From Rhodocollybia butyracea (Eukaryota > Basidiomycota > Agaricomycetes > Agaricales > Omphalotaceae), in assembly GCA_015501585.1 (NCBI GenBank), contig JADNRY010000012.1:1-64000 (forward strand): DNA of 64,000 nt, written 5' to 3'. The notes beneath the pieces were generated by a model. That model ran no database searches, was not told the DNA's origin, and was given only the letters and a program-made list of their open reading frames with translations. The translations under genes were made by a program, and so were the position numbers. Below, piece after piece: positions 1-64,000 of this stretch; position 1 is the first letter of the stretch; each line of letters opens with the position of its first letter.

Positions 1-236
1 TAAGGGTGTTACAGGTGCCGATTTATCCTTCAACATTGCTCGGTCCCAATGGAAAGACCTGTCCCAAGCGCCGCTTGAATGTAGTTCAATTTAACAGCAT
101 GTTTGGATGAAATAGAGAGAGATTAATACGTACTGACACTGCCAACCATACAAAAAACAAGGAGACCTCTGGCTGCTTTATTTTGTGGGTACAAAATCCA
201 GGCTCTCCAACACACTACACCATCACTTAGGAGAAA

Positions 237-530
237 CTAGGTAGGTTCAAGGTAGATTGAAGGTAGATCATATGAGAAACGGTTCAAAATATCACAGTAT
301 ACTATTGTATTCACATTAATTCCAGTGAATATAGTAACGCAGATGAATTGCGTTCCAGGTGCAACAGGTGGCAGCGGAGGTTCGCCAAGGTTTTTGATCG
401 TAGCGATGAATTTTAGGAGGTAGACAATTTCAGACACACAGTCTCCAATGTACATGCAAAAAATGACAACAAGGAGTACCGGACGAGATTTTGACACAGT
501 TATGTCTCGCATTCTGCAACATGGAATTAA
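237..530 (-). pseudogene. Possible exon of a multi-pass membrane protein
   Basis: A short open stretch on the minus strand encodes two hydrophobic segments (around SRPVLLVVIFCMYIGDC and FICVTIFTGI) separated by a proline-rich loop. A possible 3' splice site (ttgcag) lies just upstream of the ATG. The layout resembles a middle exon of the fungal 7-TM-like DUF6533/DUF6534 proteins, and an intact DUF6534 gene lies at the other end of the window. I could not connect flanking exons, so this is either one exon of a gene I cannot assemble or a relic. The assignment is weak. Confidence 0.22.
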
Positions 531-1895
531 TAGACTCGGAATCTAAGATCATGTGGACACCACTAACATGAGTGTGTACATTGTAAGAAACACCAGTGAT
601 GTATTGATACCTAAGAGTGAGGCATATCAGTGAAAAAAATCATCGGAACCGTAGGCTTATGGACATCCAGCGTACCCATACACCTACTCCGAATGCGGTT
701 TCAATAATATTTTCCTGAAGCAATGTTATGTCCACAGGGCTTATAACAACTTGGGATGACATGACTGAAGAGAACAGTGGTGGAGGGAGAAAAGAACCGA
801 AAGACTGACTTTATACTACATGAACTTCCTGCATGGCTATTCAGATATAAATATACTCTAGTAGTCCTGTGGTAAACTCGTAACTTCTGAATCCTGATCC
901 CTGCCCCAGTACCCAGCACTGAGCCCTGGGAGCCAAAAGATCTCAACTCAATGATCCCAGTAAGAAAGACCATAGGCGGCCAATGCGGTACAGTAAGTAA
1001 TCCAGCTCAAACCCAGGTATTAAAACTGTTGCATGATGTAAGCACCACTTGCTGTTGAAGACGGTGAAACTTGGAGAAGTAATACATAGGCCCGGGTTTT
1101 TCAGGGCCAGTGTAGTAGCATGTCAGGCCTGCCATACCAACACTGGCAGCTGACCCAAGTTATTTAAATCTGAGTAAAACCCAGGGGCCAGAGCCATTGG
1201 AGCGCAAGCCTTATTACTTTGAGGCTGAGGGCTCAAGTGAGCACTGTTTAGCAACAGTACTGGAGATTAAATCAATCCAAGAAGAAACAGATTGTTCTAG
1301 GTTCAAGCCAGATGGACCGGGATATATAGTACCTCATCATTTCTAGATATTATACCGCTTCTCCTCGATTCTTATTCTGGGCCCCACCCCGACTGACTTT
1401 ACCTATAAAAAGCAATATGATACTGCATTTCACGCTACTCTATTAGTACATGCTAGTACACATTTGAGAAAACCCAGTCCAGATGAGGCTACTAGGAGGC
1501 TTGAGCATACCAGCCCCAATATCAATCAGTGACTGATTATTGGCAGGTGACATTGAGGCCAGACAGTCTGTTCAAACAGCACCGACGCAGAGAAGGTAAC
1601 AGACTTGCCTTACTGAGATCCGAAGCATAGAATGATAACCTGATGAAAACTCTGCCAAGATCTTTCGATCAAAATCATTGAACATACTTGGTTGATTTTC
1701 GTCGTTGTTGGGCATTGTTCGCAAGATTGTTCGTACGAGTCAGCTTCATCGTCTTCTTCACCGTGAGGAAAATAGGCTGTAATAGCCGATACTATTGGTG
1801 GCCGTTTAGCAATAAAGTTGCAACCTGTAGAGTGAGGATGTTCTCATTCAGAAGCATCTTCCCTAAGACTGCAATAATACGGGAGGCCAGGCTAC
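531..1895. other. No supportable gene
   Basis: Both strands are broken by stops. No exon chain, RNA gene or repeat could be supported. Confidence 0.4.
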
Positions 1896-2230
1896 CGATA
1901 AGGAATTACAGCCATCTCGGGCTGCTCTAAGATGAAGGGCCGGAAATGCTCGGGGAAGAACCGTTGGGAATAGATAGTTTGATCAATGTAGGCTTGTCTA
2001 TCGAAATGAATTCAGAAATCCAGCGATGCCGGAGCAACTTTCGATGAACCCCAGGTGTTGATGCACTTCATATCTAAATTATACAGATCATGGCGCTCTC
2101 GGGAAATATCAAGCGTAGGAATGAGATCTGACCATTGTCGGTTGACGCCACGAAAGATGGAAAGAGGGCCGAGTGGAAGCGGGTCCACAATCTTGAGCAG
2201 AATTTGGGTGGGAAACCTTTCGAGCTCCAT
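1896..2230 (-). CDS. F-box protein, partial gene model
   Basis: The minus-strand exon 2230-2050 starts at an ATG (MELERFPTQILLKIVDPLPL) and continues with GPLSIFRGVNRQWSDLIP. This is a classic F-box: a leucine/proline-rich first helix, then the V-N-(R)-x-W core. Removing a 57-nt intron (gttcat...acaag, 2049-1993) keeps the frame and adds AYIDQTIYSQRFFPEHFRPFILEQP (1992-1896), matching the segment that follows the F-box in many agaric F-box proteins. The frame then meets a stop after PYR; a further intron may begin there (ggtagcc), but I could not follow it. F-box proteins recruit substrates to SCF ubiquitin ligases through Skp1. The target is unknown. It may be a short or decaying member of the large agaric F-box family. 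Confidence 0.55.
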
Positions 2231-2657
2231 TGGATCAGGAGCCTGAGAGTAAGAAGGAAAAACAAAGACAAGATGGACGCTGTTTTTCAAGTTGTGTTGC
2301 TACTTTTCACATACTCATCCACGAACATATAAAAGGCTGGTCAAGAGCATGTAGGTCCAAACCACTCTAGTGGTTCTCGAATTTGGTCAGATTGATCTGG
2401 GCGGGGACGTTCATACTAGAGAAATCCGTGCTGTGTTGCTGGAAAGGAACGCGGACCGAACACGTCAAAACTATCCCGTCGCTCAGCGCCTTGACAGGAA
2501 TATCTGTGTTCATCATGTGCTTCATTGAAAGCCTTGCTTGATCAACAAGCTACATGCCACAGCACTATCTCCACGTCATCAATCTCTGCCCGTCTTCCAC
2601 CAATCGATTTCCTAACCAACATCCAGAGTCCTTTCCATAGCCTGGGCTCACACCGTC

Positions 2658-3333
2658 ATGGCCGAAGCTGCAGGCCTTGCGGGCCTCGGCGCAGCGACAA
2701 CCCTTGCGGCCAAATGGATTGGACCAACATCCTTCACTGCTCGGCACGAAGAGAACCATAGGAAAAGTTCAGACAGTCTTCAGCAGCATATCACTCATTG
2801 GTACAAGGATATTCCGGATTTGGAGGTCGAATCAGATGAAGAGAGAGAGTTTCAGAGGCTTCAGAATGAGTACGTGGTACGCTCAATGTCTCCAATGATA
2901 ACCGATGTTTTCCTCATCGCAGGCACGAGAAAACGAAAATTCGTACCATGAGAGTATTCAAGATTACAGGAAGACCTCTGTGTTCAAGCTTGTTGAAAAG
3001 ATCAGAATGCGACATAGGGTACGAGAATCAAAGCGGGAGGCGCTTCGGTCAGTTCATAGTACGGAGGTTCTTGTAAATGTACGTTCACGGTACATGCATC
3101 CGTACTTGACGATAGCACAAGTAAACTCATTGAGATATCTTCAGAAAGTTTCTGATAGGTCCCGGGCGGGCTCGAGAGCATCTAGCAGAGCCACATCAGA
3201 AGCCTCTATGGAGTCCCAGTCCATGATAGCAGATAGGGATTCTCCACCCGAGGTGAATACGCAGGAGGAGAGTATATCGGAGTGGCGGGAAAACCTACCC
3301 TCGCTCGGAAGAAACCAACCAGGCACCAGATGA
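2658..3333 (+). CDS. Hypothetical protein, polar and charged, upstream of the bHLH segment
   Basis: The ATG at 2658 opens MAEAAGLAGLGAATTLAAKWIG, an alanine/glycine-rich N-terminus, followed by a charged region (VESDEEREFQRLQNE). An intron near 2871-2922 (ending cgcag) leads to a long charged frame, ENSYHESIQDYRKTSVFK, then a serine/arginine/alanine-rich stretch (SRAGSRASSRATSEASMES). It stops with TGA at 3331-3333. The canonical donor (gtacgt) gives a different phase from the frame that looks coding, so the splice or a frameshift is unresolved. Its stop overlaps the ATG of the bHLH segment (ATGA at 3330). The two may be one gene whose frame is now broken. Function unknown. Confidence 0.4.
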
Positions 3334-3718
3334 GATCAGACGCAGTGGCGGAAGAGCGACGTCGGCGTGATGAACTTCGAGACCACTATGCTAAACTCAA
3401 AGACGTGCTGCGCACAAAAAATATACGAAACTTTCATTACTCGATCGAGGTATATCTTTCTGCTGAATACAATCGCACTAATGGTCTAACATCCTGCTTT
3501 GTTCGGCAGCTGCAGCTCACATAATTGAGTCGGAAGCTGCAAACCGAGCCCTAGAGGACCGTATCTCTGCTCAACATCGTCATGCTGAAGAACTTCGTCA
3601 TGCAAATGAACAGATGATGCAGATGTTGGACAACAGAGGTGGTCGCGATGGTATTGACAATGTCGTGGGTAGTAGCAGCGATCAGACTCGAGTAGGAGAA
3701 AATATGGACTGTAGTTAG
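3330..3718 (+). CDS. Basic helix-loop-helix domain protein, frame imperfect
   Basis: From the ATG at 3330 the frame gives SDAVAEERRRRDELRDHYAKLKDVL, the basic region and first helix of a bHLH transcription factor, with the E-x-x-R-R contact pattern. After an intron (about 3450-3511) the sequence continues as AAHIIESEAANRALEDRISAQ and ends EELRHANEQMMQML...CS, stop 3716-3718. This is helix 2 running into a leucine/glutamine-rich coiled coil. The obvious GT...cag junction does not keep phase. A join using the later acceptor at TTGAG does, at the cost of the first residues of helix 2. Proteins of this family dimerise and bind E-box DNA in the nucleus. The loop is unusual (LRTKNIRNFHYSIE), so this could be a decayed copy. 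Confidence 0.5.
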
Positions 3719-4012
3719 TCAGTATTTCAGTGTTTACTTTGAGGTTTTAATCGAGGGCTCTCGGCCTTGGACGGCCTCGAGCAAGTTTCTCGAGTGAGTT
3801 TATCCTTACGTGCGGATGTACAACCTTGTCTAATAACAGTAGATGTCCCACCAGTGGCAGCAGCCTACCAAGTATGCTGAAGAAATTGTAGACATACTTA
3901 CTATAGACTCTAGCCGACGCTCTATTCAGAAATCGCTGGCTTCTTGTGGTTTGTATTGATCTGTCGTCTGGAGGACATTCGAGTGTTCGTCCGACATATA
4001 GTCTCCACCATC

Positions 4013-4910
4013 GTTTGCTCGAAGATATTAGCAGTACGACTGGAGAAGTTGATAGACTGATGATATTCATCGACATCTGGCCATAGCTAGGACTGGGAAG
4101 TCACTGGTCATTAATCATTTCTTCTCCTGGGCGCCCAGCGCCAGCATTGACGTGAACGTCGTGCCTTCGTGCTGGAATCTTGAAGTTTTTTCTAGTCACC
4201 CAGGCACCTGTGGATTTCCCAGCGCAACTGGGTCTAACCCTTCGCTTGATAATTAATCCAGTGTTCAAACGTTCAAAGCCGTTCTTGTTCTTATCACTTT
4301 CACTCACGTTCATGCTCATACCAAAATAAATTCACGCTTTGGCATACTTTTGCATGTACTGAAACAGTGGAACGGCAACGCAACAGGCTCATACTCTCCG
4401 AGCATCTAGTGCCAAAAAGAGTTCAAAAATTAGCGCCCAGCCTTTGAGCGCTTGGGCTTGGACTTTTTTCCTCCCTCGACGCGTCAAATACACGATGCTT
4501 ACTACTTAGCACGCTAATCTCTCGACTACGTGTCCAATCAATCATTGTTGGTCTAAAGGTGTGTTAGAGCAGCAGTGGTTCTGTGGTCAAAGCAGCTCAG
4601 CTAATAGTCGTCTGTCCTTGCCTTATCGATATCACGAAGTTACGAACCGGGAATCTTACGAGTGACAAGGACAAGTTGGGCTTCTTCTACTCGACCAATT
4701 TGTACTCATGCTCCAAACAGTCCCCGATCGAGTAGCAATCGTCTTGAAGCTTACGCCAACCTGGACAGTGACAGTATGCTTTCTTCTTTCGAGCTAGAAT
4801 AGTAATAACGGTGGCAATTTTGCCTCACTGCCCGAGTACTATTCACTATACATCTGTTCTATGGTGGAATATTTGGCACGTTGGCCTTGGTTGGGCTCGG
4901 AGCGTTTGAG
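4013..4910 (+). repeat. Diverged duplicated block, copy 1
   Basis: Several stretches recur in the same order about 1.48 kb downstream: the ctcgaagat..ttagcagt..gactggag motif, the cttctactcgaccaatttgtac stretch, and a better-conserved segment at about 4780-4910 (gcctcactgcccgagtactattc). No gene is supported inside it. Confidence 0.5.
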
Positions 4911-5501
4911 GGTGTTTACAATGGCATTTGGGAATCGATCCAAGGAGGAGAGTGGTGATGTGTATGATTCTTTGGATGATATCGAGAGGAGTGGTATGAT
5001 GGTTGTGGTATCTTGGTTTAATGCAAAGTGATGTGTCGATTTGCATGGAGCACATAGTGTCGGACAGTTTCTGGTACCAAACATGATAGTTTTTGCCATT
5101 ATACCGCTTTCTCTTTTTACAATTGTTTACTTACCAAGTGGGTTTACATAACTTGTCCATATGTTTCGTAGCATACACAGTGGGATAGATAGAGTCTGCA
5201 GCTACATTTACTCTGCCCACCTCATCAATGTCTTACCAGGAAGTTGATGATCACAAGCCCAACGGTATATACGTTTGGCTGTGCAGTCCTGACAATTCTT
5301 ACCTCGCCTTTGTTAAGGGTTCGACGTCTCGACCGTCATACAATGCCCTATCCTCCAAACTCCGGGAGCCTTCTCTACTGCTCAATATAAGTTTGCCTGC
5401 TCCATTGAGGTGTATGCGACGATGGAGACTGGGCCTTGGTCAGGTTTTTGACAGAACGTGGTGATATGATCGCACTAGGAGAGATGTGTAATGTTCTACG
5501 G

Positions 5502-6385
5502 TTGTTTACTCGAAGATCTTAGCAGTCCGACTGGAGTTCATACTAGATCTTGACTAGATCTCAGCGGCGAAGATGATCCACGGGATTTATTCAAAATTTC
5601 TCTTTTGGTGGACGTTGTCATGAACCTTCGCTCTGAATATCAAACTTTGAAGCCTTTTTTTCAAACCGTCACTTGCGGATTTTTCAGCCAGACAATTTCT
5701 CAATAGTTTTCGTTGCTGGTGTTCCTAGACAGAGGCGGAATATTGGCGCCCAACTTTTCAGCGCTTGAGAGGCTACTCTTTTCTTTCTTGTTCTATCACT
5801 ACGTGCCAAATTTTTCTCGCATACCTCCGTTGGATACTGGTTAAAATCTCACAGAGCGACAGGGAAAGTGCGTTAATTTTCTTCTACTCAATTATTTGTA
5901 CTTATGCTTCAAACAGTTCTGGAGTACCAATAATTTTGACGCTTGCAAAGTGAACATTCGGACTATAATCGATATAATTTCCTCCTCATAAAATACTCCA
6001 TTGGATACCCAATCTCGACGTCCACGTCAATGCGTATCAACATCAGATCCTGGTTCAACTGGTTGTCGTTGTTTTAACGTTTAAACCTCTTCCCTTCTCG
6101 AGCGTCTGGGCTTGAGCTCGACGAGCTGAAAAAAGTTCTGTCTTCATTGTCCCTACTCGAACCGCTGTGCCTCCAAATCATCTTCCAGCTTTGTCCAGAT
6201 GATTTATCATCTACTCCTCCCTCATCCCAGCCCGAGACTCAGGATGCCACGGCCTCTTTCCCTCTTTCGAGCCAGAAGAATCGTAAAAACGGTGGCAGTT
6301 TTGCTTCACTGCCCGAGCACTATTCACTATATATCTGTCCTATGGTGGAATCCTTGGCACGTTGGCCTTCGGCGGGCTCGGGCGG
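5502..6385 (+). repeat. Diverged duplicated block, copy 2
   Basis: This is the partner of the 4013-4910 block. The best-matching part is 6250-6385 (gcttcactgcccgagcactattc, then tatggtggaatccttggcacg). Short open frames cross it (for example 6147-6626), but none shows a recognisable domain. Confidence 0.5.
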
Positions 6386-6899
6386 GCTCGAGACAGGATC
6401 CTCAGTCTGTTCAGCAAACCCGCTTCTCTCCAAATCTAAATCCATACTTCCCGTTCGGAATAACCTCTCAGATCTCAGACTCTACCATCCTCCCGATTCC
6501 AAGCTGGACCCGCTTTCTACCCGCCATCCACCGCTTGTTCGCTGTAATCGCATAGGTCCACACTGTCGTCGCCAATATCACCTCGTAGCTTCGCAGCTAC
6601 ATGAACGTCCATGGAATCCTTCGTGATCTCATCGTTGGACGCTCACTCGTCGTTTTTGGATCTGATTCCACTGTTACGATACCTGGCGATACAACTCGAC
6701 TGAGAATAGCGCGGTTCTCATGTACAAGCTCTTCGCACCGTGTAACGCCTCACCGGGCTTGTCCTAGATCCTGTTTGGGTTCATCGACATCCGGTAACGC
6801 CAGCTCGTTGCTCTACTACGCCAATTCTTCTGAATTTGTGAAGCTACGTTGGTCATGTAGACCTCTTCAAAATGATGTTATTGTGCTGCGATAGGCTGG

Positions 6900-7690
6900 G
6901 ACGGCTTGTTTTCCGGATTCGATGAAGGATGGATGCTCTCTTTTGCAACGCGCCTGTTTGTTCGATAACACGTTGGAGAACTGGGATGTTGGGGTTTTGT
7001 ATACGATTATCGTGGTATTATCGTGTTTGAAAGAGCAGCGGGTTAGATACACGGAATGATTTTCTGGCAAGGTGCGTTTCCATGTACCGCGTCTGTGTGT
7101 TTATAATGACTGACTTTTCTTTCTTAGGATATGTTGGCCAGCCGTGGCACGGAATTCTTGACACGACACTCATACCTCGCCTCACTCTATATTCCATATG
7201 TGTCATCGACTCGAGAATTACGCCGCCATAATCTCCGGTTCATACGACCATGTCCATACTCTCGCCGTACTCTCGCCGAACACCCGACGCGCCAAGGCCA
7301 CCGTACTTCTTCCCCTGCCGTCATGCCATGAGATCACACCGTCGACGTTTCAACTCTGATTTTGCCCCCATCCCGAACGCTGTTGCTCAGCTTTCTATCG
7401 ACGATATTTCTTGGTACATTACTGTCGCTACCACCACCACTCGTCATCCCATCGCCGGCCAGCTACATAACAGCTTCTTCTGAACCGACTAATTCCCGAC
7501 GCTCCCTATGGAGTAGGCTTGGTCTCCCCCGTCGGACGGCATACTGACGCTGCATGAGGTGTTTGCTGTGGATTGGAAAGAATAGTTACCGGATGTCGGG
7601 CCTTCTGTGCTCACTGATTCTGATGCGCACGATCATATGGCGAGCTGAGAGAAGTACACGCTGGAGGCAAGACTTGCGAATGTTTTTGTG
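6900..7690 (+). repeat. Segmental duplication upstream region, copy 1
   Basis: This stretch is repeated in order at 11260-12170 and more weakly at 12190-12520. Shared landmarks are a gtatacgattatcgtgg / gtatgcgattattgtgg segment, ttcttaggatatgttgg / ttcttaggatatgttag, tctccggttcatacgacc, and ctgttgctcagctttctatc. Fragments such as AAIISGSYDHV recall WD repeats, but no continuous frame survives in either copy. It lies just upstream of a secreted-protein gene, as copy 2 does. Confidence 0.5.
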
Positions 7691-7967
7691 TAGTTTATCT
7701 AGTGCCCAATAGCAAAGAATCGACTACGACTACGAGATCCGAAATGCAGGATACGGTACTAGGTAAAACAGAGTCGAGTCCTAGGATTACGTTCAAGGTA
7801 CTTTTGTGGCAGTTTGTGAGATACGTTTCCTGTTAATACGAGCTCTCAATAATGTTCATATCTGCGTAACCAAAACGGCGAAAAAATGTCTTGAAGAGTC
7901 AAGACCTAGTGAATTTCTCCAAAACTTGTCCGAACTTGAGCAGACTTGTAACTTGAGCTCCATTCTA

Positions 7968-8240
7968 AGGGGCGCCCTCGCTCGGCACCATTTCAAAGAT
8001 CCCTGCGCAAAACAGCCTCAAAACTCTCCCAAGCTTGGCGGGAATCAATAGGAACAACAAATCCGAGTAAAAGGCTGTGGAATTGCGGATGATGTGGAAC
8101 AGTTGGACCAGGTTGGAACCTGCGTTTTACTAAGGTCGCTTGTTCAAGTGCCCCCAACTTCTGGAAAGTCGAATCTCTCTGCTGGTCAGAGTAGACACTA
8201 AAATCTTTATTCAACACTGTTCTTTCGAGTTTACATCTCA
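7968..8240 (+). promoter_or_regulatory. Conserved upstream region of secreted-protein paralog 1
   Basis: The segment matches 12564-12800 upstream of paralog 3 (ccatttcaaagatc, cccaagcttggcg, aatcaatagga, gtcgcttgttcaagtgccccc, ctctgctggtcagag). It shows that the duplication included the promoter. No TATA box is evident. Confidence 0.45.
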
Positions 8241-8340
8241 TTCGCCACACAACTTTATCGTTACTGCTTCCTCTCTCGTATACGCCATCATCACAGATCC
8301 CTCCCTCACAAGTTCACTTCTCCCTCTCGCACAACATCAC

Positions 8341-8465
8341 TCCTTCCTAGTGTCATCCTCTCGGACACTTCTTCCCCTCGGACCCTTTTACTCCCTCTCG
8401 TTCTACTCCTCTCTCACACTTCTACTCCTCTCGCACACATCTACTCCCTCTCACACAGCACTGGA
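8341..8465 (+). repeat. Degenerate pyrimidine-rich 15-20 bp repeats before the ATG
   Basis: Units of the form tcctctcggacacttcttcc or cctctctcacacttctact follow one another with lengths 15-20 bp and end at the ATG of paralog 1. They correspond to the regular 20-bp array before paralog 3. Confidence 0.6.
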
Positions 8466-9625
8466 ATGCTCTTCACTATTCCCTACGCTTCCGTCCTTCT
8501 TGTCGCCTCTGTCAGCTGTATCTGGGCAACGCCTATTGCCGTGAGTAATAACCTAGTTTGATTTCAATGCGCTCCAAGGGCCTAATTTCAATATAGGTTA
8601 ATCGGGATATTGGCTCGTTGGAGGCTCGCGGTCTGGGTCTCAATAGCCTGAGTGCTCGGGGTGACGTCCACGCAATACATAGACGAGCCGGTAGGGGTAC
8701 GCCTCACCAGCCTAAGGGTGTCACAGGCTTTACCTTTCTCACTTGGGTACGTCCGACAGAACAGAACAAGCGAGTTGAGGAGAGAAAAAGAGTAGTATCA
8801 CAGGTGAAGGAGTTTCTAAAGGATACTTTGCCCCATGTCCGGGACGCTTTCCCCCGTGCTGAAATTCCCATCGACATCGATATTCCCACTGGAGAAATCG
8901 AGACCTCTTGGATGGCCTTATCTAAACAAGATACCGCCGTTCGTCCAGCGATCGTCGAGTTTGCGTTCATGTTGGGCAACAATCCCCATGTGCGGTATAG
9001 AGGTGTCCTGTCAAACCCAGTGGGAGTAACAGTTCAAGAGGGAGAGGGAGACTCTAGGACGCCAGAGAACCGCGGTATGTTGTACATGGATCGACCCCGG
9101 ACCGCTCCAGGAGAGCGCCTGACCTACGAGTGGCACCGGATTTATCCTGCGGCACCAAATTCACTCATGCCTGGGGGTAAACTTGCGGCGTTGAATCCTG
9201 GGTACGATCCACTGCATACAGGGAATTGGATCACCGATTTTACCTTTACCAAGAAGGTAATTCCTGATAAGCCAACAAAAGATGAGGATATAGCACGGCT
9301 GGCGCAGGCGCTTCTGGCGTACGCGTTGCCCGACCTTGAAGTCTTCGGCCTCACATATGATCCACCGTCAGAAATGGATAGCGCCCATTTACTAGCTATA
9401 AAGGACATCGAATTCACATTCCGGTTGCAAGAAGCGGGGAAGGGAGTGAAATATCAGGGCATCCTGAAAAAACCCATGGGAAAGCTTGGAGGTGCTGGAA
9501 AAGGCGCTGTCGGAAGGTACTGCACTCGAGACTGCGCTACAGGGTTCGAAACTGTACAGGGAAAAACAACGGGTATATCCGAAACCATCGAACAACATAG
9601 GAAAGAAGCGCGTAGCGGGCGCTAA
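8466..9625 (+). CDS. Secreted two-repeat protein, paralog 1
   Basis: Exon 1 (8466-8540) encodes MLFTIPYASVLLVASVSCIWATPIA, a clear signal peptide. A 56-nt intron (gtgagt...atatag) follows, then exon 2 (8597-9625), giving 367 residues. The mature protein has two copies of one unit, about residues 67-195 (VTGFTF...LPHV...VEFAFML...YRGVLSNP...NRGMLY) and 237-320 (ITDFTF...LPDLEVFG...IEFTFRL...YQGILKKP), joined by a linker with YEWHRIYPAAPNSLMPGG. LEARG and HRR sites could be processed. I do not recognise the family. After LKKPMG the frame seems shifted relative to the paralogs: another frame (about 9486-9803) carries the basic C-terminus with KPKRPAGSHPDVNSPKR. It is probably extracellular; role unknown. 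Confidence 0.75.
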
Positions 9626-9989
9626 TTCTCATTCCAACGTCAAGTCACCAGTTGTCGTAGAAGGACAGCATAAAGGAGGAATGCGTGAAGCTGGCGCTGA
9701 CGCTGAATCACAGCGCGACGTCAAGCCTAAGCGTCCAGCTGGATCCCATCCCGATGTCAATTCACCGAAACGCATAGCTCTGGATCCCCGGTCTGCAGTT
9801 TGAATTGTCAAGCCACCAAAGTAGGATGTATAATAGCTGCTATTGCTACGGCGTGTGTCGTTTGAATATTTGGGAATGCAGATATTTTCTAGTGATTATT
9901 TTCTGATCCTTGATAGATTAGTGAGCGGACTGGCAGCCAACATCAAGATATCGAAGACCTGCCAATTTACATCCCTGGCTGGGTTCCAA

Positions 9990-10930
9990 AACGCTTTTGC
10001 CGCCGATTCAACAGCGATCGTCGAGTTTGCGTTCATGTTGGGCAACAACCCCCCACGTGCGATATAGAGGTGTCCTGTCAAACCCCAGTAGGAGTATCAG
10101 TTCGAGAGCCGGAGGGAAACTTCAGGACTTTGGAGAACCGCGGTATATTGTACAAGGAATAATCCGTGAGTGCACCGGGACAGCGCCTGACCTACGAATG
10201 GCACCGAATTTATCCTGCATTACCATACTCGCTGATGCCTGGGGGTAGTCTTGCAGAGTTGAATCCTCGGTATAATCTTATATATACTGGGCGCTATCTG
10301 GATGGTTCCTTCCTTCTTGGCCATTGGATCACAGACTTTATCTTTACTGAGAAGGTAATGTTAGGTTTCTGGGACCGAGCTAAGTAAGCAAAGGAAATAG
10401 CACGCCTGACGCAGATGCTTCTGGCGCACGCGTTGCCCCACGTCGAGGTCTTCGACGTCACGGGCGCTCCATATGAGCCGCCGGCGGATGTCTATGCAGT
10501 GGTGATTCGCCCTACGCATAGGACAGCAGAGACAACGGACGTTGAATTCACATTCCGGTTGAAAGAAGCAACGAAGGCAGGTCCTGGCAGGACGCACTTC
10601 CGAGGTGGAATATACCGATGTGGAATATACAGGCAAACTGGAAAATCCACCGTTTAAAAGCCCACTGCTGGATGAAATTGTACCGAACGGTGTACTGTAC
10701 AGGGGAGAACAACTGGTGTTTTCAATCCACCTATCGAGGAAGGAATGAGGAGCAAAGCTGGATCACCTCATTCCAACGTCGGCGGCAAGCGACAGAGAAC
10801 TGGATCCCCTGGGCCTCATCCCGAGATCAGTGTCAAACGACCGAGAGCTGGATCCCCAACCCGTCCTCCTCATCCCGGTGTCGACGGCCAGGGGGTAAAT
10901 CATCTGGAGCCAAGGCCAAGCCCGAGCCAT
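9990..10930 (+). pseudogene. Secreted two-repeat protein, paralog 2, 5'-truncated relic
   Basis: The segment resumes the paralog 1 gene from the first-unit VEFAFMLGNNP region without any signal peptide or first exon. It is broken by frame changes (for example an extra base in aacaacccccc near 10045) and stops. Still readable are LTYEWHRIYPALPYSLMPGGS, a damaged ITDFIFTEK, the LPHVEVF unit, VEFTFRLKEA and VEYTGKLENPP. It ends in a basic tail (KRQRTGSPGPHPEISVKRPR) in another frame, which helps show that the ancestral gene had this C-terminus. It directly follows the 3' region of paralog 1, so it arose in the same tandem duplication. Confidence 0.7.
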
Positions 10931-11259
10931 GAGAGTGATGTTATGTACAGGATATATGGTAGTTGCTACTTGTGTTCCTGTGTTGAAGTAAAAGATATCA
11001 GTCGTTTGAAGATTTTTTTTAGTGAGCGGACCAGCGGCGGACCGAGATACGTTGTTTACCAACTCTCATGAACTACATAATGCAAACAACGACAGTCATC
11101 GTTTTTCATTCTTCAGCTAACCTTCTGCATATCTCGTTGATATCCAAAACGCCTTGTCTCCCGAGTGATGTGGTATCCTTTCCGAATCGGAATTCTGCGA
11201 AACGGGTGCTTTTGAGCATTCTTGTTTGCCCTCAAATCTCAACAAACTTTATGCAGACT

Positions 11260-12170
11260 AGTCTGGGTTTAAAGCGCAGAACTGGGAATCGGATGTTCAG
11301 ATTTTGTATGCGATTATTGTGGTTTTACCGGGTTTGATGGAGCCGAGGATTAGATATACAAAAGCGAGGTGTGTTCCGATGCACTTTATCTGTGACTCAC
11401 TTTTCCTTTCTTAGGATATGTTAGTTAGTCTTGACACGGAACTCTTCACCCGACTCTTACTTCGCTTTACTATCTGTGTCATCTAATCGAGGATTGAATA
11501 TTGAATATTTGAATATTGAGGATTAATTTACATTATAATCTCCGGTTCATGTGACCATGTCCATACTCTCGCCAAACGCCTCGCAGGAAACATTGTAGAT
11601 GTGTCAAGGTATCCTTGCTCTGCGCAAACCTATCATGCTCACGACTCTGGTAGTATGTCATTCAGGCAACACCTCAAAATCTGCATCCTTGGCTTGTAGG
11701 AAATGTCGTGGACGGGTCGAGCTTTGCCATGGCCTCCGTACTTCTTCCTCTACCGCAACATGTCATTCTCAAGGGCATGCTTCAATGCCGTCGACTTCAA
11801 CTTTTGATTCCTTCCTGCCCATCCCAGACGCTGTTGCTCAGCTTTCTATCGGCGATACTGGTACACTGCCACTACCGCTCCACTACCACGACCCCGGTCT
11901 CAGCATACATAACCGCGTCGTCCAAACCTGTTTCGGTCCGAATGCTTCCCTAGTACACTCCCTACGGAGTAGGCTTGGTCTTCGTTGGACGCCATATGGT
12001 GCTGTACGGGTTGCCACCAAAGGTTTTCTACAAATTGAAAAGATTGGTTACCGGATGGCACATGGGCTCCCTGATACGCACTTTTAATGGGAAGCTCGGA
12101 GAAGCGCGCGCAGGGACTTAGGGAGGCGAGGCTTGTGAGTTTTTTGTGTGGCAAAGGCGGGGGTTGGGGA
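11260..12170 (+). repeat. Segmental duplication upstream region, copy 2
   Basis: This is the partner of 6900-7690 in the same order and orientation, followed by a third, weaker and shorter copy at about 12190-12520 (gtcttggtccccctattgaacgcca, ttgctatggattggaa). No gene is supported in it. Confidence 0.5.
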
Positions 12171-12970
12171 TGACCTGGGATGACGTTCAAAACCGGACGC
12201 TCTCGCCGAGCTTTTTACTCTTTATCAACAATATCTCTGTATACTACTGCCACCATTACCACATCACAGGTACCGTAGCTTCCGTACTCTTTTTGGTTTG
12301 ACCGATTCCCAACACTCACCACCGCGTGGTCTTGGATGGTCTTGGTCCCCCTATTGAACGCCATGCACGTATATGGTATTGACGAGTCGCCAACAAAAGT
12401 TTGCTATGGATTGGAAATAATGGTCACTGGATATCGGTTTCATGATGCGCATAAAGTACAGTATGAGTATGGCGAGCAGGGAGAAATAAGTACTATACTG
12501 CCAGGATGGAGTAGGATGGAGTAGGACAGAGTGCTGAGGGCCAGCTGAGGCAGTGTTAATCGGCGCCATTTCAAAGATCTTTGCGCAGAAAAAGCAAAAA
12601 CAGGCTAAAACAGGCTACAACCTGCTACAACCCTACCCAAGCTTGGCGAGAATCAATAGGAATAAATCCGAGTAGATATCCCTGCAATCAGAATGTTTTG
12701 GAAGCCACGATCATAAAGATCGCTTGACTTGTTCAAGTGCCCCCCACTTCTGGCAAGTCATATCACTCTGCTGGTCAGAGTCAGCACTAAACCCTCCTTT
12801 CGATTCTTTCGACCTCTCATTCTCACTTTCACTCTCACAACTTCCTCTCACACAACTTCATCATCACAGCTCCCCCTTGCGCAACTTCATCGTCATAAAT
12901 CCCTCTTGCACAAGTTCACCATCACTTCTCCCTCTCGCACACCACCACACCTTCCGTCATCATCACTGCT

Positions 12971-13090
12971 TCCTCTTGGATACTTCTTCTCCCTCTCGGA
13001 CACTTCTACTCTTTCTCAGACACTTCTACTCCCTCTCAGACACTTCTACACCCTCTCAGATATTTCTACACCCTCTCGGACGGCACTACA
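12971..13090 (+). repeat. Six 20-bp tandem repeats ending at the ATG
   Basis: There are exactly six consecutive 20-bp units, for example ccctctcggacacttctact, ctttctcagacacttctact and ccctctcagacacttctaca. The last unit ends at 13090 and the start codon follows at 13091. The array would form the pyrimidine-rich 5' leader of paralog 3. Confidence 0.9.
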
Positions 13091-14137
13091 ATGCTCTTCA
13101 ATATTCCCTACACTTCCGCTCTTCTCGCTGCCTCTCTCAGTTGCATATGGGCAACGCCTATCGCCGTGAGTAACAGACTGGTTTGATTCGGACACGCACT
13201 AATAGCCTAACTTTGATAGGTCAATCGCGATACCCTACAACGGCGTTCGGAGTCTGAATTGAGCTCCAGAGCGACAGAAAATGGTTCATTGGAGGCTCGC
13301 GGTCTGGGTTTCGATAGCCTGAGCACTGTTCACGCAATACATGGACGAGCACCCCACCCTAAGGTTGTCACAGACTTTGACTTTGTCAGAAGGGTATATC
13401 CAATAACAGTCGATGGCGCACGCGGCGTAGCATCCACGGTGATGCGTTTTCTAGCGCACGCTTTGCCTGGGGTTGGAATCCCCAATCATGAAAGTCTGAG
13501 CCATTTGTATCACTTCGGACCAGATACTCTTGCACCGTCAAAGCAGTACTTTATCGTTGAATTCAAGTTCAAGTTGGACAACGTAGAGTATCAGGGCGTC
13601 GTGATGAACCCAACGCGAAAAATAGAGGCGGATGGTAGTTTGACAGAGACACGCGGTATAATGTACAGAGAACGATCCCGGTTTTATCCTGCGCCGCCGA
13701 AATCGCTGATACCTGGGTTTACTGCTGCACAGTTGAACCCTGCGTATAAGCCTGTGTATACTGGGCATTGGATCACAGATTTTGCCTTTTTTGATAAGGT
13801 TATTCTAGATAAATCGACGGCAAAGAAGGATGCAGACAAAATAGCACTTCTGGCGCAGGCGTATCTCGCATACGTGTTGCCCCACGTTGAAACCTTCGGC
13901 ATCACGGGCAGTCTATATAACTACCCATCCAATCAACCGTTGGAAGAAGACCCCGCTCACTTACTAGAGAAGAAGAACGTCCAATTCGCATTCCGGCTGC
14001 AAGAAGTAGAAGTAACGGAGAAAAAGGGAAACGAGGGAGGCCAGACCTTTGACATCGTCACTGTGGAATATAGATGCACCCTGAAAGATCCATTAGGAAC
14101 CCCTATCCGGGAAGGTACGATACCGTATAACCAATAA
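13091..14137 (+). CDS. Secreted two-repeat protein, paralog 3
   Basis: Exon 1 (13091-13165) encodes MLFNIPYTSALLAASLSCIWATPIA, a signal peptide nearly identical to that of paralog 1. A 54-nt intron (gtgagt...gatag) and exon 2 (13220-14137) complete a 330-residue protein. Two units are visible: VTDFDF...FLAHALPGV...VEFKFKL...VEYQGVVMNP...TRGIMYRE and ITDFAF...AYVLPHVETFG...VQFAFRL...VEYRCTLKDP...REGT. The two are joined by FYPAPPKSLIPGF. The protein stops soon after the second unit (two successive TAA codons). Downstream DNA at 14150-14240 still resembles the basic tail of the other copies in a broken frame, so this copy appears to have lost its C-terminus. Likely extracellular; function unknown. 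Confidence 0.78.
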
Positions 14138-14239
14138 TAACAGTAACGGGTGGATTTTCCAGGAGAGTACTACCTCGCGAAGCCTCATCGACCTCATCTG
14201 CTGGTCCCGCTCACGTTGATGTCAAGCAAGTCAAGACGT

Positions 14240-14400
14240 CGATGTAAAGCTAGCGAAAGCGATGTTGGGATGTATGGTAGTTGTTATCATATATGTTCAT
14301 GTAGTGAAGAATGCAATATCCAGCAATGCAGATATTTTTCAAATATTTTTTTGTCCTTGTGACGGCGGGCCGGGATAAGCTGTTTATCTCCCAACTTTCA
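14240..14400 (+). other. 3' region shared by all three paralogs
   Basis: A gtatggtagttgttatc...gcagatattttt...cggcgg-type segment follows each of the three copies (about 9825-9930, 10950-11060 and here). This marks the 3' limit of the duplicated unit. Confidence 0.45.
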
Positions 14401-15045
14401 TGCACATATCTACGCAGCTCATCGACATCACCCATTCGCCGCATTCATATGTCTGCACTGATTGCAACCCGGTTCTCGAGAGATGATGCATCTCAAATTC
14501 AGGCGTACGAAGCGAGACTGTGGAACAGAGAATACAACTTGGCTGGAAGCATTTCTCATGATCGCCATGTACTTGGCCTGAGCAAAAGTGCCCGTAATTT
14601 GCTTGTATGTACAAATATAATTTGCCATGCTCAAGGAGACTCATCATGGATCATATGGCTCCTAGCTTGGATCTCCTATCAAAAAAAATATACTATGGAA
14701 ATTCAAAGAAATAGGGCAAAATGTATCATAAAGTGGCTATTTAAAGGGCTAGACAATCATGATGTTGCACTTTTCACACATATATCTTCTTCTCTACATG
14801 TCATCTTTTCCAATCAGTCTGGCATATCTTGATGAAGCATCTCCATGACCAGAAAGACAATTGTTCCCCTTATAACTGTAACGGATACACATTATCTATC
14901 AATACTGTCCTCAACGCCCATCCACTATAGACACTTTACATGTATTAGATAATAACGATTAACTTGAATAGCAACTACTTTGGTCTCTAGTCCCGGTTTC
15001 ACCTTATCTCTTGAGTCTCTATCTCTCGCAGGCTGCTGGTGCCAC
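14401..15045. other. No gene seen before the retrotransposon cluster
   Basis: Short open frames on both strands overlap without any recognisable domain or splice pattern. Nothing else is supported. Confidence 0.35.
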
Positions 15046-15132
15046 TGTAACGGCTACGGTCTTAAGGCGCTGCGTCGCCATTTAATTTCTTTATATTCAA
15101 ATATATTCATTTTTCTATATACTGCATACCGT
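15046..15132 (+). repeat. Element B 5' LTR fragment (first 87 bp)
   Basis: TGTAACGGCTACGGTCTTAAGG and the following bases match the first part of the 3' LTR at 35889, ending at gcataccgt, where element A begins. Relative to the 3' LTR it lacks 9 nt (CCGTTACTG) inside the first palindrome. The rest of this LTR (about 105 bp) is absent on the far side of A. Confidence 0.8.
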
Positions 15133-16090
15133 TGTGGAAGTGGTAGCTGCCCCGTCGGTAGCTACACATCCTTATACGCCGTTTACCAGTACATTATACT
15201 TACATACATATATATTACAAATCGCTTTACACATCGAAAACTATCAATTCGTTTCAGTTCCTTTCACACGTTCCCTCTCTTCCTTTCTTACTCCCACCTC
15301 CATATTCTCTCTTTTCTCTTTCCTTCTCTCATAATCTGGACAACGACAAACCGGCATACAAATAACTCGAATACAGCTCGGTGATTACGGCCGTTCAACA
15401 TCACTGATACACACCATTTCAAATTGTCGCCCTCCCGATCTCCTCTTATCTCCTCTCGCCTATTGAAGTATTCCAGCAACTTATAATATTTCTACGGCAC
15501 CCCCAGCATATTCGCTATGGATTCTACGGCTTAGTTTGGTCACGGAAGGGCGTAGCAGTTTTAGCGGTTTGGTTTTATATCGGCGTATCGTATGTTTTAT
15601 CATTCTTTTTCCGTCGATTTATTTGCTTGATCATTATTCCTTTCCGTATCCGATGGGTTTCGTGCCTTGACGGTGAATGCGGCGGATGTCGGTACACGCC
15701 TAGATCGCAACGTTGAGGCTGGCAACCTCTCCTGTCCCCATTGATGGTCGTAGGCGGGAGATCTAGTTTACTAGTCAAGTGTGTTACCTGCGCCGTGCAG
15801 CAGAGCCTTAAAGTCGCATACTCGGAGGTATTTCAATTCTTTCGGACTATTTTCCTTCTAAATATTTTATCCTACCTATACACATCACATGTATACAGTC
15901 AGGCGACGTACGAGCACGCGTGGCAGCCTGTATATATCACAGGTAGATACAGTAATGAAAGGGACTCTTTTTTCTTCAATTCTACTACGTGTGCATAACC
16001 GCTAGAGACGGCGGACTACAAGACCATATTCCGATAGCTAAGTCTATCTATTCTTCTTCACGCTAACTCTTTCGTAGATCCCGACTAGGT
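15133..16090 (+). repeat. Element A 5' LTR
   Basis: It begins TGTGGAAGTGGTAGC and matches 23513-24469 up to gatcccgactaggt. In the 5' copy the next bases run to ttacttca followed by gTGGTGACC, which looks like an LTR end plus primer-binding site. The true LTR may therefore extend to about 16131, with the 3' copy truncated. Confidence 0.85.
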
Positions 16091-16232
16091 ATCCCCACCG
16101 GTCCTCGCTTGGACCAAATCTCCTTACTTCAGTGGTGACCACCGCAGGGGGTCCAGTTTTCCGAGGTTCTATTGAAGATAAGCATTTTATTCCTTTCTAA
16201 ATTTACGTGACTACCGTGTCAATTATTACAGA

Positions 16233-17212
16233 ATGTCGACTACGCAAGGAGGTGGTAGCAATACCACAAATACACAAACCGCCATGTACAACCTACGGGT
16301 GCCAATGCCAATTCCGCGCACCCAGAACGCGCCGTTCTTCAACGAGCGTTATATCGATGACTTTCTCAATCGGATTGCCCTACACGCGTCCCAAGCCGGC
16401 GAGACGGATTTGGACGCTTCGGTAAAGTATATCATCGACTACTCCTCTGACCGGGTCAAGGATACAATCATCCATATGGAAGAATTTGATACTGACAAGG
16501 CACTCTCTTGGGCGAACGCCAGAAAAGCTCTCTATAGGCTGTATGGATCAACAGACAAGCCCAAAGAATACACCGAGGAAGAGGTGAAGGAATTTTGTAT
16601 GCAGAAATCAGCTAAGCCCGCCTTTACTAAACTCTCAGAAGTCGAGTCCTACTACCGCAAATTCATAGGTATTGCCGCCTCATTGAAGAAGCGCAAACTC
16701 ATCACGGACAAGAAGTTCAATTATCTGTTTATTATGGGTATCCCACACGACATGAAAGACTGGTTTCACGGGTCCTACCAACAAATAAACGCTCCAAGGA
16801 TGACCCGCCCAATGTGATTGAGTCACTGGATATCCTGAAGTCAAGATTCGATAAAAATTCAGTCACTTATGAAGACTGGAGAACAGATAATTCCGAAAAA
16901 GCTAAGTCTTCTTTCAACGAGTTTGGGAATCGTATTTCCAGTGTGCCTATTCCTCAAGGGAATATTTTGAACGAGGCGGTTGGATATAAAGATCCGAAGA
17001 TAATCACAGATGCTCAACCGGTTCAGAAGAACAGTATTGAAGAATTGACGAAGCAGTTAGAAGCATTGACATTGCTTATGAGAGCGAAAGAAAGTGGATC
17101 GCCGCCGCGCAGAGACGGTCAGACTGGACCGAGACGTTGTTTCATGTGCGGCGAATCTTGTGGCCAAGACGGAGTACATCCAACGGCCCAAGGTTCTGCC
17201 GGAAACTCATAA
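16233..17212 (+). pseudogene. Element A Gag, frameshifted
   Basis: The ATG at 16233 opens a Gag of the agaric gypsy type: MPIPRTQNAPFFNERYIDDF near residue 29, then YIIDYSSDRVKDTI, YGSTDKPKEYTEEEVKEF and FNYLFIMGIPHDMKDWF. The frame shifts near 16800 and resumes as VIESLDILKSRFDKNS, ending in a partial zinc knuckle (CFMCGESC) where it is lost again near 17170. In an active element Gag forms the virus-like particle that packages element RNA in the cytoplasm. Confidence 0.75.
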
Positions 17213-17431
17213 ATTGCTTGCTGAACATCTTTTGACCTTTGATGCAGTACAATCCAGGTATGTTCTCCCGGAGGAGCGGATCTCCCGCGCACTCCTAGTG
17301 GATGGTCTGGAGGTGTTTCGTCATATCTTCGACACTTACACGGATCTGCGGGGCAAACCACGACAACTACGGCGGCAACAGCTTCTGCTTCCGCACGCGA
17401 TACGCCTCCGCATCTACGATCTTCTCACTCT

Positions 17432-18715
17432 GTGGGACTCATGTATGATGATACAGATGTTCTTGGTGGAGACTCTTTCGCGCTCAATTCAGTACCGGAT
17501 GCGCAACACTATGTGTACCCTTCTACACGATCCGGATTGGATACAGCAAAGACTAAGAGACACGACCCAATGTCTCAAGTTAACCGCCCGGAGAAGCCGG
17601 CGAGGCAAAACCTTCCGTCGCAATCCACTTTACCACCCGCGCTACGACAACCAGAGCCACCTGTACAGCAAGTCCGATTTGCACCAGAGGCAACACCCAT
17701 GGTACAACCGCCAAGGAACAACATTCCACCGCCGACAAATCCCATTAATCAACAACAAGGCTGGAAGGATTCGAGACCCGGAAATCCGAGGGGAGGTATT
17801 ACAAAGGATGTAGAGATGAAAGATGGCGAGAAAAGATCTACGAACAATCCACAGTATCATTTTACTTCCAAAGTTCAGGATTTAGCTGACACACAGTCTA
17901 TGTTCTCAAAAATAGGTGAACTAACCGTTGAAGTACCCCTCTTCGAACTTCTGGGTGCTAGTCCTCAGCTTTCTAAGCTCATGACGGAATACACCCGGAC
18001 CAAACGCGAATACGGTGCTCCGAAAGACACGAGAACTACCTCTACAGGATACGGCGATATTATGGAACCAATCACGTCTATTGAAGGTACTCTTGGAGCA
18101 GAGTCTGTGGAGAAACACGCGTATGTTGAGTCTGACGAAACGGGAATTAAAGACTTTGTCTTCAGGTGTTCTAACGCCGCTGCTCAAATCCCCGCATCCC
18201 GTTTCTTTGCAATGACCGTAGGCGACATTCGAATTACTCTCAACGGCAATGAATACTTGGCTATGATTGACTCTGGATCTGAACTCAATGTTGCAGGGTC
18301 TCACTTGCCAGAATCTGCTTCACTACCTATGGACTTCGACGGGATGCGCTGGTCCCTCAGAGGCATCAACGGCGACTATGAACGCTTGCGCGGATGCGCT
18401 ATCGATGCCCCTATTAAAATAGGAGGCCATGATTTTGCTCATCATATTTTCATCTCTAACCAACCCATAGGCAAACACGATCTTATTCTAGGACAACCAT
18501 TCCTTCAAGAATTTTCCGCTCGGATCGATTATGAACGAGGCAACCACTGCAAACTTTACTTATGGCAAGACGGCAACAAGAGAATGCGCCCGACCCTTAT
18601 GGTTTCTATTACGGACCCGGGAAATCCACGCAACACGACTGCTATCCGGATGGGAGAACCTCCGAGAGGAGTATCCTTCATCGAAGAAGTTGAAGACTTG
18701 GATTTTCGGGATTAG
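17432..18715 (+). pseudogene. Element A Gag C-terminus and aspartic protease
   Basis: The frame carries a proline-rich linker and then a retropepsin: AMIDSGSELNV (catalytic D-S-G), the flap region, and KHDLILGQPFLQEFSARID, the usual I-L-G-x-P-F. The protease would cut the element's polyprotein. The frame closes at 18715 and RT restarts 12 nt later. Confidence 0.75.
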
Positions 18716-18726
18716 GAAGTGATTCC

Positions 18727-20741
18727 ATGACCTTCCGCACTTCCTATCCTGTCTTAGGAAGGTCTTTCGAAGCCCTAATGGGCAACGCTGAGTATTCTGA
18801 ATTTGATTCTCTTTTGGATGTTATTCCCCCTTCTGAATATGATTCTCTTATTTATTCTTACATTTCAACAATGGGTATTAACCCAACTTCTGTTCTTCCT
18901 TCGCCGTGGACAAACCGAGCACTAAACGACGATTATTTTTCTAGATACACATACACTGGCACTGGCGCCAAACTGGCAAAGACTCCTAAGAAGAAATACA
19001 AGCCAGTTGATCGCAAAGTTAGACCAGTACCAACCTACTTCCCTGACCCGCAAGCTCAACAATTCAAACCTATACCACCAGCGACTCCTATGGTGCTACC
19101 TACTCATCCACCAGATTATCGCACACTCAATTTCTCGGGCCGAGTTACGCTCGAGCGCCTAGAAGACATGCTACAAAAGATTGAGCCTGGTGTGTTATCC
19201 TCTGACGAAGTTAATCTCATTGCTTTTGTTGTAGTAAACCGAGGTAAAGCCTTCGCATGGAGTTACGCCGAGAAAGGGTATTTCTCCCGGGAATATTATC
19301 CCGACTATGAGATTCCGACGATAGAACATATTCCATGGCAGTCAAGGCCAATCCCCATCCCAAGAGCAATACAGGATGATGTTGTTGCGGTCATCCGCGA
19401 CAATGAAGCAGCTGGACGTTTTGAGCCCACTATGTCGAGTTATCGCTCTTCACTTTTTGCGGTAGCGAAGAAACCTGGTTCAGTACCGCCAGTGCGTTTG
19501 GTCATCGATATGCAACCACTTAATGCGGTCACTATCCGCGATTCATCCTTGGTGCCAAATATCGGAGAATTTGCTGAGTCGTTTCTCGGTTATGCTTCTT
19601 ACGGTCTCTTTGATTTGTTTTCAGGATTTGACGCTTGTTGGGTAGCTGTTAAATCACGCCCCCTTCAAGCTTTTTACTCACCCGATGGTCCAAAGCAGCA
19701 GACTACACTGGTACAAGGTTTTACAAACAGTATGCAAGAATTTCAACGCCGAGTCAAGCACGGAATCCATGAAATCTCACCCAAGATAGCTGATAACTTC
19801 GTCGATGACTGTGGTGTTAAAGGCCCTCGTTCACGATACGGAGAGGTGTCCATTCCAGATAACCCCAAAATCCGAAGGTTCGTGTTTGAGTATATTCAGA
19901 ATCTTGATAAGTTCTTAGGCACACTTGAAATGTTGGAATGACTGCGTCAGGAAGAAGGTAGTATTGTTCGCTATCAAACTTCGAATCGTAGGATCTATTG
20001 TCTCACTTGAGGGATGGATCCTTGAACCTAGTGTCGTACAAAAGGTATTAGACTGGCCGATACCGCAAGATGTTTCAGATGTACGAGGGTTTCTGGGCAC
20101 TGCTGGAGGAGCGCGACGATAGATCAAAGGTTACGCATTGCTAGCTAAGCCTCTCACTGTCTTACTCCGTGATACCGAAGCCCCCTTTGAACTCACTACA
20201 GAAGCATTAGAAGCTTTTGAGATGCTCAAGCACAGGATTACTCGTACTCCAGTACTCACAAGAATTGATTATCAGTTCGCTAAGTTGATTTCACATTTTG
20301 CACGAGAATCCGATGAAGGCCTAGTGATTGTAGGTGTTGATTCCGCATGGATGGGTGCTGGATGGGCGATGTATCAAGTTCAAGAACTTCAGAAACGGAT
20401 ATCGCTATACGGATCCTGTACATTCAACGCACGAGAACAAAATTATGGTCAGCCTAAAACAGAAGTTTATGGAATTTTTTGTGCACTCAAGGAGTTGCCA
20501 TCGCGTCTGGGGAGTACATTTCCGTTTAGAGCATGATGCTGCATCCGTTAAAGAAATGATTCGTTCCACAGATGATGTTCCCAATGCTCCCATCTTACGA
20601 TGGATTTCGTGGATTAAACTGTTTGATTTTGAGACCAAGCATGTTCGGCAACATCATTCAAGCTTGAGGATGGTCTTTCGCGCCGCAAGCCCTCACCCAA
20701 TGATCAACCTTACGATGATACGGACCCAGAAGAATTCTTGA
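18727..20741 (+). pseudogene. Element A reverse transcriptase and RNase H, broken
   Basis: Reverse transcriptase motifs are readable: VRLVIDMQPLN, LFDLFSGFDACWVAV (first catalytic Asp) and NFVDDCG (the Y-x-D-D box as F-V-D-D). Frames change near 19930. GTAGGARR is followed by a TAG at 20120-20122, after which IKGYALLAKPLTVLLRD continues in the same frame, so this is a nonsense change. RNase H follows (VDSAWMGAGWAMYQ, AREQNYGQPKTEVYGI), shifting again near 20510 and 20660. Confidence 0.75.
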
Positions 20742-21071
20742 TGCCTACAATGATATGGCATTGACTAGATTTATGTGGAACGAGCTCTATATCCACTATT
20801 CAAACCCATTTATTAGCTCATGGAATGAACCGGGTACGTCATCCCACTAATGCTTAGCTCAGTGATTTCTTTAGAATTACCGGATTTTAATAATTCAATA
20901 CCGCAGGCCCTGTACATCCAACAGATGAGTATTCTATTTTTGCTGCTACTGCAAGTCGCTGTACTGCTACCAATCCATGTAGAAGACTCCCGAGTTTCAC
21001 TATCGCCGAAACCCAGTATCTTGCAGTGCAGAATTCCTACTTGGGAATGAGACAGTGTTATTGGAGTATAT

Positions 21072-22539
21072 TTGCGCAAGTATCCCCTACCGAAAACGCT
21101 TCCCTTGCCACCACTTGATTTAGAAAAGACTGGACATCAGCATCGTGTACCGGATACTGAAGATAAGTCTTTCTGGAATCAACTGCGAGACTTTTTCACT
21201 ACAGGTTTATATCCAGGACATCTGCGGACTCAAAAGGAACGACTACGCTTCAAAAAGAAATCACAGAGATTTTTTCTTCAGGATGGACGCCTATGGTTAG
21301 CTCCGAAGGCAAGTCGGATTGACTTCCACAGCTTGGTAGTTGAAGATTCTACAAAACGGATGGATCTCATGGCGGCAGCACACAACGAGATAGGACATCG
21401 AGGACGGGATGCAGTGTACAAGCAACTTTGTGGAACGGTTTCTACTGGCCAAACATGTACGACGACATCACCTATTTTGTCCGCTCGTGTATCGAATGTC
21501 AGAAATCAGTTAAGTCCAATCCAAAAATTCCTTACAATGAGTCCTGGCAAGCGCCATTACTGCGACATTTTAATTTAGATTCAATCAAGATGCCCAATGG
21601 AGTCGGCGGGTGTAGACCAAATTATTCAAGCTGTAGAACTGACAATGCTATGGCCGGAAGCCAGGGCAGTTTCAGGAAGCTCCGCCGCGCCCGTAGCCAA
21701 GTTCATTTATGGAAGAGATAATTTGTCGATTTGGGTGTGTGCCGTTTTCACTTTTGATGGAGGACCGGAATTCCAGAAGGAGGTTACTCATCTGCTTGAG
21801 ACACAATACCATTGTACTGTGATCTTTTCTACTCCATATCATCCACAGGGTAATGCGCCTGTGGAACGTGCTCACCAGCCACTGGTGGATTCTTTGTTCA
21901 AATGTACCGGCGATGGCTAAAGGGAATTGGCCACGATTCCTTCATGCGGTTTTATTTGCGATGCGGGTAACAGTCTCCCGAGCTACAGGCTTCTCGCCAT
22001 ACTACTCTTATACGGTACGCACCCAGTTTTCTCATTTGATCTAACAGAGATTACTTGGCAGACATTGGACTGGCACACGGTTCATACCATGAGGAATTAA
22101 TTGCCATGCGAGCGCTACAGTTGTCACGAAGAGATGAGAAGATGCGCGAAGCAAACAAGAAGCTTGCTGAGTCTCGGCGCCGAGCATTGAAGATCTATCC
22201 AAGCGCGTTGGTTTTCAGTGGGATTTTCATGATTTCGAGGAAGGGATGTATGTTTGGTTACGAGAGTCTGCTATCGACGAGATCAAAGGCGGAAAGGGAC
22301 TCTGGACATACTCGGGGCCCTATATCATTCATGAGAAACGCCCTAACGATGCGTTTGTACTCGAAGAGCTAAGTGGTGCTATTCTTCCGGGACACATTAA
22401 TATTCGACGCCTCCGTTTGTTCTATTATAGACCTACACATCAAACTCTACGCGCAAAAATTCCGCAACCCCGGCAGCAAGTTGGCTCTGTACAGTATGAG
22501 CTCCGTCGTTCCGTCTGGACCGTGTACAGGCACGGCTAA
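21072..22539 (+). pseudogene. Element A integrase, broken
   Basis: The integrase zinc-binding region (AAHNEIGHRGRDAVYKQL, then WNGFYWPNMYDDITYFVRSCIECQ) is split by a frameshift near 21430. The catalytic core shows FDGGPEFQKEVTHLL and YHPQGNAPVERAHQPLVDSL (D...E). A C-terminal segment (YVWLRESAIDEIKGGKGLWTYSGP...HINIRRLR) ends at 22539. Several frame changes make it inactive as written. Confidence 0.7.
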
Positions 22540-22747
22540 AGAGGTTTTTCCATTCGGACATGCATCCGCTTACCGCTGAGTGATCATTATCTCGCTTTTT
22601 CCTTATACCCTATGCCTTTTCTTTTATCCATGTAATATATATATATTCCTTTTTCCTATCTCGTCTTCCTATTTTCTTCCCTCTTCTATTCTATCATCTC
22701 TCTCTATGCCGCCTCCTATTATATCCCCATTTTCAATTCCACTTCAG

Positions 22748-23360
22748 GTATTGTACCCGCATTGGCCGCGTTGTTCGACGATCCAACATACCCAATGAAC
22801 GAGGCTTTCACCCCTGGTCTGAGTACCAGATAGAGCCTATCCAAGAGCAACCATTTATTATTCGCTCGACGGACCCGACTCACCCCATTCTTGACGCCTT
22901 TGTTGACCCCATTGGACTGGCAACAAGTTATCCAATCGACCTTGGTCTCCGATGGGTCTATGAACACCCTGACAATCACACCGTGCATATCGTCTATGCT
23001 AGGGATACCCAACTCCGCTGGATGAAGTAGTGGCCAGAGTTCGATCTGGTGTTGTTCGGAACGATACGTACCAGAAGTTGGATCTGATGGTGCGCGGAAC
23101 GGTCCAATGACTCGCGAGTGGTTCCTCGATATGGCTTCCCAATTCACCATCACGGAAGAGGGTGTCCTCCTGAAGAATAATAGGAAAGTGTGTCAAGACG
23201 CAACTGACTTCGAGTGGAAGGCAATGATCATGCTTCCACAACAAATCGGCGATATCAACTGGGCGCTATACACTCCCGAGCATCTGGTGAATCTGGTGCG
23301 TGATACGTTTGACTTATGGCATTTGGATTCGTTGGTACGCGCTTCTGCTGTACTCGAACA
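22748..23360 (+). pseudogene. Element A accessory reading frame after pol
   Basis: Beyond integrase, consecutive frames encode a polypeptide unrelated to pol: EQPFIIRSTDPTHPILDAFV, LGLRWVYEHPDNHTVHIVYA, then in another frame TREWFLDMASQFTITEEGV and ALYTPEHLVNLVRDTFDLW. Codon-like continuity suggests a real extra gene, now broken by two or three frame changes. I do not recognise it. Confidence 0.4.
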
Positions 23361-23512
23361 TTACAATTCTATCCTTACTTTTCTCATCTTTCATATTTTT
23401 CTATCAAAGATACTACTACTCTTTTCGAGATTCTTCACAACTCTCCTTCTTCTTCTGTCTCTTCTATTGATTCTTCGAGGGATTCCGGGGTCGGAATCTA
23501 AAGTACCCCCTC

Positions 23513-24469
23513 TGTGGAAGTGGTAGCTGCCCCGTCGGTAGCTACACATCCTTATACGCCGTTTACAGTACATTATACTTACATACATATATATTACAAA
23601 TCGCTTTACACATCGAAAACTATCAATTCGTTTCAGTTCCTTTCACACGTTCCCTCTCTTCCTTTCTTACTCCCACCTCCATATTCTCTCTTTTCTCTTT
23701 CCTTCTCTCATAATCTGGACAACGACAAACCGGCATACAATAACTCGAATACAGCTCGGTGATTACGGCCGTTCAACATCACTGATACACACCATTTCAA
23801 ATTGTCGCCCTCCCGATCTCCTCTTATCTCCTCTCGCCTATTGAAGTATTCCAGCAACTTATAATATTTCTACGGCACCCCAGCATATTCGCTATGGATT
23901 CTACGGCTTAGTTTGGTCACGGAAGGGGCGTAGCAGTTTTAGCGGTTTGGTTTTATATCGGCGTATCGTATGTTTTTATCATTCTTTTTCCGTCGATTTA
24001 TTTGCTTGATCATTATTCCTTTCCGTATCCGATGGGTTTCGTGCCTTGACGGTGAATGCGGCGGATGTCGGTACACGCCTAGATCGCAACGTTGAGGCTG
24101 GCAACCTCTCCTGTCCCCATTGATGGTCGTAGGCGGGAGATCTAGTTTACTAGTCAAGTGTGTTACCTGCGCCGTGCAGCAGAGCCTTAAAGTCGCATAC
24201 TCGGAGGTATTTCAATTCTTTCGGACTATTTTCCTTCTAAATATTTTATCCTATCTATACACATCACATGTATACAGTCAGGCGACGTACGAGCACGCGT
24301 GGCAGCCTGTATATATCACAGGTAGATACAGTAATGAAAGGGACTCTTTTTTCTTCAATTCTACTACGTGTGCATAACCGCTAGAGACGGCGGACTACAA
24401 GACCATATTCCGATAGCTAAGTCTATCTATTCTTCTTCACGCTAACTCTTTCGTAGATCCCGACTAGGT
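23513..24469 (+). repeat. Element A 3' LTR
   Basis: This is the direct repeat of 15133-16090. It is preceded by ctaaagtaccccctc and followed abruptly by ttgacttcaccgag, which is not the sequence that follows the 5' copy. Confidence 0.88.
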
Positions 24470-24679
24470 TGACTTCACCGAGTCCAGAGACAGTGAATAA
24501 TCGCACGTCTGATAATAAGGACGCCACGTCACAGAACAATTCCCACACGGTCAAACCGTCAGAGGAAAAAAACAAGTGAGCCTGAAAAGCTCCTCATACA
24601 ATTAACAGAGAAATACCTCAGCAAGGAAAAAAATCCTACGAAGACAACTGAAAACAACAGTCGATCAGAAGGCAGTCAA

Positions 24680-26319
24680 ATGGCTGCCATAAAAGAACCA
24701 AGAGACGATGTCTCTATAAATGAGAAAGCAGCTAAAGCGCTGGATTCAATAACAGACCTTGCACAGGTCTTAGTAAATGCTACAGGGCATATGCTGAAAA
24801 TCGCGGAAACGAATCAGCAATCCCTGAGCGAATTCACATCGGCAATGCATCAATTGAATGCACAATTAAACAAAAAAGACGAAGAGAAGTCTTCGTCCAA
24901 GTCATCGACAAAGTCGACAGACAGTAGTGATCATACTGGGATTGCCATGCCAGTACCTAGACTGCCGGACGAACGCCTGCCAGTAGTGCCGGACATCTAT
25001 AGGAATACACTGTTCTCGAATGCCTCGACAGGAAAATGGAAAGATTCCATGCTCAATGTATCGCAGGCAATAGGTCCATCATCCATAACACATAGAAACT
25101 ATGTGGGATTTGGACAAGTAGGAGAATTACCTCCTACAATAGGCAAATCGCTAATAACACAGCGAGGCTATACAGACTCACGTCAAAGACGTCCGTCATC
25201 GCTACCAGATACGCCGACACCTACGTTCCTTGCAGGAACAGGATATACGCCTAAAGTGAGACAAAGTCCCACTGGGAGAACTTCTCCAGCACCAAGAGGA
25301 CCGAGGTCACTCCCGATACCGCCCAAATCCAGGGCTACAACACCGAAGTTGAATGACTTCATATTTGAAGAGCCAGAAATCATATCTGACTCTGCGGCGC
25401 AACTTACGGATCACATTCGTAATGCATTCGGAGTGTTGGCGACACCGTCAACGCCCATAAATATATTGTCCACATTTGTGGACGACAAAGCTACCATTAA
25501 AATGGAAGCATTCAGCGTGGTGATCCCACCAGCAAAACAGACAATTACAGAAAGCCCGGAAGATCCGGGTAACAAAAGCGATACAATCGTAGAACTACTA
25601 GAGCGGTTTGGATTAAACCAAACGCCAACGCAAGTTCCTAAAAGGAACAAAACAAAGGATCTCCCGAAAAGAGAATCCATACTGAATAACCACAATGTAG
25701 TTATTAAGGCAGAAGAGTCAATCTCTGCCATAAAAAATAACAATGTTAAGACGAATACACCCGTAATGACAGCATTCCCAGTCGTAACAACTGGTGAAAA
25801 AGCACCAACTAAAGTTGACGCTGACCCGGACACAGGCATAGCCTACGAATGGGATAGTCGCGTAGCGATGCAACGCTTGCGCAATAAGAGCTTCCGAGAA
25901 ACTGGAAAAGCCTCGGAATTCTACCCAGACCAAATGGTTGGGTTCAACACGGATGTCAACCGGTCGATAAATTCAACACACCCGAAAAGGTGTGGATACA
26001 CGAACAAGACAGTGCGCAAGATGCAGGTCCTTCTAAAAGTGGGGGAGGACCACCTCGAAAAACACCTACAAGAGGAGCTCCAGGAGCACCCGACGACGGT
26101 GATGACAGCTCAGACTCCAGCGGAGATGAGCACAAACGCAACAACGATAAAAATTGTCGAAGCACACCATGGGATGATGATTCATCCCAAAACAATACAG
26201 ATTCAGATGTCACAGATTTGTCAAACGAATCGTGGATTGGAGATATTCTCCAACCTAATGAGAAATTCAGTAATAGCAAGAAGAAGAAGATGCGACAAAA
26301 AGTAGCATCACAACTTTGA
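24680..26319 (+). CDS. Element B Gag N-terminal region, frame broken
   Basis: The ATG at 24680 begins MAAIKEPRDDVSINEKAAKAL and continues as a helical, serine/proline-rich region. Near 25985 the frame must change by one base (aaaagg run) to continue as SKSGGGPPRKTPTRGAPGA, DDSSDSSGDEHKRNN and SNSKKKKMRQKVASQL, the acidic then basic lead-in typical of agaric gypsy Gag. A TGA at 26317-26319 then interrupts the same frame that continues into capsid. The TGA may be a C-to-T change from CGA or a readthrough stop. Many arms of inverted repeats lie in this region (for example 25089-25105, 25468-25483 and 25555-25569). Confidence 0.6.
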
Positions 26320-27439
26320 GCGAAAACTGCAGACGATGATTGTCGCAAACTGTGGCAACACCAAGTACACAAAGTGTACAGAAAGCAGATACATGAACAT
26401 GTAGGCACTGCACTTCCTCCATTGGAGGGAGTAAAGAATATCAAAGTACCATCACCGGAGAGCTACGAAGGTACTCCCGATGTAGAGGTATTTGAAAGGT
26501 GGCTATTGTCACTCCTTCGATGGTTCGTAGCACACCGCTATTGCGGTCCAGCGTATGATAGCGCAAGATTACAAATCTTAGGCATGTTTCTAAAAGAAAA
26601 AGCACTAGATGGGTACAACGACGAAGTCGTTGGTGCACACAGGACCACAATTAAGTGGACCAGTGAAGAAGCCATTATTGGCTTATTTGATAGATGCGTT
26701 CAAGCATCTACAATTCATCAAGCTACTCAGCAGTTTGAGTCAATCACTTACTCACCTGTTAAGGGAGTACAAGATTATCACTCAACACTAGTACAATGGG
26801 CATCAAGAATGCAACATCCACCGCATTCATATGATATGAAAATGTGTTTCGTTAAAGGATTGCCTATGTCAATCCTTGAAATACTTATAGACAGGGGAAT
26901 AATCCCTGAATACGCAAAATTCAAGACTATCATCAAAGCGGTTACTTGCATTGAAGATAATCGCGCACTACACAATTACTACGTGTCAGGCAAGCGAAAA
27001 ACAAGCACACCGAGCTCGAAATATGTCACAAAACGCGCTATTGCGGAACAAGGAGCAAGTACTCCTCCCGCTAGAACGTATACTGCAGCAGCAGTACCAA
27101 AAACCCAACAAAGGGTACAGTTAGTAAAAATATACTAGCAAAGGGAAGAGACCAGTTAAATTTGGTAACTCTTTCCGTGGAACAGGACAAGTGTCAAAGA
27201 CACCGTCTAAAGAAGAAGCAGTTTCTAGGAAACTATGCTTCCGTTGCGGCAAGCCAGGTCATTTCGCGAATGACTCGACGTGCGAAAGGCATGGACAACC
27301 TCGATTGTACGCCATTCAGGAAGACGAGCTGGAATCAGCTAGTCAAGATGTCAATCCACAAGAAAACCTCAAAGAGGATCTTGAATATCCTCCAGCACTT
27401 CAACCCAACGAGGATGAAGATGAGGACGAGTTGTTATGA
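26320..27439 (+). CDS. Element B Gag capsid and zinc knuckle
   Basis: In frame with the preceding segment, the sequence reads YRKQIHEHVGTALPPLEGV and then the Gag capsid core ESYEGTPDVEVFERWLLSLL...DSARLQILGMFLKEKALDGY...LVQWASRMQHPP. It ends at 27138. A second frame (27191-27439, probably the same polyprotein after one frame change near 27125) carries a CCHC zinc knuckle, CFRCGKPGHFANDSTC, and an acidic tail. The knuckle would bind element RNA in the virus-like particle. The hairpin TAGATGC/GCATCTA at 26691-26710 is one of many inside the coding sequence. Confidence 0.65.
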
Positions 27440-27624
27440 CTCGATCAATAGTCTCGTCCAAACCTTCACAGTACGTAACTCGGCAGTAAAAATGATAAGA
27501 GAAATTAATGAGATTATAGAGCAAGCCTTTCCGTTCGTTGAAACCGCTAGGCAAAAAATATATACTCAAACAACTAGGCTCAAGTAAAGTTAGTAACTAG
27601 TTTGTAATACGAAACTCACAGAAG

Positions 27625-27982
27625 TTATTATTTGGAGATAGCTCGACAAATAATAATAAGATTACCCTCGGAGATGGCTCGACAAGCAGTAATATGAATC
27701 AGAACTAATACTTGGAGATGGCTCGACAAGTAGTAGTGAGTATGGTGTCTAATACTCGGAGATAGCTCAACAAGTAATAGTGAGTGTGATGTCTAATACT
27801 CGGAGATAGCTCAACAAGTAATAGGAAGTTGCAACTTGGAGATAGCTCAACAAGTGGCAATTAAAGAAGTATTCACTAGGAGATAGCTCAACAGGTGAAT
27901 ATTAGTGGATACAACTTGGAGTTAGCTCAACAAGATGTATAAATGTGTATTGTAGCTTGGAGATAGCTCAACAAGATACAAT
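27625..27982 (+). repeat. Array of nine hairpins with a common 12-nt loop and variable stems
   Basis: Nine copies of the loop GAG(A/T)T(A/G)GCTC(A/G)A occur about 34-62 nt apart. The loop starts are 27635, 27671, 27715, 27759, 27803, 27839, 27880, 27919 and 27960. Each is flanked by 10-12-nt arms that differ between copies but pair with each other. Copy 1 is perfect (TTATTATTTG / CAAATAATAA). Copies 8 and 9 pair at 9 of 10 and 10 of 11 (ATACAACTTG / CAAGATGTAT; ATTGTAGCTTG / CAAGATACAAT). GAG and CTC inside the loop can also pair. The array lies in the non-coding region between gag and protease of element B. Confidence 0.92.
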
Positions 27983-28125
27983 GAGTTGGTCTGGTGATTC
28001 ACACAAGTGATAACAGCAAACAAGTGGGGGTTTGGATTTAAGAAAAATAATATGTCTAACGTACATTGGTAAATCTAGACTACTTATATACTGTGCAATG
28101 TGTACTAGTTAGGAAATGCTGCGGA

Positions 28126-28440
28126 ATGACTAGATTTGAGTCATAACTGCGGAAATACTGCGGATGAGTCAGTCTGACTATGTAATGCTGTGCAATGACT
28201 AATATTGAGTCATGTATGTGGAACCGTAGTTGACTCAGATATCTGGCTGTGAAATGACTGATATTGAGTCATTGATGTAAAGAGGCTATACAATGATGTC
28301 ATAGCTGTGGAGCAGTAATGTGATATCATAACTGCGGAGCAATGGAATGACATCATGATTGTGGAGTAGCAAGATGACATCATAGTTGTGGAGCTAGAAT
28401 GATGTCATGACTGTGCAGACTGTGCAGTGACTGTTAAAGA
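28126..28440 (+). repeat. Second hairpin/short-repeat array in element B
   Basis: Three hairpins share the stem ATGACT / AGTCAT with 7-nt loops (28126-28144, 28195-28213, 28253-28273). They are followed by at least five 24-31-bp units centred on ATGA(TG/CA)TCAT or TGATATCA and separated by (A/G)(C/T)TG(C/T)GGAG. No open frame crosses the region 27600-28688. Confidence 0.75.
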
Positions 28441-28688
28441 TCATTCTGGTGTTCTGGAAGAATGTGTGCAGCATTAACCCAAATGGTGTTGAATAACTAA
28501 TGAATGTAAAATGTTAAGTAGAAGTATTAATGATAGTGTTCATAGTTGGTTACAGAAGAAAAAAGATTGGGTGTATAGGATTTAGATCCAGGTCATAACA
28601 CGAGTCTGAAGGAGAATACTTCCTTGAGACGTATGAAGAAGAATATGTCGGTTGACTATATGACGACAACGACGACTTCCAAGAGTAC

Positions 28689-29408
28689 TTGGGTCATATT
28701 CATGACCCTTACATTGAAATCAATCCTCTAGAGGACTGTGGACCGGCAGTATGCCTAGAGGATGACTGGGACAATGACACGTTCTTGTCCCTGGATCCTC
28801 AAAGCCACCAGATACAACTGGATGGCACTGATCGTATGGCGGCTATGAACACGCCCAACGAAGAGCCTAAAACCAATACGGGTGAAGGCATTCGTAAGTC
28901 TAGTAGACTTATGACCAGACCTGACCAAGGTCCAATCCAAAATCGCCGTCTTATGATGGCAATCATTGAAATTGCAGGAGTAGAAGTGTTCACGCTATTC
29001 GACTCTGGTTGCACAATCGAGGCTTTAAGCCCCGCATTTGTTCGATTAGCGAACATCAAAGTACACCAATTGGCGGACCAACATTCGCTACAATTGGGAA
29101 CTGTAGGAAGTAAAGCCAAATTTAATTTTGGCGCAAATGTACATACCTCCTATGGAGGTATAGATGATAAAGTATACTACGACATTATTAATGTTGATAG
29201 ATACGACGCTATCCTCGGTACGCAATTTATGCGTAAGCACGGCATCAAACTCAATTTCGAGAGAGATGCCATATGCATTAAAGGGAAGGTAGCACCTTCT
29301 CTTTCTGTGGGGGAGGACACGGTAGAGTTTTCTCGACGCACAGCAATGAAACGTAGAGTTCTCAATGAGAAATTCAGAAGAAACGAGACTCAAGCTAGCA
29401 AAGAATGA
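28689..29408 (+). CDS. Element B aspartic protease
   Basis: The frame gives an acidic lead (EDDWDNDTFLSLD), then a retropepsin with VEVFTLFDSGCTIEALSPAFV (catalytic D-S-G) and YDAILGTQFMRKHGIKLNFE (I-L-G motif). It would process the element polyprotein. It ends in TGA followed by CTAG (29406-29408), the sequence context known for stop-codon readthrough, and that TGA sits in a hairpin (AGCTAG ... CTAGCT). The same frame continues through two more TGA codons (29436, 29904) to pol. Confidence 0.78.
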   Translation: MGHIHDPYIEINPLEDCGPAVCLEDDWDNDTFLSLDPQSHQIQLDGTDRMAAMNTPNEEPKTNTGEGIRKSSRLMTRPDQGPIQNRRLMMAIIEIAGVEVFTLFDSGCTIEALSPAFVRLANIKVHQLADQHSLQLGTVGSKAKFNFGANVHTSYGGIDDKVYYDIINVDRYDAILGTQFMRKHGIKLNFERDAICIKGKVAPSLSVGEDTVEFSRRTAMKRRVLNEKFRRNETQASKE

Positions 29409-29459
29409 CTAGCTGCAGCTACAACTTCTAAGAAGTGAGAGCGTAAATCGAAATCCACA

Positions 29460-29906
29460 GTGGAAATCAAGACGATAGTAGATGAAGAACATCTTCGGTC
29501 TGAAATGCAACGCTCCGTGAGGAGCTTCCCTCATAACTTCCCAGTTGTACTGGAAAGCTACGACGAGGATGATAATTCAACCTCGCCCAAAATAAAGGAG
29601 TTATCTGCAGAAGATTTCGATAAATACGTTGAAATCATACAAGAATTCTCTAGAGAATACTTTCCTCGCAAAATAGAGGAACAAGCGGAGCTAAGAGCTC
29701 AGCACGATATGGAAGAGAATATATCTCAACCAATGCCGGTTGAACAAACAGGCAACGAAACAAACAATAATCCTAATCAGGATAATCACGATACAGGGAT
29801 TAGCTATGAATACATAGCTATCCCAAATACTAACTCGAGACAAACAAGATCTAAAGATCAAGTTCAAATGAGTACTAATCGAAAAGGATTGAGAAGTAAA
29901 TCTTGA
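29460..29906 (+). CDS. Element B protease-RT linker
   Basis: This polar, acidic segment lies in the same frame as protease and pol (EEHLRSEMQRSVRSFPHNFP, then KELSAEDFDKYVEIIQEFSREYF) and is followed by an asparagine-rich stretch. It has no catalytic motif and is probably the spacer between protease and RT in the Pol polyprotein. It is closed by TGA at 29904-29906. Whether the flanking stops are real or mutations of CGA is unknown. Confidence 0.5.
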   Translation: MEIKTIVDEEHLRSEMQRSVRSFPHNFPVVLESYDEDDNSTSPKIKELSAEDFDKYVEIIQEFSREYFPRKIEEQAELRAQHDMEENISQPMPVEQTGNETNNNPNQDNHDTGISYEYIAIPNTNSRQTRSKDQVQMSTNRKGLRSKS

Positions 29907-32900
29907 TCCATCTCTCATCAAAGACAAAGGAGACCCGTTCGAGTCAAGGTGTGGAAATTCCCACTTGACGACATAGAGTTTGAAGAACTCTACACTCATG
30001 GTCATGCAGACGATGAGCATGAAAAATTATACGCCATCCAAGAGGAAGACATTATGGACTTCTCGGCTCTACCAGAGCGAGGTCCGTATACGGATGAGCA
30101 AATACCATTGCTCCGTGCTCGTATTATACACGAGCATATGGACATCCTAGGAGGAGTACCACCGGTACTCCCACCATTTCAAGAAATTAATCATTGGATT
30201 AATCTCATTGACAAACAGCATAAGTATAACTACTATATGCCAAGATGCCCAGATCATCTTAAGACTCAGCTTAGTGATAAGCTTGAGAAATACACCGGTG
30301 CTAACTGGTGGATTCAACAAGCTGTTCCACAAGCAGCTCTGATGCTTTGCATTCCAAAGAAAAATGGTACTCTTCGTACCATTATCGACTATTGTCAGCG
30401 TAATGCTAACACGGTAAAGGATGTAACTCCTTTCCCAGACCAAGACAACATCTGTACGGATGTTGCCAAACACAAGTATCGATCTAAAATTGACCTCAGC
30501 GATGCATACGAACAGACTCGAACTGAGCCTGGAGATGTATGGAAGACTGCATTTGCATGCGTCTTTGGGACATTTGTTAGCAATGTCATGATGATGGGAG
30601 ACTGTAATGCTCCCGCCACTTTTCAACGATTGATGACCTACATCTTTCGTGATGCTATTGGACGATATGTCCATGCTTATTTAGACAATATATTCGTCTT
30701 TAGTAATACACTCAAAGAGCATGAAAAGCACGTCAGAGACGTACTAGAACGACTCAGGAAACATCACTTGTTTCTAAGGGCAGCAAAGTGTGAACTTTAC
30801 TCTGAGTCTGTAGACTGCCTTGGGCATGTCATCGACAATAAAGGTATCCATGCAGATACCGATAAGATGTCAAGAATTCGCGAATGGCAAACCCCGCGCA
30901 TGTACAATGATGTACAGCGTTTTCTGGGACTTGTACAGTACATTGCACCATACATGCCCGAAGTAGCCCAGTTCACTGGGCCACTTTCAATTATGGTACG
31001 GAACAATGTTCCGTTTGTATGGATGCCAACACACAAAGTATGTTTTCAAAACATTAAACATTTAGCATCAAAGGCTTCAATACTGAAGCCAATTGATCCA
31101 AGTAAAGATGAACCTATATGGGTTATCTGTGACGCCTCCGTATCAGGAGTCGGAAGTATGTACGGCCAAGGCCCTACTTGGCAGACGTGTAGACCTGCGG
31201 GATTTATGTCGCGCAAATTCACAGCTGCACAACATAATTATAGAGTCTTTGAATTGGAGACTCTTGCAATCCTCGAAGCTCTTCTCAAATGGGAAGATAA
31301 AGTTCTTGGATATCGTATACATGTGGTCACAGACCACAAAGCATTAGAATTCTTCCTTACACAAAGGAAGCTTTCAAGTCGTCAAGCACGCTGGATGGAA
31401 TATCTATCCAGATTTGACTTTGATATTTGTTATATCAAAGGTATAACGAACAAAGTAGCGGATGCGTTATCGCGTTACTATGAATCCGACATGCCTAATG
31501 AACATCATGAGGCACATGAATATGTCAATGCAGATATTCACATTGACCGAAATCTAGACGACCTTCCACAAGGAAGAATCGAAGAATTAGTTAGCGAGCA
31601 TCTCGCTAGCATGAACACTCGTCGATCTGCTCGACTTCTTCAAAAGAAGAAGCAAGTAAATCCTGTAGCCGAGACTATAGAAGCTCGAGACAATGAAGCA
31701 GCAGTATTACAATCTGCCGTTAAAGAAAAGGAACCAACAGTTCCTGTTCCCGATATTACGGAAGAAGATATTACTATCTTCAACTCTCGCGCAAGAGGTG
31801 AAGAACCGCTTGCTAGTCATGCCGAAAAGGATGATTTTATAAAGAACATTAAGCGTTGCTACGCTAATGATCCATTATTCTCAAAAGTGCTCAATAATAC
31901 TGAGCACCATAAGCCATTCTCAGTCGAGAATGGCCTCATATACACTGTAAACCGAGGCAAAGAAAAAGTTCTTTGCATTCCTAACGGTAAAACTGTTAAA
32001 GGACAGAGCTTGAGAGGCATAATCGCCGAACAAGCCCATGAAGTATTAGGACACTTCGGAGGTCAACGAACCTCCGATTACATCCGCCGATGGTACTGGT
32101 GGCCAAGGGTCAACGGTAACATCGAGGAATTTTGTAAGGCATGCGTTGAATGTCAACGCGCCAAAACTACTAATAGGATGCCAACTGGCCTCCTACATAC
32201 ACTACCGATACCCATGAAACCATGGGAATCAATCGGAATGGACTTCATTGGTCCATTCCCTGAATCACAAGGATACGACTACCTCTGGGTAGTCATCTGT
32301 CGATTAACTTCACGGGTACATGTAATACCCGTAAAAACAACAATAACTGCAACGCAGTTATCATGGATCTACGTCAAAGAGATCGTAAGACTTCACGGAT
32401 TACCGAAGTCTATAGTCTCTGATAGAGACCCGAAGTTTACTTCACGCTGGTGGCGTGAAGTTCATCATTTACTAGGAGCTAAGCTCCTAATGTCTACTTC
32501 GTTCCATCCACAAACGGATGGAATTACTGAGCGAGTGAATAGGTCCATTGGACAAATTCTTCGCACTATGGTCAATGCCGACCAGAAGAATTGGGTGGAC
32601 AAATGTCCACTAATGGAGTTCGCGTTGAACTCCAGTATCAACGAAAGCACAGGGTATGCACCCTTTGAACTCGATGGAGGGTACATGCCTTCCATGATTC
32701 GCGAAGTACCCAGCGGTACTCAAACACCACCAGGTGTTCATGAATTTGCAGATCGTGCATTACAGCACCTGCAAGATGCTCACGACGCGATTATAGAATC
32801 GCGTGTATATCAAGTCTATCACGCTAATCAGCGTAGACGACAAGAGCCGGAGATTCAACTAAATGATTTAGTGTATCTTTCGACTAAAAATTTGAACTTG

Positions 32901-33239
32901 CCGAGGGGGAGGGCATCTAAGCTACTTCCCAAGTTCATTGGACCATACCCCATTGTTGAGGTACATGAAGACTCCTCGAATTATCGAGTAGGTCTGCCAA
33001 CGGAGTTGGCTAAGCGTGGAATTCATAATAACTTCCACGCAAGTCTATTGCGAAAGCACCATCCGAATGATGATGCACTATTCCCTATGCGTTCCGTTGC
33101 GGAACCATACGATTTCGGAGAACCGTCCACTGTGGAATGGCTCGTTGACGAGATAATCGACCATCATTGGGATGGTCGAAAAACTCATGTTCCAAGTCAA
33201 ATGGAACTTAGGCGATATTACCACCGAAACTTACAATAA
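29907..33239 (+). CDS. Element B Pol: RT, RNase H, integrase, partial chromodomain
   Basis: The open frame reads through RT (KKNGTLRTIIDYCQRNANTV; KIDLSDAYEQTRTEP with the first catalytic Asp; AYLDNIFVFSN, where the Y-x-D-D box reads Y-L-D-N), then RNase H (VICDASVSGVGSMYGQ, AAQHNYRVFELETLAI, VTDHKALEFFL, ADALSRY). It continues through the integrase HHCC domain (AHEVLGHFGGQRTSDYIRRW, CVECQRAKT) and the D,D35E core (GMDFIGPFP, SDRDPKF, FHPQTDGITERVNR), and ends with a GPY-type segment and the start of a chromodomain (EWLVDEIIDHHWDGRKTHVP) that is cut short. There is no ATG close to the start, so it is made as part of a polyprotein. Synonymous codons build hairpins throughout (listed in the findings). 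Confidence 0.85.
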   Translation, partial: SISHQRQRRPVRVKVWKFPLDDIEFEELYTHGHADDEHEKLYAIQEEDIMDFSALPERGPYTDEQIPLLRARIIHEHMDILGGVPPVLPPFQEINHWINLIDKQHKYNYYMPRCPDHLKTQLSDKLEKYTGANWWIQQAVPQAALMLCIPKKNGTLRTIIDYCQRNANTVKDVTPFPDQDNICTDVAKHKYRSKIDLSDAYEQTRTEPGDVWKTAFACVFGTFVSNVMMMGDCNAPATFQRLMTYIFRDAIGRYVHAYLDNIFVFSNTLKEHEKHVRDVLERLRKHHLFLRAAKCELYSESVDCLGHVIDNKGIHADTDKMSRIREWQTPRMYNDVQRFLGLVQYIAPYMPEVAQFTGPLSIMVRNNVPFVWMPTHKVCFQNIKHLASKASILKPIDPSKDEPIWVICDASVSGVGSMYGQGPTWQTCRPAGFMSRKFTAAQHNYRVFELETLAILEALLKWEDKVLGYRIHVVTDHKALEFFLTQRKLSSRQARWMEYLSRFDFDICYIKGITNKVADALSRYYESDMPNEHHEAHEYVNADIHIDRNLDDLPQGRIEELVSEHLASMNTRRSARLLQKKKQVNPVAETIEARDNEAAVLQSAVKEKEPTVPVPDITEEDITIFNSRARGEEPLASHAEKDDFIKNIKRCYANDPLFSKVLNNTEHHKPFSVENGLIYTVNRGKEKVLCIPNGKTVKGQSLRGIIAEQAHEVLGHFGGQRTSDYIRRWYWWPRVNGNIEEFCKACVECQRAKTTNRMPTGLLHTLPIPMKPWESIGMDFIGPFPESQGYDYLWVVICRLTSRVHVIPVKTTITATQLSWIYVKEIVRLHGLPKSIVSDRDPKFTSRWWREVHHLLGAKLLMSTSFHPQTDGITERVNRSIGQILRTMVNADQKNWVDKCPLMEFALNSSINESTGYAPFELDGGYMPSMIREVPSGTQTPPGVHEFADRALQHLQDAHDAIIESRVYQVYHANQRRRQEPEIQLNDLVYLSTKNLNLPRGRASKLLPKFIGPYPIVEVHEDSSNYRVGLPTELAKRGIHNNFHASLLRKHHPNDDALFPMRSVAEPYDFGEPSTVEWLVDEIIDHHWDGRKTHVPSQMELRRYYHRNLQ

Positions 33240-33521
33240 TTGTAAGGATTTAACAGCTCTAGACAGATATCTAGAACTACAAGCAGTAGATGACTGGCGT
33301 CATCTACCGCGAACACAAACTTAACAGCGCCTAATTGCATAGTTACTATGCAAACTAGCGCCTAAATTCCAAGGAAGTATTACTTCCAAATCGGATACAT
33401 TGATCTAAAGATCAATGTATGAGTGGCTGTGTCATAATATGACTGTAACCGATCGCTTCGCCTCGAGGCCGGTTAATAAAAGTAGGAATGTTTTCCAACT
33501 TTTCCTTAATTCTCGACCACC
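33240..33521 (+). other. Non-coding spacer with strong inverted repeats
   Basis: Between pol and the accessory gene lie perfect inverted repeats of 9 bp (33286-33294 with 33299-33307), 8 bp (33335-33342 with 33346-33353) and 11 bp with a 4-nt loop (33395-33405 with 33410-33420). The spacer contains no open frame. Confidence 0.85.
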
Positions 33522-35777
33522 ATGTCTTCTGGCAACGCCAAAGACAAAATGCCTGTAAAACGAGCTATAATCAGTCAGGACGTGTCGCGAAGCGACGAAA
33601 ACAACGACGATGGGTCAAACGACGCCATCATGCACCACCGGAACCACGCCACTCCGCATTCCCTGCCCAGCTGCAAACGCAGCAAGGGCCCGCATTCAAC
33701 GCGACGGGTAATACCGTGCATCATGGTGTGCCTATGGCACAACCTACACTTACAACTGGCTACGCCAGTCAAATATCACAAGTAGGCTGGACATTCCATC
33801 CAAACCTACATTGCGTAATACATGGAGCGGACGGGGTTAGCCCCGCATGCCCTGTATGTAGGGCTTTCATAGACCACGGCTTACAAGCCGTTGGTAACGC
33901 CGACCGAAGTTGGACGGGGCTAGCGAAGATCTGGCGGTTATCACGCGCACAGTATCAACCCACCTGCTGCTCTGCAGCAAGAAGACGCTGAATCAGCGGT
34001 CAACCTAGCTTTGAAACTAGGCGCCGCAAAACGAGACGTCGATAAACTCGACCGTCGCTTGCGTGATACGCAGCGTGACTACAACGATCTGTTACAAGAT
34101 CATCGTGCTCTACAAGTAGAGTACGATAGAATAAGAGATGAGGTCGATGACCTCCGACGAGAAGAAGAGAGTTCTCGACGCGGTCGAGGCTCTCCTCATT
34201 ACAGAGACGCAAGCCAGTCCGGCAAGCGTCGTCGTGTCGAACGATCGCCCTCAGAAGAGAGCGAATACCCAGCAGATGAACCCGCTGGCAATGATTCTGG
34301 ACCTATGGACCAGGATCCCATGACTGCACCAGTTGCAGTTGATACATCCGCCGTCCTGGCACCTGAGGTGCCTGGACCCGTTGCAGAACTACCAGTTCTC
34401 CCTCATAGGAGGGAGGACGGTGGTTACTTCGCGTCTGACCGTTGGGTTAGATATGGCATTGATGCCAACAACGCCGAGGCAAATGACAATCGTCGTTTAC
34501 CCATCCCTATATCAGTGTCCAATGCGCGATCTGTCCAAATGGACAAGTCAACAAAAGCACTTAATCCAACTAATCAGTTGGAGGTAATCTGGTACCTAAG
34601 GTACCTTCGTGATCCTGCCCTAGCCCAGAGATGCGGCGTACCCCGCGGTAGGCTATGGAGGATTCATCATCTCCTCGCAAGTATAATGCGAGAAGTGAAC
34701 AAGATCGATCCATTGGAGCGATCAGAATGGCAACGTTGTCTTGCCACAAATTGGTTCATCGCCGATTTCGTGCGTGAAGCAGCCACGGAACGCGAAGCTC
34801 GAGAAGCACTCGAGCGAGACAATGCTCGTATCGATGACGATACGGCCAATCCAAGCGTGAAACCACGCAAGACTAAAAACAAAGGCAAGGGCAAAGCCCC
34901 AGCCCCGATGCAGATAGTGGTAGAAGGGTCTTATGACACTACTGCCAATATCAATGCGCCTAGTGTGCGCAATCCAACGCGGCTGTCCTCACCTGAGGAA
35001 TGGGCTGCTTACCTCGCTAGCCCCTCTGGGGCTAAAACTCCTTTAGCCGGCGTATACCGGCGCCGTTCTGATAGAGCTATCAGTATGCGTACTCTTCGAG
35101 GACGCATATTGGTAACCTCCCGCAGGCCAACCTTGCCTGCTAATACGCCACCTCATGTTGCTGCGCGATATTATTTGTTGGCGGCTGAAGTTATACTTCG
35201 GCCAAACTATTATAACAATTTGGTCACTAGTGGCCAAATTACTATTGCTACTGGGACACCTGTCCCTCCAATCGCGTTTGACGACTCGTTCAACGCCACC
35301 ATGCTGTCTGTGGCAAGGTTCTTCGCTGAACAAGGACTGACGGTCGCAGACATCGAGGACGCAGCATTTTACGCTGCTAACTGGGTATATTCATACGCAC
35401 CGAGTAACTCGGACGTAATATTCGCCGCTAACGCGTTACGCGCTAGCTTCACTTCAAATGTACGCCTACCATTAGGGTACAACGAAGACTACTGGGTTCC
35501 TGGGGTAGGAATTGTTCCTGGCCCCACACAAGTTATAAATGCACACATTCATAACAACGCTGTTTCAAATACAGCATCTTCAAGCAACACTGGGGCAGTC
35601 GCTACCCCAACTACATCCGCAACGACAACGTCGTTTGCACATAACGCCACCCCCGTCGTGGCAAACAATTCAGCCAGCATTGCATCCTCTGCTGCAGTGC
35701 CCGCTACATCCACCGCTCCTTCCAACGAAGCAGCACCTATGTCCGCTGAAGCCGTTCAGCAGATGGATGAGACATGA
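33522..35777 (+). CDS. Element B accessory protein: CxxC motif, coiled coil, helical domain
   Basis: The ATG at 33522 (context ccaccATG) opens MSSGNAKDKMPVKRAIISQD. Two frame changes (near 33660 and 33950) are needed to read on through WTFHPNLHCVIHGADGV, PACPVCRAFIDHGLQ (Cys/His pairs that could bind zinc), and then a coiled coil (AAKRDVDKLDRRLRDTQRDY, VEYDRIRDEVDDLRREEES). A basic patch (GKRRRVERS), a helical domain (NQLEVIWYLRYLRDPALAQR, LERDNARI), a KTKNKGKGK patch, a second helical domain and a Ser/Thr/Ala-rich tail follow. The last 588 codons are uninterrupted. I do not recognise the family. Its position after integrase suggests an accessory role in the element's life cycle. Confidence 0.6.
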
Positions 35778-35880
35778 GCCTTGAAGGATATGCCAACCTT
35801 CGAGGCGCCCCGCGTTACGCCAACGCTGGAGTCTCCTATCCATCTAGATCATCGCCTCGCTTCTGCGAAGCTTGTCTTGC

Positions 35881-35888
35881 GGGGAGGG
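35881..35888 (+). other. Polypurine tract of element B
   Basis: GGGGAGGG directly abuts the 3' LTR, the expected position for priming of plus-strand DNA. Confidence 0.7.
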
Positions 35889-36088
35889 TGTAACGGCTAC
35901 GCCGTTACTGGTCTTAAGGCGCTGCGTCGCCATCTAATTTCTTTATATTCAAATATATTCAATTTTCTATATACTGCATACCGTATGACTTACATAAGTA
36001 AGTCTTCTTTTATACTGGTACACTACATGCTATAAAGCTTGTCGTGTTCACTCGTGTGATTTAAGCAACGCCTCGTAGAGGCCTTACA
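35889..36088 (+). repeat. Element B 3' LTR, 200 bp
   Basis: It starts TGTAACGG and ends CCTTACA, with inverted termini TGTAA/TTACA. It contains the hairpins GTAACGG...CCGTTAC (35890-35908), GACTTAC/GTAAGTC and GCCTC/GAGGC. Its first 90 or so bases match 15046-15132. Confidence 0.85.
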
Positions 36089-36882
36089 CTTCAGAAATTT
36101 GGCTGGATGGTCATCTCACTGATATTGCATACCAGACTAGAGGGGATAGTCAGTGGGTAAACTCAGTGAAGGCATTGCGCATAGGTAGCAAGCCAACAAA
36201 TGTATTATATAGTCAGTGCACTTAGGAAGTATGAAACCTCCACATACAGATATGTACAGTATTAGTAAGTTGGTGAAGTCAGTACACTAAGTCCGTGAAT
36301 GAGGTCCGTGGTCAGTACACCCGATTAGGGAATGTAAGATAGGAGTTGCCGGATGCCGGTATAAGTGATGACTATAATGATATTACTAAGTGATCCTGTG
36401 ACTTTTGGGAGGGGGAGGGGGATCCCCCGGCCGCAGTCATACGGTTGTTCTCCCACAGGAGAGCCTGGTAGCCCATCAAATGTGCTGAGCGCTTGAATGC
36501 TTATCTTGTTTATGAATGTGACCATTGTCATTGCCACTGACCACTGTCATTATGACAGTGGTCTTCATGAACCTCTTTGCTTCTCCGGAGCCATCTTATT
36601 TTGGGACTGGCCAATCGTGCCATTCAATGCTATTCTCTACCATGTAAACTGCAGGATTGAGTACCTGACTTTTCAACTTTAACATGCACAACCTGACCGC
36701 ATGGTCCTTGAAAGCTGAAGGTGCGATAGCATGTGGTCTAATCCACGGGAGCCTGAGTAATATTGTTTATCTATTTCTAGTCGCACGCAGGATTGAGTAT
36801 GAGAATCAGCTAGAATCAGCTCTCATGCCCGACATTAAATACGCACACTAGATGAGTCGAATGCTCAAGGTGTTCCAGTACC
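36089..36882. other. Intergenic region upstream of the protease gene
   Basis: No open frame or repeat family is supported. It contains a G-rich stretch (about 36407-36421) and TG/CA-rich short repeats. Confidence 0.4.
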
Positions 36883-36890
36883 TATAAATA
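36883..36890 (+). promoter_or_regulatory. TATA box of the aspartic protease gene
   Basis: TATAAATA lies 40 bp upstream of the ATG at 36931, on the coding strand. Confidence 0.55.
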
Positions 36891-36930
36891 CTACTCCACC
36901 TTATCTCTGGATGATTTTACCCAGCCCCTC

Positions 36931-38634
36931 ATGGTACTTTCACGCACCTTCTGCAGCCTTGCTGTACTTCTCGGCGCTGCCAGCGCGACGCCCGCCGTGA
37001 AGCGTCATGTCTCTGACGTTGCTCCACGAACAGACACCTCTCCTATCCCTGCTGCCGAATTCTCTGTAGCGATTACAGCGTCTGTCCCCCGAACCAAGGC
37101 GAAAAAATTCCTCATGCAGTCTTTACGAGCCAGTCAAGCGGCTCGAGCAGGGAAAACCTTCACCGGCACGGTTGCAGGGTCCGATTTTGATGAAGAGTAT
37201 CTTACGAACGTTACTGTTGGAACTCAAGAGTTCCAGCTCATAGTTGATACTGGAAGGTACAATTTAAACTAGGCGTTTGTGCCAGCCCAAATTCACTCCA
37301 TCTTAGTTCTGACACATGGGTCCCGGAGACAGGATTTTCTTGCTTCAACCTTGAAAATCAACCTGTACCCCAATCCACATGCGCTTTCGGTACTGGGGGA
37401 TTCAACACTGATACTCCGCATTTCAAGGTCGATCCGGACGTCAACTTCAACATCACCTACGGAGATGGTGAATTCCTCACGGGAACAGCTGGTTTTACCA
37501 CCATCACTGTCGCAGGTATGGCTGTGGCCAATCAGGAAATCGGTATTGCCGTCAATGCTGCATGGGAAGGCGATGGAATCAATACTGGGTTAATGGGACT
37601 TGCTTCACCGAATTTGACAAGTATCTACGAAGGCACCAATCCCAGTGCTGACGAGTTCCCCCAAACACAAATTCCCTACAATCCTGTCTTCTATTCCGCT
37701 GTTCAACAAGGGCTGGTGTCGAACCCATGTAAGTTGTGTGCTTTATCAGCTTGGACATGTTTTGATGATGGCCTTTAGTCTTTTCCGTTGCGCTTGACCG
37801 TGGCTCTTTCCAGGCCGAGAATAATTCCCTGTTTGACCCGAACCTTGGATTTATTTCTTTTGGTGGAATCGCCCCAGTCGCCGTCACAAACACACATGTG
37901 ACGGTACCACTTCAGGGATACGATGCGGCAACTTTCCTTCCTGAAAACGGCACCGATGTCACGTACTTTTACTACACGGTAGATGTTGAATCGATGTCCT
38001 TTGCCGGCAACAAAAAAGTTTTCGGGACAACAAATAGTGAGTGCGAGTTCTTCGACCTTGCTGGTGCTTTTCTATAACTCATTGAAACAGACATAATCCT
38101 CGACACGGGAACAACCCTTGCGTATGTTCCAACTGAAGTTGCCAACGCATTTGCAGCTGCATTTGACCCGCCAGCTGTTATCGACGAAGACGAAGGAGTT
38201 TACGTTACCTTATGTTCTGCCACCGTTCCCGAATTCACCGTAAATATTGGCGGTGTAACGTTTACTGTCGACCCGGCGGACAACCTATTCCCTCTGGGTG
38301 AATCCGATGAGGAAGGTAATGCTTTGTGCGGAAGTGGAACTTTTGGTCAGTTGAATTTCATTACACGACGAGATGCATACTCATTTCATTCAAATCAAGA
38401 TGGGGGCCCACCGGAGGAAGGAAATGTCTTCATTTTGTGAGTACTATTCACCGTGTTGGGATGAGCTACCTGACGCACGTTATCTTTCGCAGGGGCGACA
38501 CGTTCTTACACAATGTCGTGGTCACATTCAACATTGAGTCGAAAGAAGTGACACTTACGCAGCGAGCTCCGTACACCAGTGGGGGTGGTGGACTCCGTCG
38601 TCCTCCTGCTGCAGTTATCCAACGTAATTTGTAG
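36931..38634 (+). CDS. Secreted pepsin-like aspartic protease (family A1)
   Basis: Six exons (36931-37256, 37307-37728, 37779-38036, 38091-38345, 38400-38436, 38493-38634) give 479 residues with all junctions in phase. A signal peptide (MVLSRTFCSLAVLLGAASA) is followed by a propeptide with a KR processing site. The two catalytic motifs are VDTGSSDTWV, created across intron 1, and LDTGTTLAYVP near the start of exon 4. ITYGDGE matches the flap region of the N-terminal lobe. The fold and length fit fungal secreted A1 proteases that digest protein outside the cell or in the vacuole. The C-terminus is Gly/Arg/Pro-rich without a GPI signal. A TATA box lies 40 bp upstream. Element B's LTR ends about 840 bp upstream. 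Confidence 0.9.
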
Positions 38635-38923
38635 GATCTATGTTTTATAGTCCAACTTGGAAAAGAAAATCAATGTAAATTGTGTTACCCATGTATATCC
38701 TGTTGTACAGGTGGCTAAGAAAATAACGAGAGCAGATACTTTATCCAGATACTGGTCAGTCAAAGAAACGTCAAATCACGACTACCTTTGATATCTACTT
38801 ATACACGGATGAACGGGGTGGTATGTTTATTTTGATTCCTGGTTTTACAGCAGGTACGCATGCATACAGTGGATCATACTGCACGCTAGATAAGATATAT
38901 TCGATTGTCACCAGCCTCTTATC
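38635..38923. other. Convergent 3' region
   Basis: This is the space between the 3' ends of the protease (plus) and reductase (minus) genes. It is AT-rich with no open frame. Confidence 0.5.
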
Positions 38924-40254
38924 TCACCACCCCCGGGCTTCGTAGTCGGCAAATGTGTCCTTCAGCGTCTCCTCCTTGGTGCGGTATTTGATACCTAGGA
39001 TCCGATCAGCCTTTGAGGTATCGTAGTTGATCTGGTACATCACATCGCCGCCTGTACTATCAGACAGAGGGACACCTCTCGGAAGATTGGTATGGGAAGG
39101 AAGATGAGTAGGTGCAATGGAGTAGGCAATATCAACTATGAATTGATTCAAAAACAGGCCGAAAAGACTTCAATGCAACTTACGCCAATCCTGCCAGACA
39201 ACAGACCCGGCGCTGACAATCAGTCTTTCGTTTGCAGCTTCTTCCTTCTGCAACGCCGCTACATGCGCCTCTGCTACGTCCCGTACGTCCACCCAAGAGT
39301 TACCATTGGTACGTAGGACTTGGGGTGCTTTCTCTCCCGGCGCGACGACAAAGCTGTAAAACTGCCCAGTGGACAAGTTGAGCGCAGAGACGGTGGAAAC
39401 GTCGTGTATGACGGGACCAAAAACCTAGTAGCTGAATATTGAGCAACAGGAAGACAAAAGCTAGTTAGGATAACATACGAACGGAGGATTGATGACTACT
39501 AAATCCCAGTTAATACTAGCTTTGTTTTCTTCTAAAAATTTCCATGCCGCTTAACAGAATTCAATCGATCTTTATACCAGGTACATGAACCAAGTTCTCA
39601 CCTCGTTCAGCCAAAACCTTGCTTGCTCGATACTTGGTAATCGGTGCTGCATTCTTACCATCCCGTTCGGACATCTCTACGGCCTGATCATTCCAGTTGC
39701 TTTCATTGAATATTCTCGGTTCGGGATGAACACTGAGGACCGCCCCGCAAGACGAAGTGAAAACGATCCGTTGAACGTCCCTGCCGTGGTAGAGAGCACT
39801 TTTGAGGATACTCACGGTGCCTAGAACGGCAGGTCGGATAAGCTCTAACTTGGGTTGAGTGGCTATCTCATACAGTAGGATTGTATCAGTACATACCTTG
39901 TGGTTCCAACTCTGTGCTAAATGTGACAGGTGAAGCGGTATGTTCAATAGCATCCACTCCCTTCACAGCTTCATCGAACGCACCATCCTAGTGCATGAGT
40001 CAGCTTCAGCATTTACAAGAAGATATCTATGTCAGCCAGTCAACCTTTACGATATCCGACACTATACAAAACTCGAAACGATCCCCATATCCAAACTTTT
40101 CATAGATTTCCTTCAAACGGTTTCCTTTCTCTTGGGTTCTAACGGTCCCTCTCACGTCATATCCTTTCTCCAATAGATTCCGGACAATCCATGCAGCGAT
40201 GTAGCCATTTGCACCAGTGACGAGGACCTTGCTTCCGTGGGCGACAGTGGGCAT
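38924..40254 (-). CDS. NAD(P)-dependent reductase of the Gre2 / dihydroflavonol-4-reductase type
   Basis: Six exons (40254-40045, 39987-39897, 39844-39602, 39549-39479, 39424-39184, 39135-38924) give 355 residues in continuous frame. The N-terminal Rossmann motif is VLVTGANGYIAAWIV (residues 10-24), followed by VRGTVR, a cofactor-selecting arginine loop. TSSCGAV and YRASK supply the Ser, Tyr and Lys of the extended short-chain dehydrogenase active site. WDLVVINPPFVFGP and the DVRDVAEAHVAAL segment are typical of this subfamily. Members reduce carbonyl groups of small metabolites such as methylglyoxal, aldehydes and ketones using NADPH in the cytosol. The exact substrate cannot be read from sequence. 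Confidence 0.88.
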
Positions 40255-40928
40255 TGCCTACTTGCGTTGTCCCTTCCTACTTTTTCCAGATCCGTGAAAC
40301 TGGGAGATAAAGATAAAGATACTATGGGAATGCTGACCCATAATATCGACGGAATCATCTAATGATAACTCAGCGCTCATGCTAGTTAGCCTGCATCATC
40401 GGCAAAGGTACCAGTACTTACTACATTGCAAAAGAGGTCCGATAAACCATAATGTGTTGCAGAAGAAGTTCCTTCTCAGTATACATAACAGATTGTGACG
40501 GAAAACAACGAAATGGCTTTTATTGATAAAACCATTCTGGCAACATGGTCATAATGAGAATTGAGCAAGGTAGTGATGATTTGTTGCCTGATACCAGAAA
40601 TACAAAATTACTTGGATATTGGATAAATAGTATAGCGAACACGACAGAAGCAGATAGAGTGTAAAGGTAAAACAATAACAACGAACAGGAGAGACAGAGA
40701 TAAAGACACTATAATTTTCCCCGACCCAGCCCAAACCAGACATTCAACGAAATGGAAAAAGATTGAGAGGAAAGTGAGGATACAGGAAGATAAGTGAGAG
40801 AGATGAAAAAAAGAAAGAAAAAATAAACGAAAGCAAATAAGAATACGACTGTCACATCGTTAGCAACATAACTTCTTGGATTCACCTGAAAAAAACAGCA
40901 CTCACAAAAAGCACACACACTAACATCA
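40255..40928. other. Intergenic: reductase promoter and 3' end of the SET3-like gene
   Basis: An AT-rich stretch with no supportable gene. Confidence 0.5.
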
Positions 40929-43900
40929 CTATCGCCCCCATCCCCCGCCACCGCCATCTCTCGCCCTGATTCTCTGCCCACTATTCCAATGCTGCTCCCT
41001 ATCCCTGTCTCGATCCTTCACAAAGTCGTGCCCTCCACGATCTCGGAATCGGTCTCTATCCCGAGCATCATATGGAGTACTGCGAGGGATATACCCAGTA
41101 CCTGTACGAGAGAGTCCGACCTGATATCCGCCTCCCCCACCACTACCACCACTACCACCAGTCGTATGGTGCTGTTGATGTGGATTTTGGTGGTGCTGAT
41201 GCTGATGCTGCTGTTGTGCCTGCTGCTGCTGCAACTGCCGAAGCGCACGTGGCCCTGAAGGAGGTGTACGGCCTAATGCGGGATTAGCAGGAGTTGGTGT
41301 CAGAGTCGGAATTGATGAAGCGGATGCCGTTGTGGGTGGTTGTGGAGGGATGGCTGAGGGTGGTGAGGTGCTGACGCCACCACTGAGACTGAGATTACGC
41401 ATGGGAGGACTGCCATGAGAAGTAGTCACGGAGGGCGACCGAGCAGCGAAAGAGCGTGGCTGTGTCGGTGGTGTTCGGGATCGTGATTCGTTGGGTAACG
41501 TCGGGTCCAAGAACTTGAACGGCCGAGGAGGAAAAGACGGCGATGGGGATGTGGCAGACGAAGTTGCGAGTTTTGTATTTGAAGTTAAACCCACGTATTG
41601 ATGAGCATTGTTGTTATCTTCGATTTCGCCATCCTCTTGAGTAGGTCTACGGGAATACTTGTAGAGGTCAGACGATAACCCGTTGGGTGGTGAGCCAGCA
41701 GAACCAGAAAAGTCAAGGGGATATTGAGGAAAAGTTTGACTGCTAGCTGAGTTGGATGTAGCGAAGGAGGACGCAGGATTCAGGTTGAAATTGGGGATGT
41801 TTGGTGACGCGGTCAGGACAGCTGGTACAGGCTTTGAAACAAAGCCGTTAACCAGGGTTGCAAACCCACCATTGTCAGTGGCAAGAACAGCGGTGGCAGC
41901 GGAAAGCTCATTCCCATTCCCATTCACCATCGCCAACCTCTGCGTCATCAATTTGTTCAGCGTCTCTGAAGCCTTCATGATCACATCCACATCAGACTGG
42001 GAAGGCTTTCGCTCTCGCTCCTGTCCTTCAACTTTCCATTCAGTGGGACCGGCATTGGGGAAGAATGGGACTTGGGGAGAAACAGTAGGCCAAATGGAAT
42101 GAGGAGGGTCATCGTCGATTGTCTTGCTGCTCTCCATGGCCATAGTAACATCCTCTGCACTGTGTGCATCTTCTCCGTTCTCGACACTTGGTACTGCAAT
42201 CGGAATCGGAACAATTACGTGTTCCTTTTCCTGTTCCTCCCCGACATCCTTCTCCAGTTTCTTATCTCCAACATTCTCTACAACATTATCTCCCACCTTC
42301 CCCCTCTCTTCTTTCTCCCTCTCCTCCTTCTCCCGTTGCTCCTCCTCCTTCTGACGCCTCTTACGCATCGCGAAATCTTTGAGTGACATCTTGACTTTTG
42401 ATGGTGCTGGTGTTGGTGTCGACGGAGTCAGATTTGGAGCGAGAGAAATTGTGGGAGTTTGGGGTGTCAGACTTTCGAGTAGTGACGGAATTTCGGTCGG
42501 AGCGGAACCTGTAGAATGATCTGTTAGAGTATTTCGAAACGGAACGAGTATACATACCGTCATCTTCACCATAAACACGATCAGAAGGCGGTGGTACATC
42601 TGCATTTGGATTGGCGTCGCCGTTTTCTTGAAAAATAGACCATTTAGTGAAATCGAATAAAAAATAGAAACGAAGAAAAAACACACCTAACACAACAGGC
42701 TCCCTGTCCCTCTCCTTATGCTCCTTCTCCCGCCCTCTCTCGTCTTCTACATCTTCTCTTGGCGTCGCAGGCGAAATATTCCCCAAAGCCGTCGCCGGCG
42801 ACTGCGGCGACATTGACGTCGAGTGTTCGAGGTCCGGGATGTCGCGAGTAGGAGTAGGAGTCCGAGTAGGGCGAGTAACACCTAGAGTTGGATGTGGATA
42901 TGGTACATGCTTAGACGTAAGCGTAGGGGTAAGAGAAGTAGAAGAAGAAACAGGGGTAGAGGAGATAGAATCGGGTTGAGGATGAGGATAAGGATGCGCA
43001 ATGATCTCATCTGGATCTGCATTCATCATACCTACATCCTCATCCCTCTTACTATCACCTGTGGAATCACAACTCGAACGATGCTCATGATCAGGAGGAG
43101 CCGAATGTGCGGGTAACGAAATCAATCCCTCAACTGGTGAAGAGAGCGGGGAGGATAAAGGAGATGACGATGAAGTTGAATTTGAATACTCCTTGCGTGC
43201 CCGCGCTGCCATCGAGGATACTGTCAACGATTCGTGTCTTGTCAAGGTCGCGGTCATCGAGAAAGAAGGCGTAGTGGAAGGAGCAGCTTGTGACGACTCG
43301 GAAGCCGTTACAGAAGGTACAACTCGCGGTGACGACAAAGCATACCCAGATCGATACTCAGGATTAGAACTCTGCTGCGTCGACTTCGGCGAAGCAACCC
43401 ACGGTGGAATGCCATTGTCGTCGAGGTTCTGGGGTTGAGCTCGGGTTGGAGGCGTTGATGGAGACAGGGATACCGGAGCGATACACTCGGGATGTGGAGT
43501 AGTTGTTTCTGCTCCTCTTTCCCCTCTCGCTCCTTCCTTTTCTTCAACCTGCATCCCCACAACCATACCATCATCAATTTGCATGGCATCATCATCAATA
43601 CGAGAACCATCCACCTCATCCATCATCTCCTGCTTGACGCGTAGACTCTTTGTGACCCTCTTTGTGACCCTCTTCTTACCACCATCGAGAGACCTCTGCC
43701 TGCTCTGCTTGGGAGTACTTTTCTGAAGCGGAGTACGCCCCATACTTGGATATCCTCTATATCCGTTATCGTGATCCTCATCGTCCAGCTCATCGACCTC
43801 AACTTCGGCCTCTTCCTCACCGTTCCCGTTCCCGTTCCCAGCATCCCCGTTCGCATACAGTGGTAAAGACGGTGACGCAGACGAAATTGAACCCCTCTCC

Positions 43901-46900
43901 TCCCTCGTCGCCGCCGGCCTCCTCAGCGGCACCCAATTATGTTCTGGAGAACTAAGTACGCGGATGCCTCCAGGACCGAGGACTGCGTCGTGGGTTGAAG
44001 ATGTGTCGTGGGGTGGAGATGCGTCGTGTGCTAGGGATATATGGTGGGGTAACGATGCATCATAAGGAAGCGATATCTTTATCTCATCGCTCCCATCGGA
44101 GGATGGCTGAGCCAAGTAGGGTGGAAGTGGTAATGGTAATGGTTGTGATACATGGCGATCCCGGTGCGAGTTTGTAGTAGTCGGATCGTATCCGTATCCC
44201 GAAGGCCCATATCTAGGAGATATTGATCTTCCATCATCCCTTCTGGACATCAACAAAGAACCATCTTTTCCATGTAAAGAACCAGGCAGCGGAGGTAACG
44301 GAGAGATAGGCCTCGCAGCAGCAGCAGCAGCAGCCAACGCTGCGAGTGGGTCTAGTGTGACTGCTCGTGCGCGAGAAGCTAGAGTTGTTCGGGATGTGGA
44401 TGCAGTACTAGCTGAAGTCTGTAGCGGTGGAGCTGTTGGCACATTATTCGCATTTCGAGATTTGGACGTTTTTGACCTAGAGGAAGGCTTTGTCTCCGTC
44501 GTCAGAGTTGGGATAGTTCTAGACATGTATGGCGATTGTGACCGAGAATCACGGAGAGAAAGTGAAAGTCCAGAAGGTGATCTCGCCATATCCCTGTCCC
44601 CACTCCCCCTACTCACAGAGCGACCCGTAGGAGGAATCGTAATGGCAGGCGACATCAACGATAAATTAGCCAATGAGAGAAGAGGCGAATCTGCAACCAT
44701 AGACATGGACATGGACATTTGCATTTGTTCAGGTGTCATTTGTGTTGATATTGATATTTGGGGTGGTGGGTGCATGGTTTTGGTCTGTGTGTCGTTTAAT
44801 GTGGAAGCAGAAGCGGGGGTTCGTGTTCGTGCTGGTACTGGTACTGGTGCTGGTGCTGGTGCTGGTGCTGGTGCTGGTGCGAGTACCAGTGCTGGGGTCA
44901 TATCATTCCGTGTGGGCACAGGTGCAGGACTAGTCGACTTCGTAGACATCGAAATGCTTGGTTTCCGTTTTGAGGCAGGCATCAAGTCAACATCCATAGG
45001 AATAGGCTCCGCTCTCTCCCCCGGTATCAGACTCCTAGACTCCATCAACTCCACCTCCGGTTCCTTCCTCCATCTGCGCTTCATCTTTGGTGGAATAATC
45101 TCTGATTCCTCTGTTTCTGCCTCTGCGTGATGCTGAGGGTTCACAGTTACAGTTGCACGGGACCACGTGGGTTTCCGACGATGTCTCTGGAGCTGCGGCT
45201 GAGAGTGCGTGTATCGAGAATGGATACCTAGAGTTAGACCTAAGTAAATCGTTGATATAGGTGTCTTGTATCTAGAATAAAAACACGCACCATGATCTTC
45301 ATCAAAACTCTCCTCAACACCCTCTCGAGGTTCCCATTCCTCAACACTTTCTCCTCCCTCTTCATCGTGATCAACCGCGCGCGCCTTTCCTTTTCCTTTC
45401 CCATCAGGAGGTAGGGGCGGTTCGCCCCAAAATAACTCCTTCTTTCCGGTGCTAGTCTTCCCTATACTCATACCTATACCGATACCTGTACTACTTGTCC
45501 TTACTCTGGAAGTACTATCATGTGGGAATGGATACGACTGTCCATACGAATACGGCGACGGTGCATGAGGATGGGGATAATGAGGATAAAGGGAGGGAGA
45601 TGGAGCGTGGAGAGGAGCGTAAGGTGAAGGCGCATAAGGAGACGGAGGCTGTCCGTATCCTGCATACGAATATGGCAAGGCATCATAAGGAGATATGAAT
45701 CGCGGAGCAGGGTATCGATTTGGATTTGGGATATGATTGGAATGGTGCGATTGGAATGAATACTGAGGATGGGGAGGATAAGGGTTCTGCTGTGGTTGTT
45801 TTTGCCTTTCTGGCCGCGTAGCAACAGGTGCAGGAAGTGGAATTGGGGCAGGAGGTCCGTGCCCCACTGTATCTACGCCAACATCCGCCTTTTCCCTCTC
45901 TCTCTCTCTTTGCTCACGCCCTTTGGGTGTCCCGTCTAACGATGGAAAGCCCTCTTCCTTGGGACCCAAACCGGGCTTTTCCTTGGTATACCCCAAATCC
46001 ATCTCGACTCCACCCAATCCACCACTACCAGGTATCCGCTCGCGAGTGCGGAATCCACGGGGAACGCCGATAAGAGGGCCAAGATCGAGGTCTGTTTCGA
46101 GTTGAGTTTCGGGAGCGGGAGCGGGAGGGCGAATAGTGTCGGGGTCGGGTTCATTAAGAGAGGGAAGGAAGGATCGGGTCCGGTTGGGATCGGTAGAGAA
46201 GCGGAGTCATTCAAGATAGGTATCGGTGAAGGTAGTGGAGACATCTCGCCACTGATATCAGGTCTCCGTCCCCGCTCATTGCTTTGCTCAAACCCCGAAT
46301 GACCAGTAGTGAACCCAAATCCAAATCCGCTCTTCAAGAACTGCCTATTCCATTCCTCCTTCGGTTCCTCACCTTCCACAAACTCTCTCATTCTCTTCAA
46401 CACGCATCCCTGTGCACTCTCTCCACACGCACACGTTGTGAACGTTGCGCCCAATGCACGGAGAATGTTTGCCATTTGGAGTTTGTAGGCAGATATCTGG
46501 GCGGGTCTACGAAAGGAGGGTTATTAGAGCCAAAGAATGCAACGAATGTACTCACGGAAACACGCTTTCATCTCTCAAGAGTGCAGGCAGCAAATGAACA
46601 ACATTTGCATCGTCCCATTCCCATCCCAAAACGACTTCTTCGTTTGCTTTGAGGTCGCGAAGTGCAAAAAGAGCGAAAGAAAGAGAAGAGTCGGAATCAG
46701 GTTCAGACTGCTTGTTATCGCAGATCACAGGTCTCAACACTGCATTTGGTCTACATCCACTTCTGACAAAAGTTCCCATTCCACTTCCCATTTTCCCCTC
46801 ACTTTCCTCGCTTTCTTCATCCTCAAGCATCGGACCTCCTACGCCTCTGGCATCCAATGCCAGATCCAAAGGTGGACCCATCAGATGGACTCTCGGTTTT

Positions 46901-47787
46901 GGCATCCCTAGTCTCGCATAAGCATTGAGTGGATCACGCAGGTATGTTGCAGAAGAAGTGACGAGTGACGGAAATGGCGCAAGAAAGGTTTGAGAAGGAA
47001 TAGGTGCTGTAGTGTGAAGAGCATATGTGGGAGGAAGAACAGTAGAAGGGTTTATCGATGTATGCAACGCTACACCTGTTCCCTCTTTTGGATATGATGG
47101 AAAAATGACTGGCGTTGTATCGAAATAAGGCCAACCAACACCAGGTGAAATCGCAGAAATGCCTCTCCATTCTGCAGCTTGTCGTCGTAAGCGCTCACGA
47201 ATGTCGTTGTGAGGGATAATATCGTGGTCGGGGATGTCAATGTGGAGATGGTGAGCGTCATCTGCTGGACTCGACGCTCGTCGTCGTTTATGTGAATCGA
47301 CCATACTCATCTTTCCCATTCTTCCTCTCTGAATGGCTCGTGCTTTTTCCCTCAGCTTTTCTCTACTTTCTCTGATCCTCTCCCTCTCGTCTCCTTCCAC
47401 TCGCGTGTTTGCATCATCACATTCCCAACACCACCATCTTTCTGGTAAATTTTCTTTATCTTTCGCTTCAATTCCAAAACAGACTCCGTGTACCCAACGG
47501 CCACAGCCATCACAGCCAATAGACCATCCGTCGTCAGACGTAAAGCCACAAATGCATCGAATAGATTCAGGGTCAGGAGGGTCAGACGGCGTATCTGCAG
47601 TGGGTTGTTTTCGTTTAGATGGAATTATGGATGGTGGAGTGCCCCCTCTTCGTGAAGTAGTACTGCTTTTACGATTTCCAGTAATGGTCGTTGTGCCTTT
47701 GCTACTACTTCCACTCGCTTCGCTTGGGCCTGGTCCAGTCGATATTCTTCGAATCCGTACGTCTTCTGTGTCCCTAGCTACATTCAT
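40929..47787 (-). CDS. SET3-like PHD finger and SET domain protein
   Basis: The start ATG at 47787 has an in-frame stop just upstream. Exon 1 (47787-46556) carries a PHD finger from about residue 78 (CICGFTSDDGWSIGCDGCG, then RWVHGVCF and WWCWEC, a C4HC3 pattern). It also holds the end of a SET domain (VRSGCRPNAVLRP, FALRDLKANEEVVLGWEWDD), which continues in the exon beginning at 46506 (ILRALGATFTTCACG). Later exons (to 45291; 45227-42687; 42626-42558; 42508-40929) encode a very long disordered region ending with VKMSLKDFAMRKRRQKEEE and an Arg/Gly tail. One intron near 46.1-46.3 kb is unresolved. The PHD-then-SET order matches Set3/MLL5, chromatin regulators that read H3K4 methylation within a deacetylase complex. 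The usual N-H-S-C motif reads V-R-S-G-C, so methyltransferase activity is doubtful. Confidence 0.85.
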
Positions 47788-48315
47788 AGCCTTACTCGAG
47801 TTGCTTGTTGCGCTACCAATTAGTTCATTAACGGCGCTTTAGAAAGCGACGGAATCGTTGGAATACTGTGAGACTATAAGCGTCAGTCATCGACGCTTGA
47901 AAAGAATACCCACAATTAGGAGCTTCCAAGGTCGCTTTACTTCTTTAATCTCGAGCTTTCCTTCCTTTCCTTCACAAGTACTTCTTCAAACAACAAACTT
48001 CTTCAAGCACAATCACGATTCCAGACGAAATGAGAATGAGTTAATAAGGATAGGTTAGGGAAATATCGTTGGCTGAGAAAAAATAAGCAGAGGATGAAAA
48101 CAGGGATTAGAAAAGACAAACTTCAACTGACCCCAGGCTTTGGCTTGCTGCCGATGTTTACTGGTGCCGAGGCTTCGGCTTTGATCCACGAGCCCCGTGA
48201 CTCATGCACTGCGCTTTATGACAAAGATTTTTGTGCTCGTTCCGGGATCTTGCGAGATATCCGGGCTGGTCCGTAAGCTACTACCTATATCTTAGGTACA
48301 CCTTCTGAAACTCAA
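47788..48315. other. Intergenic: promoter of the SET3-like gene and 5' flank of the tRNA
   Basis: No gene is supported. The plus-strand frames here are short and lack domains. Confidence 0.45.
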
Positions 48316-48406
48316 GGCGCTATAGCCAAGTGGTTACGGCGACAGATTAGAATGATAGATAATCTGTTCCTCTTTGAGGGCGCAGGTTCGAATCCTGCTG
48401 GCGTCG
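48316..48406 (+). tRNA. tRNA-Ser (AGA) with a short intron
   Basis: The acceptor stem GGCGCTA pairs with TGGCGTC (G-T wobbles allowed). The D arm GCC...GGC contains the A box TAGCCAAGTGG. The anticodon stem ACAGA/TCTGT encloses TTAGAA, then nine extra bases (48353-48361) and A, giving anticodon AGA at 48349-48351 and a 9-nt intron one base after it, the usual position. The long variable arm CCTC-TTT-GAGG is a serine feature. The T arm GCAGG TTCGAAT CCTGC contains the B box GGTTCGAATCC. Leucine tRNA also has a long variable arm, but its anticodon would differ. Confidence 0.92.
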
Positions 48407-48428
48407 ATTCAGGATGGTGATGTGCGTT

Positions 48429-48446
48429 GTCTTTTTGTTTTTTCAG
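48429..48446 (+). terminator. RNA polymerase III terminator of the tRNA
   Basis: T runs (ctttttgtttttt) lie about 25 nt downstream of the tRNA, on its coding strand. Confidence 0.6.
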
Positions 48447-48707
48447 TCCAGTTCAAATAAATAAACAATTGAAGTACGTGATATCTTCACTTCTGTTCTA
48501 AATGCCAGTAAAGCCAGTCACCGAAAATGTATCTAAAGTTCTAAGGCCCCAAACTTTCTCAGTTCTCATCAATTCACCCTTCGTTTATTGTACATACAGT
48601 TACACACCATCCTACCTACAGTATCTATATCGAAATATATAGAATATAGAATGAGAAAGCCGACAATGTATGATTCGCAAATGAATTTATGCAAAAGTCC
48701 TTGCAGA

Positions 48708-51700
48708 TCAAGACGGTAACGGAGTGGTAGGAGCAAATCCCCTTCCTCGCCCTCTAAACCCTCTCCCTCGACCACGATCAAAAGTCGGAGGAGCAAAGCC
48801 TCTGCCACGAAATCCTCCACCACCAAATCCACGCGGCGCACCCCGCCCTCTTGGTACATGGGCATGCACAGCACCAGTCGAGTTCGAGGGCGAATGCAAA
48901 GGAGCAGCACCTTCCAGAGGTCCTCGAGTATGATTACCAAATCCTCCTCGTCCTCCTCGAGCTCCGGTGCTTGCACCGCGATTCGGGTTGGTCATAATAT
49001 GTACCGGTTTACCAGCCGAATAGGAACTTGCTGGCGCCGATGCTACCACTGGCGCGGAACGGAACCCGGCCGCAGGTGCTTGCCCTGGTGCTGGCTTCAC
49101 TTCTGGATGCGGTCCGAATCTCGGTTTGAAAGGCACTGTATGATTCACCGGAACAGGCGGTTTCTGTTCTTTCGGATTCGTAGATGTGACAAACTGCGGG
49201 TCACTCAAATTCAGACACGAGCTGAACTCGACTGTGAGGCCACGGTACTCCGAACACCTGATACGAAAGACTTGAGTTATTTGGGACGAGATGAGAACAA
49301 CAGAGAACTTGCCTATCCCCCAACGTAGTCCCGCTCATAAACGGTACATCCCACACCACATCCATACTCTTTGAATTCAACCCCACCACTACTCCCTTGG
49401 CTGCCAACGGTACTCCGCCCGAATCTTGTACCATCGTCACCCTATCGCCTAACCCAAACCTCTGCCCCTGTAACCTATAAACCGCATGTGCAGGTTTAAG
49501 CACAGCTTGTCTCGGTATCCCCTTCACAATAGCCTTCTTAATCGCTGTACTAGACTTGTTGACAGTGAGATTATCAGCAAGCTTCTCAATCTGAGCAACA
49601 GTCTTTTTACTAAGTTGATCACAGAACAACGAGACGGCTTCAAAGTCCCGTACTCCTTTGGATTTCAGCCAGAGTTTGATCTCTTTGACTCGGGCATCGG
49701 GATTGGAACCAGCAAAGACATCTGTTGCCCGTAACATGGCTAGCAGGAAGTGCATTAGCAAAAAGTAGATGACATTCGAAAGGATACGCACCGTCTCCAC
49801 CAACATTCAAACAATCGAAGATATCCGGGAATGCAGTTTGGTATTCCTGTAACAACTTGATAGCCTTGTCACTGAATTCCCAATGCCTGCCATCCTTCCT
49901 CGAATAATCCACCACCTTCAAGCTCTTTGCCTCGAATTTCATACTCAAACCCAGATTATGCTTCTGATTGTCGGAAGTAATAACCATAAAACTTGACGTA
50001 ATCTTGGAAATACCTCGACTTGACAACCCAAGCATCTCTGCCGCACGGAATGCAGGATAGTACGTGGATGAGCCAGCTGTTTCTTGAACGATTGCTTTGA
50101 ACTGGGAATTCTCCGTCTTGTCGGAGGGGAAAAACTATAGAAGTGGGGTTAATGCACGTTTGGAGAAAAATGATACAACGTACAGCAAGGATAACAGCAA
50201 GACTCGTTTCTGTTGTGGCAGATACTTGGGCTGCAACGCCATACGCATGTTCTCCCAAAAAGAAAATCTTGCTTTCTTCCGGAAACTCTTCCGATAATGG
50301 CGGAGCTGATCGCTCGACATATCGTGGGTCCTCCGCGCCAACAGTAGACACAGACATCTGCACCGCAACCTCCGTCTCTTTTTCAACTCCCTCATATTCC
50401 TTTATGAATGAACCATCCTCCAAAGGTTTAAGACCTATCCAGCCATCAGAGATAATTCTCCGAGAGTTTAGTGTTGAGACCTACCCTTCAGTGGCCGGAC
50501 ATGCAGTAGCACCTCTACTGGCCCAGTGACGACCCCAAACCTCTTCGAGTAGACACCCTCAATCCTATCAGCCTTGGTCTTCCAAAGTCCTAATCCATTC
50601 TGATTATGTGGCGTTCCCAACACCTTCTCCGCGCCCCGTCCACGCATACCAACTTGCACCGACTCGTACCGGAACAGTTCATCTGACACCGCCACAACCC
50701 TACCCTCAGACAGGAATGGCCACCCGACAAAAGTACGTTTGCCCAACATCTCCTGGCCAATCTCCTCTGTCTTACGACCCTCGTAAGTGTTTCGTATGTG
50801 AACTACAATGCTCTGATTGCGAGATTCTGAATTATGGACATTGACATGGTGATATCCCAACACAGTATGTGTGTGCGGGAGAGTATTCAACGACGGAAAA
50901 CCCGATAAAGCTGAAGGACCCGTTCGTACGCCCTCTACGAGTCCAGTGACGAGGACCAAGCCTAGGTCTGGATCCAGCGTCGGGAGGTCGAATGCCTCCA
51001 TTTTGCACATGCAACGGTAGAGGGGAGGGAAAAATCCTGGGAGAGAAGAGGGGTATTCCGTCGGTTCAGCGTTGAGACCACGGAACGTGAACCTGGTGGT
51101 AGTCCCAAACGTATTGCGCTGCTTTTCAGCGGCAGTAAGGAGATGTTCCTTTGTACTCATTGCAGCCAGTAATCGCTCCTGGTCGATAAAGGGAATTTTG
51201 ACGATGGCCTCCCAGTCCGCTTTCTTTCCATTCAGGTCCTGCTCAAAATCATCTGGGTAAAAGTCGGATATTGAGGAGTTAGGGTTCGTCATCAAGTCCT
51301 GCATATTTTGGTCAGTCCAGCTGCAGGAAAATAACGTAATTTACATACATGATAGGCCGCGGGGATATGTTCCTTACTGGCCACAGGCAAAACACCCATC
51401 AACTGCTCATACGGTCTAAATGGGTGTCCCAGCTCAAAATCAAAGCTTAATTGAGCGATTCCTCGTATTGCTTTACCACCTTCCCCTCCCCAGGTCGCAG
51501 TAGAGGACAGATCTGATATCCTGGGCGCGTAATGGTAGTCGAAAAACCAAGACCACGACTTGACGCCAGTAAAGTAATAGTACATTACCCACTGCAGTCC
51601 CTCGACGTAACGATACACCAGCTGCTGCATTGGTTCGGGATTGTCGTAAGAGATCTCCAGCTTTCCCGAGTAATACGTCCGTTTCCACTCATCCATTTTA

Positions 51701-53398
51701 AGTGATAGCGCATTTGCAGCGCGCGAGTCAAAATCTCCATCGTCTACATGAATGTCCGCCTTTTCGTACTTTCTGAGGACACGGAAGACTGCATCTTGTG
51801 CCTCTATGTCTTCTTCATCGTCTGAGGGATCTTCCGGGACGAAAGGGGCGAATGATACGAGGTTGTTTCCTTCCTCATCATACCCATCCCATGCTAAAGA
51901 AAGGTGAAGATCCTGGGCGACGGTCAAGATAAATTTTCTATCCTTCGCAGAAAATGTATTCGGCATCGTCAGCGGAGTTTTGGGTTTCGCCATAACCCAA
52001 TCGCGTACAGCGCGGAAAATCTCATGTTGAGCTTCGCTCAAAACGAGAGCATTTCCGTTGGCCTTGTTTGGGCCGCCGTCCTTGTACTTTGATTGCTTCC
52101 CTTTGTACCAGTTCAAGTCGGAGTACTCCCGCTCAAAGACACCGACTTCCCATTGAGCCATTTCATCGAGAATACATTGGAGTCGAGGGAGGTTAATGGT
52201 TCCGGCGTCGTTGATATAACCTTCTAGAGTAGGGAGAACCTTTTTGTACACCTCGAATAACTTCTCCAACCCATTCTCATGGATGTGTAGGTCAGGCAAA
52301 TTTGGTAAAAAGTCATTTCCGACAAATACGGCAAGCAAGATAAAGTCGTCGATGACACGCTCGAGAGAGTAGGGAAATGGGAGTTCGGTGGACAGAGTAT
52401 GGAATTCGAGATGGAGATACTCTCGAAAGAGAGATAGATGGAGCAAATAGAAATTGATGGAATCAAGGGAAGAGTTGCCTCGGCTCTTCCGGGCTGGACC
52501 AAACTTGACCTCCTCCCGTAGAAGACAGAAATGAGGGTCGTGGCTAAGCAGCCCGAGCATGATAAGGTCTGCATCGAGACCATACAGGCAATGTCGGAGA
52601 TTGGGGTCATACTCTGGCTGGGAACGGGACAAACGGATGTACTCCATTATTTTATGCTCCCCTTCTCCTGGTACATCATGTCCCGAGAGTACCACCTCAA
52701 CATCCCTCCAGTTAGAGTCTTCTGTGATCTTTTTGTTCACAAAGTACTTCAGCTGTTCTGAGAGTTTTGCCATGAAAGGCGTTCCCGGTGTGATGCAGTT
52801 ACTGTCAAACGCCTTCTCTTCTGGCAACGTTTCGCCTTTTGCTTCGGCCTTTTGACGAACTTCCTTGACCTCCTTGGCCGTTCTAAATCTCCGACTCCGC
52901 TGCTGGTTCATTTTGGCACGAGGAGCAACACCGTCAACCGCCATGAAGAATAATTTCTTGGGCTTGATTTTACCGAACAGGTGGTCGACATAGGCGAATA
53001 TGGCTGTGAAAATTTGTTGTTCAGATAGTCGGAAATGAGCGTCTTCATCGTTGGGATGTGAACAGTTGTGTATGATAGCGTTAAAGTCGAGATATAAATT
53101 ATCTAACACTAAAATTAATCCTCAATTCCGAGTTCAGATGAATAAGCGCACCAAATTCAGGAATCTTGTTCTCTTGGATAAGCTGGGAGGTCAAGGGGTA
53201 TCGTTCTCTGCGAGAATGGTTAATGACGAGCACACTAAATGGTTAGAATAACATACGAAATCCATCGAAAAAACTAATATGATATTAGAATGATAAGACA
53301 AAAGAATATCATTGTAAACATACCTTTGGGATACCTAGAATATTGAAGTAATGAGTTCAAGCATCAAAAATGAGCAATGTACAGGAAGACTTGCCCAT
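48708..53398 (-). CDS. xrn1: 5'-3' exoribonuclease Xrn1
   Basis: Ten exons give 1,408 residues: 53398-53395, 53334-53324, 53273-53257, 53207-53152, 53102-51349, 51298-50485, 50434-50184, 50134-49792, 49739-49313 and 49257-48708. The length sum is 4,227 nt, divisible by three. The N-terminus MGIPKFFRWISERYPLTSQL is assembled from exons of 4, 11 and 17 nt. Catalytic motifs follow: DNLYLDFNAIIHNCSHPND, AVDGVAPRAKMNQQRSRRFR, GHDVPGEGEHKIMEYIR and YGLDADLIMLGLLSHD. An SH3-like region (FGLGDRVTMVQDSGGVPLAAKG) and a Pro- and RGG-rich tail end the protein. Xrn1 degrades decapped mRNA in the cytoplasm and P-bodies. Introns 1 and 9 use gcaagt donors (GC-AG). A MITE sits 180 bp upstream of the start. 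Confidence 0.95.
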
Positions 53399-53579
53399 CG
53401 TAGAGTGAAAGTATGTTGAATTAGGCGCTTAAGACGACGCTCACGTGGCATAATAAGCGCGTCCAGGACCGAATCAGACCGAAATCTACACTATCAGCCT
53501 AGATCGCTGGTACATTCCGTCTCCAACCTGCTTTTATGCGATACTGCCGCGCGAGTAAATTTACGTGCCATTATCCCAT

Positions 53580-54160
53580 TAGCTACGGTCAGCCTAGGTG
53601 ATTCAGGTTGTGATTCACAACTTGGGTTCAGGTGCTGAACCAAAACCTGAATCGCACGAAAGGTGAACCAACTCCGGAGTTGGTTCAGCCTTGAGTGAAT
53701 CGCGTTTCGCGTTTCGTACAGCCACAGATAAACTATTAGGTAATTAGACTGCTCGACGCTGTAGCACCTATCTGTGCTCGCCGTTTGTCATGTCCAGCTC
53801 ACCTCTTGTCTTCCCCTCTTAGGGTCTTCCTTTCACACATATGGACTGAAATTGAGTTCTTTAATAAAGAATTGCCAAATAGAAACCCACGGACATACAT
53901 TTTATACGCAAATTCCTTGAGCATGTTGGCTTGCACATTGAGCAACATGCTGCGTTCGTTATATAACCCGACACCGTTGAGCGGTCCCATCAAACCCATC
54001 AACCGCGGACTCAGAATCGAGTAATGAATCATCCTTGTGAATCAAACTTACTTGTGGTCGGTCAGATGTGAATCGCGTTTCAGAGCCGATTCAGCTACTT
54101 TGAATCACTCCTGAACCACATACTGAATCACACCTGATTCACCTAGGCTGACCGTAGCTA
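53580..54160. mobile_element. MITE-like non-autonomous DNA transposon
   Basis: Inverted ends of about 37 bp: TAGCTACGGTCAGCCTAGGT at 53580 is the reverse complement of the end at 54160, continuing with one substitution and one indel. TA at both outer edges may be the target duplication. Subterminal repeats of the type TGATTCA/TGAATCA are abundant near both ends. The 577-bp body has no transposase. It lies in the shared promoter between XRN1 (minus) and the helicase gene (plus). Confidence 0.82.
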
Positions 54161-54444
54161 TTGTACTTACGGATGAGTCCGTAATACATGGCCATTAGGC
54201 CGTTGCCACTTGCGATGTGACTATCGCGTCAAGTATACTTTTGATGAAAAATATGTCTGCTTTGTACCGTACCTTGTAATACCAGTCTGATGACATGTCG
54301 TAGACAAAGGAGTACACAGCAACCAGATACTCATGAATGGGACTCTCGATCGACGTCTTTGACTCTTCGTCTTTCAGTCTTTCCTTCCAGCGCCTCTAAG
54401 TATTAAACAACTTTCATCTGGATGCTTCCGCGCTCCGATCAAAC

Positions 54445-57388
54445 ATGCGGCCAAAGCTTGGATACTTAGTATATTTAACCCTTGAAGCAAAGTATTCCTT
54501 CAAACCTCCCTGGACAATGAAAAAGTTCTCCGTTACACAAGCAATCCTACAACCCCCCTCCTCTATTGCTGTCAAGCGCATTAACCGCCGCGATGCAGAA
54601 AATGTAGCTCGCTCCCTTTCCCAATCCGATGAAAAAGTTTTTGGGATAGACATCTCCAAGAAGGAAAATGGCTTGATCGACCACTTTGCTATTGCCACTC
54701 AGACGGTTGTGTATCTCATCGAAGCAGGCCACGATAATGTTCGGCACTTGGACGACCTAGATGTAACCTTCAAAAAGGTTCTTCAATCCACTCAAGCTGT
54801 TCTAGTGGCGTTTAAGATGCCTCGGATTGCTCTTCGCCTACACCATCACTTTCAATATCACGTTCGGGGTGTGGACCTGTCAAGCCTGTTATCCACAGAC
54901 ACCGCATTGTGGCCATCGAAAGTCGTCTCGAGAATCTACCATATTGACCAATCGTTTGTTGTCGATCGTCTTTGGCATGAGAATAACCAGAAAAATTTGA
55001 CCGAAAATCTGTGTCTCCGAGCTTGGATTTCTGCAAAGTGAGTGAACCAAGTTTCCCAATGATTTTAAGTCACACAAGAATTTCGAAGGGTGGCCGGATC
55101 TACAACTTGTCTTTCTCTAGTTTTGACGACAGCCAAGGTGGACACTAGTCTTCTACCGAAAAATGTACGTGGAACTTAGGTGTACATCCAGGTGATACTG
55201 ATTGTTTTCAAGGTTCTTCTGTGCTTAGGAGTACAGCTCAAGGAGAACGATATACTTGCGAGGGCTCATTCGAGAGAATCCAAAAATGAATACGAGTCTT
55301 TCAACGTAGATGCCAAAGGAAAGGGGAGATTAGTCAACGCACGCTACAAGTCTCGTGTTCGAGTCAGTACTCAGGTAAGAGATTATCGTCTCCATCTTTT
55401 ACTTTCTCCCCCGATAATGATGATGTTTAGTCCTATGTTGAGGCTATCAGTGATAGCGGAAAAGTATACCAGGGCAAAGCTGCTGTCGTCCAGGGAAAGA
55501 CTACGAAGATCAACTTCAGAAAGGGGATAACAAATAATATACAATCGGTTCGTATCTTCGGGCAAGACGATCCAACGACCTCGGAAAAGGCGCTAGATAA
55601 GCTCCTTCTCAGAATACTCCAAAGTCAAGACAACCTCCTCGATGCGGATTTTGTCCGGTATCTTTGGTTCCAGACAAAGAAAGACCTTCGTCGCCTGCGT
55701 CTGCGCTCCGTAACACCCATATCTGGCTCTTTAGCACGATGCTTATCGCATCTTAACTCTTCACAAGCTGCGGTCGTAGGAGCAATGACTGCTCAATCTG
55801 GGTCTCCAATCGTCACTGTCCATGGTGCGTCGCTTGGTTTTCTCTTCGAGTTAGATAAATAAATTTTGACTTGACTAAGGTCCACCAGGCACTGGAAAAA
55901 CAACGACTATCTCAGCGGCTGCAGAATTATGGTCTAAAGAATACTTTAAGCCTGTCCGGATCATTGGACATTCAAATGTCTGTGTAAAGAACATTGCCGA
56001 GAAGTTGCTACAGCGAGAGGTTGATTTCAAGTTGCTTGTTTCAAAGGAGTTTTGAATGGTACGACCAAAACCCCTTTTTTCATTGCCTCAGTTTTTTAAT
56101 GATGTGGATACTACTGTACAAATAGGCACGAACATATCTACAAGAAAATAGAAGAAAGGCTCGTTCGCACGGACAAGCTACCTGCAGATCGTGTGGGAAT
56201 GAAACGAGTCATCGGTAGCGCTCAAATCATACTCTCGACGCTCGGCCTTCTATCTAATCCTGCACTTGATGAAAACGGGACGTTCGACATCGTCCCATTG
56301 CAACAACTTGTAGTGGATGAAGGGTCTCAGATAAATGTATTCGAATTACTTGTGCGTCACCCATTCTTCTTTTAGACTGCACCTCAAGGAACTGGTCTAG
56401 TATGTTTTTCATAAGTTTCGAAACAGTCTCGTCAAAGTGTGCTTTTTTGGTGACCCAAAGCAATGTTCGCGAATTTTTAATATCCGCCCGTTGCTTCTTT
56501 TTCTCAAGCTCTCCCCTTAGTACCGCCCTATGGTCAGGAGAAAGCCAAGACTCTGAAGAGTGTTTTCGACATCAAGCATCTAAAGTCTAACAGTTACTTC
56601 CTTAACACTCAATGTGAGATTTCGTATGTCGCCTATTTGATTGTTTTCCAATATTTTGCCAATAGATCGTATGCCAATACCTCTCGGAAACATCATATCA
56701 ACACAAGTATATGAATCCCGATTACAATCTGTCCATGAGATAATGGACTTTAGCTGTGTACGTTTTGTGAATGTTGCCCGTGGTACTGAAGTAAAGTCCG
56801 GGTCCAGTTGGATGGTATGTAAAATTCAGACGAAAAAGTTTCTAGTTTGACAGGTCACTACAGAATGAGGCCGGGGTGATCGTTCACCTTGTCCGAAATT
56901 ACTATCGTTCAAAAAACTTTTGCATTATAACTCCCTACGATCCACAGCGCGCTGAGATAGAGAGGTGATTAAAACAGGAGAGGCTTCCCTGGAAGCAAGT
57001 GTTCAATGTAGATAGTTTTCAAGGCAAGCAGTATACTTCATTCATGTACATATCTAATAACCTTCTCTACTGTCCAGGAAACGAAGCAGACTATGTCCTC
57101 GTCTCTGTTGTCCGCTCCCGAAGCGTCGGATTCTTGCGGTCATTGCAAAGAATGAATCTCATGCTCACACGCTGCCGCAGAGGCATGGTAATTGTGTCCA
57201 GTAAATTCTTTCTGGATAGTGTCGCTCAAAAGACACTTGTCGGGAAATTATCTGCGCGCTGGAATGAACAAGGGGGAAATGCATGGGTCGATGCTGTTGA
57301 TGTGTTGAACTCGAGGGCTGATCTTCCCGGTGCCTCAAGAAACATCATAGATGTCCTCCCGCACGATCTATCGAGACTATCTATCTAG
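54445..57388 (+). pseudogene. SF1 helicase (UPF1/SEN1-like) with exonuclease-like N-terminus, disrupted
   Basis: The exon chain starts at the ATG at 54445. The N-terminal part (VFGIDISKKENGLIDHFAIAT, VVYLIEAGHD, VDLSSLL) resembles an RNase D-type 3'-5' exonuclease fold, without certainty. The helicase core follows: Walker A VTVHGPPGTGKTTTI (made across the intron at about 55826-55880), Walker B QLVVDEGSQINVFEL, motif III FFGDPKQ joined to LPPYGQEKAKTLKSV, and motifs V-VI VDSFQGNEADYVLVSVVRSR and RMNLMLTRCRRGMVIVS. Two lesions break the frame: a T-run at 56050-56053 creates TGA (56053) where GAA TGG is needed to join HEHIYKKIEE, and AGG TGA at 56966-56968 replaces an expected arginine codon. 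The last intron uses a gcaagc donor. It is either a recent pseudogene or contains sequencing errors. Confidence 0.75.
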
Positions 57389-58094
57389 AGTAGAGTCATC
57401 ATCATCGGAAGTTAGGCTCTAATCAGGTCAGAGGCAACAGATAGTGATATCAAATATTAATGATTACTTGGAATTTTGACTGAGTATACTTACAGATACT
57501 TACATGCTATATTGAGAGCAGTTCGATCAATCAGTGGCAGTGTTGATCCGTTTCGGGCACCGTACATACAGCTTTGACATTTCTGTATACAAGCGCCCAT
57601 ATCTATAGTGTCCGAGAGGTGATAGACTGAAAGTAAGGTAGCTGCTATACAATATCGTCACTAGGCTCAATGTCCTCCTTGTATAAGTATTCCAGCGATT
57701 ATAACTGTTTGGTCTTGGGGGTTTGAACCTGTTTGAACTTACCTTTCTGATTGGCATGTGTAATTTAAACTCATCTAGAAGGCAGCGGCAAAGGGCCAAG
57801 ACAAACCTGGCAAGCCCAAGGCCCAGGAAGTCGGCAGACAAATTCCTATATACTTCTGGGCAACAACGACCGAGCGCCAAGGCGAATTTTAGCCGTATGT
57901 TGCGGCCCGGATGAGGTAATCATCGTACGTTTTGCATCTTGTTCCTCTGACCACCATCTGTCCGTCTGCCAAATCCATCCTTTGCCATCCGCCATCCTTT
58001 ATCTTTGGTTTACCTCTGTTCCTTGTACTGAGCTTCTGAACGGGACACGATTCCTCTACAGACAATCCTACTTGCCAGTTCCAATAAAATTACC
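57389..58094. other. Intergenic, no supportable gene
   Basis: Overlapping frames on both strands near 57530-57910 lack domains. One stretch (about 57776-57900) is rich in Lys/Arg/Pro codons but has no start or splice context. Confidence 0.4.
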
Positions 58095-58794
58095 ATGTCA
58101 CGAACGATGCCTTTCCGTCTGGGCACGAACCTCTGTCTCATTCTTGCATGTATTGTTTCACAAGCAGCATGTGCGTAGCGTAGCGGTGCTATCTGACTGC
58201 TCCGGCTAAATCTTATTTTCGTCTTCTAGCATACTTTGTTATAAATCAGCCGACATCCTCGACACAGTGGTCAAATGGCGCTGCGAATCTGGTCACATGG
58301 ACAAAGGGACTGGAAGATGGTATAGATGCTTTTGATGTGGAACTAGCAAGGCTCACGGACGATGGGCTTATCTTTGTGGCCCGAGATGGTGAGCACAGTC
58401 TGGAATCCCTACACTTTTCTTCTGACGAGATTATGTAGTACCTTGTGCCAAGGGACAGACGGCGGCCTTGAACATACATCTAGAAGATATACCCCCAGCA
58501 GATGACTACTTTCTCCTCTTCCTCAACTCGACACCAAGCACAATGTACGCTACGTCGAGCAGATTCACGATCCTTGATTCTTCAAAGACACCTAACGCCA
58601 CTCAACCATCCACGAACCCTTCAGCCGCTACAGTCACAGTGAGCGGGTCGCCCAATCCTACACAATTATTTGCGACCACGTTTGCACTGGCGAATGGCTC
58701 GCCTTTACCGCTTTCCAACATGGGTCCTGCCGCCATAGGTTTAGGACTCGCGTTGGCGAGCTGCTTTTTCGGCGCTGCTTGGACGCTATTGTAA
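58095..58794 (+). CDS. Kre9/Knh1-like N-terminal domain protein, probably GPI-anchored
   Basis: Three exons (58095-58170, 58230-58388, 58439-58794) give 196 residues. The signal peptide is LCLILACIVSQAA, followed by SYFVINQPTSSTQWSNGAANLVTW, the start of the Ser/Thr-rich Kre9/Knh1-type domain, then VELARLTDDGLIFVARDVP and DDYFLLFLNSTPSTMYATS. A Ser/Thr/Pro-rich stretch leads to a hydrophobic C-terminus (MGPAAIGLGLALASCFFGAAWTLL) preceded by small residues, which fits a GPI attachment signal. Such proteins are common small wall or membrane proteins in agarics. The link to beta-1,6-glucan comes from the yeast family and is not proven here. Confidence 0.85.
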
Positions 58795-59720
58795 GTGGCT
58801 GTCATGAGGTGGACATGGACATGTGCTTGTAAATTTTAACGGAGGCGCGAAGCGAGTGGACTCTGGTCATTCAAGTCGGCCAAGGTCAAACGGACCATGT
58901 TGCTTTTGCATTCTCCGCGGATGGTTTTATAGAGGGTTCCGCAGACTATAGGCTTCAGAGGAATGCCATATGGACCTCAGTGGGTATATATTTATTTCTA
59001 TCACAACTCTCCGTGCTTCTTTCTATATTTTATATTCTAAAGCCTTTCTTTCCTGTCCCTGTATCTAGAAGGTTTCTCATTGGCCTCTGTTTGTTTGGTT
59101 TCACGGATCCACTCACCTTTTATGATGCAGAATCATACTATTTCCATGTCCACATTAACAGTCTTGCCACCGTCATACGCTCTTTTTTTATTTGCTCTTC
59201 ATTCTTATTCAAGGGATGATCTAATTCTCTTACGATACATACGTCTGTACTCTTCGGTTGTGCTTAGTTTAACTCTGAGATGCTCGCTATTGTTTTCTGG
59301 GTGATGCGAATGGCTATCTCGCCTTGTGCTACCCAGTCTTCGCTGAAAGACACGACCCGGCATATGACAGCGGGATATCGATATCGGCTTGGTGAGTTGT
59401 TATATTTGACCATATTGATCTAGAGTCCAAGTCTGGTTCAAGTGTGTGTGACACAAATAGCTTTCTAAATTTATGAAGTTTGATAAACGATGTGGACCGG
59501 GTCTAGTGCATCATGACTGTGGGCTGGAACTTCAGAGACGTCGTTTCTAAAGCAACGTCGATTTCTCTCGCCCTACAAGTATCTTGGCCTCTTAAACGAT
59601 TGCCCTGGCACGAGTACATTATTCAGTGATAAAGATGTTTACGGCGTACTGGGGGCTGGACCCATGTTCAGTGCCTGGACAGCCTCTTTATAATGGCCTG
59701 ACCCCCGATACTCAATCGCA
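58795..59720. other. Intergenic, no supportable gene
   Basis: Hydrophobic plus-strand frames near 58980-59300 lack a start context, introns or homology I can recognise. Confidence 0.4.
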
Positions 59721-61955
59721 ATGGACGTCTTTAATCCGAAAATTCTCGACGCGAGCATCCGCGATGTTTCGCTCTGTCTGTCAGATAACCAAAAAGTAGA
59801 CCTACTTCTGTACGCGCTGAACAGCCTTGATTATAAAGGGTATGCATTGACTAAACTCTTCAAATTGCTAACCACGGAATGATTTCTCAGTCGCTCTAGG
59901 ATTGTATTCGAGAATGCGATCGAGTCGTGCTTACAGGTCACTTCATTATCGTCCGAAAATGAGGCCAAGGCCCGGATCCTGAGAGCAAGAGCCAGGCTCA
60001 ATTCCGGCTCCATTTTCGGCGCACAGGAAGGCGGGTACTTGAAGTGCATTTTATCGATGGTCGCGTATCTAACAACGCGCAGATCTTCAAGCCGCGTTGA
60101 CGGCTGAACCTGATAATCCCGAAGCAACTGCGCTACTACATAAAAGGTCCGTAAATGTAGAAAAGGTATTCTGTTTTTCTAGATGTTGAACTCAACTAAC
60201 CCGGCGCTCTAGTTATTGGCCCCCCAGCCGATTGACAAGCGGGAATTCTCAAGTGAAATATGGCGAGAAATTGCCCAATTCCTCCCGCGGAGGGATCTCA
60301 AACCTCTTCTCTTTGTTCCAAACCCTCTTTCCCGCATCGCGTGCCAGCTTTTGTTTCGACAACTAGATCTCCACTTTTCTGGATTTTCGGATATACCAGA
60401 GGAAGAAGTTGACTCGTGGAGAAGCCCCATTATTGCATCTAATGTTCGGGACCAGGACAGCCGTCACGCACAACGTACAGCTGATATCCTGACCAGAGTC
60501 ATAACAGATCCCTCATTTGCCAGCGTCGTACGAACTTTGAGGATCTTCTCCTTCAGGTCCGATAAGGATAGTTCAACTTCATTCCAGAGTGGTGTGTCTT
60601 CTTAACTGACCCTAAACTACACTCTGACTTACTCATGCGTAGGAATCTTATCTAACGCTCTCCCGAAGCTCATAAACCTACTACATGTCCACATCACTGC
60701 CCCAGTCGCTGGCACAATGCCCATTCTTCAAATTTTGCAGACCTCTCATCCACGGCTACGTGGACTAGCTCTTCAAATTCCAGATGGACCACTGGATCTA
60801 TCCAGTTTGACTTTCCAGCATCTCGCACATTTCGCATATGAGACGAGTCATATAACCAATGCGCCGAATCTAGGTGGAAACATCCCCTCCTCGTCTTCTG
60901 CGAGCCTGCAATCATTTCTTTCTCAAAATCGTACCACGCTCCGCACACTATGCGTTGAGAGTCCCATATCTTCTTTTCCGTCCACTTGCTCCTTATCAAT
61001 CCGGAATTTAACTCACATCGGCTTTATGGGCCAGATCTCTATTACATCGCCCCAGCTGGTCCCTAATCTCCTGACTCAAGGACATCAGCTTGAATGCCTG
61101 AATCTAACAGTGCTTCTGGACTGCGCTCTCTCTCCGCATTTCCGTTCTTTATCAACTTCACTTCCATTCCTTCGTCACTTTACTTTCAGCATCTCTGGAA
61201 GTGTTTCCCAGCGTTTGAACGACGGTGACTTGTTACCGTCTATCGCAGACTTTTTGCGAAACCGAGGAAACCTCAAAACCTTGGCTTTGACCGTCGTAGG
61301 TAACGAGTCTGTTTTTCACGCAACCGGATTCGATGCTAGCGTATGGGGTATACTCCCGTCTCTCACATCCTTGCGTGGATTGACAATTACATATCCTAAA
61401 GATTTAGCTCCTGGCTTGGGAGCGTGGTTAATCCCCCGAAGTGTTGTTTCACTTACGCTGGGTGGCTTCACTACCGCTTCGCTGCGAGAGCCCACAATGC
61501 TATTGAATGTGAGTCTTTGTCAGGTGAAAATCCCAAACTGCTTCACTCATTAGTACTTCAAGCAACTTCGTCCTGGAGTTCCCAATGGGCTTCTTTTCGT
61601 TACTCTGGTTGACTTTCCTTTACGCTCACCCACACAAGTGCTGGAAAATGGGTTCCCAATGGTTCGATTGATTCGTATGGGGAATAACTACTGGACAGTT
61701 CTCAACAATTTACCCGGCTACCAGAGCCAAGACTTCTCTCGGCGTCCTGATTATTCTCGTTCTTCGTTAAAATCTTCGTCCAGTTCAGCGAATTCCTCAT
61801 CTTCTCTCGAAGGGACTTCTTCCGCCACAACATCTTCTTATGACCTTGAGCAATGGCCCAAGCGACGCGCAATGTTTCATGCGAAAGAATGGTTTGAATG
61901 GCTAGGCTGTGAATCCGGCAAAGCCCCAGCTCATCAGGAGTTTACATTCAGGTAA
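59721..61955 (+). CDS. TPR, F-box and LRR-like protein
   Basis: Six exons (59721-59839, 59891-60030, 60083-60165, 60213-60591, 60643-61508, 61554-61955) give 662 residues in frame. The first about 140 residues form TPR-like helices (ENEAKARILRARARLNSGS, DLQAALTAEPDNPEATALLH). An F-box follows (SSEIWREIAQFLPRRDLKPLLFV), then a long leucine-rich region (LPKLINLLHVHI, HLAHFAYE, LKTLALTVVG, LTSLRGLTITYP), and a serine-rich linker and charged tail. The order is characteristic of a large agaric F-box family. The protein would bridge Skp1 and an unknown substrate. Intron 2 begins gcgggt (GC-AG); using a nearby GT breaks the frame. Confidence 0.85.
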
Positions 61956-62269
61956 TTTATACATTGATATACATTATGACTAGAAAGGGAAGGATCTTTG
62001 TCGCGTTCCGTGCGTAGAATAACAATGGATCTCGGTCAGAAAGAAGTTGGAGATTTTACCACTACGACATGTAATCAAAGTGTCCCTAAATAAGAGTCAC
62101 ACGTAAGGCAGAATTCAATGTGTAGACCATGAGAACCCACAGCTCTACGTGGTGTGTTCAGAGAATACACCATTGCGACAGGTGGTGGTTCCACATAATG
62201 CGATTCTACATCTACATCCCACGACTTTTTTGAACTCTGATCGAAACTCTTTCAACGTAAACAGTTAGT
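61956..62269. other. Convergent 3' region
   Basis: Space between the TPR/F-box gene and the 3' end of the membrane-protein gene. The last exon of the latter may lie here. Confidence 0.4.
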
Positions 62270-64000
62270 TCACTTCCCCTTAAAACTCAGAATACTCACG
62301 ACATATGTACTCTCGGTTTCCGGATCATCGGAAGGACTGAGAGGAGGTGTTGATGAGGTAGGGGATGGCTGGTGTTGCCAGCGTGTATCAGGCTCCGGCG
62401 AGTCAGTGGAAGTCAATGTTTGAACACGGAATTCTATGCCGTGTTTGGATGATTGCTGATCAGTCGTGGCTGGACGACGTTGGCGGGCATTCAGCATTGC
62501 CAGGAAGGACCCAACATAGACTGTACACAGATTAAATGAAATGAGCGCGTACCCCATCAACGGAGGACTTGATATTTACATTTAGTGGATAAGAATTGAA
62601 GACCCATGAATATTAGGTTATTTGGCATGAGCGTATACTGCCCAGAAGACGGTAAGTCAATTCCGCATATGAAAGGAACCTCCTCACAGTGAACAGCGTG
62701 GATAAGGAACAAGCACTAGACGAAGAAGCAGGTCAACTATAGCCACAATTCTTGGACTGATGAGTATCGACCTGGTGAACAGCCCAGAGCTCAAACTATA
62801 TTGCATGATGGTCGAGATCCTCAAGTTTAACCTGGCGGATTATTAATAGCTATCCCTCGACAAAATAAACTGGGTTGCGGAGGCTCACCGCGACTCGGCG
62901 ACTCGACTTTTGTGTAGATAGAAGCACATGGCCGAAGAAATAATGAAATCTATAGCCGTAGACGTCGCTAAAGACGAATCGATGGCCCACTAAACTGCGT
63001 GTCAGTATGACCGTACCCTTGTTCTGGAAGGATGACCGTACCGATATAGATTGCAGCTCATGGAACATCTGTACTGTGTAACTAGAAACACATGGCGTAT
63101 TGAGGTTGTACTGAAAGATAGGGATCAGGAGACGCACATCTTGTAGGCCAAAACTATACGAGTTCAATAAAAACCCACTATTGGATTCAAAAGTTCTACT
63201 CACCAGTTCCGATGCCTGCATGTGGACATCATCGGTATATAAGAATGTAATACGGTTTGCAAGAACAACCTACCAAATCCAAAAACTACAACAGTTGCCT
63301 AAATAAACTTTAGACCCCAAATGAATTTCGCGGTGAAGACTCATGTACGTACCACAACGTATCCCATAACCCCATGATGGTATCCCCCGACTGTGAATCC
63401 ATCGTTATTCGCGCCATGAAGTCAAGAAAAAAGACATACGAATCCACACTCGGTAAGCGTATAGACTACAATACAGCTTAGCTAGGCCACTATTGGCGTA
63501 CAGGCTCAGATCTTACCTTTGAACAAACAGGACGATGATCACCTGCTTGCCAATTAGAAGGTCTGAGGTGAAACTGATAAGCTAATGTACTTACATTGAT
63601 GACAGCTTGGAGCTGTAAGTAGGCATTATTGAATACCAATGAACACGCTGGATGAAGACAATAACTAACCTTGATCGACCTGGTGTCATCTTCAGATCAA
63701 CCATGGTATCAGAGAATACTTCGATATTACAGACCATACGACGTGAGCCAAATTTGATGTATCTCCAAACCCCTTGACGGCGTAGTGATAAACTGCGTGT
63801 ATAATCAACACCAAGTGAAACATGTCAAGAATCCATAAAACTGCAACCTGGGTCGTGTTCAGCACAATTGCTTCGAGTTTGAACGCTAATCAAGCTTACG
63901 GCAATCTTGTGGAGGCGAGAATCGCGGTGGTAATGCTGATAGTAGAGATAGACCTGCAGAGTTGTAACACCGAAAAGACTAATGATCATCTCAATTCGAA
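62270..64000 (-). CDS. DUF6534-type multi-pass membrane protein, 5' end beyond the window
   Basis: Many short exons read from the right edge leftwards. 64000-63900 gives LFGVTTLQVYLYYQHYHRDS. From 63847 the next exon gives AVLWILDMFHLVLIIHAVYH and AVKGFGDTSNLAHVVWS. Small exons at 63612-63595, 63542-63517 and 63465-63440 give LQAVIN, VIIVLFVQS and LYAYRVWI. 63390-63353 gives LGGYHHGVMGYVV, followed by ATVVVFGFGIGT. The region 62990-62880 gives STAIDFIISSAMCFYLHKSR, and the last exon gives YVGSFLAMLNARQRR and a Ser/Pro-rich tail. These are the landmarks of the 7-TM DUF6534 family of Agaricomycetes, of unknown function. Several junctions (near 63700 and 63100) are not resolved, and the start codon lies outside the window. 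Confidence 0.82.

What the first reader, a model, noticed from the sequence alone, without database searches (positions are those of the whole stretch)
24470..36088. A retrotransposon whose coding sequence is saturated with perfect short hairpins
Element B carries inverted repeats at extraordinary density from end to end. In 32201-32800 alone I find 15 with stems of at least 6 bp and loops of 3-11 nt, 10 of them with stems of at least 7. Examples: 32235-32243/32251-32259 (9 bp), 32343-32350/32354-32361 (8), 32439-32447/32453-32461 (9), 32502-32509/32516-32523 (8), 32614-32621/32627-32634 (8), 32785-32792/32797-32804 (8). Elsewhere: 30153-30160/30164-30171, 30363-30370/30376-30383, 33157-33165/33171-33179 (9), 33395-33405/33410-33420 (11), 34140-34145/34149-34154. 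With equal base frequencies and the same loop range, about 0.3 stems of 7 bp or more and 1.3 of 6 bp or more would be expected in 600 nt. Arms lie across conserved motifs (GMDFIGPFP, HPQTDG, NGTLRTI), so synonymous codons carry them. In element A (18001-18600) I saw none of 7 bp or more. This looks like element-wide ordered RNA or DNA structure, selected or generated mechanistically. I know of no described LTR element with this property.
Basis: partly seen in the sequence, partly recalled or inferred. Interest (0 to 1): 0.92.

Follow-up and report, generated by a model that had tools for sequence, protein, structure and literature searches.

The report
Hairpin-packed fungal retrotransposon family
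A family of jumping genes in a mushroom-type fungus has its coding sequence packed with perfect little hairpins that fold on both strands, resembling the genomes of single-stranded RNA phages, which suggests that natural selection has kept the element's nucleic acid folded.

Summary
All 11 cited hairpins are exact. Stems of at least 6 bp with 3-8 nt loops number 122 in 24470-36088 against 13.7 in dinucleotide shuffles; in pol, 52 against 6.9 in synonymous-codon shuffles. Element A, other window ORFs and the flanks show no such excess. All 30 family loci examined have it; 18 other Ty3-like elements of the genome have 0-3.5 stems/kb, and two nearer relatives (about 40% pol identity) a weak excess. 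Two subfamilies, 76% identical in pol, keep the density while individual hairpins turn over with compensatory changes. Enrichment falls with loop length, G-T mismatches are not preferred to A-C, stems are GC-richer and loops GC-poorer than in chance stems, and loops tend to close with 5'C-G3'. Four ssRNA phages give a similar, weaker signature. Best reading: selected, element-wide structure in both strands. That it keeps sense and antisense apart, and so evades host RNAi, is my inference. Main rival: templated hairpin repair during replication, disfavoured but not excluded. Ten searches of an open-access library listed no LTR element described this way.

The parts
24470..36091 (+). 5'-truncated copy of a Ty3-like LTR retrotransposon (subfamily B1), hairpin-dense except for an insert and the two short end stretches; relatives with both LTRs span about 10.6-10.8 kb
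   Evidence: 97-98% match to the C334 copy, which has 200-bp direct repeats at its ends, 98% identical; density drops outside
24680..26305 (+). 541-aa ORF, probably the start of gag (by position only); 14 stems >=6 bp, 2.5 expected
   Evidence: no Pfam hit over cut-off
26374..27138 (+). 254-aa ORF, probably gag (by position only); matched in subfamily B2 at 56% aa
   Evidence: no Pfam hit over cut-off
27432..28600 (.). foreign repeat inserted in this copy, lower hairpin density (4 stems, 3.4/kb): internal control
   Evidence: 95% identical to sequence outside the element near the C617 copy; the match to the C334 copy skips it
28689..29408 (+). 239-aa ORF, weakly like a retroviral aspartyl protease
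   Evidence: PF08284 E=0.0018, below its cut-off; 69% aa in B2
29949..33239 (+). pol: RT, RNase H, integrase zinc-binding, integrase core, Tf2-1-like SH3; densest hairpin region (15.8 stems/kb)
   Evidence: Pfam; synonymous shuffles
34011..35777 (+). 588-aa ORF downstream of pol, no known domain, 41-46% aa in two blocks in subfamily B2; 19 stems >=6 bp, 2.7 expected
35881..35888 (+). purine run GGGGAGGG just before the LTR, possible polypurine tract (my reading)
   Evidence: sequence printed
35889..36091 (+). 3' LTR, begins TG; 2 stems >=6 bp
   Evidence: 100% over 203 bp to the 5' LTR of the C334 copy
32235..32259 (+). example hairpin, 9-bp stem, 7-nt loop
32439..32461 (+). example hairpin, 9-bp stem, 5-nt loop; in B2 one arm has two changes, i.e. 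a one-armed case
33157..33179 (+). example hairpin, 9-bp stem, 5-nt loop; in B2 one compensated pair and one mismatch
32614..32634 (+). example hairpin, 8-bp stem, 5-nt loop; one pair is G-C in B1 and A-T in B2

Best explanation
A clade of Ty3-like LTR retrotransposons in a fungus (most likely an agaricomycete) carries selected, element-wide ordered structure. About 30% of its bases lie in discrete hairpins (most of the excess is in stems of 4-9 bp, loops 3-7 nt), built largely through codon choice, which can form in the sense strand and in its complement alike. Shown: the hairpins, their restriction to one clade within this genome, compensatory replacement with turnover, absence of a G-U preference, and folding-stability signatures. 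Inferred: that selection rather than mutation maintains them. Further inferred (about 0.3 by itself): quick-folding, GC-poor-loop hairpins on both strands keep sense and antisense molecules from annealing, as proposed for Qbeta-replicated RNAs, and so deny the host's RNAi its double-stranded RNA.
For: Synonymous shuffles remove the hairpins. Enrichment of 6-bp seeds over the rest of the window is 8-9x at loops 3-8 and about 1x beyond 30 nt, with no comparable excess of direct or mirror repeats. 30 of 30 family loci have 9-16 stems/kb, flanks included; 18 other RT elements have 0-3.5/kb. Covariation: both-changed pairs Watson-Crick 25/37 vs 63/188 slid (p 0.0002) and 16/29 vs 24/116 in the other direction (p 0.0004); slid cells reuse the same sites, so these p are rough. 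Private CpG changes hit stems at chance (n=335: gains 31 vs 29.2, losses 62 vs 59.4), whereas non-CpG changes break fewer stems (n=216: 29 vs 47.0, p 0.003) and make more (23 vs 13.6, p 0.012). Stem GC 0.476 vs 0.419 and loop GC 0.355 vs 0.449 in chance stems. Loop-closing C-G 80, G-C 35 of 220 (p 0.0005); four ssRNA phages 27 and 8 of 76; rest of window 8 and 21 of 74. Folding z -7 to -18 on both strands; MS2 and Qbeta replicase genes -8 to -11. One-mismatch stems at 6 and 7 bp: element GT x2.7 and x7.3, AC x2.5 and x6.1; phages GT x2.6 and x4.1, AC x2.1 and x4.0; E. coli rRNA GT x2.0 and x2.0, AC x1.3 and x1.5 (first run). The genome encodes Piwi and RdRP domains.
Against: No structure probing, small-RNA or expression data. 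Strand symmetry could also come from templated repair, from transition-biased decay of perfect stems, or from selection on DNA hairpins. At 6 bp the phages lean towards GT, and the rRNA control rests on 24 vs 14 stems, so the strand argument is soft. Strand preference differs by region: folding in pol leans to the minus strand (z 1.5), in ORF1 and ORF 34011-35777 to the plus strand (z -1.8, -2.9); with codon shuffles as null AC exceeds GT (x5.0 vs x3.9). Unpaired A/U falls too, so the unpaired-GC deficit partly reflects more pairing in general. Pairs further from the loop also show smaller biases. Only two subfamilies were available, so the covariation rests on one divergence, and homologous hairpins of B1 and B2 are pooled in several counts. 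Most stems turn over: 18 of 71 and 11 of 55 stay fully paired; 19 of 90 and 20 of 75 had been dropped for gaps or poor alignment. Other retroelements of the same genome live with RNAi-type genes without this structure.
Confidence: 0.6

Rival explanations
1. Mutational origin: this clade's reverse transcriptase (or replication of its cDNA) often snaps back and copies one arm of an imperfect inverted repeat onto the other, making and repairing perfect hairpins without any selective benefit.
For: It predicts Watson-Crick-only, strand-symmetric stems and compensatory changes; template switching is reported to create and maintain hairpins (PMC8794818, abstract and start of introduction seen). Non-CpG private changes show an excess of gains. 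At 4 differences 2 of 11 stems are changed in one arm only (control 0.06). The four clusters of CpG-only changes that altered stems all made them (14 clusters: 4 gains, 0 losses).
Against: Stems that differ between subfamilies are mostly changed in both arms: with 2 differences 5 of 22 are one-armed (control 0.42, p 0.08), with 3 differences 1 of 23 (control 0.15), together p 0.03; both directions are summed, so some hairpins count twice. Clusters of non-CpG changes make stems about as often as they break them (4 and 5 of 29; mixed clusters 5 and 8 of 31; no null computed). The C-G closing bias, GC-rich stems and GC-poor loops are not expected from copying alone, though they could follow if stable hairpins are copied more often.
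Confidence: 0.2
2. Selection for structure of the sense genomic RNA only (packaging, protection from nucleases, translation control), with the minus strand folding as a by-product.
For: Strong plus-strand folding excess in all ORFs of the element tested; in ORF1 and ORF 34011-35777 the plus strand gains more than the minus strand relative to null. In 24470-27431 GT mismatches are x9.9 and AC x3.1.
Against: Overall G-U is not preferred to A-C: 19 vs 28 helices (p 0.31) in seven pieces, one of which (2 kb, 1 G-T) lies outside the element by my mistake. One-sided changes between subfamilies at the 6-bp cut give fewer GT than AC in each comparison at about 70% identity. rRNA, taken as the sense-only control, leans to GT on small counts. 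No common loop motif such as a repeated packaging signal would need was seen.
Confidence: 0.15
3. Selection acts on single-stranded cDNA or on DNA hairpins (for instance to limit strand transfer, deaminase attack or nuclease action) rather than on RNA.
For: No G-U preference, and dominance of 3-nt loops (82 of 220; phages 19 of 76, with 4 nt commonest).
Against: Nothing in the sequence calls for DNA; the four ssRNA phages, which have no DNA stage (recalled), give a similar signature.
Confidence: 0.05

Closest known systems
ssRNA phage genomes (Leviviricetes: MS2, PP7, Qbeta, AP205)
   Same: Short perfect hairpins, folding excess on both strands (MS2 and Qbeta replicase tested), GT and AC mismatches enriched to like degree, C-G closing bias, few unpaired G/C
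   Different: A retrotransposon with RT and integrase and no known RNA-to-RNA replication; hairpin density about 2-3 times higher (10-13 vs 3.6-5.9 stems/kb) and a larger excess over synonymous shuffles (pol 7.6x; phage replicase genes 5 vs 2.2, 9 vs 2.5, 9 vs 2.6, 10 vs 3.7)
[quoted passage not shown]
   Same: Excess folding energy over sequence-shuffled controls spread along the genome
   Different: Described for RNA viruses; here an integrated LTR element, dominated by perfect short hairpins. Seen: abstract of PMC3950689 and search listings
Ty3 and Ty1 genomic RNA of yeast
   Same: A-rich LTR-element genomes with some well-folded regions; the SHAPE study puts stable, structured regions at up to 30% of Ty1 and Ty3 (PMC11381356, passages)
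   Different: There a mosaic of structured and dynamic regions, and A-richness is linked to less stable structure. No dense perfect hairpins are mentioned in the passages I saw; I did not count hairpins in Ty sequences
Template-switch mutations / quasi-palindrome correction
   Same: Can create perfect hairpins and compensatory changes (PMC8794818, abstract)
   Different: One-arm multi-base footprints are not enriched overall here

Membership tests
Ty3/Gypsy LTR retrotransposon | pol order RT - RNase H - integrase | tested here: met
   Pfam domains in that order in 29949-33239
Ty3/Gypsy LTR retrotransposon | Long terminal direct repeats | tested here: met
   Relatives C334 (200 bp, 98%) and C617 (166 bp matched, 98.8%); the window copy keeps only the 3' LTR
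Ty3/Gypsy chromovirus | C-terminal chromodomain in integrase | tested here: not met
   No PF00385 hit in the window pol, only Tf2-1-like SH3; not checked in the longer frames of other copies
GORS-type structured genome | Folding energy below codon-preserving shuffles along the genome | tested here: met
   Three ORFs of B1 and pol of B2, both strands; other parts of the element not folded
GORS-type structured genome | Pairing conserved by compensatory change | tested here: met
   one divergence only
GORS-type structured genome | Structure shown by chemical probing, in an RNA virus | not testable with these tools
   No probing data; the element is not an RNA virus
ssRNA-phage-like both-strand folding | Fewer unpaired G and C than null in both strands | tested here: met
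   z -2.7 to -8.3; rule from PMC6913131 (abstract)
ssRNA-phage-like both-strand folding | Both strands exist as free RNA in the life cycle | not testable with these tools
   No transcript data; host RdRP and Piwi domains present
Template-switch-generated hairpins | Multi-base changes confined to one arm, copying the other | tested here: not met
   one-armed 8 of 78 stems with 2 or more differences (about 13 expected from the control fractions); 4 gains, 5 losses in 29 non-CpG clusters

The most novel reading that the evidence does not exclude
A eukaryotic LTR retrotransposon has independently evolved ssRNA-phage-style both-strand folding across its coding sequence as an armour against sense-antisense duplex formation and RNAi, or because it passes through a hidden RNA-to-RNA stage.
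Probability: 0.27. Interest if true: 0.92.

Novelty: new variant of a known kind. Interest (0 to 1): 0.76.

Why it matters
Genome-wide ordered structure is known in RNA viruses; a transposon that shows it, with a larger hairpin excess than MS2, would make transposable elements a test bed for what such structure is for. The host has RNAi-type genes, the two copies checked have LTRs 98-99% identical, and structure-poor Ty3 relatives in the same genome serve as controls, so the anti-dsRNA idea can be tested directly. If it is mutational instead, the clade would carry an unusually template-switch-prone replication process.

Tried and rejected
Chance or composition: rejected by codon and dinucleotide shuffles. 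General repetitiveness: mirror repeats are not enriched; direct repeats at most 1.7x, at 26-50 nt spacing, where the insert's 44-nt tandem array lies. Repeated packaging motif: no dominant loop. Host-wide trait or sequencing artefact: other elements and window ORFs lack it and separate copies share it. My early note that the host might be a rust was wrong: XRN1's best named relatives are agaricomycetes. My first reading of GT about equal to AC as evidence against RNA folding was withdrawn after the phage control. Relatives in viral contigs: two scans, none confirmed. DNA of the 52-61%-identical relatives (best 120 of 1030 listed) could not be reached. One search compared unoriented loci and is superseded. 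One search included 2 kb of flank by mistake.
Full report
What is there. The window lies in a 95.6-Mb assembly of 1381 contigs. Its XRN1-like gene is closest, among named hits, to agaricomycete proteins (Grifola frondosa 68%, Tephrocybe 67%, Rhizoctonia 61%), so the host is most likely an agaricomycete fungus. The finding covers a 5'-truncated copy of a Ty3-like LTR retrotransposon: pol at 29949-33239 has RT, RNase H, integrase and Tf2-1-like SH3 domains. A relative on contig C334 has both LTRs (200 bp, 98% identical) and fixes this copy's 3' LTR at 35889-36091; a foreign repeat sits at 27432-28600. An ORF downstream of pol has no known domain but is partly conserved in the other subfamily.

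The observation. Each of the 11 quoted hairpins is exact. Stems >=6 bp with 3-8 nt loops: 122 against 13.7 in dinucleotide shuffles; >=7: 54 against 3.4; >=8: 22 against 0.9. With amino acids and codon use fixed, pol has 52 against 6.9, and the ORFs before and after it 14 against 2.5 and 19 against 2.7. Two element A ORFs and ORF 42361-46017 are at null, as is the XRN ORF; another window ORF has 7 stems >=5 bp against 4.4 (z 1.1). By region, density is 7-16 stems/kb in the element's larger regions, 0 in two short end stretches (210 and 111 nt), 3.4 in the foreign insert and 0.8-1.7 in the flanks; 30% of the element's bases lie in hairpins of >=5 bp against 8.5% outside.

Shape. Against the rest of the window, enrichment of 6-bp seeds is 9.4x at loops 3-5, 8.4x at 6-8, 3.4x at 9-12, 2.1x at 13-20 and about 1x beyond 30; mirror repeats show none and direct repeats at most 1.7x. 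Pairing beyond the first mismatch is 0.30-0.38 for two or three positions and then mostly near 25%: these are discrete small hairpins.

Spread. 30 of 30 family loci show 9-16 stems/kb (loop 3-10); one of them is the window's own and L018 and L030 overlap. Two more, L057 and L058, have 11.0 and 9.5/kb. Eighteen other RT-bearing elements (23-36% identity to pol by tblastn; not shown to be independent families) have 0-3.5/kb. Two nearer relatives (39% by tblastn; 40-46% in pieces) show a weaker excess: stems >=5 bp 70 vs 39.9 and 44 vs 26.5, with folding z -7.2/-4.3 and -3.3/-1.7 on plus/minus. Of the 18, one (L043) has a stem excess (20 vs 10.8, z 3.0) and five (L039, L040, L045-L047) have folding z of -1.8 or lower on both strands. 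So the trait is graded and far strongest in this clade. DNA of closer relatives in other fungi (52-61% among the 120 listed, apart from two of 81 and 95%) could not be reached.

Evolution. The copies compared fall into two subfamilies, about 76% identical in pol; the others are diverged copies of these. Between L002 and L008, 71 of 90 stems could be compared (9 dropped for gaps, 10 for poor alignment): 18 remain fully paired, 23 have one mismatch, 8 two, 22 three or more; without compensation 3.6 and 13.1 would be expected in the first two classes. In the other direction, of 55 stems (20 of 75 dropped), 11 and 19 against 3.5 and 11.5. Changes in the two arms are correlated (0.48-0.57, control 0.23-0.28). 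Most hairpins are thus altered or replaced over time while overall density stays the same.

Selection or mutation. Private CpG transitions, which look like decay after insertion, strike stems at chance (335 changes). The 216 non-CpG changes break fewer stems than expected (29 vs 47.0) and make more (23 vs 13.6); changes in dense clusters or beside gaps were left out. Templated copying predicts one-armed multi-base changes; these are not enriched overall (8 of 78 stems, about 13 expected from the control), apart from a small opposite tendency at four differences (2 of 11 against 0.06), and clusters of non-CpG changes show no surplus of gains (4 gains, 5 losses of 29). Stems are GC-richer and loops GC-poorer than chance stems, and the pair closing the loop is C-G in 80 and G-C in 35 of 220. 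That orientation reads the same on both strands; chance hairpins elsewhere in the window lean the other way (8 vs 21 of 74). That C-G closing stabilises hairpins is recalled.

Which strand. Stems of 7 bp with one internal mismatch are enriched x7.3 for G-T, x6.0 for A-C and x3.3 for others, perfect ones x24.6; at 6 bp x2.7, x2.5, x1.7 and x13.5. The four ssRNA phages give x4.1, x4.0 and x2.0 at 7 bp and x2.6, x2.1 and x1.3 at 6 bp. A sense-RNA constraint should favour G-T; E. coli rRNA leans that way (x2.0 vs x1.3 at 6 bp, 24 and 14 stems). The phages share the closing bias (27 vs 8), and MS2 and Qbeta replicase genes share the deficit of unpaired G and C on both strands. For Qbeta-replicated RNAs, avoidance of dsRNA is the proposed reason, with the 'fewer unpaired GC' rule (PMC6913131, abstract).

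Mechanism. Shown: conserved, strand-symmetric pairing. Inferred: selection keeps sense and antisense molecules apart and so starves host RNAi; the genome encodes Piwi and RdRP domains. Known parallels are ordered RNA structure in RNA viruses (PMC3950689, abstract) and partial structure in Ty1/Ty3 RNA (PMC11381356, passages). Ten searches of the open-access library listed no LTR element described with this property. I judged them from titles and abstract openings of the listed papers, which for searches were only part of those found, apart from the four papers opened.

Noticed in passing
34011-35777: A 588-aa ORF downstream of pol with no known domain, 41-46% identical in two blocks in the other subfamily: an extra 3' gene of this Ty3-like clade, function unknown.
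   Followed up: partly
27432-28600 (tandem units 27631-27842): A foreign repeat with a 36-44-nt tandem array inserted in the element; a 95% identical copy lies outside the C617 element.
   Followed up: partly
L033 and L034 (contigs C821, C439): Nearest in-genome relatives seen show a weaker hairpin excess (about 1.7x at >=5 bp), hinting at gradual origin.
   Followed up: partly
family copies (20 loci): 335 of 551 scored private changes are CpG transitions, which suggests cytosine methylation of these repeats in the host.
   Followed up: no
L037 (C617:347001-354000): Another Ty3-like pol fragment (42% aa to B over 153 residues) lies upstream of the C617 copy.
   Followed up: no
53001-55000: Slightly raised hairpin counts (7 and 6 stems per kb, loop 3-12) outside the element, unexplained.
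   Followed up: no
17432-18715: Element A carries a DUF4100 domain and a weak protease-like match; normal hairpin density.
   Followed up: no
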